Assembly (NCBI RefSeq): GCF_964355755.1
Contig: NC_092670.1
Location: 22,999,201 to 23,063,200, forward strand
Origin: Antedon mediterranea
Lineage: Eukaryota; Echinodermata; Crinoidea; Comatulida; Antedonidae
Length of the DNA: 64,000 bases
Reading direction: 5' to 3'
Positions 1-64,000 of the stretch are shown piece after piece; within the stretch, counting starts at the first letter, position 1; the number at the start of each line of letters is the position of its first letter. Below the pieces are notes generated by a model. That model saw nothing but the letters and a program-made list of their open reading frames with translations, ran no database searches and had not been told where the DNA came from. The position numbers and the translations under genes are program-made.

Positions 1-680
1 ACGTGCTCGTATGACGTGATTTTAAGTCGAAATTGTTTGAAAGTTGGTAAAATTACTAGAGAAGGCTGAAAAAACAAAAATCAAGCAAAAAAAACATGTT
101 TTTGCGCTACGTGCGCACGCGCGCGTAAAAAAATTGCGTACGCGTGGGAATTTTTGAAATGCTCAAAATGACATGAAACGCATAGAAAGTTGATTAGAAA
201 TTGATTTTTCGCATTTTGAAATTTTAAACGCGCGTGCGCGCGTAACTTTTTGTAAAACCTGCCATTTTTAATCCATAGAAAGTTTGCGCATGATATGACT
301 TAAATTTTCACCAAGTTTCAATACAAAATGACTTTTGGTTTTTAATCTATGATAAATCATTGAAATTCATAAAATCGCGCGTAACTTACGCTGCGTAACT
401 CCGAAATCGTCCAAAAGCTTGGCTGCACATCTACAGCTATAGGTAAATATTATGACAAAGTTATACAATCTTATGTTGGCCAGAATTAGAGATATACGAC
501 CAACAAAATTCGTGGAAAGAAAGAAGAACATAGAAAAAAAAAAAAAAAAAAAAAAAAAAAGATCCTGACAATAACAAGAGGTTATCCGCCAAGTGCGGAT
601 AACCAAAAAAAAGAGAAAAAAAATAAAAAAAAAAAGATCCTGACAATAACAAGAGGTTATCCGCCAAGTGCGGATAACCA
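1..680 (+). repeat. Satellite unit, 5'-truncated by window edge, two tail cassettes
   Basis: The window opens inside a unit. The tail carries two A-tract + GATCCTGACAATAACAA + hairpin cassettes, the second starting at the A-tract near 605. The second hairpin ends just before the junction at 681. Confidence 0.9.
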
Positions 681-1894
681 ACTAGATTTGAACTCGTCAC
701 TACGGACGAGTTAGGTTATCCGCAGAGCAAAAGCCACGTGCACGTCATACGTTAGAATATTGCGCAGAGAAAAACATTATGCCATTGAAAAAATGTTAGT
801 GCGCTCTCTATTTTACGTCACGTCTAAGTATACACAGTATACACTATATATTGTATACGTACTACATACAGTGAAGAATATGTGAAAATAAGTGGCCCAA
901 GTTATTGACGCTTTTGGACATGATGACGTCATCACAATTTTAAAAACGGTATATCATGCGAAAGATAATTGATTGGCATAGACAATATAAAAAAATGGGG
1001 GGAAATGGAATTGGGATAAGTGGAGATGCGCTCTATTAAATGTGATGAGCTATGACGAAAGAGACAAAAATCCTATATTTTATATTTGAGTGGCCATACG
1101 ATGAGGTCACTATGTCCTGTTAGCCATATCGATGCATGATTCGATATCTAAAACTAATCAACTTCCAGAATATGTAATTTTAAAAAAGTTCACCACGTAG
1201 TTTACAATCTATGACTGTTTTAAAAAAGGCAAAATTTTGACAAATTTTTGACCTTTTTCATCAAAAACGCGCGCAAATTGTTCAATTCTACGTGCTCGTA
1301 TGACGTGATTTTAATTCAAAATTGATTGAAAATTGGTAAATTTACTAGAAAAGGCTGAAAAAACAAAAATCAAGCAAAAAAAAGATGTTTTTGCGCTAAG
1401 TGTGCACGCGCGCGTAAAAAAACTGCGCATGCGTGAGAATTTTTGAAATGTTCAAAATGACCTGAAACGCGTAGAAAGTTGATTAGAAATTGATTTTACG
1501 CATTTTGAAATTTTAAACGCGCGTGCGCGCGTAATTTTCTGTTAAACATGCAATTTTTAATCCATAGAAAGTTTGCGCTTGATATGACTTAAATTTTCAC
1601 CAAGTTTCAATACAAAATGACTTTTAGTTTTTATTCTATGATCAATCATTGAAATTCATAAAATCGCGCGTAACTTACGCTGCGCAACTCGGACGCGACT
1701 GAAAACCTTATTACGACATCTTCAGATAGAGGTCAAACTTCTGATAAAGTTATACAATGTTATGTTAAGAAGATTTAGAGATACACTGGCAACAAAATTC
1801 GTGGAAAGAAAGAAGAAAATAGAAAAAAAAGAAAAAAAAAAAAAAAAAAGATCCTGACAATAACAAGGGGTTATCCGCCAAGTGCGGATAACCA
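681..1894 (+). repeat. Satellite unit, one tail cassette
   Basis: 1214 bp. It has a standard start hairpin and start word GGTTATCCGC at 714, and ends in one cassette with hairpin arms GGTTATCCGC / GCGGATAACC. Confidence 0.9.
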
Positions 1895-1937
1895 ACTAGA
1901 TTTGAACTCGTCACTACGGACGAGTTAGGTTATCCGC
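1850..1937 (-). ncRNA. Candidate Pol III-like 88-nt RNA locus at satellite junctions (example)
   Basis: Read on the minus strand, a cassette-bearing junction gives GCGGATAACC, an 8-bp hairpin, a B-box-like GAGTTCAAATC (fits GWTCRANNC), GGTTATCCGC, GCGGATAACC, TTGTTATTGTCAGGATC, and then a long T-run that would terminate Pol III. An A-box-like word overlaps TAACCTAACTCG but is imperfect; it is better (TAGCCTAACTCG) in the 13101 unit. The A-B spacing is only about 11 nt, against roughly 30 in tRNAs, so this is at best an anticodon-arm-less tRNA-like relic. Equivalent spans include 636-723 and 3128-3215. Expression is unknown. Confidence 0.25.
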
Positions 1938-3172
1938 AGAGCAAAAGCCACGTGCACGTCACACGTTAGAATATTGCGCGCAGAAAAACGATTATGCCAT
2001 TGAAAAAAATGTTAGTGCGCCCTCTATTTTGCGTCGCCTCTAAGTATACGGTATAACACTATGTACTGAATATGTACTACATACAGTGCAGAATAGGTGA
2101 AAATAAGTGACCAAAGTTATTGACGCTTTTGAACATGATGACGTCATCACAATTTTAAAAATGGTGAATCGTGCGAAAGATAATTGATTGACTTAGACAA
2201 TATAAAAAAAATGGGAGAAAATGGAATATGGATAAGTGGAGATGCGCTCTATTTAATGTGACGAGCTATGAGGAAAGAGACAAAAATCCTATATTTTATA
2301 TTCGAGTGGCCATACGATGACGTCATAAGGTCCGGTTAGCCATATTGATGCATGATTCGATATCTGCAACTCATCTACTACCAGAATTTGTAATTATAAA
2401 AAAGTTCACCACGTAGTTTAGAATCTATGACAGTTTAAAAAAAGGCATAATTTTGACAAATTTTTGAACTTTTTCATCAAAAATGCGCGCAAATTGTTTA
2501 ATTCTACGTGCTCGTATGACGTGATTTTAAGTCGAAATTGATTTAAAATTGATAAATTTACTAGAAAAGGCTGAAAAAACAAAAATCAAGCAAAAAAAAG
2601 ATGTTTTTGCGCTACGTGTGCACGCGCGCGTAAAAAATTTGCGCACGTGTGGGAATTTTTCAAATGCTCAAAATGACATGAAATGCGTAGAAAGTTGATT
2701 AGAAATTGATTTTTCGCATTTTGAAATTTCAAACGCGCGTGCGCGCGTAACTTTTTGTAAGACATGCTATTTTTAATCCATAGAAAGTTTGCGCATGATA
2801 TGACTTAAATTTTCACCAAGTTTCAATACAAAATGACTTTTAGTTTTTATTCTATGATCAATCATTGAAATTCACAAAATCGCGCGTAACTTACGCTGCG
2901 CGACTCGAAATTTGAAAAAAAAAGTTTCTTGCACATCTACAGCTACATATCAATCTTATGACAAAGTTATACAATCATATGTTGCCCAAAATTAGAGATA
3001 TGCGACCAACAAAATTCGTGGAAAGAAAGAAGAAAATAGAAAAAAAAAGAGAAAAAAAAAAAGATCCTGACAATAACAAGAGGTTATCCGCCAAGTGCGG
3101 ATAACCAAAAAAAAAAAAAAAAAAAAAGATCCTGACAATAACAAGGGGTTATCCGCCAAGTGCGGATAACCA
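1895..3172 (+). repeat. Satellite unit, two tail cassettes
   Basis: 1278 bp. It ends with two successive A-tract/hairpin cassettes (about 3050-3172), which accounts for the extra ~60 bp over one-cassette units. Confidence 0.9.
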
Positions 3173-4340
3173 ACTAGATTTGAACTCGTCACTACGGACG
3201 AGTTAGGTTATCCGCAGCGCAAAGGCCACGTGCACGTCATACATTAAAATATTGCGCGCAGAAAAACGATTAAGTCATTGAAACAATTTCAGTGTGCTCT
3301 CTATTTTTCGTCACGTCTAAATATATACGGTATACGCTATATACTGTATACGTACTACATACAGTGCAGAATAGGTGAAAATAAGTGACCAAAGTTATTG
3401 ACGCTTTTGAACATGATGACGTCATCACAATTTTGTAAATGGTGAATCCTGCGAAAGATAATTGATAAACCTAGACAACAAAAAAAATGGGGGGAAATGG
3501 AATACAAATAAGGTAAGATGCGCTATATTAAATGTGACGAGCTACGTGGAAAGAGACAAAAATCCTATATTTTATATTCGAGTGGCCATACGATGACGTC
3601 ACAAGGTCCGGTTAGCCATATTGATGCATGATTTGATATCTGCAACTCATCTACTATCAGAATATGTAATTATAAAAATGTTCACCACGTAGTTTAGAAT
3701 CTATGACTGTTTAAAAAAAGGCATAATTTTGACAAATTTTTGAACTTTTTCATCAAAAATGCGCGTAAATTGTTTAATTCTACGTGCTTGTATGACGTGA
3801 TTTTAAGTTGAAATTGTTTGAAAGTTGGTAAAATGACTAGAAAAGGATGGAAAAAACAAAATCAACCAAAAAAACGATAATTTTGCGCTACGTGCGCACG
3901 CGCGCGTAAAAAAATTGCGCACGCGTGGAAATTTTTGAAATGCTCAAAATGACATGAAACGCGTAGAAAGTTGATTAGAAATTAATTTTTCGCATTTTGA
4001 AATTTTAAACGCGCGTGCGCGCGTAACTTTATGCGCAACCTGCCATTTTTAATCCATAGAAAGTTTTCGCTTGATATGACTTAAATTTTCACCAAGTTTC
4101 AATACAAAATGACTTTTGGTTTTTAATCTATGATCAATCATTGAAATTCATAAAATCGCGCGTAACTTACGCTGCGCAGCTCGAAAATCAAAAAACAAAG
4201 TTTCTTGCACATCTACAGATATAGGTCAATCTTATGAAAAAGTTATACAATCTTATGTTGACCAGAATTAGAGATATGCGACCAACAAAATTCGTGGAAA
4301 GAAAGAAGAAAATAGAAAAAAAAAGAGAAAAATAAAAAAA
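3173..4340 (+). repeat. Satellite unit, no tail cassette
   Basis: 1168 bp. The purine-rich tail runs straight into the next junction. The hairpin and the GATCCTGAC word are absent. Confidence 0.9.
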
Positions 4341-5556
4341 ACTAGATTTGAACTCGTCACTACGGACGAGTTAGGTTATCCGCAGCGCAAAAGCCGCGCG
4401 CACGATATAAGTTAGAATATTGCGCGCAGAAAAACGATTATGCCATTTAAAAAATGTTAGTGCGCTCTCTATTTTGCGTCACGTCTGAGTATATACGGTA
4501 TACACTATATAATGTATACGTACTACATACAGTGCAGAATAGGTGAAAATAAGTGACCAAAGTTATTGACGCTTTTGGACATGATGACGTCATAACAATT
4601 TTAAAAATGGTGAATCATTCGAAAGATAATTGATTGAACTAGGCAATATATAAAAATGGGGGAAAATGGAATACGGATAAGTGGAGATGCGCTCTATTAA
4701 ATGTGATGAGCTATGACGAAAGAGACAAAAATCCTATATTTGATATTCGTGTGGCCATACGATGACGTCAAAATGTCCGGTTTGCCAAATCGATGCATGA
4801 TTCTATATCTACAACTCATCTACATTCAGAATATGTAATTTTAAAAAAGTTCACCACGTAGTTTAGAATTTATGACTGTTTAAAAAAAGGCATAATTCTG
4901 ATAAATTTTTGAACTTTTTCATCAAAAATGCGCGTAAATTGTTTAATTCTACGTGCTCGTATGACGTGATTTTAAGTCGAAATTGATTGAAAATTTATGA
5001 ATTTACTAGAAAAGGCTGAAAAAACAAAAATCAAGCAAAAAAAGGATGTTTTTGCGCTACGTGCGCACGCGCGCGTAAAAAAATTGCGCACGCGTGGGAA
5101 TTTTTGAAATGCTCAAAATGACATGAAACGCGTAGAAAGTTGATTAGTAATTGATTTTTCTCATTTTGAAATTTTAAACGCGCGTGCGCGCGCAACTTTT
5201 TGTAAAACATGCTATTTTTAATCCATAGAAAGTTTGCGCATGATATGACTTAAATTTTCACCAAGTTTCAATACAAAATGACTTTTAGTTTTTATTCTAT
5301 GATCAATCATTGAAATTCACAAAATCGCGCGTAACTTACGCTGCGCGACTCGAAATTTGAAAAAAAAAGTTTCTTGCACATCTACAGCTACATATCAATC
5401 TTATGAACAAGTTATACAATCATATGTTGCCCAAAATTAGAGATATGCGACCAACAAAATTCGTGGAAAGAAAGAAGAAAATAGAAAAAAAAAGAGAAAA
5501 AAAAAAAAAAAGATCCTGACAATAACAAGAGGTTATCCGCCAAGTGCGGATAACCA
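4341..5556 (+). repeat. Satellite unit, one tail cassette
   Basis: 1216 bp with standard layout. It ends with one A-tract/hairpin cassette. Confidence 0.9.
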
Positions 5557-7077
5557 ACTAGATTTGAACTCGTCACTTTGACGAGTTCGGGTTATCCGCG
5601 CAAACGCAACATGCACATACGTTTAAAATATATGAACGCCGATAATTATTATGCCATCCTATGACATGAATTAAATATGTTTACAGTGCTGAATTGTACC
5701 TATTTTGTAGCATACATCATATTACAGTGTTTACAGAATACACTGTATATGTTATATACAGTGAAGCATAGACGGAATTACGAGACCCATCTTTTAAATC
5801 TAATTATTAACACGATGACTTCATCAAATTGACATATAAAAACAACAATTTTAGAAGATAATTATCTAATTAATTACATTAATACAAATTTGAAAAATTT
5901 TGGGCACGTAAAAGTGAGATGCGCTCTCGTTTAAACGCAATGAACTTTTACGCAAGAGGTGAAAATACGACTTTTTTTATTCAATTGGCCATATGATGAC
6001 GTCACAACATCTGATTGGCAAAATGTTCACATGATTTCGTATCTACAATCCAATAGCTTCCAGAAAACGTTTTAATCATGATTATCACTTTTTATTCAGA
6101 CGAGCTATAACAGAGTAAAATTTACTGTAAAGATGAAAATAAATGACCCACGTTATTTACATTTTTAGACATGATGCCGTCATAACAATTAACATATTTT
6201 TATCTCATGCGAAAGATAATTGATTGACGTAGACAATAATAAAATCTCGGGGGAAATGGAATTCGTATGAGCGAGATGCGCTTTGTTGAATGTGATGAGC
6301 AATAACGAAATAGACAAAAATCCTATATTTTATATTCGAGTGGCCATATGATGACGTCACAATGTCCGGTTAGCCATTTTCATGCATGATTTGATATCTA
6401 CAACTCATCTACTTCCAGAATCTGAAATTTTAAAAATGTTCACCACGGAGTTTAGAATCTATGACAGTTTAAAAAAAGGCATAATTTTGACAAATTTTTG
6501 AACTTTTTCATCAAAAATGCGCGCAAATTGTTTAATTCTACGTGCTCGTATGACGTGATTTTAAGTCGAAATTGATTTAAAATTGATCAATTTACTAGAA
6601 AAGGCTGAAAAAACAAAAATCAAGCAAAAAAAAGATGTTTTTGCGCTATGTGCGCACGCGCGCGTAAAAAAATTGCGCACGCGTGGGAATTTTTGAAATG
6701 CTCAAAATGACATGAAACGCGTAGAAAGTTGATTAGAAATTGATTTTTCGCATTTTGAAATTTCAAACGCGCGTGCGCGCGTAACCTTTTGTGAAACATG
6801 CCATTTTTAATCCATAGAAAGTTTGCGCATGATATTACTTAAATTTACACAAAGTTTCAATACAAAATGACTTTTGGTTTTTAATCTATGATCAATCATT
6901 GAAATTCATAAAATCGCGCGTAACTTACGCTGCGCAAATCTAAATTCATTAAAAAAAGTTTCTTGCACATCTACAGCTACAGGGCAATCTTTTGACAAAG
7001 TTAAACAATTTTATGTTAACCAGAATTAGAGATATGCCACCAACAAAATTCGGGGAAAGAAAGAAGAATAACATAGA
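5557..7077 (+). repeat. Composite satellite unit (variant front, standard back)
   Basis: 1521 bp. The first ~650 bp belong to a different subfamily: loop ACTTT in the start hairpin, then GAGTTCGGGTTATCCGC. A standard-type second half follows from about 6150. It lacks a tail cassette. A nearly identical unit (I count about four substitutions) lies at 59916. Confidence 0.9.
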
Positions 7078-8289
7078 ACTAGATTTGAACTCGTCACTAC
7101 GGACGAGTTAGGTTATCCGCAGCGCAAAAGCCACGTGCACGTCGTACGTTGGAATATTGCGCGCAAAAAAACGATTATGGCATTGAAAAAATGTTAGTGC
7201 GCTCTCTATTTTGCGCCACGTCTAAGTGTATACGGTATAACACTATATACTGTATACGTACTACATACAGTGCGGAATAGGTGAAAATAAGTGACCAAAG
7301 TTATTGACGCATTTGAACATGATGACGTCATCACAATTTTAAAAATGGTGAATCATGGGAAAGACAATTGATTGACCTAGACAATAATAAAAAAATGATG
7401 GAATTGGAAAATGGATAAAGGAGATGCGCTCTATTAAATGTGACGAGCTATGACGAAAGAGAAAAAAATCCTATATTTCATATTTGAGTGGCCAAACGAT
7501 GACGTCACAATGTCCGGTTAGCCATATCGATGCATGATTCGATATCTACAACTCATCAACTTCTAGAATGTGTAATTTTAAAAAAGTTCACCTCGTAGTT
7601 TACAATCTATGACTGTTTTAAAAAAGACATAATTTTGACGAATTTTTGAACTTTTTCTTCAAAAACGCGCGCAAATTGTTCAATTCTACGTGCTCGTATG
7701 ACGTGATTTTAAGTCGAAATTGATTGAAAATTGGTAAATTTACTAGAAAAGGCTGAAAAAACAAAAATAAAGCAAAAAAAAGATGTTTTTGCGCTATGTG
7801 CGCACGCGCGCGTAAAAAAAGTGCGCACGCGTGGGAATTTTTGAAACGCTCAAAATGACATGAAACGCGTAGAAAGTTGAATAGAAATTGATTTTTCGCA
7901 TTTTGAAATTTTAAATGCGCGTGCGCGCGTAACTTTCTGGGCAACCTGCCATTTTTAATCCATAGAAAGTTTCCGATTAATATGACTTAAATTTTCACCA
8001 AGTTTCAAAACAAAATTACTTTTGGTTTTTAATCTATGATCAATCATTGAAATTCATAAAATCGCGCGTAAGTTACGCTGCGCAACTCGGACTGGACCGA
8101 AAACCTTATTACGACATCTTCAGACAGAGGTCAATCTTCTGATAAAGTTATACAATGTTATGTTAAGAAGATTTTGAGATACACGCGCAACAAAATTCTG
8201 GGAAAGAAAGAAGAAAAAAGAAAAAAAAGAAAAAAAAAAAAAAGATCCTGACAATAACAAGAGGTTATCCGCCAAAGTGCGGATAACCA
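7078..8289 (+). repeat. Satellite unit, one tail cassette
   Basis: 1212 bp. The tail hairpin has a one-base-longer loop (CAAAGT-type) while both 10-bp arms are kept. Confidence 0.9.
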
Positions 8290-9447
8290 ACTAGATTTGA
8301 ACTCGTCACTACGGACGAGTTAGGTTATCCGCAGTGCAAAAGCCACGTGCACGTCGTACGTTAGAATAGTGCGCGCAAAAAAATAAAACGATTATGGCAT
8401 TGAAAAATGTTAGTGCGCTCTCTATGTTGCGTCGCGTCTAAGTATATACGGTATAACACTATATACTGTATACGTACTACATACAGTGCAGGATAGGTGA
8501 AAATAAGTGACCAAAGTTATTGACGCTTTTGAACATGATGACGTCATCACAATTTTAAAAATGGTAGATTATGCGAAAGATAATTGATCGACCTAGACAA
8601 TATATAAAAATGGAGGGAAATGAAATACGGATAAGTGGAGATGCGCTCTATTAAATATGATGAGCTATGAAGAAAGAGACAAAAATTCTATATTTTATAT
8701 TCGAGTGGCCATACGATGACGTCATAAGGTCCGTTTAGCCATATTGATACATGATTCGATATCTGCAACTCATCTACTACCAGAATTTGTAATTATAAAA
8801 AAGTTCACCACGTAGTTTAGAATCTATGACAGTTTAAAAAAAGGCATAATTTTGACAAATTTTTGAACTTTTTCATCAAAAATGCGCGTAAATTGTTTAA
8901 TTCTACGTGCTCGTATGACGTGATTTTAAGTCGAAATTGTTTGAAAGCTGGTAAATTTTCTAAAAAAGACAGGAAAAACAAAAATCAATCAAAAAAATGA
9001 TGTTTTTGCGCTACGTGCGCACGTGCGCGTAAAAAAATTGCGCACGCATGGGAATTTTTGAAATGCTCAAAATGACATGAAACGCGTAGAAAGTTGATTA
9101 GATATTAATTTTTCGCATTTTGAAATTTTAAATACGCGTGCGCGCGTAACTTATTATGAAACATGCCATTTTTAATCCATAGAAACTTTGCGCATTATAT
9201 GACTTAAATGTTCACCAAGTTTCAATACAAAACGACTTTTAGTTTTTATTCTATGATCAATCATTGAAATTCACAAAATCGCGCGTAACTTACGCTGCGC
9301 GACTCGAAATTTGAAAAAAAAAGTTTCTTGCACATCTACAGCTACAGGGCAATCTTTTGACAAAGTTATACAATCATATGTTGGCCAGAATTAGAGATAC
9401 GCTGCGCACAAAAAATGGGGGAGAAGGATGTAAGGAAAGAAATAAAT
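8290..9447 (+). repeat. Satellite unit, no tail cassette
   Basis: 1158 bp. It ends in the alternative tail AAGGAAAGAAATAAAT directly before the next junction. Confidence 0.9.
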
Positions 9448-10730
9448 ACTAGATTTGAACTCGTCACTACGGACGAGTTAGGTTATCCGCAGTCCTAAAG
9501 CCACGTGCACGTCATACGTTGGAATATTGCGCGCAGAAAAACGATTATGCCATTGAAAAAATGTGAGTGCGCTCTCTATTTTGTGTCACGTCAAAGTGTA
9601 TACGGTATACACTATATACCGTATACGTACTACATACAGTTCAGAATAGGTGAAAATAAGTGACCAAAGTTATTGACGCTTTTGGACATGATGACGTCAT
9701 CACAATTTTTAAAATGGTGAATCGTGCGAAAGATAATTGATAGACCTAGACAATATAAAAAAAATGGGGGGAAATGGAATACAAATAAGTGAAGATGCGC
9801 TATATTAAATGTTACGAGCTACGAGGAAAGAGACAAAAATCCTATATTTTATATTCGAGTGGCCATATGTAGACGTCACAATGTCCGGTTAGCCATATTG
9901 ATGCATGATTTGATATCTGCAACTCATCTACTACCAGAATATGTAATTATAAAAAAGTTCACCACGTAGTTTAGAATTTATGACTGTTTAAAAAAAGGCA
10001 TAATTTTGACTAATTTTTTAACTTTTTCATCAAAAATGCGCGTAAATTGTTTAATTCTACGTGCTCGTATGACGTGATTTTAAGTCGAAATTGTTTGAAA
10101 GTTGGTAAATTTTCTAAAAGAGACAGGAAAAACAAAAATCAAGCAAAAAAATGATGTTTTTGCGCTACGTGCGCACGTGCGCGTAAAAAAAATTGCGCAC
10201 GCATGGGAATTTTTGAAATGCTCAAAATGACATGAAACGCGTAGAAAGTTGATTAGATATTGATTTTTCGCATTTTAAAATTTTAAACGCGCGTGCGCGC
10301 GTAACTTTTTGTAAAACATGTCATTTTTAATCAATAGAAAGTTTGCGCATTATATGACTTAAATGTTCACCAAGTTTCAATATAAAATGAATTTTAGTTT
10401 TTAATCTACGATCAATCATTGAAATTCATAAAATCGCGCGTAACTTACGCTGCGCAACTCCGAAATCGTCCAAAAGCTTGGCTGCACATCTACAGCTACA
10501 GGTCAATCTTATGACAAAGTTATACAATGTTATATTTGCCAGAATTAGAGATATGCGACCAACAAAATTCGTGGAAAGAAAGAAGAACAAAGAAAAAGAA
10601 AAAGAAAAAAAAAAAAAAAAAAAAAAAGATCCTGACAATAACAAGGGGTTATCCGCCAAGTGCGGATAACCAAAAAAAAAAAAAAGATCCTGACAATAAC
10701 AAGGGGTTATCCGCCAAGTGCGGATAACCA
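9448..10730 (+). repeat. Satellite unit, two tail cassettes
   Basis: 1283 bp. Two hairpin cassettes lie at about 10607-10730, preceded by an AAAGAAAAAG-type tract. Confidence 0.9.
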
Positions 10731-11949
10731 ACTAGATTTGAACTCGTCACTACGGACGAGTTAGGTTATCCGCCTCGCAAAACCCACGCGCATGACACCT
10801 AAGTTAGAATATTGCGCGCAGAAAAACGATTATGCCATTGAAAAAATGTTAGTGAGCCCTCTATTTTGTGTCGCGTCTAAGTGTGTACGGTATACACTAT
10901 ATACTGTATACGTACTGCATACAGTGCAGAATAGGTGAAAATAAGTGACCAAAGTTATTGACGCATTTGAACATGATGACGTCATCACAATTTTAAAAAT
11001 GGTGAATCATGCGAAAGATAATTGATTGATCTAGACAATATAAAAAAATTGAGTGAAATGGAATACGGATAAGTGGAGATGCGCTCTATTAAATTTGACG
11101 AGCTATGACGAAAGAGAAAAAAATCTTATATTTTATATTCGGGTGGCCATACGATGACGTCACAATGTCCGGTTAGCCATATCAATGCATGATTCGAGAA
11201 AAACAACTCATCTACTTCCAGAATATGTAATTTTAAAAAAGTTCACCACGTAGTTTAGAAGTTATGACAGTTTAAAAAAAGGTCTAATTTTGACGATTTT
11301 TTGAAGTTTTTCATCAAAAACACGCGCAAATTATCCAATTCTACGTGCTCGTGTGACGTGATTATAAGTCGAAATTGATTGAAAATTTATAAATTTACTA
11401 GAAAAGGCTGAAAAAATAAAAATCAAGCAAAAAAAAGATGTTTTTGCGCTACGTGCGCACGCGCGCGTAAAAAAATTGCGCACGCGTGGGAATTTTTGAA
11501 ATGCTCAAAATGACATGAAACGCATAGAAAGTTGATTAGAAATTGATTTATCGCATTTTGAAATTTTAAACGCGCGTGCGCGCGTAACTTTTTAAAACCA
11601 TGCCATTTTTAATCCATAGAAAGTTTGCGCATGATATGACTTAAATTTTCACCAAGTTTCAATACAAAATGACTTTTGGTTTTTAATCTATGATCAATCA
11701 TTGAAATTCATAAAATCGAGCGTAACTTACGCTGCGCGACTCGAAAATCAAAAAACAAAGTTTCTTGCACATCTACAGATATAGTTCAATCTTATGACAA
11801 AGTTATACAATCATTTGTTAGCCAGAATTAGAGATATGCTTGCAACAAAATTCGTGGAAAGAAAGAAGAAAAAAGAAAAAAAAGAAAAAAAATAAAAAAA
11901 AAAAGATCCTGACAATAACAAGGGGTTATCCGCCAAGTGCGGATAACCA
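10731..11949 (+). repeat. Satellite unit, one tail cassette
   Basis: 1219 bp. The start word GGTTATCCGC is followed by CTCGC rather than the usual AGCGC. Confidence 0.9.
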
Positions 11950-13100
11950 ACTAGATTTGAACTCGTCACTACGGACGAGTTAGGTTATCCGCAGCGCAAA
12001 GGCCACGTGCACGTCATACGTTAGAATATAGCGCGCAGAAAAACGATTATGCCATTGAGAAAATGTTAGCGCGCTCTCTATTTTGCTTCACGTCAAAGTG
12101 TATACGGTATACACTATATACTGTATACGTACTACGTACAGTTCAGAATAGGTGAAAATAAGTGACCAAAGTTATTGACGCTTTTGCACATGATGACGTC
12201 ATAACAATTTTTAAAATGGTGAATCATGTGAAAGATAATTGATTGACCTAGACAATATAAAGAAATGGAGGGCAATGGAATACGGATAAGTGGAGATGCG
12301 CTCTATTAAATGTGATGAGCTATACGAAAGAGAAAAAAATCCTATATTTTATATTCGAGTAGCCATACGATGACGTCACAATGTCCTGTTAGCCATATTG
12401 ATACATGATTCGATATCTACAACTCATCTACTACCAGAATATGTAATTATAAAAAGGTTCACCACGTAGTTTAGAATCTATGACTGTTTAAAAAATGCAT
12501 AATTTTGACAAATTTTTAGACTTTTTCATCAAAATTGCGCGCAAATTGTTTAATTCTACGTGCTCGTATGACGAGATTTTAAGGCAAAATTGATTGAAAG
12601 TTGATAAATTTATTATAAAAGACAGAAAAAACAAAAATCAAGCAAAAAAAAGATGTTTTTGCGCTACGTGCGCACGTGCGCGTAAGAAAAGTGCGCAAGC
12701 GTGGGAATTTTTGAAATGCTCAAAATGACATGAAACGCGTAGAAAGTTGATTAGAAATTGATTTTTCGCATCTTGAAATTTTAAACGCGCGTGCGCGCAC
12801 AACTTTTTGCGCAACCTGCCATATTTAATCTACAGAAAGTTTGCGCTTTATATGACTTAAATTTTCACCAAGTTTCAATACAAAATGACTTTTGGTTTTT
12901 AATCTATGATCAATAATTGAAATTCATAAAATCGCGCGTAACTTACGCTGCGCAACTCGAAATTTGAAAAAAAAAGTTTCTTGCACATCTACAGATATAG
13001 GGCAATCTTTTGAAAAAGTTATACAATCTTCTGTTGGCTAGAATTAGAGATACGCTGCCCACAAAAAATGGGAGAGAAGTGTGGAAAGAAAGAAATAAAT
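11950..13100 (+). repeat. Satellite unit, no tail cassette
   Basis: 1151 bp, ending in the AAGAAATAAAT tail. It closely resembles the unit at 14308. Confidence 0.9.
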
Positions 13101-14307
13101 ACTAGATTTGAACTCGTCACGTTGACGAGTTAGGCTATCGCCCAACGCATCGTAACACGCACATGTTATTTATTATGCTTAGTCTACAATAGGCTGCACT
13201 ACAACGATTGTAAAGAACAGCTGGAATACATCAAAATCGTTTAATAAGTGTCAACAGTTGACGGTATTAGCATTGTAAACGGTTTAGTTGACGGTTATTT
13301 TTTATTTTACACCACTCACGTTTATTCAATTATTTGAAAATGATGACCTTTTCAAATTAAAAAAAAAGTTCATAAGTCTAAAAAGGAATTGTTTTAGTAA
13401 TAAAATATTGAAAATTGGAAGAAAATTGATAACGTTTACGCGGTATGCGCTCTATTGAATGTGACGAACTGTGTCGAAAGAGACAAAATCCCTATATTTT
13501 ACATTTGTGTGGCCATACGATGACGTCACAACAGCCCAGAGGTAAACATTTTGCATGAATTCATATCTACAGTATATATGCTTACATATTAGGTTAAAAA
13601 AATTGGGGGTCACCAGACATCCCGGAGAGCTATAATCGATTCAAAATAGGCATATTTTTACACAAATTTGCATAAAATTACCAATTTTCAAGCGCACGAT
13701 TTTTAAAGTTTGACGTGCACGTGTGTCATTATTTTGCATTCATAATTCATCAAATATGAAAGAAATATATCATAAAACTATGAAAAACAATAATCAAGCG
13801 CAAAAACGGGCTTTCTAGGCTGCGTACGAGCGAAGTGCGCAATAGCGCGCGCGCAACGCAAATTTTTTTTGAAAAATGTGAAATGCTTAAAATGTCCTGA
13901 AACGTGTAGAAAGTTGATTAGAAATTGATTTTGAGCATTTTTAACTTTCAAAGCGCGCGTACGCGCGATTTGACCAATGTTCAAAATTTTGCTGATGATA
14001 CAGGAAGATGACCCTTGACATGAAGCATACGTGTGTCAAGTGGTATTTAAAAATAGCTATTGGTTTTCAAGTTATAGTCAATCTAAGAATTTCAGAAAAT
14101 CGCGCGTAGTTACGCTACGCGACCATATTTTCATTAAACCAAAGTTTGTTGCACAACTACATATATACGTGCATCTGCTGGCCAAGTTACAACATAACTG
14201 CTACCGCCGTTTTTGAGATCTGCGTGACACAAAAATTGAGCAGAAAAAATGAAATTTGTGACAATAACAATAGGCTATCGCTCTACAGAGAGTAGAGCGA
14301 TAGCCTA
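13101..14307 (+). repeat. Highly diverged satellite unit with covarying ends
   Basis: 1207 bp. Much of the interior matches the others poorly. It keeps the junction word, the start hairpin arms (loop ACGTT), a conserved core around 13445-13530 including TGACGTCA, and the tail word TGACAATAACAA. Its start word is AGGCTATCGC (13132-13141) instead of AGGTTATCCGC. Its tail hairpin has a new 15-bp perfect stem that begins with the same AGGCTATCGC (14272-14306). Confidence 0.9.
14272..14306. repeat. 15-bp perfect stem-loop at end of diverged unit
   Basis: Arms AGGCTATCGCTCTAC and GTAGAGCGATAGCCT pair perfectly around loop AGAGA. It sits where other units have the GGTTATCCGC / GCGGATAACC hairpin, two bases before the junction word. 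Confidence 0.95.
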
Positions 14308-15460
14308 ACTAGATTTGAACTCGTCACTACGGACGAGTTAGGTTATCCGCAGCGCAAAGGCCACGTGCACGTCATACATTAAAATATTGCGCGCAGAAAA
14401 ACCATTAAGTCATTGAAACAATTTCAGTGTGCTCTCTATTTTTCGTCACGTCTGAATATATACGGTATACGCTAATATACTGTATACGTACTACATACAG
14501 TGCAGAATAGGTGAAAATAAGTGACCAAAGTTATTGACGCTTTTGGACATGATGACGTCATCACAATTTCTAAAATGGTTAATCATGCGAAAGATAATTG
14601 ATTGACCTAGACAATATAAAGAAATGGAGGGCAATGGAATACGGATAACCGGAGATGCGCTCTATTAAATGTGATGAGCTATACGAAAGAGAAAAAAATC
14701 CTATATTCTATATTCGAGTAGCCATACGATGACGTCACAATGTCCTGTTAGCCATATTGATACATGATTCGATATCTACAACTCATCTACTACCAGAATA
14801 TGTATTTACAAAAAAGTTCACCACGTAGTTTAGAATCTATGACTGTTTAAAAAAAGGCATAATTTTGACAAATTTTTAGACTTTTTCATCAAAATTGCGC
14901 GCAAATTGTTTAATTCTACGTGCTCGTATGACGAGATTTTAAGGCAAAATTGATTGAAAGTTGATAAATTTATTATAAAAGACAGAAAAAACAAAAATCA
15001 AGCAAAAAAAAGATGTTTTTGCGCTACGTGCGCACGTGCGCGTAAAAAAAGTGCGCAAGCGTGGGAATTTTTGAAATGCTCAAAATGACATGAAACGCGT
15101 AGAAAGTTGATTAGAAATTGATTTTTCGCACTTTGAAATTTTAAACGCGCGTGCGCGCGTAACTTTTTGCGCAACCTGCCATATTTAATCTACAGAAAGT
15201 TTGCGCTTTATATGACTTAAATTTTCACCAAGTTTTAATACAAAATGACTTTTGGTTTTTAATCTATGATCAATAATTGAAATTCATAAAATCACGCGTA
15301 ACTTACGCTGCGCGACTCGAAATTTGAAAAAAAAAGTTTCTTGCACATCTACAGATATAGGGCAATCTTTTGACAAAGTTATACAATCTTCTGTTGGCTA
15401 GAATTAGAGATACGCTGCCCACAAAAAATGGGAGAGAAGTGTGGAAAGAAAGAAATAAAT
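14308..15460 (+). repeat. Satellite unit, no tail cassette
   Basis: 1153 bp, returning to the standard subfamily directly after the diverged unit. Confidence 0.9.
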
Positions 15461-16615
15461 ACTAGATTTGAACTCGTCACTACGGACGAGTTAGGTTATC
15501 CGCAGCGCAAAGGCCACGTGCACGTCATACGTTAGAATATTGCGCGCAGAAAAACGATTAAGGCATTGAAACAATTTCAGTGTGCTCTCTATTTTTCGTC
15601 ACCTCTAAGTATATACGGTATACACTATATACTGTATACGTACTACATACAGTGCAGAATAGGTGAAAATAAGTGACCAAATTTTATTGACGCTTTTGAA
15701 CATGATGACGTCATCACAATTTTAAAAATGGTGAATCGTGCGAAAGATAATTGATTGACCTAGACAACATAAAAAAATGGGGGGGAAATGGAATACAAAT
15801 AAGTGGAGATGCGCTATATTAAATGTGACGAGCTACGAGGAAAGAGACAAAAATCCTATATTTTATATTCGAGTGGCCATACGATGACGTCAGAATGTCC
15901 GGTTAGCCATATTGATGCATTATTTGATATCTGCAACTCATCTACTACCAGAATATGTAATTATAAAAAAGTTCACCACGTAGTTTAGAATCTATGACTG
16001 TTTAAAAAAAGACATAATTTTGACAAATTTTTGAACTTTTTCATCAAAAATGCGCGTAAATTGTTTAATTCTACGTGCTCGTATGACGTGATTTTAAGTC
16101 GAAATTGTTTGAAAGCTGGTAAATTTTCTAAAAAAGACAGGAAAAACAAAAATCAATCAAAAAAATGATGTTTTTGCGCTACGTGCGCACGTGCGCGTAA
16201 AAAAATTGCGCACGCGTGGGAATTTTTGAAATGCTCAAAATGACATGAAACGCGTAGAAAGTTGATTAGATATTGATTTTTCGCATTTTGAAATTTTAAA
16301 TACGCGTGCGCGCGTAACTTTTTATGAATCATGCCATTTCTAATCCATAGAAAGTTTGCGCATTATATGACTTAATTGTTCACCAAGTTTCAATACAAAA
16401 TGACTTTTAGTTTTTATTCTATGATCAATCATTGAAATTCACAAAATCGCGCGTAACTTACGCTGCGCGACTCGAAATTTGAAAAAAAAAGTTTCTTGCA
16501 CATCTACAGCTACATGGCAATCTTTTGACAAAGTTATACAATCATATGTTGGCCAGAATTAGAGATACGCTGCGCACAAAAAATGGGGGAGAAGGGTGGA
16601 AGGAAACAAATAAAT
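15461..16615 (+). repeat. Satellite unit, no tail cassette
   Basis: 1155 bp, standard layout, AAATAAAT-type tail. Confidence 0.9.
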
Positions 16616-18188
16616 ACTAGATTTGAACTCGTCACTACGGACGAGTTAGGTTATCCGCATCGCAAAACCCACGCGCATGACACCTAAGTTAGAATATTGC
16701 GCGCAGAAAAACGATTATGCCATTGAAAAAATGTTAGTGAGCCCTCTATTTTGTGTCGCGTCTAAGTGTGTACGGTATACACTAAATACTGTATACGTAC
16801 TACATACAGTGCAGAATAGGTGAAAATAAGTGACCAAAGTTATTGACGCATTTGAACATGATGACGTCATCACAATTTTAAATATGGTAAATCATGCGAA
16901 AGATAATTGATTGATCTAGACAATATAAAAAAATTGAGTGAAATGGAATACGGATAAGTGGAGATGCGCTCTATCAAATTTGACGAGCTATGACGAAAGT
17001 GAAAAAAATCCTATATTTCATATTTGAGGGGCCAAAGGATGACGTCACAATGTCCGGTTAGCCATATCACTGCATGATTCGAGAAAAACAACTCATCTAC
17101 TTCCAGAATATGTAATTTTAAAAAAGTTCACCACGTAGTTTAGAATTTATGACTGTTTAAAAAAAGGTCTAATTTTGACGATTTTTTTAAGTTTTTCATC
17201 AAAAACACGTGCAAATTATCCAATTCTACGTGCTCGTGTGACGTGATTTTAAGTCGAAATTGATTGAAAATTCATAAATTTACTAGAAAAGGCTGAAAAA
17301 ACAAAATATTTTTAACTCATGCGAAAGATAATTGATTGACCTAGAAAATATAAAAAAATTGAGTGAAATGGAATACGGATAAGTAGAGATGCGCTCTATT
17401 AAATTTGACGAGCTATGACGAAAGAGAACAAAATCCTATTTTTATATTTGGGTGGCCATACGATGACGTCGCAATGTCCGGTTAGCAATATCAATGCATG
17501 ATTCTATATCTACAACTCATCAAATTCCAGAATATGTAATTTTAAAAAAGTTCACCACGTAGTTTAGAATTTATGACTGTTTAAAAAAATGTCTAATTTT
17601 GACAAATTTTTGAAGTTTTTCTTCAAAAACGTGCCTAAATTGTTCAATTCTACGTGCTCGTATGACGTGATTTTAAGTCGAAATTGATTGAAAATTGATA
17701 AATTTACTAGAAAAGGCTGAAATAACAAAAATCAAGCAAAAAAAAGACGTTTTTGCGCTACGTGCGCACGCGCGCGTAAAAAAATTGCGAACGCGTGGGA
17801 ATTTTTGAAATGCTCAAAATGACATGAAACGCGTAGAAAGTTGATTAGAAATTGAATTTTCGCATTTTGAAATTTTAAACGCGCGTGCGCGCGTAACTTT
17901 CTGTCAAACATGCCATTTTTAATCCATAGAAAGTTTGAGCATGTTATGACTTAAATTTTCACCAAGTTTCAATACAAAATGACTTTTAGTTTTTATTCTA
18001 TGATCAATCATTGAAATTCATAAAATTGCGCGTAACTTACGCTGCGCAACTCGAAATTCGAAAAAAAAAGTTTCTTGCACATCTACAGCTACAGGGCTAT
18101 CTTTTGACAAAGTTATACAATCATATGTTGGCCAGAATTAGAGATACGCTGCGAACAAAAATCGTGGAAAGAAAGAAGAAAATAGAAG
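16616..18188 (+). repeat. Satellite unit with internal partial duplication
   Basis: 1573 bp. The segment from about 16890 to 17300 (CGAAAGATAATTGATTG through the CG-block approach) is repeated from about 17316 to 17730. The join near 17306 falls in ACAAAATATTTTTAAC, as expected for unequal exchange or template switching. Confidence 0.85.
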
Positions 18189-19306
18189 ACTAGATTTGAA
18201 CTCGTCACTACGTACGAGTTAGGTTATCCGCAGCGCAAAAGCCACGCGCACGATATAAGTTAGAAAATGTTAGTGTGCTCTCTATTTTGCGTCACGTCTG
18301 AGTATAAACGGTATACACTATATACTGTATACGTACTACATACAGTGCAGAATAGGTGAAAATAAGTGACCAAAGTTATTGACGCGTTTGGACATGATGA
18401 CGTCATAACAATTTTAAAAATGGTGAATCATTCTAAAGATAATTGATTAACCTAGGCAATATATAAAAATGGGGGGAAATGGAATACGGATAAGTGGAGA
18501 TGCGCTCTATTAAATGTGATGAGCTTTGACGAAAGAGACAAAAATCCTATATTTTATATTCGTGTGGCCATACGATGACGTCACAATGTCCGGTTAGCCA
18601 AATCGATGCATGATTCTATATCTACAACTCATCTACATTCAGAATATGTAATTTAAAAAAAATTCACCACGTAGTTTAGAATCTATGACTGTTTAAATAA
18701 AGGCATAATTTGTACAAATTTTTGAACTTTTTCATCAAAAATGCGCGTAAATTGTTTAATTCTACGTGCTCGTATGATGTGATTTTAAGTCGAAATTGTT
18801 TGAAAGTTGGTAAATTTACTAAAAAAGACAGGAAAAACAAAAATCAAGCAAAAAAATGATGTTTTTGCTCTACATGCGCACGCGCGCGTAAAAAAATTGC
18901 GCACGCGTGGGAATTTTTGAAATGCTCAAAATGACATGAAACGCGTAGAAAGTTCATTAGAAATTGATTTTTTGCATTTTTTAATTTTAAACGCGCGTGC
19001 GCGCGTAACTTTCTGTAAAACATGCCATTTTCTCTCCATAGAAAGTTAGCGCATGATATGACTTAAATTTTCACCAAGTTTCAATACAAAATGATATATA
19101 GTTTTTATTCTATGATCAATCATTGAAATTCATAAAATCGCGCGTAACTTACGCTGCGCGACTCAAAATTCATAAAAAAAAGTTTCTTGCACATCTACAG
19201 CTACAGGGCAATCTTTTGACAAATTTATACAATCATATGTTGGCCAGAATTAGAGATACGCTGCCAACAAAAAATGGGAGAGAAGTGTATAAAGAAAGAA
19301 ATAAAT
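18189..19306 (+). repeat. Satellite unit, short, no tail cassette
   Basis: 1118 bp. A small deletion near 18262 removes the segment that normally follows TTAGAATATTGCGCG. Confidence 0.85.
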
Positions 19307-20447
19307 ACTAGATTTGAACTCGTCACTACGGACGAGTTAGGTTATCCGCAGTCCTATAGCCACGTGCACGTCATACGTTGGAATATTGCGCGCAGAAAAA
19401 CGATTATGCCATTGAAAAAATGTGAGTGCGCTCTCTATTTTGTGTCACGTCAAGTGTATACGGTATACACTATATACCGTATACGTACTACATACAGTTC
19501 AGAATAGGTGAAAATAAGTGACCAAAGTTATTGACGCTTTTGCATATGATGACGTCATAACAATTTTTAAAATGGTGAATCATGCGAAAGATAATTGATT
19601 GACATAGACAATATAAAGAAATTGAGGGCAATGGAATACGGATAAGTGGAGATGCGCTCTATTAAATGTGATGAGCTATACGAAAGAAAAAAAAATCCTA
19701 TATTTTATATTCGAGTGGCCATACAATGACGTCACAATGTCCTGATAGCCATATTGATACATGATTCGATATCTACAACTCATCTACTACCAGAATATGT
19801 AATTATAAAAAAGTTTACCACGTAGTTTAGAATCTATGACTGTTTAAAAAAAGGCATAATTTTGACAAATTTTTGGACTTTTTCATCAAAATTGCGCGCA
19901 AATTGTTTAATTCTACGTGCTCGTATGACGAGATTTTAAGGCAAAATTGATTGAAAATTGGTAAATATATTATAAAAGACAGAAAAAACAAAAATCAAGC
20001 AAAAAAAAGATGTTTTTGCGCTACGTGCGCACGCGCGCGTAAAAAAATTGCGCAAGCCTGGGAATTTTTGAAATGCTCAAAATGATATGAAACGCGTAGA
20101 AAATTGATTAGAAGTTGATTTTTTGCATTTTGAAATTTTAAACGCGCGTGCGCGCGTAACTTTCTGTGAAACATGCAATTTTTAATCCATAGAAAGTTTG
20201 CGCTTGATATGACTTAAATTTTCACAAAGTTTCAATACAAAATAACTTTCGGTTTTTAATCTATGATCAATCATTTAAATTCATAAAATCGCGCGTAACT
20301 TACGCTGCGCAACTCCGAAATCGTCCAAAAGCTTGGCTGCACATCTACAGCTATAGGTCAATCTTATGACAAAGTTATACAATCTTATGTTGGCCAGAAT
20401 TAGAGATATGCGACCAACAAAATTCGTGGAAAGAAAGAAGAACATAG

Positions 20448-20478
<31 letters not shown>

Positions 20479-20521
20479 TCCTGACAATAACAAGGGGTTA
20501 TCCGCCAAGTGCGGATAACCA
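19307..20521 (+). repeat. Satellite unit, one tail cassette
   Basis: 1215 bp. It ends with an A-tract of about 27 and one hairpin cassette. Confidence 0.9.
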
Positions 20522-21738
20522 ACTAGATTTGAACTCGTCACTACGGACGAGTTAGGTTATCCGCAGTCCTAAAGTCACGTGCACGTCATACGTTGGAATA
20601 TTGCGCGCAGAAAAACGATTATGCCATTGAAAAAATGTGAGTGCGCTCTCTATTTTGTGTCACGTCAAAGTGTATACGGTATACACTATATACCGTATAC
20701 GTACTACATACAGTTCAGAATAGGTGAAAATAAGTGACCAAAGTTATTGAGGCTTTTGCACATGATGACGTCATAACAATTTTTAAAATGGTGAATCATG
20801 TGAAAGATAATTGATTGACATAGGCAATATAAAGAAATGGAGGGCAATGGAATACGGATAAGTGGAGATGCGCTCTATTAAATGTGATGAGCTATACGAA
20901 AGAGAAAAAAATCCTATATTTTATATTCGAGTGGCCATACGATGACGTCACAATGTCCTGATAGCCATATTGATACATGATTCGATATCTACAACTCATC
21001 TACTACCAGAATATGTAATTATAAAAAAGTTTACCACTTAGTTTTTAGAATCTATGACTGTTTAAAAAAAGGCTTAATTTTCACAAATTTTTGAACTTTT
21101 TCATCAAAATTGCGCGCAAATTGTTTAATTCTACATGCTCGTATGACGTGATTTTAAGTCGAAATTGATTGAAAATTGGTAAATTTACTATAAAAGGCTG
21201 AAAAAACAAAAATCAAGCAAAAAAAATATGTTTTTGCGCTACGTGCGCACGCGCGCGTAAAAAAATTGCGCACGCGTGGGAATTTTTCAAATGCTCAAAA
21301 TGACATGAAACGCGTAGAAAGTTGATTAGAAATTGATTTTTCGCATTTTGAAATTTTAAACGCGCGTGCACGCGTAACTTTTTGTAAAACATGCCATTTT
21401 TAATCCATAGAAAGTTTGCGCTTGATATGACTTAAATTTTCACCAAGTTTCATTACAAAATGACTTTTGATTTCTAATCTATGATCAATCATTGAAATTC
21501 ATAAAATTGCGCGTAACTTACGCTGCGCGACTCTAAAGTTAAAAAACGAAACGTCCTGCACATCTACAGCTAGAGGTCAATCTTATGACAAAGTTACACA
21601 ATCTTATATTGGCCAGAATTAGAGATACGCTGCGAACAAAATTCCGGGAAAGAAAGAAGAATAAGATAGAAAAAAAAAAAAAAGAAAAAAAAAGATCGTG
21701 ACAATAACAAGAGGTTATCCGCCAAGTGCGGATAACCA
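20522..21738 (+). repeat. Satellite unit, one tail cassette
   Basis: 1217 bp. The cassette word reads GATCGTGACAATAACAA (C to G relative to the others). Confidence 0.9.
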
Positions 21739-22978
21739 ACTAGATTTGAACTCGTCACTACGGACGAGTTAGGTTATCCGCAGCCCAAAAGCCACGTGCA
21801 CGTCATACGTTAGAATATTGCACACAGAAAAAGATTATTATGACTACTATACTATACTATAGATCCCTGGACCTATTTGTTTATCACAAATAGCCAATGA
21901 GTACTTAGTCTTATTTGGCCTGCTACATTATAGCAGTAGGTAGGAAATAAATGATTTGGGCTATACCAAATGCCGTTACAGTATATACAGTATATTCTTT
22001 ATACGTACTATATACAGTTCAGAATAGGTGAAAATAAGTGACCAAAGTTATTGACGCTTTTGAACATGATGACGTCAACACAAATTTAAAAATGGTGAAT
22101 CATGCGAAAGATAATTAATTGACCTAGACATTATATAAAAATAGGAGGAAATAGAATACGGATAAATAGAGATGAGCTCTATTAAATGTGGCGAGCTAAG
22201 ACGAAAGAGACAACAATCCTATATTTTATATTCGAGTGGCCATACGATGACGTCACAATGTCCGATTAGCCAAATCGATGCATGATTCTATATCTACAGC
22301 TCATCTACATTCAGAATATGTAATTTTAAAAAATTTCACCACGTAGTTTAGAATCTATGACTGTTTAAAAAAAGGCATAATTTTGACAAAATTTTGAACT
22401 TTTTCATCAAAAATGCGCGCAAATTGTGCAATTCTACGTGCTCGTATGACGTGATTTTAAGTCGAAATTGTTTGAAAGTTGGTAAATTTACTAAAAAAGA
22501 CAGGAAAAACAAAAATCAAGCAAAAAAATGATGTTTTTGCGCTACATGCGCACGCGCGCGTAAAAAAATTGCGCACGCGTGGGAATTTTTGAAATGCTCA
22601 AAATGACATGAAACGCGTAGAAAGTTGATTAGAAATTGATTTTTCGCATTTTGAAATTTTAAACGCGCGTGCGCGCGTAATTTTCTCTAAAACATGCCAT
22701 TTTCTCTCCATAGAAAGTTAGCGCATGATATGACTTAAATTTTCACCAAGTTTCAATACAAAATGATATATAGTTTTTATTCTATGATCAATCATTGAAA
22801 TTCATAAAATCGCGCGTAACTTACGCTGCGCAACTCAAAATTCATAAAAAAAAGTTTCTTGCACATCTACAGCTACAGGGCAATCTTTTGACAAATTTAT
22901 ACAATCATATGTTGGCCAGAATTAGAGATACGCTGCCAACAAAAAATGGGAGAGAAGTGTATAAAGAAAGAAATAAAT
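21739..22978 (+). repeat. Satellite unit with foreign ~145-bp segment
   Basis: 1240 bp, no tail cassette. Between about 21843 and 21985 the usual sequence is replaced by unrelated DNA with two short hairpins (CTATTTG / CAAATAG and CTGCTA / TAGCAG). The rest is standard. Confidence 0.85.
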
Positions 22979-23398
22979 ACTAGATTTGAACTCGTCACTA
23001 CGGACGAGTTAGGTTATCCGCAGCGCAAAAGCCACGTGCACGTCATACGTTAGAATATTGCGCGCAGAAAAACGATTATGCCATTGAAAAAATGTTAGCG
23101 CGCTCTCTATTTTCCGTCACGTCAAAGTGTATACGGTATACACTATATACTGTATACGTACTACGTAAAGTTCAGAATAGGTGAAAATAAGTGACCAAAG
23201 TTATTGACGCTTTTGCACATGATGACGTCATAACAAATTTTAAAATGGTGAATCATGCGAAAGATAATTGATTGACCTAGACAATATAAAGAAATGGAGG
23301 GGGAAATGAAATACAAATAATTGGAGATGCGCTATATTAAATGTGACGAGCTACGAGGAAAGAGACAAAAATCCTATATTTTATATTCGAGTGGCCAT
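22979..23398 (+). repeat. Truncated last unit of left array
   Basis: A standard unit start that stops after GAGTGGCCATA at about 23398, inside the sequence normally leading to the second CRE. Confidence 0.85.
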
Positions 23399-23572
23399 AA
23401 TTGTACGTATTTTGTGTCATAAAACAGATAATAATTGTATTTAAGGAATATTCTGAATATGTTATATACAGTGTAGCAAAGATTAAATTACGAGACCTAT
23501 TTTTTAATTCAATTTTTAACTTGAAGGAATCATCAAAACGTAATATAAAGATAGTAATTTAAATCTAGTCTT
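23399..23572 (+). repeat. Fragment of variant-type satellite at block edge
   Basis: It resembles the variant front seen at 5690-5870: a GTACGTATTTTGTGTCAT-like start, TTATATACAGTG, ATTACGAGACC and an ATCATCAAAA-like end. The same fragment, further decayed, starts copy B near 31715-31795. Confidence 0.7.
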
Positions 23573-23943
23573 TTGTGCTGCCACCTAGCATAGTTTTTTT
23601 TTCTCTTCTGGTCATCATCATGTATCATGCATGCATACTCTGTCTGCTGAAAGTAGACTATACGCGCATGCGGAAGAGTAGTTGGGGGTTAAGCCACGCC
23701 CATTTATGTAAATTGCCCACGTTCGTCCTGGAAAAAAAAAAATTACACGGTGGTAAATGTGATATATTTTACGTTGTGATTGGGTATATAGTTATTTGGT
23801 AATGACTGAACATGCGCATTTTATTTTTATATTGAGCATTTGATTGGTTCAAAATTTCCATCAATGACGCTCTTGTATAAAAGTTAAGATAGAGTAAAGT
23901 AGTTAGTTGGAAAGTCAATGTAAAGTCAAGGTGTTGGGAAAGG
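23573..23943 (+). promoter_or_regulatory. 5' flank of OB-fold gene, possible TATA promoter
   Basis: It contains TATAAAAG at about 23876, some 70 bp upstream of the start codon, and AAAGGATGTCG as start context. The parallel flank of copy B (31800-32076) is clearly related, including CTAGCATAGTTTTTTT and GAACATGCGCA. Promoter status is inferred from position only. Confidence 0.4.
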
Positions 23944-26900
23944 ATGTCGAAATTACGGAAGATTTACATTGTGGAAAAATTTGAACGGAGAGAATCTTCC
24001 AAGGGGCGGAGATTCTTCGGTGTTGGTTCAGTGTTGGAATGTGGTGATACCGAAGTAAGGAATTGCTATATAAATGATACAGAAAGTGTAGGAGCAGAAA
24101 GGTTATTCATGTTAGAAGTAGGAACAAAGGTTATGATAACCGAAGTGAAACCAAGCCTTGATAATAATTCGTTGAGGTTGACAGACAAATCTAAGGTATG
24201 TAATTAACGTATTTTTTGTAAATTAATATTATTATTATTATAATTGTTTATTTAATTTATAAAAGTGTCATTTATTTGTTATTAAGCCCTAGGTCTATAT
24301 CTATGTTGATATAAAATAGAATCCGTGGGTCACTATTGTTCTTAAAAAACTAAAACGGTACTTATATATACTTATGATCCATTATAACAATTATAAAACA
24401 ATGTCATTTTAATTTAGAAACCAGTTGATAACAATTGAATAATAAATAATAAACAGACGTTATTAACAGAATAGGGAGGAGAAATTGTTTATTTTCAATT
24501 AATTTACTCATTGATTGTTTATTTAAATTTTGTCATGAAATTTGCAATTTGTAGGCTAGGCTATTGTTTATAACATTAAAATAACATTTACATTGATAAA
24601 ATTACAATTAAGCATAATTTTCTGAGTGTTCGGTCTAGCGTATGCCATATTGCCAGAATAAGTTAATTGTAAATTCTTAGTTGTATGATTTCTTTTTAAT
24701 AAATACCATTTTCTGTTCAAGTACAAATTGAAGTAAGAAATTACGAAACTGTGGTTTACAGTTTCGTAATTTCTTACTTCAATTTGTACTTGTATATATA
24801 AACACAATAGGCAAAGAACATTAATTCTAAACCGTCCGGTGATATACTGAAATTTAATTAATTAATTTGAAACGATAAAGATGAGGAAATCTGTGAGAAT
24901 GAGAAAAAGTCGCCCCAACCGAGACTCGAACTCGGACCGCCTGCTTGATATGCAGATGTCCTAACCATTAGACCACTGGAGCTTTCATGGTATTGTTCGA
25001 ACTCGATTGGATAACGACTCTTTAACATTCTCGGCGTGGTACGGCGGAACAGCACTAGAATATTATTTTAATCATAATTTTTCTTTTGTGATTTTAAGGT
25101 TTTGACAAACATTGCTGATTTTGATATCAATATGGAAGTTGTTAGTAATTTTATCAGACCACCGACGGTGTCAATGTCAGCGGCTAGGGGAAGCCCGAAG
25201 AAAACGAGGTTATCTTTGAATGGAACAGTAATGAAGGTAACATTTTCTCTTGATTTAATCTAGGGCATAGGCTTATAGCACAGTTATGAAATTATGAGCT
25301 AGTTACGTTTCGTACCTTGCTTTTATTTCGACTCCAAATTTGTTATGGAACTTTATCCTGAATACCACACCTTAGAATTAGACATCATAATTACTTTTAC
25401 GATGAATTACAGAAAAAGTAACAAATAAATCCTTTAAATTGAGGGATTTCCTGACCTGTTTTTTGCACATGGTTTGTAAATTTCGCTAATTGATGTTTAT
25501 ATGGAGCGCCAAAAGAGAAACTATAATAGAGATTCAAAACTGAGTGGAATGCGTCTACTTTTTATGCATCTATTTATGAAATACACGTTTTAATTTCCAT
25601 TTTTTTTTTCAATAAAAATATTGTAACATGTTACTTCTGAAAACGTACTGAAGTTTGTGTATACAAAATTCAAAATTTACACGTCTGTAAAATCATTTAA
25701 AGAATTTATTTGTTACTTTTTATGTGATTCTTCTTCATACAAGTACTTTGAGCCCCAATTGTAAGGTGTGGTATTTACAATAAGTTACTTAACAAGTTTG
25801 AAGTCGAAAGGAAGTCTAAATAAAAACAGGTGCTAAACGGAACTAGTGGCGTTATGAACAGTTATAAATTTGGTACTTTGTTTAGACTTGAGGATGAATG
25901 AAGTTATATTATTATCATATTGGATTGTTTTATTTAGATACTCATTAATCAGTTTTACTATGCAATATGATGGATTATGATAAATAAACATTTTTTGTTT
26001 ATCTTATTGAAGTAATAGATTTTCACCAGTAGTATATATTCAATTATAAACTATTAGACTATTAGTGTAGGCCTATTATAATTTGAAAATTGTTAATTTG
26101 GTAATATAGTTTTAATAATCAATTACTAGATTAAAAGAAACCCAAAAATATATAATATAGCACCAGTTTTAACATCACATGCCTTTGTTGTTTTTTTGTT
26201 GGTTTAGGTTGGTGAACTTTATGAAACACCAAGATATAAAAGAAGATTGTTGACATTAGGCAGTGGCCCAGATAATTGTATCGACGTAGTTTTGTGGGGG
26301 GAGACTGCCTCAAATGTATCGAGTGATATGAAAAATCAAGAACTAACCCTATCAGCACTAGTAATGGAAGACAAAGAGTTGAGAAGTACTCCATCAACAG
26401 TGTTGGAGGTATGCATTTTTTTTATTACTTTTTGGTAAATGAATAGGCCTATGCAACAGTGGTTTTGTTTTAAAATGAAAACAACATTGATATCATATTG
26501 AATAAATGTATAGAAAGTATTATAGAGTGCCAATATCTATCAATAGCTTGGGAAGTCATATTGAAACATTTTCTAATAAACATTGAATATTTTGTTAGAA
26601 ATTATTTATAGCTTGTTTGAAAGCAATGTGTTATAGTATTGTCTCAACTCAAAAAAAGTATCAAAAAACATAATATTTGTATATTGTTTTATATTTAGGT
26701 TATTTTGGTGAGAGATAAATATCAATTAACTGTGTATATGTTGTAGATAAGGTTATTTTATATGTGTATTAAATCATAACCAATGTTCAATATATTTCAT
26801 TTGTTTTTTTTGTGATGTAGGCTGGTGGAGTTAATTCAGTTGATGGTGTAATTGTGGCTGTAGGAGATGAAAATGATGGGTATGTACTTTTTTTGCAATG

Positions 26901-27401
26901 TTTAATTTGTTTATATTAAATTTGGTGATTGTGATATAATTGACTTAAAAAAAAATAATTTGTCCTAAAAAAATTGTTTTCAATATGCCATTTTAATGTG
27001 AAATAATAGTTTAATGAAATTAGAGAAAAAAGTTATTTACCTAAAAATACTGTAATTTAAGGCAAAAATAGTCAAAATGGTTGCTTTTGGTTAAGATGTG
27101 AAGATTTTGTTTCTTCTCTTAAACTACAAAATGGGTTATTTAAAGTCTAATGTTAATATTTTTTTTTCAAAGAATTTGTATTTGGGGGACAATGCATCTT
27201 TAAAATATTATATTTTATATGTATTTTGATTATTATAATGATTGTTTTGATTGCAGGTATCCTGTAGACATGTACATGGACAATGATTCTGTATTATACA
27301 TACCAGAAGATCTACACTTTGATTTCAATATTAATTTGCCATGTCGTGTGAATTATTCTGCTAATAGTTTTGGGTGTATTACCGATATTCAATTTTTGTA
27401 A
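23944..27401 (+). CDS. Five-exon gene, RPA-like OB-fold protein, 264 aa (copy A)
   Basis: Exons are 23944-24195, 25099-25236, 26208-26408, 26821-26879 and 27257-27401. Every intron is GT-AG and the phases join (0, 0, 0, 2), giving 264 codons ending in TAA. Residues 55-84 (RLFMLEVGTKVMITEV onwards) and exon 3 (KRRLLTLGSG then DVVLWGE) resemble RPA/ssDNA-binding OB folds, where a basic strand leads to a V-x-LWG-E turn. I infer a ssDNA-binding role, possibly nuclear. Some animal and plant Helitrons carry RPA-like genes, so mobile-element origin is possible, as is a multicopy host gene. Truncated copies lie nearby on both strands. No signal peptide or membrane segment is seen. The start has an in-context ATG after AAAGG. 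The family assignment rests on motif memory only. Confidence 0.65.
24718..24792. repeat. Perfect 35-bp-stem inverted repeat, 5-nt loop
   Basis: The left arm starts CAAGTACAAATTGAAG and the right arm ends CTTCAATTTGTACTTG. All 35 pairs match around loop GGTTT. Copy B has only a left-arm-like sequence (AAGTAAGAAATGACC, about 32968), so the right arm looks like a recent inverted duplication tied to the insertion that also brought the tRNA. A small-RNA precursor is possible but unsupported. Confidence 0.95.
24911..24982 (-). tRNA. tRNA gene, anticodon reads AUC (Asp codon GAU), antisense in intron
   Basis: On the minus strand the cloverleaf closes fully. The acceptor is GCTCCAG / TTGGGGC (with G-U and G-T pairs) plus discriminator G. 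The D stem is GTCT / GGAC, the anticodon stem TCTGC / GCAGG with loop ATATCAA, and the T stem CCGAG / CTCGG with loop TTCGAGT. A TTTTT terminator follows three bases downstream. There is no intron. The anticodon by position is ATC. Eukaryotic Asp tRNAs normally use GTC, so identity is uncertain and this may be a tRNA-derived pseudogene or SINE head. Confidence 0.75.
25237..26207 (+). other. Intron 2 of OB-fold gene
   Basis: GTAACA donor and GGTTTAG acceptor, AT-rich. I see no nested gene in it. Part of it is alignable with copy B 33186-33510. Confidence 0.65.
26409..26820 (+). other. Intron 3 of OB-fold gene
   Basis: GTATGC donor and TGATGTAG acceptor after a T-rich tract. Nothing else is recognisable. 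Confidence 0.65.
26880..27256 (+). other. Intron 4 of OB-fold gene
   Basis: GTATGTAC donor after phase 2, TTGATTGCAG acceptor. The distal part (from about 27054) is well conserved in copy B at 33515-33733. Confidence 0.65.
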
Positions 27402-27457
27402 GGTAACAGTTGTTTGCAAGTTTGTTTTAATGCGTTTTTATTTTATATATTTGTTGA

Positions 27458-27503
27458 AAAGTAAATTTAATGATTTTGTACTTAAAATCATTAAATTTAC
27501 TTT
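27458..27503. repeat. Perfect 20-bp-stem hairpin 3' of OB-fold gene
   Basis: Arms AAAGTAAATTTAATGATTTT and its exact complement flank loop GTACTT. It lies 56 bp past the stop codon and is preserved in copy B (33935-33980) with loop GTACGT. The arm sequence resembles the nearby AT minisatellite words. Confidence 0.9.
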
Positions 27504-27622
27504 CATTATTTATTAATATACTGAATTAACATTGATTATTTAATAGACATATATGATAATCTTATGTACAAAATATACAATGCTAATTAATATTTAAAAA
27601 AAGTAATAAAGGAAATACATAC

Positions 27623-28050
27623 CTCCAACACTGTTGAAGGGTAGTTCTTAACTCCTTTTCTTCCATTATAAGTGCTGATATTGTTAATTTGATTTGTCAT
27701 AGCACCCGATAGACCCAAGGCTGCTTCCCCTCCACATAACTACGTCGATACAATTAAGTAGGCTAATGCCTAATGTCAACACTTTTTTTATATTTTGGTG
27801 TTTCATACGGTAATACATTAATTGCATACCTTAGATTTGTTTGTCAACCTTAACAAATTATTATCAAGAGTTGGTTTAAGTTTGGTTATCATAACCTTAC
27901 TTCCAACATATAACATGAATAATTGTTTTGCTACTACACCTTCTGTGTCATTTATAAAGCAATTTTTTACTTTGGTATTATTACTTTAAATTACTGAACC
28001 AACACTGAATATCTCCGCTTCTTTGAAGATTCCCTCCGTTCAAATTTGTT
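27623..28050 (-). pseudogene. Inverted truncated copy of OB-fold gene (exons 1 and 3)
   Basis: On the minus strand, exon-1 sequence (from KFERR-like at about 28050 to its GTATGC donor near 27826) runs almost directly into exon-3 sequence, which ends at GTGTTGGAG plus donor (27623). Exon 2 and most of introns 1 and 2 are missing. Splice donors are retained, so this arose by genomic deletion rather than retrocopying. Frame damage is visible in both parts. Confidence 0.8.
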
Positions 28051-28200
28051 AATTATAATTTTATCAATTTAAATGTTTTAAAAACAATATGTTATAAACC
28101 AACTAACCTATAAAGTTTAATAAACGCTGGATTTTAAAAATGTGAAGGTTGAAATGTCTTTCCTCTCAAATTTTTAAGTATTAAATTTGAGTAAATTTTT
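28051..28200. other. AT-rich spacer
   Basis: Alignable with 34546-34690 of copy B. No coding or RNA feature seen. Confidence 0.6.
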
Positions 28201-29830
28201 TTTTTTAAATGATGTAATTTGTTTCTAAATATTTTTATATTTATCGTCAGTGTAATTTGCTGCTGATTAAGATAAATATAAATGTGCATTTGAATATTTT
28301 TTTTTTTGATAATTAGTGTAATTTATTTGTAATTGAGATAAATTATTAATGTCAATTTAATGATTTTGTATTTATAAATTTGAATGATTTTTTTGCTAAT
28401 TACAATACATAATGTAAAGTGTAATAATTGTGTATTATCAGTGTAATTTGTTGGTAAATGAGTTAATTAATGTAAATTTAATAATTGTGTATTTATAATC
28501 AGTGTAATTTGCTGCTAATTAAGATAAATGTAAATTTTGTATTATAATTTTTTTTATTTTGTTGTTAATTAAAATAATTTAAAATCAGTGTAAATGAGTT
28601 AAATGAATAATATAAATATATTAATTTTGTATTATATAAATTTATTTAATTATAAATAAAAGAATTCAAATTTATATTAATTATTTATCTTCATTATCAA
28701 TAAATTACACTAATTATAAATACAACATTTAGGTTGCATGAAATATTATATTAGCAGTAAATTACACTGATTATAAACATAAAAACATTAAATTGACATT
28801 AATTTTTTAACTCATTTAGCAACAAGTCACTGATTTTGAGTAGAAAATCATGAAATTTACAATAATTATTTATTTAAAGTAGCACCAAAACTAAACTGAT
28901 TATAAATACAAAATAATATCAATATGTTAAAGGGTGGTCTTACCTGTTATCTCTTTAATTTTGCTTACATTTTATTTAGCCTTAAATATTACCAAAACAA
29001 CCACACAATTTGGTAAAAAACAGAAATTATGCATTATAACATCCCCTGAAATTACCTGTTTTTGTTTGACATCGTGTTGTCGTTACACGGAAATCAGCAT
29101 ACATTTAATAATTTTGTATTTATAATCAGTGTAATTTGCTGCTAATTTAGATAAACAATTTAAATTTTGTATTATAATCTTTGTACTTTGTTTTTAATTA
29201 AGATAATTTAAAATCAGTAAATTTAATAATCTTGTATTTATAATTGGTGTAATTTGTTGCTAATAAATATTTATTGTAAATTTTGTATATAATTAGTGTA
29301 ATTTATTGCTAATTAAGATAAATAAATAATGTAAATTTGAATAATTTTTTTATTTATAATTTGTGTAATTTATTGGTAATTCAGATAAATTATTGATTTA
29401 AATTTAATGATTTTGTATTTATAATAATAATTTTTTTTCGTTTTGCTAATTACAATAGATAATATAAATTGTAATCATGTTGTATAATCAGTGTAATTTG
29501 CTGATGATTAAGATAAATAATGTAAATTTTGTATTTAATCAGTGTAATTTTTAGTTGGTAAATGAGTTAAATTATTAATGTAAATTTGATAATTTTGTAT
29601 TAATAATCAGTGTAATTTACTGCTAATTATGATAAATAATGTACTTTTTTTTATTCTTTGTACTTTGTTGTTAATTGAGATAATTTAAATTATTCTAAAT
29701 TATTGGTAGGCCTAAATGAGTTAAATGAATAAATAAATGTAAATATAATAATTTTGTATTATAATCGGTGTAATTTGCTGCTAATTAAGATAAAAAATGA
29801 ATGTAATGTTTGCCACAAGATAACTATTAA
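28200..29830. repeat. AT-rich minisatellite block 1
   Basis: Irregular repeats of a ~55-65 bp consensus built from ATCAGTGTAATTTGCTGCTA, ATTAAGATAAATAATGTAAA and TTTTGTATTTATA. A stretch at about 28660-28900 is in the opposite orientation. Around 28920-29100 it is interrupted by less repetitive sequence. Confidence 0.85.
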
Positions 29831-30325
29831 ATGCCATTGTGATATGATTTTAATTGTTTTAGTCATTTTTTGATTTTATTCCATTTATGTTAGCCGTTAG
29901 TTCTTACACAGTTATGAGGAAAATGGCTATTCAGCATTGTGGTCATAGGAGGTTACAAGAGTTTTGCAAAATCAGCACATTGTGTAACTTTAGTTGCAGT
30001 TTTATGGTAAAACCTTTTAACTACTCGATAAGCTAAATATTGCAAGTTTTGCTGTGATAGTGTAAAACCAGGTGGGTATAATAAACAAATAGCTAAAGGT
30101 TCAATATTAATCTTACCAATGTCGAAAAAAGCCGACAATGGAAAACGTCATCCAGCCACCAATGGCGAGAAAAGCCGACATGTAGAATGACCTCATTCAA
30201 ATGAGATTTTAGCTAACTTCGTTCACCGAGAATGATTATCCTTGAAATTATCGAATAATCTGATTGTTTGTTACTTCAAAATCATTTTTTATTTGCTTTA
30301 AAAAACTTCTACTGATTCATAATTT

Positions 30326-30451
30326 ATGGCTGCTAATGATGATGACACAGTTGATGAGGTGATCGATATTTTGTTTGCAGATGACAGGGACGAAAAAGAT
30401 TTTGAAATCGGGGTACCGCAAACAAACTGGTGCAGAGTTACCGCTGCTTAG
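30326..30451 (+). CDS. Small acidic ORF, 41 aa, unrecognised
   Basis: Begins MAANDDDTVDEVIDILFADD and ends at TAG. The bias to Asp/Glu and the sensible start resemble an N-terminal exon, and a TTTTGTTTGCAG acceptor-like string lies inside it. No counterpart is seen in copy B. It could be chance. Confidence 0.2.
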   Translation: MAANDDDTVDEVIDILFADDRDEKDFEIGVPQTNWCRVTAA

Positions 30452-30675
30452 TACATCAGCTGTCTTTAGTATTTAACGAATTATTATTAATTAATTGGCC
30501 ATTGTTTTTTTTTTTATGTATTTTAATAAAGGATACATTATTAATAATTGACAATTGTTGTATTCACTTACAACTAAGTATAACACATTTTGTTTATTTT
30601 TATGTAACGATTGTTTTTTTATTCAAGTCATAAATTGAGTCAAATTTTATTTTTTTACAAAACTGCCCAAACTGT

Positions 30676-31017
30676 TCAAAATTTGTGCATCCGTGTGCGC
30701 CATATTTTAAAAATCTGAACAACAGTTTTCAACTTTCGATAAACAATAATTGTTATAGTGTGACACTCAGCAGCAACGCACAAACTTCTCTCTGAGCGAC
30801 GTGCCAAAGACATTGTTGACATTCCATTATGTAGGAAATCAACACGTGTACTTTTCTCGCAAATTAAGTGAACAGTGATGGCCAGGACAAGTTCACTAAT
30901 TGGCGGTGAATAAAAGGTAACTGATATGCCGATCAAATAAAATGCCGTAAATAAAAAAAATTGCGAGAGAATTTGACGACCCCGGTGAACGACCTCGAAA
31001 CGGACGACCCATAACAC
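30676..31017 (-). other. Unrecognised minus-strand open segment, paired with 38265-38645
   Basis: The reading contains a hydrophobic stretch (FYLIGISVTFYSP) followed by a basic Ser-rich stretch (MSLARRSERSLC). The second copy keeps the same frame over this part with several substitutions. It could be an exon fragment of a membrane protein. No family recognised. Confidence 0.25.
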
Positions 31018-31299
31018 AAAACCGACGACCCCTACAGGCTAGCCTAGGCCTAAGTGTGGTATAACATTCCGAGGCCGAACATAGCCAAAGATCTTTAAAC
31101 CATACCTTATATAATACTTGGAAGCAAGCAATTGATTGAAAAAATACATAAATATCGCCATTTGATACTGAATGTGTCGACACGAACAAACGGACAGATA
31201 TGGAATGCAAAGAGTGCATCATTAAAACTGCATTTGACATGTTAAAAATAAATTAAAAAAAGAAAAAAATATGTGGTTGTTTTGATATTGTTTAAGGCT

Positions 31300-31735
31300 A
31301 AATAAAATGTAAAATAAATTAAACTCAGTGTAATTTGTTGCTAAATAGGTTAAATGGTTAATGTAAAGTTAATGTTTTTATATTTATAATCAGTTTAATT
31401 TGTTGCTAATAAATATTTCATGCAGCCTAAATGTTATATGTATAATTAGTGTAGTTTATTGATAATGAAGTATGGGTTAATTGATTAATGTAAAGTTAAT
31501 GTTTGTAAATTTATAATCAGTGTAATTTGCTGCTAATAAATAATTAAATTTGGTATTATAATTAGTGTAATTTATTGGTAATGAAGATAAACAATGTAAA
31601 TTTGAATAATTTTTTGTATTTATAATTAGTGTAATTTATTGATAATTTAAATAAATTATTAATGTCAATTTAATGATTTTTTATTTATAATCTGCAATTT
31701 TTTTTGCAAATTACAAAACACCCTTTTTTAATCAA
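31300..31735. repeat. AT-rich minisatellite block 2
   Basis: The same AATCAGTGTAATTTG-type unit as block 1, ending at the start of duplication copy B. Confidence 0.8.
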
Positions 31736-32076
31736 ATTTTTAACTTGAAGGCATCATCAAAATGTAATATAAAGATAGCAATTTAAATCTTAAATTATTT
31801 TGTGGTGCAACCTAGCATAGTTTTTTTTTTCATTGCTAGTCACCATATCGGGTAATATTTTGGATATATTTTACGTTGTGATTGGACATTTAGTTACTGC
31901 TGTTTTTGGTAATGACTGAACATGCGCACTTTATTGTTATATTGATCATTTGATTGGTTAAAAAATGTCATGCGCAAAAGTTGAGGTATAGTAGTACACG
32001 TAGCTAGTTAGGTAGTTAGTTGGAAAGAAAGTCAATGTAAAGCCAAGGTGTATGTATCATGATTGTGGAGAGAGGG

Positions 32077-33878
32077 ATGTCGAAAATACGTAAATTGTAT
32101 ATACACTAGTCGAAAAATTTGAACGGAGGGAATCTTCCAAGAAGGAGCGGAGATCTTCGGTGTTGGTTCAGTGTTCGAATGTGGCGATACCAAGTAAAGT
32201 ATTGGTATATAAATGAGACCGAAGGTGTAGGCCTAGTTGCAGAACGATTATTCATGTTAGAAGTTGAAAGAAAAGTTATGAACCGAAGTTAAATCAAGTC
32301 TTAATAATAATTGGTTGACACATCTAAGGTATGCAATTATTATTAATGTATATTTTTTGTTATTATAGGCCTACCTAGGCCTATATTTGTTTATTTAATT
32401 TACAAAAGTGCCATTTATTTGTTATTTATTAGGTCCTAGGCCACGTCTAGGCCTATGCCTATATGTTAATATAAAATAAAATCAGTTAAAAAGTTAAGAC
32501 GGTACCTAAAAATATACTTATCCATGTTAACAATTATAATAGTTTAATACAATGTCATTTAATAAGATTTAGAAACCAGTTGATATAAATAATTGAATAA
32601 TAAACAGACGTTAAATTAAAGGAATAGGGAGTAATTAATTGGTTTTTTTAAAAATTAATTTACTCAGTTATTTAATAATTAAAAATTTGAGGGGAAGGAC
32701 ATTTCAGTCTTGACATTTGTAATATCCGGTGTTTATTTAAACTTTGTCATCATGAAATTTGCAATTTGTAGACTAGCTAGTTGTAGGCCATTGGTAGGCC
32801 TAGAGGCCTATATAGGCTATATAACATTAAAATAAAATTTAAATTGATAAAATTAGAATTGAATTATAATAATGGTTATGCCCATATTGTGATCTCAGTA
32901 TAATTGTAAACTCTGAGTCGTATGATTTTTTTTTAATAAATAACATTTTCTGATGTTTTTTCATTAAGTAAAGTAAGAAATGACCAACCTGTGTGGTAGG
33001 TCTAGGCCTATATACATATTTTGTTTTAATGATTATTTTTCTTTTGTGTTAATAGGTTTTTACAAATATTGCTGATTTTAATGTCAATATGGAAGTTGTT
33101 CGTAATTTTGTCAGATTACCGACGGTGTCAATGTCAACAGCTAGGGGAAGCCCGAAGAAAACGAGAATGGGACATTAATGAAGGTAACATTTTTTCTTTA
33201 TTTAAGCTAGGCCTAGGCTTATAGCACAGTTATGAACGGCGCTAGTTTCGTTTCGTACCTGAACTTTATTTCGACTCCAAATTTGTTAAGGAACTTTATC
33301 CTGAATACCACACCTTTGAATTAAACCTCATATATGCTTTTACGATGTGGAGTTATAGAAAAAGTAACAAATAAATCCTTTAAATTGATGAATTTTAAAT
33401 ACGACGTGTTTCTCGCACACGGTTTGTCAATTTTTGCATATTGACGTTTTTATGGAGCGCCAAAATAGCAACTATAATAGAAGACTAAAAGTCAGTGAAA
33501 TGTGTATAGGCAATTTAAGGCAAAAATAATCAAAATGGTTGCTTTTGGTTAAGATGCGGAAATTTTTGTTTCTTTTATTTTTTATGGAAGTGATTACTTC
33601 ATTAAAACTAGAGTCTGATGATAATAACCTTTTTTTTTTTTAATAATTTTTCATGTATTTGGGGGACAATGCATCTTTAAAATATTATGTTTTATATCTA
33701 TTTTGATTATTATAATGATTGTTTTGATTGCAGGTATCCTGTTGACATGTTAATGGAAAATGATGCTGTATTACACATATCAGAAGATCTACACTTTGAT
33801 TTCAATGTTAATTTGCCATGTCGTGTGAATTATTCTGCCAATAGTTTTGGGTGTATTACCGATATTCAATTTTTGTAA
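32077..33878 (+). pseudogene. Broken copy B of OB-fold gene (exons 1, 2, 5)
   Basis: The exon-1 start at 32077 reads MSKIRKLYIH and then stops, and further indels follow. Exon 2 (about 33057-33180) has a ~10-bp deletion near its end. Exons 3 and 4 and the adjoining introns are gone: sequence like intron 2 joins intron 4 near 33510. Exon 5 (33734-33878) is intact and its reading nearly matches copy A (e.g. YPVDMLMENDAVLH against YPVDMYMDNDSVLY). Confidence 0.85.
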
Positions 33879-33934
33879 GGTAACAATTATTTGCAAGTTT
33901 GTTTTAATGCATTTTTATTTTATATATTTGTTGA

Positions 33935-33980
33935 AAAGTAAATTTAATGATTTTGTACGTAAAATCATTAAATTTACTTT
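33935..33980. repeat. Perfect 20-bp-stem hairpin, copy B
   Basis: Same arms as 27458-27503, with loop GTACGT. Both arms remain fully paired while surrounding sequence has diverged slightly. Confidence 0.9.
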
Positions 33981-34099
33981 CATTATTTATTAATATACTG
34001 AATTAACATTGGTTATTTAATAGACATATATGATAATCTTATTTACAAAATATACAATGCTAATTAATATTTTAAAAAAGTAATAAAGGAAATAGATAC

Positions 34100-34545
34100 C
34101 TACAACACTGTTGAAGGGTAGTTCTTAACTCCTTTTTTTCCATTATAAGTGCTGATATTGTTAATTTGATTTGTCATAGCACCAGACACACCCAAGGCTG
34201 CTCCCCCCCCCCCCACACATAACTACGTCGATACAATTAAGTAGGCTAATGCCTAATGTAAACACCTTTTTTATATTTTGGTGTTTCATAGGGTATACAT
34301 TAATTGCATACCTTAGATTTGTTTGTCAACCTCTACGAATTATTATCAAGGCTCGGTTTAACTTCGGTTATCATAACCTTCCTTCCCACTTCTAACATGA
34401 ATAAGCGTTTTGCTACTACACGGGTACTACACCTTCTGTCTCATTTATATAGCAATTTTTTACTTTGGTATTATTACTTTAAATTACTGAACCAACACTA
34501 AATATCTCCGCTCCTTCGAGATTTTCCCTCCGTTCAAATTTGTTA
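34100..34545 (-). pseudogene. Inverted truncated OB-fold copy in duplication B
   Basis: Same exon-1/exon-3 fusion as 27623-28050. It has a C-run of about 11 at 34203 where exon 3 is G-rich, and a short insertion near 34425. Confidence 0.8.
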
Positions 34546-34689
34546 ATTATAACTTTATCAATTTAAATGTTTAAAAAACAATATTATTATAAACCAACTA
34601 ACCTATAAAGTTTAATAAACATTGGATTTTAAAAATATGAAGTCTGAAATGTCGCTCCCTGCAAATTTTTAAGTAATCAATTTCAGTAA

Positions 34690-35110
34690 ATTAATTTTTT
34701 TTTAAATGATGTAATTTGTTTCTAAATGAGGTAAATGATTAATGTAAATTTAATATTTTAATATTTATAGTCAGTGTAATTTGCTGCTAATTAAGATAAA
34801 AATGTACATTTGAATATTTTTTTTTTTTTGATAATTAGTTTAATTTATTTGTAATTGAGATAAATTATTAATGTCAATTTAATGATTTTGTATTTATAAT
34901 TGGTGAATTTTATTGCTAATTGTAATACATTATGTAAAGTGTAATAATAATGGTGTATTATCAGTGTAATTTGTTGATAAATGAGTTAATTAATGTAAAT
35001 TTAATAATTGTGTATTTATAATCAGTGTAATTTGCTGCTAATTAAGATAAATAATGTATATTTTGTGTTATAATCTTTGTACTTTGTTGTTAATTAAGAT
35101 AATTTAAAAT
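34690..35110. repeat. AT-rich minisatellite block 3
   Basis: Same consensus as block 1. It corresponds in position to the start of block 1. Confidence 0.8.
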
Positions 35111-35125
35111 CAGTGTAAATTATTG

Positions 35126-35185
35126 TTAGTCATAGCAGCCGACACTCTGGAGGCTGCTTCTTCCCACATAACTATGTCGATACAT
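35126..35185 (-). pseudogene. Exon-3 fragment of OB-fold gene
   Basis: The minus strand reads GTATCGACATAGTTATGTGG and then GCAGCCTCCAGAGTG, matching the IDVVLWGETAS part of exon 3. Confidence 0.6.
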
Positions 35186-35448
35186 CACTATGTCATACAA
35201 GGCAATAAATACATTTTTTTGTTTCTTGAAATCGTAACATGTGATGGTAAAACTGATGCTATATTATATATATTTGGGTTTCCTTTAATTATATAATTAA
35301 TTATATTAATAAATAATAGTTTATAATTGAATATATACATCTGGTGAATGTTTTATATCGACATAGACGTAGGCCTAATAACAAATAAATGGTACTTTTG
35401 TATATTAAATAAACAATTATAATAACAAAAAATATACATTAATTGCAT

Positions 35449-35675
35449 ACATTAGATTTGTCAACCTCAATGAATTATTATCAAGACTTGGTTTAACTTT
35501 GGTTATCATAACTTTTCTTCCCACTTCTAACATGAATAATCGTTCTGCTACTACACTTTCGGTATCATTTTTATAGCAATTCCTTACTTCGGTATCACCA
35601 CATTCGAACACTGAACCAACACCGAAGGAATTTCCCCCCCCCCCCCTGGAAGACTCCCTCTGTTTCAAATTTTTA
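35449..35675 (-). pseudogene. Exon-1 copy, tandem set member 1
   Basis: The minus strand carries exon-1 reading from KQRESS-like to SLRLTN. A G-run of 13 replaces the GGGGCGGAG part, changing the frame context. About 360-370 bp separates members of the set. Confidence 0.8.
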
Positions 35676-35822
35676 GATTATAATTTCATCTATTTAAATG
35701 TTTAAAAAAGTGATGCACAGATTCTATTTTATCAACATAGACATAGTCCTAATAACAAATAAATGGCACTTTTGTAAATTAAATAAGCAATTATATTAAC
35801 AAAAAATATACATTAATTGCAT

Positions 35823-36055
35823 ACCTTAGATTTGTCTGTCAACCTTAACGAATTATTACCAAGGATTGGTTTCACTTCGGTTATCATAACCTTTGTTCCT
35901 ACTTCTAACATGAATAACCTTTCTGTTCCTACACTTTCTGTATCATTTATATAGCAATTCCTTAATTCGGTATCACCACATTCGAACACTGAACCAACAC
36001 CGAAGGAATTCCCCCCCCCCCCCCTTGGAAGACTCCCTCTGTTTCAAATTTTTAG
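35823..36055 (-). pseudogene. Exon-1 copy, tandem set member 2
   Basis: Nearly the same as member 1, including an even longer G-run on the minus strand (C-run at about 36011-36024) and the same following sequence (TCTATTTTATCAACATAGAC). Members 1 and 2 are therefore each other's closest relatives. Confidence 0.8.
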
Positions 36056-36190
36056 ACTATTTAAATGTTTAAAAAAGTGATGCACAGATTCTATTTTATC
36101 AACATAGACATAGGCCTAATAATAAATAAATGGCACTTTTGTAAATTAAATAAGCAATTATATTAACACAAAATATACATTAATTGTATA

Positions 36191-36433
36191 ACTTAGATTT
36201 GTCTTTGAACCTCGATGAATTATTATCAAGACTTGGTTTAACTTCGGTTATCATAACTTTTCTTCCGATCTCTAACATGAATAATCGTTTTGCTAGTACA
36301 CCTTCTGTCTCATTTATATAGCAATGTTTTACTTTGATATCATTATATTTCATTACTGAACCAACACCGAAGAATCTCCGCCCCTTAGAAGACTCCCTCC
36401 GTTCAAATTTTTCGACTACCGTAATTTCGACAT
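36191..36433 (-). pseudogene. Exon-1 copy, tandem set member 3
   Basis: It lacks the long G-run and reads through FERRESSKGRRFFGVGSV. The equivalent ATG frame hits TAG after MSKLR. An upstream in-frame ATG (near 36626) gives a 148-codon open frame, which I regard as fortuitous. Confidence 0.75.
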
Positions 36434-36649
36434 CCTTTCGACAACACCTTGACTTTACATTGACTTTCATTGAATTTTTGATTATAAGTTTATCAATTTC
36501 AATGTTTAAAAAACAATATGTTATAAACCATACAACTAGCCCACAAATTGGAAATTTCATGATGAAAAAGTTTAAATAAACACTGTATTTTAAAAATGTC
36601 AACACTGAAATGTCTTTCCTCTCCAATTTTTAATTAACAATCAGTTCGA

Positions 36650-37520
36650 GTAAATTAGTAAAAAAAAAAATTGATGTAATTTTGTTGTTAAATGATTAAT
36701 GTAAATTTAATATTTTTATATTTATAATCAGTGTCATTTATTGCTAATTAAGATTAATAATTAATGTAAATTTGAATATTTTTAAACATTTATAATTAGT
36801 GTAATTTATTGGTAATTCAGTTAAATTATTAATGTAAATTTAATGATTTTGTATTTATAATTGGTGAATTTTTTTGCTAATTACAATATAGAATGTAAAG
36901 TGTAATAATGTGTATTATCACTGTAATTTGTTGGTAAATGAGTTAATGTAAATTTAATATTTTCGTATTTTTATTGGTGTAATTTGCTGCTAATTAAGAT
37001 AAACAATGTGAATTTTGTATTATAATTTTTGTACTTTGTTGTTAATTAAGATAATTTAAAATCAGTGTAATTTGTTGGTAAATGAGTTAAATGAAAAATA
37101 TAAATATAATAATTTTGCTAATTGAGATAAATTATTAATCTAAATTTAATGATTTTGTATTTATAATCGGTGATTTTTTTAAAAATTACAATAGATAATG
37201 TAAAGTGTAATCATTTTGTATAATCACTGTAATTTGCTGCTAATCAAGATGTAAAGTTTGTATTATTAATCTTTGTACTTTGTTGCTAATTAAAAATGAT
37301 TTAAATTAGTGTAAATTGTTGGTAAATGAGTTAAATGAATAATATAAATATACTTATGTTATATTTACAATCAGTGTAATTTGCTGCTAATTAAGATATT
37401 TTAAAATTAGTTTAATTTGTTGTTTGTTGAGTTAAATAAATAATATAAATATAGGCCTAATAATGTTGTATTTATAATCGGTGTAATTTGCTGCTAATTA
37501 AGATAAATAATTAATGTGCT
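36650..37520. repeat. AT-rich minisatellite block 4
   Basis: Same AATCAGTGTAATTTGCTGCT family, with variable spacing. Confidence 0.8.
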
Positions 37521-38680
37521 GTTTGCTACAAGATACCTATTAAATGTGATTATGATATGATTTATTTGTTTTAGTCGTTTTTTTTAATTTTATGTAAGCC
37601 GTTAGTTGTGGTCATTATGTTACAAAAGTTTTGCGAAATCAGCACATCGAGGGGCGCGTCAATAGGCTTGTGTAACTTTAGTTACGTTGCAGTTCTATTG
37701 TAAAACCTTTTAACGACCCGATAAGCTAACAATTGGAAGTTTTGCTGAGAAAACCGGTTGGGTATAATAATAAAAAAGGAGTTAATGGTTCAATATCAAG
37801 TTCTTTAATAGTGTTTGATAAAAGGGGCAGATGCTTTTTTTTTTTGGAGTGTTGACAAAGTGCGTGGTATGCGAGGCATCATGTTATCATTTCCAAAAGT
37901 GCGAGGCATAGTTTACAATTTCAAAAAGGTGCGAGGCATATCCTCTATTATGCTATATTATAGGCCTAAATAATCAATTGTTTATATTTTTATAATAGGC
38001 CTAGGGTATCTAAACAGATTCGTGTATATACTAATCACGTTGTTTATTTTTATGTAACGATTGTTACATATTCATTGTGTCAAATTTTACTTTTACAATT
38101 TTACTTTTACAAAAGTGCCGAACTGTTCAAAAGTTGTGCATCTGTATGCGTGATATTTTAAAAATCTGAACGACAGTCTTCAACTTTCAATAAACAATAA
38201 GCGACACTCATCAATTGACTGCCATGGTTGTTGATATTTCGAGCGTGTGTAATTTACAAATTGATTACAATCGATTTAACATGTGTTTCAAACATAGCAG
38301 AGTTAAAATCATATTTGTCTCACCCCGGTAGATCGGAGAGATAGAAAATCCCTCCCTGAGAGGATTCGGCCTTGTGGCGATTCCTCTCCTATAGCACGTG
38401 GTTTCAGAACCAACGCACAGCCTTTTCTCTGAGCGGCGTGCCAAAGACATTTTTGACATTCCATTGTCTAGGAAATCAACACGTGTACCTCTCTTGCAAA
38501 TAAAGTGAACAGCGATTGCCAGGACAAGTTCAATAACTAGCGGTGAATAAAAGGTAACTGATATGCCGATCAAATAACATGCCGCAAAGAAAAAAAACTG
38601 CGAGAGAATTCTGGAACGTGTGTGAAAAAGACTTACGCCCGACAACTAGGCCTAAAATTAAACTTTAGCTAATAATGCCT
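37520..38680. other. Tail segment of duplication copy B
   Basis: Counterpart of 29830-31260. It contains three copies of GTGCGAGGCAT or close variants at about 37872-37942, and the minus-strand open segment 38265-38645 paired with 30676-31017. No gene recognised. Confidence 0.45.
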
Positions 38681-38739
38681 AATACTAACCTAGACCACTC
38701 TTCAACATATTGATATTATTTAATTTTGTATTTAGTTTA

Positions 38740-39270
38740 ATTTGGTGTTAGTTAAAATAAATAATTAATGTAAATTTAATGATTTTGTACTTAAAGTCAG
38801 TGTAAATTGCTAAATGAGTTAAATGTTTTTATATTTATAATCAGTGTAATTTGCGGCTAATAAATATTTAATGTAGCCTTAATTTTATATTTATAATTAG
38901 TGTCATTTATTGGTAATGAAGATAAATAATTTATATAAATTTAAAAAAATGTTTTTTTTATTGGTAGGCTAATTGAGATAAATTGTTAATGTCAATTTAA
39001 TGATTTTGTAATGTATAATTGGTGAATTTTTTTGCTAATTGTAATAATACATTATGTAAAGTGTAATATTTAATTTTGTATTATCAGTGTGTTGGTAAAT
39101 ATGAAAATATATAATGTACGTAAATTTGGTATTATAATCAGTGTAATTTGCTGCTAATTAAGATATTTTAAAATCAGTTTAATTTGTTGTTGTTTGTTGA
39201 GTTAAATAAACAATATAAATATAGGCCTAATAATGTTGTATTTATAATCGGTGTAATTTACTGCTAATTA
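38740..39270. repeat. AT-rich minisatellite block 5
   Basis: Same consensus as the earlier blocks, ending in CGGTGTAATTTACTGCTA. Confidence 0.8.
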
Positions 39271-39690
39271 TGATGAATAATTAATGTACTGTTTGCTACA
39301 AGACAAGTATTAAATGTCATTATGATATGATTTAATTGTTTTAGTCGTTTTTTTATATTTTATTGCATTTTATGTAAGTTGTTAGTCCTTATGGGATGGC
39401 AAAATCAGCATTGTAGTTGTCAAGAGTTGTCAAAACAACAATGCAATATATATTTTTTATTAAATGATTTGCATAAAATCAAAAATAGAATTTAATATGT
39501 TGTTAGCATGAATTTGATAACATTTTTTTTTTCATGAAAACACAACCTTGATCTATGGTGGCGCCCTATCGGATGGACAATCAGAGCCATAATATGCTCT
39601 GTGGACAATATTACTGGTACAGCGAAAACCGCGGATTATTCGTTTGTGATTATTATATATTTTGGTAGGCCTACGTACCACCTCCATATA
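39271..39690. other. AT-rich spacer, no gene seen
   Basis: Begins with sequence related to 29800-29900 and 37510-37620 (TTGTTTTAGTCGTTTTTTTA). Nothing coding is supported. Confidence 0.5.
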
Positions 39691-39990
39691 TCACTTGATG
39701 ACGTCATGATACCAGATAGACAACATGAATTCATATCTACAATTCAACAACTTCCATATTAAATTTTAATCATGTGGGTAACTTTTCATTCCGATTAGAT
39801 CTAAACAGATTAAAATATACTGTATAGATAAAATTAAGCAACTCATGTTATTCTAATTTTTTTATAATGAGGTAATGAAAATTTAAAAATGTTTAACATG
39901 TGAAGGAAAATTGATTTCTGTGGAACATTAATTTTGTTTTCAATAGAAATTTAGCGCACGATATAAATTAAAACTTTTATGGTGAAAGTG
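39690..39990 (+). repeat. Relic of variant-type satellite
   Basis: TGATGACGTCATGA, ATTCATATCTACAATTCAAC, TTTTAATCATG and TTTAGCGCACGATATAAATT follow the order of the variant satellite (compare 5995-6100 and 57215-57240). It is an old, isolated fragment. Confidence 0.65.
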
Positions 39991-40619
39991 TGGTGAATTG
40001 TGTCTCGGTCTACAGCATTGTGTTAGTTTTGGCGACGATTGCGTGCCATATTAGTGAAGAACAACGTGGTTACACCTCCATGTTGGATTTGTAATATTAT
40101 AGCCTAGTATTGCTCCCGATATTGCTTCGCAATTTTATGTGCTAAAACGAACATATAGCCTATATTACAAAAAGTTTAAACACAATTGTGTTAAATATAA
40201 TAGTAAGAAATAGGTAAGATATATTTTGCTTAATTTGGATTGTTGATTTGTAATAAACTAATATTTAATTGTTTTTGTGTTCGCCATCAAAATGAAATGG
40301 CGTAGGCCTAGCCGTGTCCCGGATTACCTCTTCTTCAGGAAGGTCTAGACCTAGCCTAGGTTTAGTTGTACAGTACTGTAGTAGAGGCATATAATGGCGC
40401 TAGCCTAGTTCCATTTTGCATCTGGCTTATAATGGCCTGGGTTTAGGCTAGTCTATAGTAGTACTAGTAGGCCCTTAGTAGTGTAGGTCAATTCAGTTCA
40501 CTTCTTCACCTGTCTTATGTCATTATATATGTTTGTCTTGTAGTTGTTGGAAGAGATACAAGTATAGTACAGTAATAACATTATTGTTTCTACAGTACTT
40601 CATAATCTCTAGAATATCG
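39991..40619. other. Unique spacer with AGGCCTA-type words
   Basis: No coding region is recognisable. Several short CTAGGCCTA-type words occur, as elsewhere between 30000 and 45000. Confidence 0.4.
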
Positions 40620-40760
40620 TAAATAGTGAACATAAAATAAATAATTTGTAGAGATGATTTATGGTCTCATGATTGGGAGTGAAGTGTTGCCTGTTATTTT
40701 GTAGGCATGAACAATTTACATAATTCAGATTTTATTGTTTGTGATCAAACTATTAAATGA

Positions 40761-41188
40761 ACGTTATGTCTAAAGATACCGTACCGTATCCATACTTTTA
40801 AAAACTAAAGGTACGGTAATTATAGAGGGCGCTATGTAATATGGATGTTAATCAAATAGGTTATTGCATTGGTTTTCTGCAAGTCAGCTGTGTAGCCTAG
40901 CGGGCATGTGATGAGGCTTTGGCTTAAGGGGTTGGAGGTTCGATACTCTTCTTGACGTCCTTTTTTTTAATTTTTTTTTTTAGTTTTTAATTTAAGAGAG
41001 ATTATTAAGAGGGTTAGGTTTTTAATATTTAGGAAGGAGTTTAATATTTAGGAACGAGTTTTATATTTAGGTACAAGTTTTAGGAATGCAATTTTACCGT
41101 ACTTTTATCAAACGGAAGCGCCCTCTATAATTACTGTATCTTTAGTTTTTAAAAGCATGGATACGGTACCGTATCTTTAGCAATGGCG
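40761..41188. mobile_element. MITE-like element, ~72-bp TIRs, 8-bp TSD TTAAATGA
   Basis: Inverted arms 40761-40833 and 41117-41188 match at roughly 85% (shared words include CCGTATCCAT, CTTTTAAAAACTAAAG, TAATTATAGAGGGCGCT). TTAAATGA flanks both sides (40753-40760, 41189-41196). The host repeat's uninterrupted sequence (ATTAAATGAAATT) supports insertion. An 8-bp TSD suggests a hAT-type non-autonomous element. It carries a tRNA-like core and a small internal ~19-bp repeat of TATTTAGGAA-type words (41017-41090). Confidence 0.8.
40883..40956 (+). other. Degenerate tRNA-like core inside the MITE
   Basis: A-box-like TAGCCTAGCGGG (40893-40904) and B-box-like GGTTCGATACT (40937-40947) are 32 nt apart, the spacing of a tRNA. 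The acceptor ends GTCA / TGAC pair, but the anticodon and T stems are poor. It reads as a tRNA-derived SINE head trapped in the element, and is followed by long T-runs. Confidence 0.4.
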
Positions 41189-43700
41189 TTAAATGAAATT
41201 ACCATTGAGACAAAATGTAGGCCCCAATTAGCTGGCTCATAACCAAAGTCATTTTAAGGAAATTTCCTAATTTTTCAGACATTGATTAAGATTAAGAAGC
41301 TTGTTGATTTGGAAAAAGTGTTAATGTTGTTTATTACCATTATCAATGTTTTTCCTTGTATTGTTTAGATTGTATTTGTTTTTTATTAACAGAAGATTTA
41401 CAGTTTCAGCTACAGCTGTGAGTATTAATAGGGCAATTCCACGATTTTTTTTTTTGGATTTTGAAAATTTTCAACTTTTAGCAGTTTTAACATGTTTGAT
41501 ATCAAACTAAAGCTAATGTTATATACTTTCAGGATATTTAAGTGGTTAAAAAAAATTATGAGATATATACAGACATATTTCCATTTAAAATAATGATATT
41601 TAGATAACTTAAAAAATAAAACAATATGAGGTTTACTTAAATCCTATAACAGACAACTACATCCTAATTTATACATGTCATTTCTTTTTAGAATTAAAGA
41701 ACTAAATATATTGTTTGAGATTTTGATTGAATTAATCAACATAGAAATATTAAGGAGGGGCCCACATAATTATTAATAGTTTTGTCAGGTTGTTACCAAA
41801 AAACATTTTTTTTTAAATTTAAGAACCTTGTACCTTCTAGACAATTATAATATTTTCCAAACTATTAAAAATTATAGCTTTACATACACTGATAAGGTTA
41901 CTTTTTTTTTAAAACCTTATTTTACATTTTTATATGATATAAAAAGTGTCTGGTTGTTACCGGGTTGATCACAGACTGACATGTCAGTTTGTGACCAGTG
42001 TTATTACAGTAAGCTAAACCAGCATTGTTACAGTAAAAGTTATTTCAATATGCTTTAAAATCAATAATCAAAATATATAGTATATAGTTTTAAAAAATTG
42101 AATTAATCAACATAGAAATATTAGAGAGGAACCAACATTTATTAATAATTTTGTTGGGTTGTTACCGAAAAACAACATCATTTATTTTTAAATTTAAGAA
42201 CCAAGCACCTTCTTGACAATTATAATATTTTCCAAAGTATTAAAAATTATAGCTTTACATACACACTCATGAAAAAATGTTAATGTTGTTTATTGCCATT
42301 ATCAATGTTTTTCCTTGTTTTTTTTAGATTGTAGAAAATATACAGTTTCAGCTACAGCTGTGAGTATTAGTAAATTATTAAACGGAGAAAATATATTTTC
42401 TTTACTTTGTGAACTGTTGCCTGCCCTAATCAGTCATTTCATACCCAAAGTCATTTTGAGGAAATTTCTTAATTTTTCAGACATTGATTAAGAAGCATGT
42501 TGATTTGAAAAAAGTGTTAATGTTGTTTATTACCATTAATAATGTTTTTTCTTGTTTTTTTTAGATTGTAGAAAATATAGTGTCAGCTACAGCTGTGTGA
42601 GTATTAGTAGAGTATCTGTTAACGGAGAAAACATATTTTCCTTACTTGGTGAACTGTTGCCTGTTATTTTGTAGGCATTTCCTATTATGAAACATTTACA
42701 TAATTCAGATTTTATGGTTTGTGAATAAGATATTAAATGAAATTAGCATTGAGACTACATGTAGGTCCTAACCAGCCGTCTCATACCCAAAGTTATTTTG
42801 AGGAAATTTTTTAATTTTTCAGACATTGATTAAGAAGCATGTTGATTTGGAAAAAGTGTTAATGTTGTTTATTGCCAATTATTAATGTTTTTCCTTGTTT
42901 TTTTTATAGATTGTAGAACATATACAGTGTCAGCTACAGCTGTGAGTATTAGTAGATTATCTGTTAAACAGATAAAACATATTTTCTTGACTTTGTGAAC
43001 CATTGCTTGTTATTTTGTAGGAATTTTCTATTATGAAACATTTACATAATTTAAATTTTATGGTTTGTAATATATTAAATGAAATTAGCATTGAGACAAC
43101 ATGTAGGCCCTAATCAGTTGTCTCATACCCAAAGTCATTTTGAGGAAATTTCTTAATTTTTCAGACATTGATTAAGAAGCATGTTGATTTGGAAAAAGTG
43201 TTAATGTTGTTTATTGTCGTTAATAATGTTTTTTCTTGTTTTTTTTTAGATTGTAGAAAATATACGGTGTCAGCTACAGCTGTGAGTATTAGTAGATTAT
43301 CTGTTAAACGGAGAAAACATATTTTCCTTACTTTGTGAACTGTTGCCTTTTATTTTGTAGGCATTTTCTATTATGAAACATTTACATAATTCTATTCTAA
43401 TTTTATTGTTTGTAAATAAAATATTAAATGAAATTAGTATTGAGACAACATGTAGACCCCAATCAACCGGCCCATACCTAAAGTCATTTTAAGGAAATTT
43501 CCTAATTTTTCAGACATTGATTAAGATTAAGAAGGTTGTTGATTTGGAAAAAGTGTTAATGTTGTTTATTGCCATTATTAATGATTTTTCTTTTTTTTTT
43601 TAGATTGTAGTTGTACAGAAAATATACAGTGTCAGTTACAGCTGTGAGTATTAGAAAATCATCTGTAAAACGGAAAAAACATATTTTCCTTACTTGATGC

Positions 43701-44364
43701 CCTCCCTTAATTGATAAACATGTGTTGTCTGTAAATTTACAATACTGGGTGACCAAATATTTTTGTGTATAAAATTCTATTATATTAGAACATTGAATAA
43801 TTAAACCTATTTTCAGATTATATGTTTATACTAGGACTTTATTGAATATTACAATATAAAAATGTATGTGAATTATCATTTTATACAAGTATTTGATTAA
43901 AAGCAAAACAAATACAAGTTGATTTCGCAGGAAGTTGAAAAATTGTGAAGGTGAAATAATTTGTTTCCGACATATTCCATATAATGAATTTTTGACATAT
44001 TTTTTGGTCACAATATCTTCTATAGTGATTTAGTTATATTGTATAAACCAAAGTCATAAATATATTATCACAATTTACTTAAAAATTTAGGACAATCATC
44101 CTTTTTAACATAAATGTGGTGGCATATACTTACAATTTATAAAATGGGTCTATCCTGAATTTAGTAGTGAGTTGGTCCTAATTTGGCTTGCTAGGCTCAA
44201 TAGATCATGTTACATTTCACAAGGGGGATGTGTATAATATTATTTAGCTATTTGTAAATACACTGATTTATTTACTGATTCAATATATGATTCTTTGACT
44301 GGAATTCTTAGTACAGTGTATCTTAAAATCAATAACTAACTCTTTTTTTTTTCTTTTATTGTAG
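43701..44364 (+). other. AT-rich stretch ending in a splice-acceptor-like site
   Basis: No gene seen. It closes with a long pyrimidine tract, TTTTATTGTAG (AG at 44363-44364), a convincing 3' splice site just before the hairpin-rich leader. Confidence 0.45.
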
Positions 44365-45154
44365 GTGACTGTCTTGTATAAACCCACTGGATCTCAGAAG
44401 AGATCTGGGTCTTTAGAAAAAGATCCTTCTCTCCGAAGAGAGAATCTACGAGGGGTTACCGAATTTGAAAATCTATGTTCAATTATCTGTAACCATTATG
44501 CACAATTATCTGTAACCATTTTGTAAAACATCTTGTAAAACCTTGAAGATAAACCGAAGTTTATTTCAAGACCATTTTTGCAAACATTCACTGAAACCTT
44601 GAAGATAAACCGAAGTTTATTTCAAAACCTTTTTTGCAGAAAGTTCGAAGAATAAAACAGAAGCTTATTAAAAAAGAATTAATTAAAGAAGATTTAAAGA
44701 TCACTTTTATTTGAATCTGTTATTAAGTAGAATTGTAAAAAGAATAAAAATTACAATCTTAAACTATTTAGCATAACCAAGTATTACAGAGAAGTTTAAA
44801 TTAATATTAAGTATTTCATCAAGCCAATATTAAATAGAAGCTATATTTTTGTATTCAGTGAAATTGTATAATCGAATTATTGAAAAAAAGCAGACAAAAA
44901 AAAATATTGACAAAGAGAAAAGAAATTGGGAAAAAAGTTAAAAGTTATAGAAACAAAAGACAATATAAAGTTGAATTGTTTTTGTAATTTTTAATAATTT
45001 AATTTGTTGTAGCAAGGATTTCTTTTTTGAAGTTTGAATTGATAAAAAGAACCTAATTGTAATATTCTTTGGAATTGCAGAATACATTTTAATTTAATTT
45101 GTAAAAAAAGTTTATTAATTTGAAGAAACTTGTTTCTTATACAAATTTTGAATA
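44365..45154 (+). promoter_or_regulatory. Putative leader of Helentron ORF with NGAA-loop hairpins
   Basis: Hairpins: 44390-44405 (GATCTC-AGAA-GAGATC), 44407-44426 (GGGTCTTT-AGAA-AAAGATCC), 44427-44444 (TTCTCTC-CGAA-GAGAGAA), 44542-44570 (CTTGAA, bulged G, ATAAAC-CGAA-GTTTAT, TTCAAG), and a second copy at 44599-44625. The last two are part of a ~30-bp direct repeat. An in-frame TGA sits two codons before the ORF start (45149), fixing the upstream limit of the coding frame. Confidence 0.6.
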
Positions 45155-48100
45155 ATGGATATGGAATTCATAGCAGTAGTTGGTATCTTTTTGTTGATTA
45201 TCTTTACAATGATATTTTATTTGTGTAAGAATGTGAATAAAGAAGTTACAAGTAAAAAGCAGATTTTTGTCAATACAACTGGTAATGTTAATAATGGAGT
45301 TATGGATAAGACAGCAGAATTTAAAATAGTTGTTAATGACATCTTGGACCTACTTGATGAATGCTGTTCAACTGAGAATGTCAAAGACGACAGAAATGAT
45401 GATACAGGTAATGTCAATTGTGAATTTATGAAAGATACAACAGAATTTAAAGGAATAATTGATGATATCATAAACATATTATCTTATGGTACAGAGGTCA
45501 CTTCAGAGTTTGATGATACATGCGATTTCTGTAATATTGAAGTGAAAGTAGACGACAATTGCATAACATGTGACTGTTGTAGTCAATATTTTCATGTGAA
45601 ATGTGTAAGAGAAGTTTTTGAAGACAAACTATGTAATTCCCGGGTAATTTGGATTTGTTCAATGTGTGGGAATAATAATTTTGTTGATAACATGTTTGGC
45701 GAAATAGGTATTCCCTGTCATTTCAATAGATATACGATTCTAGAACCTGATGAATCTGTCACTTCAGACTTTCCAGAATTAACGAAAAATAAAGAAAAAC
45801 GCTGTAATAATGCAATATTAAAATGTCAACAAACAGGAAGTGAAGATTTACTTGGTAGTGATTGGATCAGAGTAAGATCAAAGAAAAGAACCGACAACAG
45901 AAAAAAAAGATGTAAAAATAGAGGAAATAAGAAAAGGAGAAAGCGCGTTATAAATGGTATAAGTATAGAACCAGGTGTAAAATATATTGGCAAAGGTGTA
46001 AAAGATTTCTATGAAAGACAAAATAATAACAAAATGGAATGGAATATGAATACAACTACTTACAGAGAATACAACAAAGAAAATGGTAAAACGAATATAT
46101 TGGAAAATTCACAAACAATAATTGACGACAGTGGTAGGCCTATGTGTGATGATTTGAAAAATACAAAAGTAACGCACGGAATACAACAACAATCAGGTGG
46201 TGGTTCGAAACGTTTACGAAATAACAAGGGTCGTTTTGTCAAAACTAAGAAGATTGATAACAAAAAAGCACAAGGTAATGTGAATTTAAAGAATGATTGT
46301 GATACTATGGAACGGTTTGGCAAAGATATAAAGAACATGGGTAATAATCACAATTCTGAAACGAAAACTGACGAGGATTTTAAAATGAAATGTACTGTAG
46401 AAAACGACAACACAGCGACTGACGATGCGAAAGCACAAAATAATAGCAAAATGAATGACAGAAGTAGAATAATTGATAGTAATGGTACAGATCATAAAAA
46501 TCAAACATGTGCAAGTTGTGAATTTGAGGAAAATGAAGTATTGATAATTGATGACGGATGCAAAAAAGCAGTGACTGAAAAACTTAGGTCCCATACTAAA
46601 CCTAAATGTGACCAACATACTATCGATCCGGATATTGAAGTTTTAACAAAAAATAATTTTTCGGAAGAATTGATAATCGATGATGTACCAAAACAAAAAA
46701 ATACACGAAAAAGGCAGAAAACACAATCAATAAATGAATTACAAGTATATAATAGTAATGAAAATATAACTGTAGCACAGGGTAATTTTAATCAAGGGAA
46801 TTATAGATTTGGCTTTGCTAGTGGTAAACAGTGTGTTGCAAATAGTCTTGTAGCTATTCTTTATTCTACAAAGAGGAATGGAAATGAATTTTACACCAAA
46901 GACCTTGATACAATATTGACTCTTGGAAACGAGTTGTACCGTTACATTCAGAAAGATTCCACTATGCACGAGGACCTTTTAATGATTTCTGAACTGCCGA
47001 AAGAATTGGATATCTTGGATAACACATTTGTAATATCTCCCAAAGAATCAGTTTTTGGCATAATAGATGGAAATCTCGAATTTATGGCTGAATATGGAGC
47101 CTTGTCATTAAACCAAGCTCTTGAACAAGAATTACACCAACATGATGCATTTTTTATGAATTTCAACAGAAGCACATTTTCTATTATCAAACGTGTAAAT
47201 GGATTTCATATATTTGATCCACATGCAAGAGATCGATTTGGTTGTGTTAGTGAACATGGAAAGAGTATTTTACTTTACAGTCCATCTTGGCAAGGTGTGT
47301 ACGATTATTGTATAAGATTAGCAAGGTCAATGAACTGTAATTTACATGAAACCGAGTTTGAACTGACTGGTGTAAATATTGAAAATAAGTCTATGATGTT
47401 ATGTTCCGCTTCTGTGCTCGATGATAATTGTGAACAAAGAAACTTGGGAAACGTCGATGTTGATGAACCTAGTACGTCTTATCAGTATAAATGTAGTACA
47501 AGATTACCAGACAAGAATATTGATTCTAAGGTTAAAGGCCAAAAACATAATAAAGAAGGTCATGTCTCATCAAGTAATGGATGGCAAAGTGATAGTGATA
47601 TTGAAATTGTTAATGTTCAGTATGGAGAAAGACCTGACAAGAATTTTAAATTTATTCCTATCTCAGAAGCACAAAAGAAAAACATGTGTAATGAAGTAGG
47701 CATTCATTGTGAACATACCGATAGGAATTCTGGTATTAACAGAGCTAGTCAGATTGGACATCCTCTTCAAATTACGAATATTACAGGTGATGGTAATTGT
47801 TTTTATCGTGCAATTTCATACATTATTTCTGGTACTGAAGATAATCATTTTCTTTTAAGAAGAGCAATTACTAATCATTTATTGGAGACTGATGACTTGT
47901 TTATTAATACATTTAGTCACGAATATAGATCAGTTAAGGAATATGTGTTAAAAAAAAGAGTAATGGATAATGGAACGTGGGCATCCAATACTGAAATAAG
48001 TGCAATGGCAAACTTGCTTAATACAGATATTTATTCATTTAATGATCAACTTTTGACTTGGCAATTGTTTTCTGCTAAAAAGCCAGGAAGAATAGATGAT

Positions 48101-51100
48101 GTTACAACTGACAATGGTATATATATTTTGTACACCATGAATGTGCATTTTAATGTAGTGGAATCTGTTAATGTTAGTCAAAATAATGTTCAGGAAAAAA
48201 CAGGACACGTTGATATGAATGTGACATCGCACAATAAACTTTCAAATACAGAGGCGAATTTTTTTGTAAAGAATTCTACAACAAAGAAACGAAAGCAAAC
48301 GGGAAATGAAACTTGTGAAACATTTGAAGATATAGAACCAAAACACAAAAAGAGTAAAACTGTTGAGGGACCTTGTTCTGGAAATAAAGTAAAAACATTG
48401 AGAAGGAGAAGAAAAATATCTTATGAAAATAGAAAGCAAAAAGAAAAGAATCGTCAGAGAATGAAAAGAAGAAGAGAAGAAAAAGATAATTCAATAGAAA
48501 AAAATGAAAATAGAAACAAATATCAAAGTGATCCTGCATACAGAGAAGAAAAGAAACGTAAAGTAAAAGAGGCACAACAAGTAAGATATGCTGATGATGA
48601 TTATAAATTCAAAAAAAGGAAGGAAAACAGAAAAAGACAACAAAAAATGTATAGATGTGAACCTGAATATAATGTTAAGGTACGAAATAAAGCTAAACAT
48701 AACTACAATATTGATTTGGATTACCGAACAACCAAAAAAGTCAACAATCGGTTAAATTATAAATGTAATGAAAAATTTACGCAAAATTTGAAAGAAAAAT
48801 TGAAAAATAGATACAATAATGATATAATATTTAGACATAAAACTAGACAAAATAATAAACAAAGAAATGCAGAAAAGTATCACAATGATTCAAAATTCAG
48901 ACAAACATTGAAGGAAAAATTAGCAGCGAAGTATCGTAATAATTCAAAATTTAGAAAAAACGTTACGCAAAAATTGGCAGAGAAGTATCGGAGTAATTTG
49001 AAATTTCGTCAAAACTGCAAACAAAAATTGGCACAGAAATATCGAGGTAATTTAAAATTTCGTCAAAGTATTAAGGAAAGGTGTAAGCAAAGATTTGCAG
49101 AAAAGTATCATGGTGATGAAGGGTTCCGAAAAAATATTATGAAGAAAAACATGAAAAATAGGGAAAAAAAGAAAAAAGAAAACAATAATTTTGAGTTTGT
49201 TTTAGAAAATTTCAGGGAAACAGTTTCTCGTGGTCCTGAATATGTTTGTTGCGTATGCTTTAAAATGTTATTCAAAGATCAAGTTATGAAGTGTACCAAA
49301 ACTAAGTACAAAAATAAGGCTTGTATAAATGAAAAGTATTTGCATATTTGCAACAATGAATGTAATAAACCTTGTCAATTTATCGAATCACCAAGATGTC
49401 GTTTATGGATTTGTTTCACATGCCACAGGAAATTGTTAAATGGGAAAGTCCCTGCCGAAGCCAATTCAAACAATTTACAACTACACGATATTCCTCCTGA
49501 GCTTAGGTGTTTAAATAATTTAGAGCAGCATTTGATTGGATTGAACATTCCTTTTATGAAATTAATGAATTTACCTAAAGGTGGACAGCATGGAATACAT
49601 GGACCTGTTGTATGTGTACCTTCAAATACTATTGAAACTGTAAAAATGCTGCCTAGACCACAGGTTGATGATCAATTAATATCTGTAAAATTGAAGCGAA
49701 AGTTGTCTTACAAAGGTTATTACAAATATAAATTTGTTAATACTGCTCATGTTATTCAAGCTCTTAGATATTTACAAGATCATAACAAGTGCTATTTTGA
49801 TATAGCTATTAATGAAGAATGGCACAATTATTTATCTGAAGAAAACATCGAAAATACAAATACTAATGGAGATGAAAATCAAACATGTATAGAAAGTAAT
49901 GAAGAAGAAGAGGAAGAATTAGAAGACCGATTATGTGGTGCTACCTTTGATACAAGTCTTCAACCTGTTGACAGGCGACAAAATTTGGTTGATGAATATT
50001 TTAATGACATCATTTGTTGTGCACCGTGTGAAAATAATAGCCCTATTGCATTATTAAGTAATAAAAGCAATGAAGCAAAATCATTTCCAGTGTTATTTCC
50101 AACAGGCCAACCAACATTCCATGATACGAGAGATGTTAAAATAACACTCGGACGTTATTTTCATAATAGATTAATGCATATAGATAACAGGTTTGCACAA
50201 AATACAGAATTCATATTTTATGCTCAATCGTTATATGAACTTCAACAAATTTTATCAAGTATTTCCATTGCATTGCGAAAAGGGTCAAGTAAAAAGGATG
50301 ATTTTAGTAAAGTTACTGTATCGGATTTAAAAAATGTTACCAAAATTGACGAAATTTTAAAATCTGATAGGGGTTATAAATTTCTAAAACAAATTCGTGG
50401 AACTCCACCGTACTGGCAAGCTACACAGAAAGATGTAATAGCAATGGTTAGACAGATTGGAAAGCCAACATTCTTTCTTTCATTCTCAAGTGCTGACTTC
50501 CGTTGGAAAGAAATAATGACGACATTGTTAAATCAGTCAGGAGACCAAAGAAACATTGAAGAATTGGAATGGGCAGATAAATGTAATTTGTTGAAATCAA
50601 ATCCAGTGACTGTTGCCAGAATGTTTGACAAACGCTTTCATACTTTTTTGAAAAATGTAATTTTGTCTGAAGCACAGCCTATTGGTAAAGTCATAGATTA
50701 TTTTTACCGAATTGAATTTCAAATGAGAGGAAGTCCACATGTTCATATGTTAGTATGGGTTGAAAATGCTCCTATTTTTGGTACGGATAAAGATAACGAA
50801 GTTATTAATTTTGTCGATAAATATATTTCGTGTGCTGTGCCATGTGAAACTGTAGATCCTGAACTGAATGAAATTGTTAAAAGTGTGCAAATTCACAGTA
50901 AAAGACATTCTAAATCATGTAAAAAAAAGGGAACAAACTGCAGATTTAACTTCCCCAGACAACCTTCTGGAAATACATTTGTTATGAGACCTACAATTGC
51001 GGATAAAGACAGTGATGATAATGATGACAATAAACAAGCAATGGAGCTGTTAACCTCAGTAAAAGATGCTGTGAGTAATGAAGAAACATATAAAAATGCA

Positions 51101-54100
51101 ATAGAACTTTTCCAAAGTTTAGGTATTACACAGAGTGCATTTGAGAAAGCAAATAATTGTGTAGCTACTGAGGAAAAGATTGTTATAAAGAGAAACCCTC
51201 AAGATGTGTGGGTAAATCAATATAATCCTTCCTTATTGAGAGCATGGAATGCTAATATGGATATTCAGTATATTACAAATGTATATGCATGTATTATTTA
51301 CGTTATAGGATATATGTCTAAATCTGAACGGGAAATGGGCTTACTTTTATCTCATGCAGCATCAGAAGTGAAAGAAGGCAATGAAGATGCTAGGCAAAGT
51401 TTGCGAAAACTTGGTAATGTTTATATGAATAACCGAGAAGTGTCTGCACAAGAAAGTATTTATCGTGTTTGTAGTTTAAGATTAAAAGAATGTTCAAGGA
51501 AAGTTGAATTTATCCCAGTAGGACCTAATCCTGTCAGAATGAGTTTACCATTAAGTGTAATTAAAAACAAAAAAGATGATGATGTAAGTGCATGGTTGCC
51601 AAATAAGATCGACAAATATAAAGCTCGACCTAATAGTTCTGAATTTAATAAAATGTGCCTTGCAAAATTTTGTTCGGAATATAGAATATTGAGTTCATCA
51701 GAAATGAAAGAAAACAAACAAAAAAAGAATGTATATCAGTTAAAAAAACAGTTGGGATTCATCCAAAAAAGAACACGAACTAGTAATGCTATAGTAAGAT
51801 ACCCTCGATTTCCAATGGATACAGCACCTGAGAAATATTTTTTGAGTATACTTCAGTTATTTCTACCATTTCGAAAAGATGAACAGTTAAAACCTCCAAA
51901 TTTTGAAACGTACGAACAATTTCATGAGAAAGGATGTGTGAATTTATGTGGCTGTCAATTACAAACGGTAAAGTCAATAGTTAATGGAAACATGAAACAA
52001 TATGAAAAAAGTGCTGAAGATGTTGAAGAAGCACAGGAATTTTTATTAAAATTTGGACCACAAGAAGATGCATGGAGCCTATTATGTCCAGAAAGCGAAA
52101 AAGAAAGGTTAGACAACCCAAAGCCAAATGTAGAGGTTGATGATGAAGAAGATGAATTTTTCATTCCAGATTTTGGAATTCAAAAAAATCATACATCTAA
52201 GGTAGAGTCTAATTCATCTAATATTCCAAGACCAGAATTGAACAAAATGATTCGATCTTTAAATGAAAAACAACAACATATATTTTATAAGACAAGACAA
52301 TGGTGTTTAGACAAAGTTAATGGTAAAAAACCTGAAGCATTTTACAATTTCATAACTGGAGGCGCTGGTACAGGAAAAAGTCATTTGGTAAATTGTATTT
52401 ATAATGAAGCGACACGTATTCTTGGAAAGATTATGGAAAATCCCGATGATTTGTCAATATTGAAATTAGCTCCTACAGGAATCGCAGCATATAATATTAA
52501 AGGCCAAACAATTCATAGCGCTTTGTCTATCCCGATTAATATTTCACTTCCGTATCAACCACTTGGAGAAGAAAAAATAAGTGCACTTCGTAATAAATTG
52601 GGCCAGTTGCAAATTGTTATTATAGATGAAATATCAATGGTAAATCAAAGGTTACTTTGGTATATCCACGGACGATTAAGGCAAATAAAACAAGTACGCA
52701 ACGATAGTCCATTTGGTAACATTTCAGTAATTGCTGTTGGTGATTTTTATCAGTTACCCCCGGTGATGGGCAGTTCGTTATATAAAGACACATTGGAAAG
52801 CTCACTGTGGATAGATAACTTTAAGCAAGTACAGTTAGATCAAATCATGAGGCAAAAAGAAGATAAACAATTTGCTTTATTGTTAAACAAATTGCGTACA
52901 AAAGAAAAACATGATTGTTTGTCTGATAACGATTTATTAGTTCTAAAATCACGTGAAACAGGTGAAGAATGTGAAGATGCTGTTCATATTTACCCACGCA
53001 ACAAACAAGTTGATGAATGGAATAAAAAAATGTTGCACAAAACCTGTACAGACATTGTATGCATTAAAGCAGAAGATAGTGTAGTAAATAGCAAGAAACA
53101 GAGCAAAAATTGTGACAAACCTCGGAATTCACGTCAAACTAGTTTACTAAGTTATTTGTGGATTGCAATTAATGCCAGAGTGATGTTGATTAAAAATGTA
53201 GATGTTAAAAAAGGCTTAACGAATGGATGTATGGGACATGTTGATGAAATAGTCAAACCTGATCATAACACCGAACCAGTATCTATTAAAGTAAAATTTG
53301 ACAATAATGACATTGGTATTCAGGCAATTGAAATGTTTAAAGAATCTATGGGGAAAAAATACAGTCGAAAACAATTTCCTCTCAAATTAGCATATGCATG
53401 CACAGTTCATAAAGTGCAAGGAATGACAATGGATAAAGCAGTGGTTTGCCTTAAAGATACTTTTATGCATGGTCAAGCATATGTAGGCCTCAGTCGTGTT
53501 ACTTCAATAACTGGACTTACTATTGAAAATTTTAAACCTAGTCTGATTTATTGTGATCCAAACATAAAGAAGTGCTTAAATAATATGGATTCATACGTAC
53601 AATGTGATAAACAAGGTCATGATTCGGCTTCTAGATTTTCAATAATGTTACATAACATTCAAGGGCTTAAACAACATTTTGTTGATCTTCAGTGTAATGA
53701 TTTGTTTATGAATTCTAATATCATATGTCTAACTGAAACATGGTTAAACAAGGATGATGATGTTTTTGACGTACGCATTGAGCCGTATAAATTGTATCAC
53801 CAAGCAAGGTATGATTCGTATTCTAATACAAATGATCTCAGTTCCAAAATAAAACATCAGGCTCATGGTGGCGTTGCAGTGTATGCCAAGAACACGTCTT
53901 CAAGCAGATTAAACATATGTAATAATGATATAGAAGCAGTTTCATTTTTAATAACAAGTCCGATTTCTGTTGCCGTGTCAGTAATTTATCGACCCCCAAG
54001 TTATGATATTAATCAATTCTGTCAAAATTTGAGAAAACATTTGGAAGAGTTACATAAAATGAGCACAAAATGTATTGTAATGGGTGATTTTAATGAAAAT

Positions 54101-54289
54101 CTTTTCAAACAATCTTCCAGAGTGAATAATTTAATGGCAGAGAATGAGTACAAACAACATGTTACATGTTCCACCACTGAAAACAATACATTGATTGATC
54201 ATGTTTATAGCAAAGGTCTTGATTCAGTACAGGCTGAAGTAATTCCAATTTATTATAGCTATCATGAAGCCATTCAAATTAAATTCTAA
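45155..54289 (+). CDS. Helentron replicase polyprotein: PHD, C76-like, OTU, HUH Rep, PIF1 helicase, EEP
   Basis: An uninterrupted 3044-codon frame. Seen in order: hydrophobic segment at residues 5-24; a ~26-residue repeat (42-70, 84-110); PHD-like Cys/His finger 123-172; protease-like domain ~545-720 with C560 (GKQC) and DPHARD (H690); OTU ~870-1000 with DGNC (D879, C882) and H998; basic Y-x5-F-R repeats ~1122-1330; Cys-rich DUF6570-like region ~1366-1500; Helitron-type Rep with HVH 1862-1864 and Y2049/Y2053; PIF1/RecD-like helicase with GGAGTGKS 2402-2409 and DE 2491-2492; EEP nuclease with N2834, E2861, D2978/N2980 and D3015/H3016. Established: the HUH Rep nicks and joins single strands and the helicase unwinds during rolling-circle transposition; a C-terminal EEP marks Helentrons. 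Odd features: the membrane segment, two different protease-like domains, and SYH at 3035-3037 where related nucleases have SDH. All other key residues seem intact, so activity is possible. ATG 45155 follows an in-frame TGA. Confidence 0.9.
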   Translation: MDMEFIAVVGIFLLIIFTMIFYLCKNVNKEVTSKKQIFVNTTGNVNNGVMDKTAEFKIVVNDILDLLDECCSTENVKDDRNDDTGNVNCEFMKDTTEFKGIIDDIINILSYGTEVTSEFDDTCDFCNIEVKVDDNCITCDCCSQYFHVKCVREVFEDKLCNSRVIWICSMCGNNNFVDNMFGEIGIPCHFNRYTILEPDESVTSDFPELTKNKEKRCNNAILKCQQTGSEDLLGSDWIRVRSKKRTDNRKKRCKNRGNKKRRKRVINGISIEPGVKYIGKGVKDFYERQNNNKMEWNMNTTTYREYNKENGKTNILENSQTIIDDSGRPMCDDLKNTKVTHGIQQQSGGGSKRLRNNKGRFVKTKKIDNKKAQGNVNLKNDCDTMERFGKDIKNMGNNHNSETKTDEDFKMKCTVENDNTATDDAKAQNNSKMNDRSRIIDSNGTDHKNQTCASCEFEENEVLIIDDGCKKAVTEKLRSHTKPKCDQHTIDPDIEVLTKNNFSEELIIDDVPKQKNTRKRQKTQSINELQVYNSNENITVAQGNFNQGNYRFGFASGKQCVANSLVAILYSTKRNGNEFYTKDLDTILTLGNELYRYIQKDSTMHEDLLMISELPKELDILDNTFVISPKESVFGIIDGNLEFMAEYGALSLNQALEQELHQHDAFFMNFNRSTFSIIKRVNGFHIFDPHARDRFGCVSEHGKSILLYSPSWQGVYDYCIRLARSMNCNLHETEFELTGVNIENKSMMLCSASVLDDNCEQRNLGNVDVDEPSTSYQYKCSTRLPDKNIDSKVKGQKHNKEGHVSSSNGWQSDSDIEIVNVQYGERPDKNFKFIPISEAQKKNMCNEVGIHCEHTDRNSGINRASQIGHPLQITNITGDGNCFYRAISYIISGTEDNHFLLRRAITNHLLETDDLFINTFSHEYRSVKEYVLKKRVMDNGTWASNTEISAMANLLNTDIYSFNDQLLTWQLFSAKKPGRIDDVTTDNGIYILYTMNVHFNVVESVNVSQNNVQEKTGHVDMNVTSHNKLSNTEANFFVKNSTTKKRKQTGNETCETFEDIEPKHKKSKTVEGPCSGNKVKTLRRRRKISYENRKQKEKNRQRMKRRREEKDNSIEKNENRNKYQSDPAYREEKKRKVKEAQQVRYADDDYKFKKRKENRKRQQKMYRCEPEYNVKVRNKAKHNYNIDLDYRTTKKVNNRLNYKCNEKFTQNLKEKLKNRYNNDIIFRHKTRQNNKQRNAEKYHNDSKFRQTLKEKLAAKYRNNSKFRKNVTQKLAEKYRSNLKFRQNCKQKLAQKYRGNLKFRQSIKERCKQRFAEKYHGDEGFRKNIMKKNMKNREKKKKENNNFEFVLENFRETVSRGPEYVCCVCFKMLFKDQVMKCTKTKYKNKACINEKYLHICNNECNKPCQFIESPRCRLWICFTCHRKLLNGKVPAEANSNNLQLHDIPPELRCLNNLEQHLIGLNIPFMKLMNLPKGGQHGIHGPVVCVPSNTIETVKMLPRPQVDDQLISVKLKRKLSYKGYYKYKFVNTAHVIQALRYLQDHNKCYFDIAINEEWHNYLSEENIENTNTNGDENQTCIESNEEEEEELEDRLCGATFDTSLQPVDRRQNLVDEYFNDIICCAPCENNSPIALLSNKSNEAKSFPVLFPTGQPTFHDTRDVKITLGRYFHNRLMHIDNRFAQNTEFIFYAQSLYELQQILSSISIALRKGSSKKDDFSKVTVSDLKNVTKIDEILKSDRGYKFLKQIRGTPPYWQATQKDVIAMVRQIGKPTFFLSFSSADFRWKEIMTTLLNQSGDQRNIEELEWADKCNLLKSNPVTVARMFDKRFHTFLKNVILSEAQPIGKVIDYFYRIEFQMRGSPHVHMLVWVENAPIFGTDKDNEVINFVDKYISCAVPCETVDPELNEIVKSVQIHSKRHSKSCKKKGTNCRFNFPRQPSGNTFVMRPTIADKDSDDNDDNKQAMELLTSVKDAVSNEETYKNAIELFQSLGITQSAFEKANNCVATEEKIVIKRNPQDVWVNQYNPSLLRAWNANMDIQYITNVYACIIYVIGYMSKSEREMGLLLSHAASEVKEGNEDARQSLRKLGNVYMNNREVSAQESIYRVCSLRLKECSRKVEFIPVGPNPVRMSLPLSVIKNKKDDDVSAWLPNKIDKYKARPNSSEFNKMCLAKFCSEYRILSSSEMKENKQKKNVYQLKKQLGFIQKRTRTSNAIVRYPRFPMDTAPEKYFLSILQLFLPFRKDEQLKPPNFETYEQFHEKGCVNLCGCQLQTVKSIVNGNMKQYEKSAEDVEEAQEFLLKFGPQEDAWSLLCPESEKERLDNPKPNVEVDDEEDEFFIPDFGIQKNHTSKVESNSSNIPRPELNKMIRSLNEKQQHIFYKTRQWCLDKVNGKKPEAFYNFITGGAGTGKSHLVNCIYNEATRILGKIMENPDDLSILKLAPTGIAAYNIKGQTIHSALSIPINISLPYQPLGEEKISALRNKLGQLQIVIIDEISMVNQRLLWYIHGRLRQIKQVRNDSPFGNISVIAVGDFYQLPPVMGSSLYKDTLESSLWIDNFKQVQLDQIMRQKEDKQFALLLNKLRTKEKHDCLSDNDLLVLKSRETGEECEDAVHIYPRNKQVDEWNKKMLHKTCTDIVCIKAEDSVVNSKKQSKNCDKPRNSRQTSLLSYLWIAINARVMLIKNVDVKKGLTNGCMGHVDEIVKPDHNTEPVSIKVKFDNNDIGIQAIEMFKESMGKKYSRKQFPLKLAYACTVHKVQGMTMDKAVVCLKDTFMHGQAYVGLSRVTSITGLTIENFKPSLIYCDPNIKKCLNNMDSYVQCDKQGHDSASRFSIMLHNIQGLKQHFVDLQCNDLFMNSNIICLTETWLNKDDDVFDVRIEPYKLYHQARYDSYSNTNDLSSKIKHQAHGGVAVYAKNTSSSRLNICNNDIEAVSFLITSPISVAVSVIYRPPSYDINQFCQNLRKHLEELHKMSTKCIVMGDFNENLFKQSSRVNNLMAENEYKQHVTCSTTENNTLIDHVYSKGLDSVQAEVIPIYYSYHEAIQIKF

Positions 54290-54404
54290 TTGCAGCAATG
54301 GTTTTTAAGTATTTGAATTATATTTCTCTAACAACTTTTTAAGAATTGAAAATAGAACTGGATACAAATAAAAAAATACAATTTGATAAAAACAAGATGA
54401 AAAT
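54290..54404 (+). other. 3' flank of Helentron ORF
   Basis: AT-rich sequence directly after the TAA. No terminal motif of the element is certain here. Confidence 0.4.
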
Positions 54405-54745
54405 CAACCCATGTCATTCTCCTGTATAGGAAAAACAAAATCTGGTGTCTAAACACATTTCAATCTTGTTTTTATGTGAGTTATATTATTATAGATTTTG
54501 TTCTGAATTTGAATATGCAATGTTGCAATCTGTGCACATAATAATCGTTCAATATCTACCAGTATTCAAGTAATGTTAAAAATAAAAAGTAAAATTTCAC
54601 AGAAGAAGAAAATACGTTTTGTTTTATACGATTACCAATACTTCATTAGGTCTAAACATAATTTCAGTTGTATAATTGTTTTTTTTATATTATTTTTTTT
54701 TTATCTATCCAGGTCCACATAAAATTACTAATACAGTAATTTACT
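54405..54745 (+). repeat. Trailer direct repeat, copy 1
   Basis: Matches 54807-55087 at an offset of 402 bp (CAACCCATGTCATTCTCCTG start; TCTATCCAGGTCCAC near the end). It holds an extra ~66 bp (about 54646-54711), mostly T-rich. Confidence 0.9.
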
Positions 54746-54806
54746 CATTTGGAAGAAAAATCAAGTTATTATCTATGCAAGAGGGGCAGCGAATAATCTG
54801 TAACTT

Positions 54807-55087
54807 CAACCCATGTCATTCTCCTGTATAGGAGAAACAATATCTGGTGAGTAAACACATTTTAATCTTGTTTTTATGTGAGTTATATTATTATAAATAT
54901 TGTTCTAAATTTGAATATGCAATGTTGCAATCTGTGCACATAATAATCGTTCAATATCTACCAGTATTCAAGTAATGTTAAAAATAAAAAGTTACATTTT
55001 ACAGAAGAAGAAAATACGTTTTATTTTATACGATTACAAATACTTCATCTATCCAGGTCCACTTGAAATTACTAATACAGCAATTTA
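54807..55087 (+). repeat. Trailer direct repeat, copy 2
   Basis: Second copy. Here TTCTCCT-GTAT-AGGAGAA forms a perfect 7-bp hairpin (54819-54836); in copy 1 the right arm has mutated. A 3' hairpin is expected near a Helentron end, so one copy may mark a terminus. Confidence 0.9.
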
Positions 55088-55982
55088 TTTCTTTAAAAGA
55101 ATAATCAATTTATTTTGTTTGGTTTTTAGGTATTTAATGGAATGGTTTCATAACTTCAATTATAATGGGATCCGGATTTTTAGGCAGTCAGTAATGCAGT
55201 CATTCGCTCTTTCATAGTAATTGCCTAAACGCGGCAAATGATTCAATTATGAATTATAATAATGATTGTTAAAAAATAAGAATCTTCTCTAAATAAATCA
55301 ATAAATATGCGTTTAATGAATCCACAACTAACAAATTAACATGTATATAGTGTAGGAAGTAAAATTACTGATCACCAAATAAACTACTGTATAGTATAAA
55401 CAGCCTACTATAATTTTGAAAATTGTGTGCAATTTCCAATAACCAATGAAAGCTTTTATAAACACACACATAAATACATACATTTCATACTTATTATTTG
55501 TTTGAAATAAAAAAATATTTTTAACAGTTATGGTGTGATTATATTAGTTTTATCAGAACTATTATATCTATTGGAGCAATTGAAACTCCATTAGATCAAA
55601 ACACAGAGCAGAGGAAACAAGAAATTGTTATTATTATTCATACATTCTGTAACTGGTTGTACTGTCGATATTATGGTGTATAGCAGAACTGTGTTTGATG
55701 TTATCAAAAAGAAACATAAAGGCATGTCCAATTTCGAAAAGTAATTCATCTCAACGAGAACATAATAAATTTAATTTAAAAAGAAAATTTGCCACTACGA
55801 CTGAGATACGCAATATGTTGAAGTGATAAATTATGACAAAAACACATGAAAATTCTACCTTTCCAATTACCTTTTCAATTACTGGCCATAGCATCATCTG
55901 ATAGCATGACCCATAGAATGACCTCACAGCATCCAATAGGAAAATTTGTCTGAGCAACAACATGTTCACATTTTGAGGAAAT
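55088..55982. other. AT-rich spacer between Helentron and satellite
   Basis: No supported gene. A short TTGCC / GGCAA hairpin lies near 55221-55237. The element's 3' end may be in the first 200 bp. Confidence 0.4.
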
Positions 55983-56265
55983 TCAGGCACGTGAAAGTGA
56001 GAGGCGCGGTCTTTTAAAACCGATGAACTTTTACTGAATTGTGTCTATTTTGTTTCATACGTCTAGTATATACTTATATACAGTGAAGCACAGAAACAAT
56101 TACGAGACCCATATTTTATTAAAAATTTTTAAATGATGACGTCATAAAAATTAATCATGAAGATAACAATTTAAAAGCATAGATATCTAAATAATTACAT
56201 TCTAAAAAGGTAAAGAATTTTGGCCACGTAAAATTAAGACGCTCGTTTTTTCAAACACGACACGG
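55983..56265 (+). repeat. Rearranged fragment of variant-type satellite
   Basis: GGCACGTGAAAGTGAGA, TTATATACAGTGAAGC, ATTACGAGACCCAT, ATGATGACGTCATAAA and a second GGCCACGTAAAATTAAGA piece match the variant front (5690-5960), but in rearranged order. It mirrors the fragment at the left edge of the block (23399-23572). Confidence 0.7.
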
Positions 56266-57528
56266 CAGAATTAGAGATACGCTGCGAATAAAACTGGTGG
56301 AAAGAAAGAAGAATATAGAAAAAAAAATATTTGAACTCCTCACTATCAACGAGTTAGGTTATCTGCCGCCGCGTAAACGCTACGTGCACATCATACGTTA
56401 GAATATTGCGCACAGAAAAACAATTATGCCATTGACACAGTTTTAGAGTGCTCTCTATTTTGTGTCACGTCTAAGTATATACAATATACACTATATACTA
56501 TATACGTACTACATACAGTGTAGAATAGGTGAAAATAAGTGACCAAAGTTATTGACGCTTTTGCACATGATGACGTCATAAAAATTGTAAAATTGTTAAT
56601 CATGCGAAAGATAATTGATTGACCTAGACAATATAAAAAAATTGAGGGAAATGGAATACGGATAAGTAGAGATGCGCTCTATTAAATTTGACGAGCTATG
56701 ACGAAAGAGAAAAAAATCCTATATTTCATATTCGAGTGGCCAAACTATGACGTCACAATGTCCAGTTAGCCATATCGATGCATGATTCGAAATCTACAAC
56801 TAATCAACTTCCAGAATATGTAATTTTAAAAAAGTTCACTACGTAGTTTAGAATCTATGACTTTTTTAAAAAAGGCATAATTTTCACGAATTTTTGAACT
56901 TTTTCATCAAAAACGCGCGCAAATTGTTCAATTCTACGTGCTCGTATGACGTGATTTTAATTCGAAATTGATTGAAAATTGGTAAATTTACTAGAAAAGG
57001 CTGGAAAAACAAAAATCAAGCAAAAAAAAGATGTTTTTGCGCTACGTGCGCACGCGCGCGTAAGAAAAGTGCGCACGCGTGGGAATTTTTGAAATGCTCA
57101 AAATGACATGAAACGCGTAGAAAGTTGATTAGAAATTGATTTTTCGCATTTTGAAATTTTAAACGCGCGTGCGCGCGTCACTTTCTGTTAAACATGCAAT
57201 TTTCTCTCCATACAAATTTAGCGCATGATATAAATTAAACTTTTGCCAAGTTTCAATTTAAATGGTTTAATAGTTTTCGATCTAAATTAAATACTCGAAA
57301 TTCATAAAATCGCGCGTAACTTACGCTGCGCAACTCGGACGGTACCGAAAACCTTATTACGACATCTTCAGATAGAGGTCAATCTTTTGATAAAATTATA
57401 CAATGTTATTTTGAGAAGATTTAGAGATACACGCGCAACAAAATTCTGGGAAAGAAAGAAGAATAAGAAAGAAAAAAAAAAAAGATCCTGACAATAACAA
57501 GGGGTTATCCGCCAAGTGCGGATAACCA
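56266..57528 (+). repeat. Satellite tail plus unit with decayed start, one cassette
   Basis: GGCAGAATTAGAGATACGC begins a unit tail. The next start hairpin is decayed (AACTCCTC / AACGAGTT) and its start word reads GGTTATCTGC. The unit ends with one intact cassette. Confidence 0.85.
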
Positions 57529-58683
57529 ACTAGATTTGAACTCGTCACTACGGACGAGTTAGGTTATCCGCAGCGCAAAAGCCAAGTGCACGTCGTACGT
57601 TAGAATATTGCGGGCAGATAAACGATGATGCCATTGAAACAATTTCAGTTTTCTCTCTATTTTGCGTCACGTCTAAGTATATACGGTATACACTATATTA
57701 TACTCTATACGTACTACATACAGTGCAGAATAGGTGAAAATAAGTGACCAAAGTTATTGATGCTTTTGGACATGATGACGTCATCACAATTTTTAAACTA
57801 ATGAATCATGCGAAAGATAATTGATTGACTTAGACAATATAAAGAAATGGAGGGCAATGGAATACGGATAAGTGGAGATGCGCTCTATTAAATGTGATGA
57901 GCTATACGAAAGAGAAAAAAATCCTATATTTTATATATGGGTGGCCATACGATGACGTCACAATGTCCGGTTAGCCATATCAATGCATGTTTCAAGAAAT
58001 ACAACTCATTTACTTCCAGAATATGTAATTTTAAAAAAGTTCACCACGTAGTTTAGAGTTTATGACTGTTTAAAAAAAGGTCTAATTTTGACGATTTTTT
58101 GAAGTTTTTCATCAAAAACACGCGCAAATTATCCAATTATACGTGCTCGTGTGACGTGATTTTAAGTCGAAATTGATTGAAAATTGATAAATTTAATAGG
58201 AAAGGGTGAAAAAACAAAAATCAAGCAAAAAAACGATGTTTTTGCGCTACGTGCGCACGCGCGCGTAAGAAAAGTGCGCACGCGTGGGAATTTTTGAAAT
58301 GCTCAAAATTACATGAAACGCGTAGAAAGTTGATTAGAAATTGATTTTTCGCATTTTGAAATTTTAAACGCGCGTGCGCGCGTAACTTTCAATAAAACAT
58401 GCCATTTTCTCTCCATAGAAAGTTAGCGCATGATATGACTTAAATTTTCACCAAGTTTCAATACAAAATGACATATAGTTTTTATTCTATGATCAATCAT
58501 TGAAATTCATAAAATTGCGCGTAACTTACGCTGCGCGACTCGAAATTAAAAAAAAAAAGTTTCTTGCACATCTACAGCTACAGGGTTATTTTTTGACAAA
58601 GTTATACATTCATATGTTGGCGAGAATTAGAGATACGCTGCCAACAAAAAATGGGAGAGAAGTGTGTAAAGAAAGAAATAAAT
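57529..58683 (+). repeat. Satellite unit, no tail cassette
   Basis: 1155 bp, AAGAAATAAAT tail. Confidence 0.9.
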
Positions 58684-59834
58684 ACTAGATTTGAACTCGT
58701 CACTACGGACGAGTTAGGTTATCCGCAGTGCAAAAGCCACGTGCACGTCATACGTTAGAATAGTGCGCGCAAAAAAATAAAACGATTATGGCATTGAAAA
58801 ATGTTAGTGCGCTCTCTATGTTGCGTCGCGTCTAAGTATATACGGTATAACACTATATACTGTATACGTACTACATACAGTGCAGAATAGGTGAAAATAA
58901 GTGACCAAAGTTATTGACGCATTTGAACATGATGACGTCATCACAATTTTTAAAATGGTGGATCATGCGAAAGGTAATTGATTGATCTAGACAATATAAA
59001 AAAATTGAGTGAAATGGAATAAGGATAAGTAGAGATGCGCTCTATTAAATTGACGAGCTATGACGAAAGAGAAAAAAATCCTATATTTTATATTCGGGTG
59101 GCCATACGATGACGTCACAATGTCTGGTTAGCCATATCAATGCATGATTCGAGAAAAACAACTACTCTACTTCCAGAATCTGAAATTTTAAATATTTTCA
59201 CCTCGGAGTTTAGAATCTATGACTGTTTTAAAAAAGGCATAATTTTGACAAATTTTTGAACTTTTTCTTCAAAAACGCGCGCAAATTGTTCAATTCTACG
59301 TGCTCGTATGACGTGATTTTAAGTCGAAATTGATTGAAAATTGGTAAATGTACTAGAAAAGGCTGAAAAAACAAAAATCAAGCAAAAAAAAGATGTTTTT
59401 GCGCTACGTGCGCACGCGCGCGTAAAAAATATGCGCACGCGTGGGAATTTTTGAAATTCTCAAAATGACCTGAAACGCGTAGAAAGTTGATTAGAAATGA
59501 ATTTTTCGCAATTTTAAATTTTAAACGCGCCTGCGCGCGTAACTTTATGTCAAACATGCCATTTTTAATCCATAGAAAGTTTGCCCTTGATATGACTTAA
59601 ATGTTCACTAAGTGTCATTACAAAATGACTTTTGCTTTTTAGTCTATGTTAAATACGCGAAATTCATAAAATCGCGCGTAGCTTACGCTGCGCGACTCTA
59701 AAGTAAAAAAACGAGCTGTCCTGCACTTCTACACATAGAGGTAAATCTTCTGACAAAGTTATACGATGTAATGTTGATCAGAATTTGAGATACACGTGAC
59801 ACAAAATTTTGGGAAAGAAAGAAGAATAACATAG

Positions 59835-59872
<38 letters not shown>

Positions 59873-59915
59873 TCCTGACAATAACAAGGGGTTATCCGCC
59901 AAGAGCGGATAACCA
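58684..59915 (+). repeat. Satellite unit, one cassette with ~34-A tract
   Basis: 1232 bp. The A-tract near 59837-59870 is the longest in the window. The hairpin loop is CAAGA rather than CAAGT, with arms unchanged. Confidence 0.9.
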
Positions 59916-61553
59916 ACTAGATTTGAACTCGTCACTTTGACGAGTTCGGGTTATCCGCGCAAACGCAACATGCACATACGTTTAAAATATATGAACGCCG
60001 ATAATTATTATGCCATCCTATGACATGAATTAAATATGTTTACAGTGCTGAATTGTACCTATTTTGTAGCATACATCATATTACAGTGTTTACAGAATAC
60101 ACTGTATATGTTATATACAGTGAAGCATAGACGGAATTACGAGACCCATCTTTTAAATCTAATTATTAACACGATGACTTCATCAAATTGACATATAAAA
60201 ACAACAATTTTAGAAGATAATTATCTAATTAATTACATTAATACAAATTTGAAGAATTTTGGGCACGTAAAAGTGAGATGCGCTCTCGTTTAAACGCAAT
60301 GAACTTTTACGCAAGAGGTGAAAATACGACTTTTTTTATTCAATTGGCCATATGATGACGTCACAACATCTGATTGGCAAAATGTTCACATGATTTCGTA
60401 TCTACAATCCAATAGCTTCCAGAAAACGTTTTAATCATGATTATCACTTTTTATTCAGACGAGCTATAACAGAGTAAAATTTACTGTAAAGATGAAAATA
60501 AGTAACCCACGTTATTTACATTTTTAGACATGATGCCGTCATAACAATTAACATATTTTTATCTCATGCGAAAGATAATTGATTGACGTAGACAATAATA
60601 AAATCTCGGGGGAAATGGAATTCGTATGAGCGAGATGCGCTTTGTTGAATGTGATGAGCAATAACGAAATAGACAAAAATCCTATATTTTATATTCGAGT
60701 GGCCATATGATGACGTCACAATGTCCGGTTAGCCATTTTCATGCATGATTTGATATCTACAACTCATCTACTTCCAGAATCTGAAATTTTAAAAATGTTC
60801 ACCACGGAGTTTAGAATCTATGACAGTTTAAAAAAAGGCATAATTTTGACAAATTTTTGAACTTTTTCATCAAAAATGCGCGCAAATTGTTTAATTCTAC
60901 GTGCTCGTATGACGTGATTTTAAGTCGAAATTGATTTAAAATTGATCAATTTACTAGAAAAGGCTGAAAAAACAAAAATCAAGCAAAAAAAAGATGTTTT
61001 TGCGCTATGTGCGCACGCGCGCGTAAAAAAATTGCGCACGCGTGGGAATTTTTGAAATGCTCAAAATGACATGAAACGCGTAGAAAGTTGATTAGAAATT
61101 GATTTTTCGCATTTTGAAATTTCAAACGCGCGTGCGCGCGTAACCTTTTGTGAAACATGCCATTTTTAATCCATAGAAAGTTTGCGCATGATATTACTTA
61201 AATTTACACAAAGTTTCAATACAAAATGACTTTTGGTTTTTAATCTATGATCAATCATTGAAATTCATAAAATCGCGCGTAACTTACGCTGCGCAACTCT
61301 AAATTCATTAAAAAAAGTTTCTTGCACATCTACAGCTACAGGGCAATCTTTTGACAAAGTTAAACAATTTTATGTTAACCAGAATTAGAGATATGCCACC
61401 AACAAAATTCGGGGAAAGAAAGAAGAATAACATAGAAAAAAAAAAAAAAGATCCTGACAATAACAAGGGGTTATCCGCCAAGTGCGGATAACCAAAAAAA
61501 AAAAAAAAGATCCTGACAATAACAAGGGGTTATCCGCCAAGTGCGGATAACCA
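59916..61553 (+). repeat. Composite satellite unit, near-twin of 5557, two cassettes
   Basis: 1638 bp. Its first ~1515 bp match 5557-7073 with about four substitutions. The twin here additionally ends in two hairpin cassettes. Confidence 0.9.
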
Positions 61554-62781
61554 ACTAGATTTGAACTCGTCACTACGGACGAGTTAGGTTATCCGCAGCG
61601 CAAAAGCCACGTGCACGTCATACGTTAGAATATTGCGCGCAAAAAAAAAAACGATTAATGACATTGAAAAAATGTTAGTGCGCTCTCTATTTTGCGTCAC
61701 GTCTGAGTATATACAGTATGTACTATATACTGTATATGTACTACGTACAGTTCAGAATAGGTGAAAATAAGGGACCAAAGTTATTGACGCTTTTGAACAA
61801 GATGACGTCATAAAAATTTTAAAAATGGTGAATCATGCGAAAGATAATTGATTGACCTAGACAATATAAAAAATAGAGGGCAATGGAATACGGATAAGGG
61901 GAGATGCGCTCTATTAAATGTGACGAGCTATGACGAAAGAGACAAAAATCCTATATTTCATATTTGAGTGGCCAAACGATGACGTCACAATGTCCGGTTC
62001 GCCATATCGATGCATGATTCGAAATCTACAACTAATCAACTTCCAGAATATGTAATTTTAAAAAAGTTCACCACGTAGTTTACAATCTATGACTTTTTTA
62101 AAAAAGGCATAATTTTCACGAATTTTTTAACTTTTTCATCAAAAACGCGCGCAAATTTTTCAATTCTACGTGCTCGTATGACGTGATTTTTAGTCGAAAT
62201 TGTTTGAAAGTTGGTAAATCTACTAAAAAAAGACAGGAAAAACAAAATTCAAGCCAAAAAATGATGTTTTTGCGTTACGTGCGCACGCGCGCGTAAAAAA
62301 ATTGCGCACGTGTAGGAATTTTTGAAATGCTCAAAATGACATGAAACGCGTAGAAAGTTGATTAGAAGTTGATTTTTCGCATTTTGAAATTTTGAACGCG
62401 CGTGCGCGCGTAACTTACTGCACAACCTGCCATTTTTAATCCATAGAAAGTTTGCGCTTAATATGACTTAAATTTTCACCAAGTTTCAATACAAAATGAC
62501 TTTTGGTTTTTAATCTATGATCAATAATTGAAATTCATAAAATCACGCGTAACTTACGCTGCGCAACTCGGACGGGACCGAAAACCTTATTACGACATCT
62601 TCAGATAGAGGTCAATCTTTTGATAAAGTTATACAATGTTATGTTAAGAAGATTTAGAGATACACGCGCAACAAAATTCTGGGAAAGAAAGAAGAAAAAA
62701 GAAAAAAAAGAAAAAAAATAAAAAAAAAAAAAAAAAGATCCTGACAATAACAAGGGGTTATCCGCCAAGTGCGGATAACCA
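61554..62781 (+). repeat. Satellite unit, one tail cassette
   Basis: 1228 bp, standard start and one cassette. Confidence 0.9.
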
Positions 62782-63935
62782 ACTAGATTTGAACTCGTCA
62801 CTACGGACGAGTTAGGTTATCCGCATCGCAAAAGCCACGCGCACGCCACACGTCAGAATATTGCCTGCAGAAAAACGATTATGCCATTGAAAAAAAAATT
62901 AGTGCGCTCTCTATTTTGCGTCACGTATAAGTATATACGGTATACGCTATATACTGTATAGGTACTACATACAGTGCAGAATAGGTGAAAATAAGTGACC
63001 AAAGTTACTGACGCTTTTGCACATGATGACGTCATAGAAATTTCAAAAAATGTGAATCATGCGAAAGATAATTGATTGACCTAGACAATATAAAAAAATG
63101 GAGGGAAATGGAATACGGATAAGTGGAGATGCGCTTTATTAAATGTGACGAGCTATGACGAAAGAGAAAAAAATCCTATATTTTATATTCGAGTGGCCAT
63201 ACGATGACGTCATAATGTTCGGTTAGCCATATTAATGCATGATTCGATAAATACAACTCATCTACTTCCAGAATATGTAATTTAAAAAAAGTTCACCACG
63301 TAGTTTAGAATTTATTACTGTTTAAAAAAAGGCATAATTTTGACGAATTTCTTAACTTTTTTTTCAAAAATTCGCGCAAATTTTCAAATTCTACGTGCTC
63401 GTATGACGTGATATTAAGTCGAAATTGTTTGAAAGCTGGTAAATTTTCTAAAAAAGACAGGAAAAACAAAAATCAATCAAAAAAATGATGTTTTTGCGCT
63501 ACGTGCGCACGTGCGCGTAAAAAAATTGCGCACGCGTGGGAATTTTTGAAATGCTCAAAATGACATGAAACGCGTAGAAAGTTGATTAGATATTAATTTT
63601 TCGCATTTTAAAATTTTAAATACGCGTGCGCGCGTAACTTTTTATGAAACATGCCATTTTTAATCCATAGAAACTTTGCGCATTATATGACTTAAATTTT
63701 CACAAAGTTTCAATACAAAACGACTTTTAGTTTTTATTCTATGATCAATCATTGAAATTCACAAAATCGCGCGTAACTTACGCTGCGCGACTCGAAATTT
63801 GAAAAAAAAAGTTTCTTGCACATCTACAGCTACAGGGCAATCTTTTGACAAAGTTATACAATCATATGTTGGCCAGAATTAGAGATAGGCTGCGCACAAA
63901 AAATGGGGGAGAAGGATGTAAGGAAAGAAATAAAT
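62782..63935 (+). repeat. Satellite unit, no tail cassette
   Basis: 1154 bp. Its second half is very close to the units ending at 9447 and 16615. Confidence 0.9.
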
Positions 63936-64000
63936 ACTAGATTTGAACTCGTCACTACGGACGAGTTAGGTTATCCGCAGCGCAAAAGCCACGTGCACGT
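63936..64000 (+). repeat. Start of a satellite unit cut by the window end
   Basis: The junction word, start hairpin, GGTTATCCGC and CACGTG are present before the sequence stops. Confidence 0.9.

Follow-up and report, generated by a model that had tools for sequence, protein, structure and literature searches.

Matching subterminal words at the two ends of Helentron-related elements arrayed in the genome of a crinoid

Background

Why should two short words lying more than a kilobase apart in an arrayed repeat change together? The question is posed by a window of 64,000 nucleotides on contig C1 of the 354-Mb genome of the crinoid Antedon mediterranea, the left 23.4 kb and right 7.7 kb of which are occupied by units that are mostly 1.1-1.6 kb long (26 starts). 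The initial annotation of the window, made from its letters, pointed to a unit at 13101 whose start word and tail hairpin both differ from those of the standard units, and suggested that the two ends are recognised together, as in Helentron-type elements, or through pairing in nucleic acid. Here we describe the ends of these units, their recurrence in the genome and the explanations that may account for their matching. The units fall into five end types, designated A to E, and the unit at 13101 is of type B.

Results and Discussion

The two ends of the unit at 13101 share one word

By direct reading, the unit at 13101 has the start word AGGCTATCGC at 13132-13141 and a tail hairpin, TAGGCTATCGCTCTAC / AGAGA / GTAGAGCGATAGCCTA, at 14271-14307, the left arm of which is the start word and the right arm its complement. 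The match between start word and hairpin is TAGGCTATCGC, of 11 bases, and the additional bases of the stem are absent from the start word. Standard units have the word AGGTTATCCGC, for which we find 59 matches with at most one mismatch on both strands as against 0.31 expected from shuffles. The central observation of the initial annotation is thereby borne out: start word and left arm are the same, both read AGGCTATCGC in place of the standard word, and the right arm is altered to match.

The accompanying claim that the hairpin grew applies to the window copy, which does have the longer stem, but not to its family. Among 19 B-type rows read, the long stem (5 extra bases) is found only in the window copy; of the other 18, which represent 11 distinct copies since L004-L006 lie within L027, 14 keep a 14-bp stem with the loop ACAG unchanged, L008 has a shortened stem, and L013, L015 and L040 carry substitutions. 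Genome-wide, 24 of the 28 B hairpins with the exact word span 30 nt and the window copy spans 35, and the three others, with spans of 32, 39 and 40, may have grown too. Near-full-length copies of the unit at 97-100% identity number 20 among the 58 matches listed, the window copy included, in a search that scored 40 of 3051 candidates.

The suggestion that the interior is much less conserved than the ends is likewise true in part. A and B are 67% identical over 542 bp and 84% identical over 51 bp at the left end, with no further match at 1e-8, and a blastn search at 1e-8 found no match of the D interior to A, B, C or E. Among A, C and E, by contrast, long matches run at 76-85% identity. A whole-unit alignment by MAFFT misplaced the ends of C and E, and its identities by region were set aside.

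The units are HINEs and are read on the minus strand

The units are HINEs, that is, non-autonomous and non-coding relatives of Helentrons, and lie on the minus strand. The direction assumed initially is thus reversed: what was called the tail hairpin is a 5' palindromic subTIR and what was called the start word is the 3' subTIR. The B-type unit has the following parts.

13102..14307, minus strand: B-type HINE copy, with its canonical 5' end at 14307 and its 3' CTAG end at 13102; the solo copy L003 has both same boundaries
13102..13105, minus strand: CTAG 3' terminus on the canonical strand, followed by T (direct reading; the example copies of all five end types, A to E, have it as well)
13111..13131, minus strand: 3' stem-loop AACTCGTCA/CGT/TGACGAGTT (direct reading; present in all five example copies)
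13132..13141, minus strand: 3' subTIR, formerly the start word
14271..14307, minus strand: 5' palindromic subTIR with a 16-bp stem, formerly the tail hairpin

In canonical orientation, one example copy each of the five end types shows the order T(T), 5' subTIR with its inverted copy (the hairpin), T-rich tract, interior, 3' subTIR, stem-loop, CTAG and T, where the T-rich tract is long in A, C, D and E and short in B. The 5' copy of the subTIR lies near the terminus and the 3' copy is internal, the shared words being 10-13 bp long, with the A word at or slightly below the printed subTIR length of 11-15 bp. In every example the 3' subTIR is followed just past it by a separate stem-loop and then by the CTAG end, and the 3' stem of D shows a compensatory change (ACTCGTC/GACGAGT to ATTCGTC/GACGAAT). 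The same order is given for HINEs and DINE-1 in the published descriptions drawn upon here (PMC4067079, PMC2374699, PMC7492417). Compared with canonical Helitrons, the five end types do not have the 5' TC or the lack of terminal inverted repeats, but they do have a 3' CTRR with a palindrome about 11 nt upstream, in the form of CTAG with a stem that ends about 9-10 nt before it.

The solo copy L003 reads host, A, CTAG, stem-loop, word, interior, hairpin, host as it lies, and T, hairpin, interior, word, stem-loop, CTAG, T when reverse-complemented. An arrangement with the true 5' end at TTAGGTTATCC, in which the stem-loop would be the end of the previous unit, was rejected because the left flank of L003 joins the element at CTAG. 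The flanks of solo copies are A/T-rich, and the flanks of two nested sites join without clear duplication, though A/T runs could hide 1-2 bases. Two points stand against the orientation proposed here. The gene for the Helentron protein described below reads opposite to the canonical direction, which is the minority case in the part of PMC4067079 that treats it, and CTAG ends outnumber hairpins in the arrays, while plant Helitron arrays are described in PMC12628747 as having several 5' ends and one 3' end, a pattern that would suit the opposite orientation here.

A Helentron protein gene lies in the same array

Between the two arrays of the window lies a long open reading frame within a larger unit.

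45155..54289, plus strand: Helentron protein of 3044 aa with OTU, Rep (Helitron_like_N), PIF1 helicase and C-terminal endonuclease domains
22979..56325, minus strand: 33-kb unit with the Helentron gene; its left 420 bp are mostly 90-95% like HINE 3' ends and its right end is HINE-like, with no hairpin

The protein matches Helitron_like_N (1.5e-36), PIF1 (6.8e-29) and Exo_endo_phos (8.9e-9); to our knowledge, Helitrons have no endonuclease domain. It also matches the herpesvirus tegument N-terminal domain, a cysteine protease. The translation contains FYRIEFQMRGSPHVH, with the Rep residues that are diagnostic of Helentrons, F/Y-x-R and an S between G and P at motif 2, according to the rule as it is set out in PMC4067079. 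Together with the anatomy of the five end types, this protein in the same array confirms the Helentron-type identity that had been proposed from the ends.

We infer that the 33-kb unit is a single element. Matches to its Rep region number 90 in the genome among those listed. Of these, 46 (the window copy included) span almost all of the 501-aa query at 84-100% identity, and 39 of the 46 belong to open frames of 2,800 aa or more. More distant Rep relatives comprise single ones at 70 and 67%, with others at 42% and below. HINE-like sequence follows the gene in L062-L064. Of seven autonomous copies, the five in which the end was read (the window copy, L060, L061, L064 with L066, and L065), as distinct from L062/L067 and L063/L068, have no intact 5' hairpin, and no HINE-type hairpin was found in 5 kb at L058 and L059, which represent the 70% and 67% protein classes. 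Ends of autonomous copies that had been guessed from start positions (L049-L057) were discarded, as four supposed right ends turned out to be further HINE units.

Counted by eye on C1, class I proteins seemed to go cleanly with word A and class II proteins with word C, but the association was not upheld, because GGTTATCCGC starts also adjoin class II genes, C elements occur in a class I cluster, and D hairpins lie beside one class II gene. D-type starts and hairpins surround a Helentron gene of 87% identity at 24450937 (C1:24412538-24459361).

The 33-kb unit has further features of its own. Exon-like frames with the look of an OB fold, some of them repeated, are present at 23893-24207 (+), 26208-26438 (+) and 35417-36629 (-); we do not claim them as RPA-like exons, given a Pfam REPA_OB_2 match at E = 0.075 only and no match to solved structures at E up to 1. 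A tRNA-Asp (anticodon atc) is predicted by ARAGORN at 24911-24982 (-), and the unit also has a 75-bp self-complementary stretch (93% in a blastn self-match) at 24718-24792, and tandem repeats of 367 bp and 342 bp at 35356-36418 and 42423-43695, respectively.

Matching ends recur in subfamilies with words of their own

Matching words are seen in A (with E), B, C and D, which amounts to four words, two of them differing by one base. Telling A from C rests on that base. Words of different types have 4-9 bp in common, apart from A and E, whose word is the same. Most elements read have the start word directly repeated in the left arm, about 1-1.5 kb away. When 32 elements with both ends read were compared, counting up to 3 flanking bases, all 32 shared at least 9 bp with the left arm and 31 also with the right arm, in a sample that is biased in that its loci were picked by similarity to the 13101 unit or by a conserved start. 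The exception, L040, is unmatched on its right arm. These elements (15 of type A, 12 of B, 1 of C, 1 of D and 3 of E) derive from 42 rows with a start and a hairpin, less 7 overlapping loci and 3 spurious hairpins. The most independent type is D, which has its own word, no interior match to A, B, C or E, and the compensatory 3' stem described above; its 13-bp word, AGGTTATATGCAT, occurs genome-wide in 561 starts and 538 hairpins, with none in reversed-pattern controls.

Matching extends to elements found by pattern along contig C1. Below 23.0 Mb, 33 of the 47 listed C and D hairpins have a start 600-2200 bp upstream in a start list that excluded F-type starts, and 32 of the 33 pairings are of the same word; the sole mismatch pairs a C hairpin with an E start and proves, when L036 is read, to be a nest. 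No listed start accompanies the other 14, and stacked hairpins share starts. Below 12.4 Mb, with more start classes, 45 of the 48 starts that are followed next by a hairpin have the same word as that hairpin (A/E 11/11, C 18/18, D 14/14, F33 1/1 and F 1/4), B starts being unscored since B hairpins are absent from that list. Starts followed next by a hairpin make up 11 of 23 in A/E, 18 of 43 in C and 14 of 23 in D.

All three exceptions to the 45 belong to start class F, which comprises 31-nt matches with the GGTTATCCGC word, assigned by pattern. This class accounts for 71 of the 100 places listed below 12.4 Mb on C1, of which 67 are followed by a further start or by no feature within 2.2 kb, 3 by a C-word hairpin and 1 by a matching hairpin; the six members of the 33-nt class F33 have a matching hairpin in one case and none in five. 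Genome-wide, GGTTATCCGC starts number 1787 against 984 hairpins. Class F units either are without hairpins or have hairpins of a word outside those searched. They form arrays of units of about 1.5 kb, for example at C1 921415-939888 and 5697014-5816110, with almost no hairpins of the searched words nearby.

The proposal that the ends change together thus finds its counterpart in other subfamilies, each with its own word, in 31 of 32 elements and 45 of 48 starts. No subfamily with unmatched ends was seen among A, B, C and D, while class F, with its three C-word hairpins, speaks in part against coordination.

The arrays appear partly nested

The stretch of the window that leads up to the B element contains the following A-type features.

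8291..9448, minus strand: A-type body without a hairpin
9449..10671, minus strand: A-type element, apparently an insertion into the tract of the 8291 element
10672..10730, minus strand: extra hairpin module (A-tract, GATCC, hairpin), read as a putative severed 5' end
10732..11949, minus strand: complete A-type HINE, with its 3' subTIR at 10763-10773 and its 5' palindromic subTIR at 11924-11948
11951..13101, minus strand: A-type body with no 5' hairpin, ending in an A-rich tract (T-rich canonically) that adjoins the B element

The order of start 8291, start 9449, hairpin 10634 and hairpin 10692 fits one insertion, and 10672-10730 is probably the severed 5' end of the A-type body at 8291..9448. 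The A-type body at 11951..13101 may similarly have been interrupted by the B element at 13102..14307, by analogy with two loci elsewhere. At L036 the flanks of an E element join into a continuous C-type end (83% over 126 bp). At L027 a C body and its C hairpin are split in the A-rich tract, and between them stand three B elements together with one A hairpin that has no open A start in the locus. Eight A-type subTIR hairpins are stacked 51-62 bp apart at C1:14500156-14500592. Since younger elements occupy the T-tract just inside the hairpin of an older element at the loci read, we consider the arrays to be partly nested.

In a bracket count along C1 below 23.0 Mb, in which each start opens a bracket and each hairpin closes one, we entered 143 of the 150 hairpins listed and 179 of the 183 starts, from a list without F-type starts, leaving out 6 hairpins in start-less clusters and 1 hairpin with 4 starts on the minority strand. 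Of the 143 hairpins, 124 close a same-word start at the top of the stack, none cross and 19 find no start, with 55 starts staying open; when the count is read backwards, 56 close. Hairpins that do not come directly after a start close in 32 of 51 cases. The absence of crossing is no evidence alone, because 1228 of 2000 shuffles of units also had none. Shuffling units in the 20 larger clusters gave 91.1 closings (sd 2.7) against the 97 observed, a number matched or beaten in 31 of 2000 shuffles. Near-equal genome-wide counts (C, 1099 starts and 1096 hairpins; D, 561 and 538) were dropped as a proof of nesting because GGTTATCCGC starts and hairpins are so unequal in number, and a first start pattern that also totalled 1099 is taken to coincide by chance with the C start count. 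Nesting is seen at single loci, and as a general rule it is weakly suggested.

A tentative generalisation, to which we give slightly less than an even chance, is that Helentron satellites are nested brackets, in which the T-tract inside the 5' subTIR would be a landing pad where later copies insert, leaving the older hairpin beyond them. Formation of arrays by insertion is not a new idea in itself, as PMC12628747 reports, in the portion considered here, insertion-site preference as the main route to Drosophila transposon dimers and parts of oyster Helitrons inserted in other elements.

Proposed mechanism and alternatives

Taken as a whole, the observations are very probably best explained by minus-strand HINEs of a crinoid Helentron, with matched subTIRs that are recognised at both ends and with partly nested arrays. 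The Rep/helicase protein or a partner would recognise the subTIR at both ends, and only copies with matching ends would be mobilised, so that surviving changes would be present at both ends and in both arms of the hairpin. The coordination would then reflect selection for two ends accepted by one transposase. New copies would enter the tract just inside the hairpin of older copies, as seen at a few loci and plausibly more widely, and such an insertion would sever the old hairpin, leaving it beyond the new copy and yielding partly nested arrays.

Recognition could instead be by pairing in a single strand, the 3' subTIR pairing with the first arm of the 5' hairpin in a transferred strand or circle, with the changes being compensatory. 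All three copies repeat or complement a single word, as pairing would have it, and the D stem-loop itself shows compensatory change, but protein recognition of one word predicts the same data; we regard pairing as rather unlikely. The initial suggestion of joint recognition or pairing is supported as to the joint change of the ends, which protein recognition and nucleic-acid pairing would both yield. Matching could also arise without selection, if gene conversion or template switching homogenised the ends. The direct repetition of the start word in the left arm of most elements read would allow this, but the right arm has changed too and the matching does not go past the word (11 bases in B, 13 in D), where conversion tracts might extend further, which makes homogenisation improbable. 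That the units are ordinary satellite DNA, their ends being similar by shared descent only, would agree with tandem arrays of 1.1-1.6-kb units; this is very improbable in view of the solo copies L003, L030, L047 and L048, which have precise ends and no HINE match in their flanks, and of the Helentron gene inside the array.

As to the arrays themselves, rolling-circle read-through of a missed terminator, or unequal exchange, may have produced them in place of nested insertion. This corresponds to the view of Helitron arrays put forward in PMC4067079 and PMC12628747, so far as these sources were consulted, and it would suit the runs of hairpinless units with like junctions and the F-type runs almost without listed hairpins. 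The stacked hairpins, such as the eight at C1:14500156-14500592, and the heterotypic nests in L036 and L027 count against it, and we consider it a substantial possibility, if not a probable one.

Relation to known elements

The crinoid units resemble the HINE/DINE-1 elements of mites, Drosophila and oysters, as these are described in the accounts cited above, in a 5' subTIR that lies 0-4 nt from the terminus and has its inverted copy next to it, a microsatellite near the 5' end, an internal 3' subTIR with a stem-loop just past it, an apparently T-rich target and subTIR sequences that vary between families. They differ in a 3' end that reads CTAG and has, like that of Helitrons, its stem-loop about 9-10 nt upstream, in a 3' subTIR about 32 nt from the end (38-60 in the mite description) and in whole units that form kilobase arrays. 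A Helentron-type Rep signature is combined with a CTAG 3' end also in the proto-Helentron of Phytophthora infestans, for which PMC4067079 describes a Helitron-like structure (5' TT, 3' CTAG) and insertion between A and T; unlike that element, the units here have subTIRs and A/T-rich flanks. The CTAG end is shared also with the Helitron Helraiser, whose palindrome lies 11 nt upstream of CTAG, but Helitrons such as Helraiser have a 5' TC and no terminal inverted repeats according to the description in PMC4778049. Tandem arrays of Helitrons in plants and dimers of transposons in Drosophila (PMC12628747, as far as consulted) similarly consist of head-to-tail copies truncated at one end, whereas in the crinoid extra hairpins are stacked beyond inserted copies and the words tell which hairpin fits which copy.

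Coordination of the ends is not new, because subTIRs are by definition matched, and such ends were already described for DINE-1 in 2008. In the sections drawn upon, Yang and Barbash 2008 (PMC2374699) describe inverted repeats that keep their structure while the sequence changes and compensatory change in the 3' stem, and Thomas 2014 (PMC4067079) defines families by identical subTIRs. New here is a crinoid Helentron element whose variant feature is the combination of subTIRs with a CTAG end. Among the titles and abstract openings listed in our searches of the open-access literature, we saw no paper that treats the repeats of this genome, nor one that describes Helentron copies as nested within their own T-tract.

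Implications

For the question of what a Helentron transposase recognises, the matched words amount to natural experiments: one genome holds several end words together with dozens of protein copies in distinct identity classes. If the arrays are nested, self-targeting insertion would provide a route to kilobase satellites that is testable against the terminator-bypass view. If the nested-bracket reading is true, the order of CTAG ends and hairpins would record the history of insertion through the subfamily words, and a kilobase satellite could grow by self-targeted transposition, needing neither unequal exchange nor terminator bypass.
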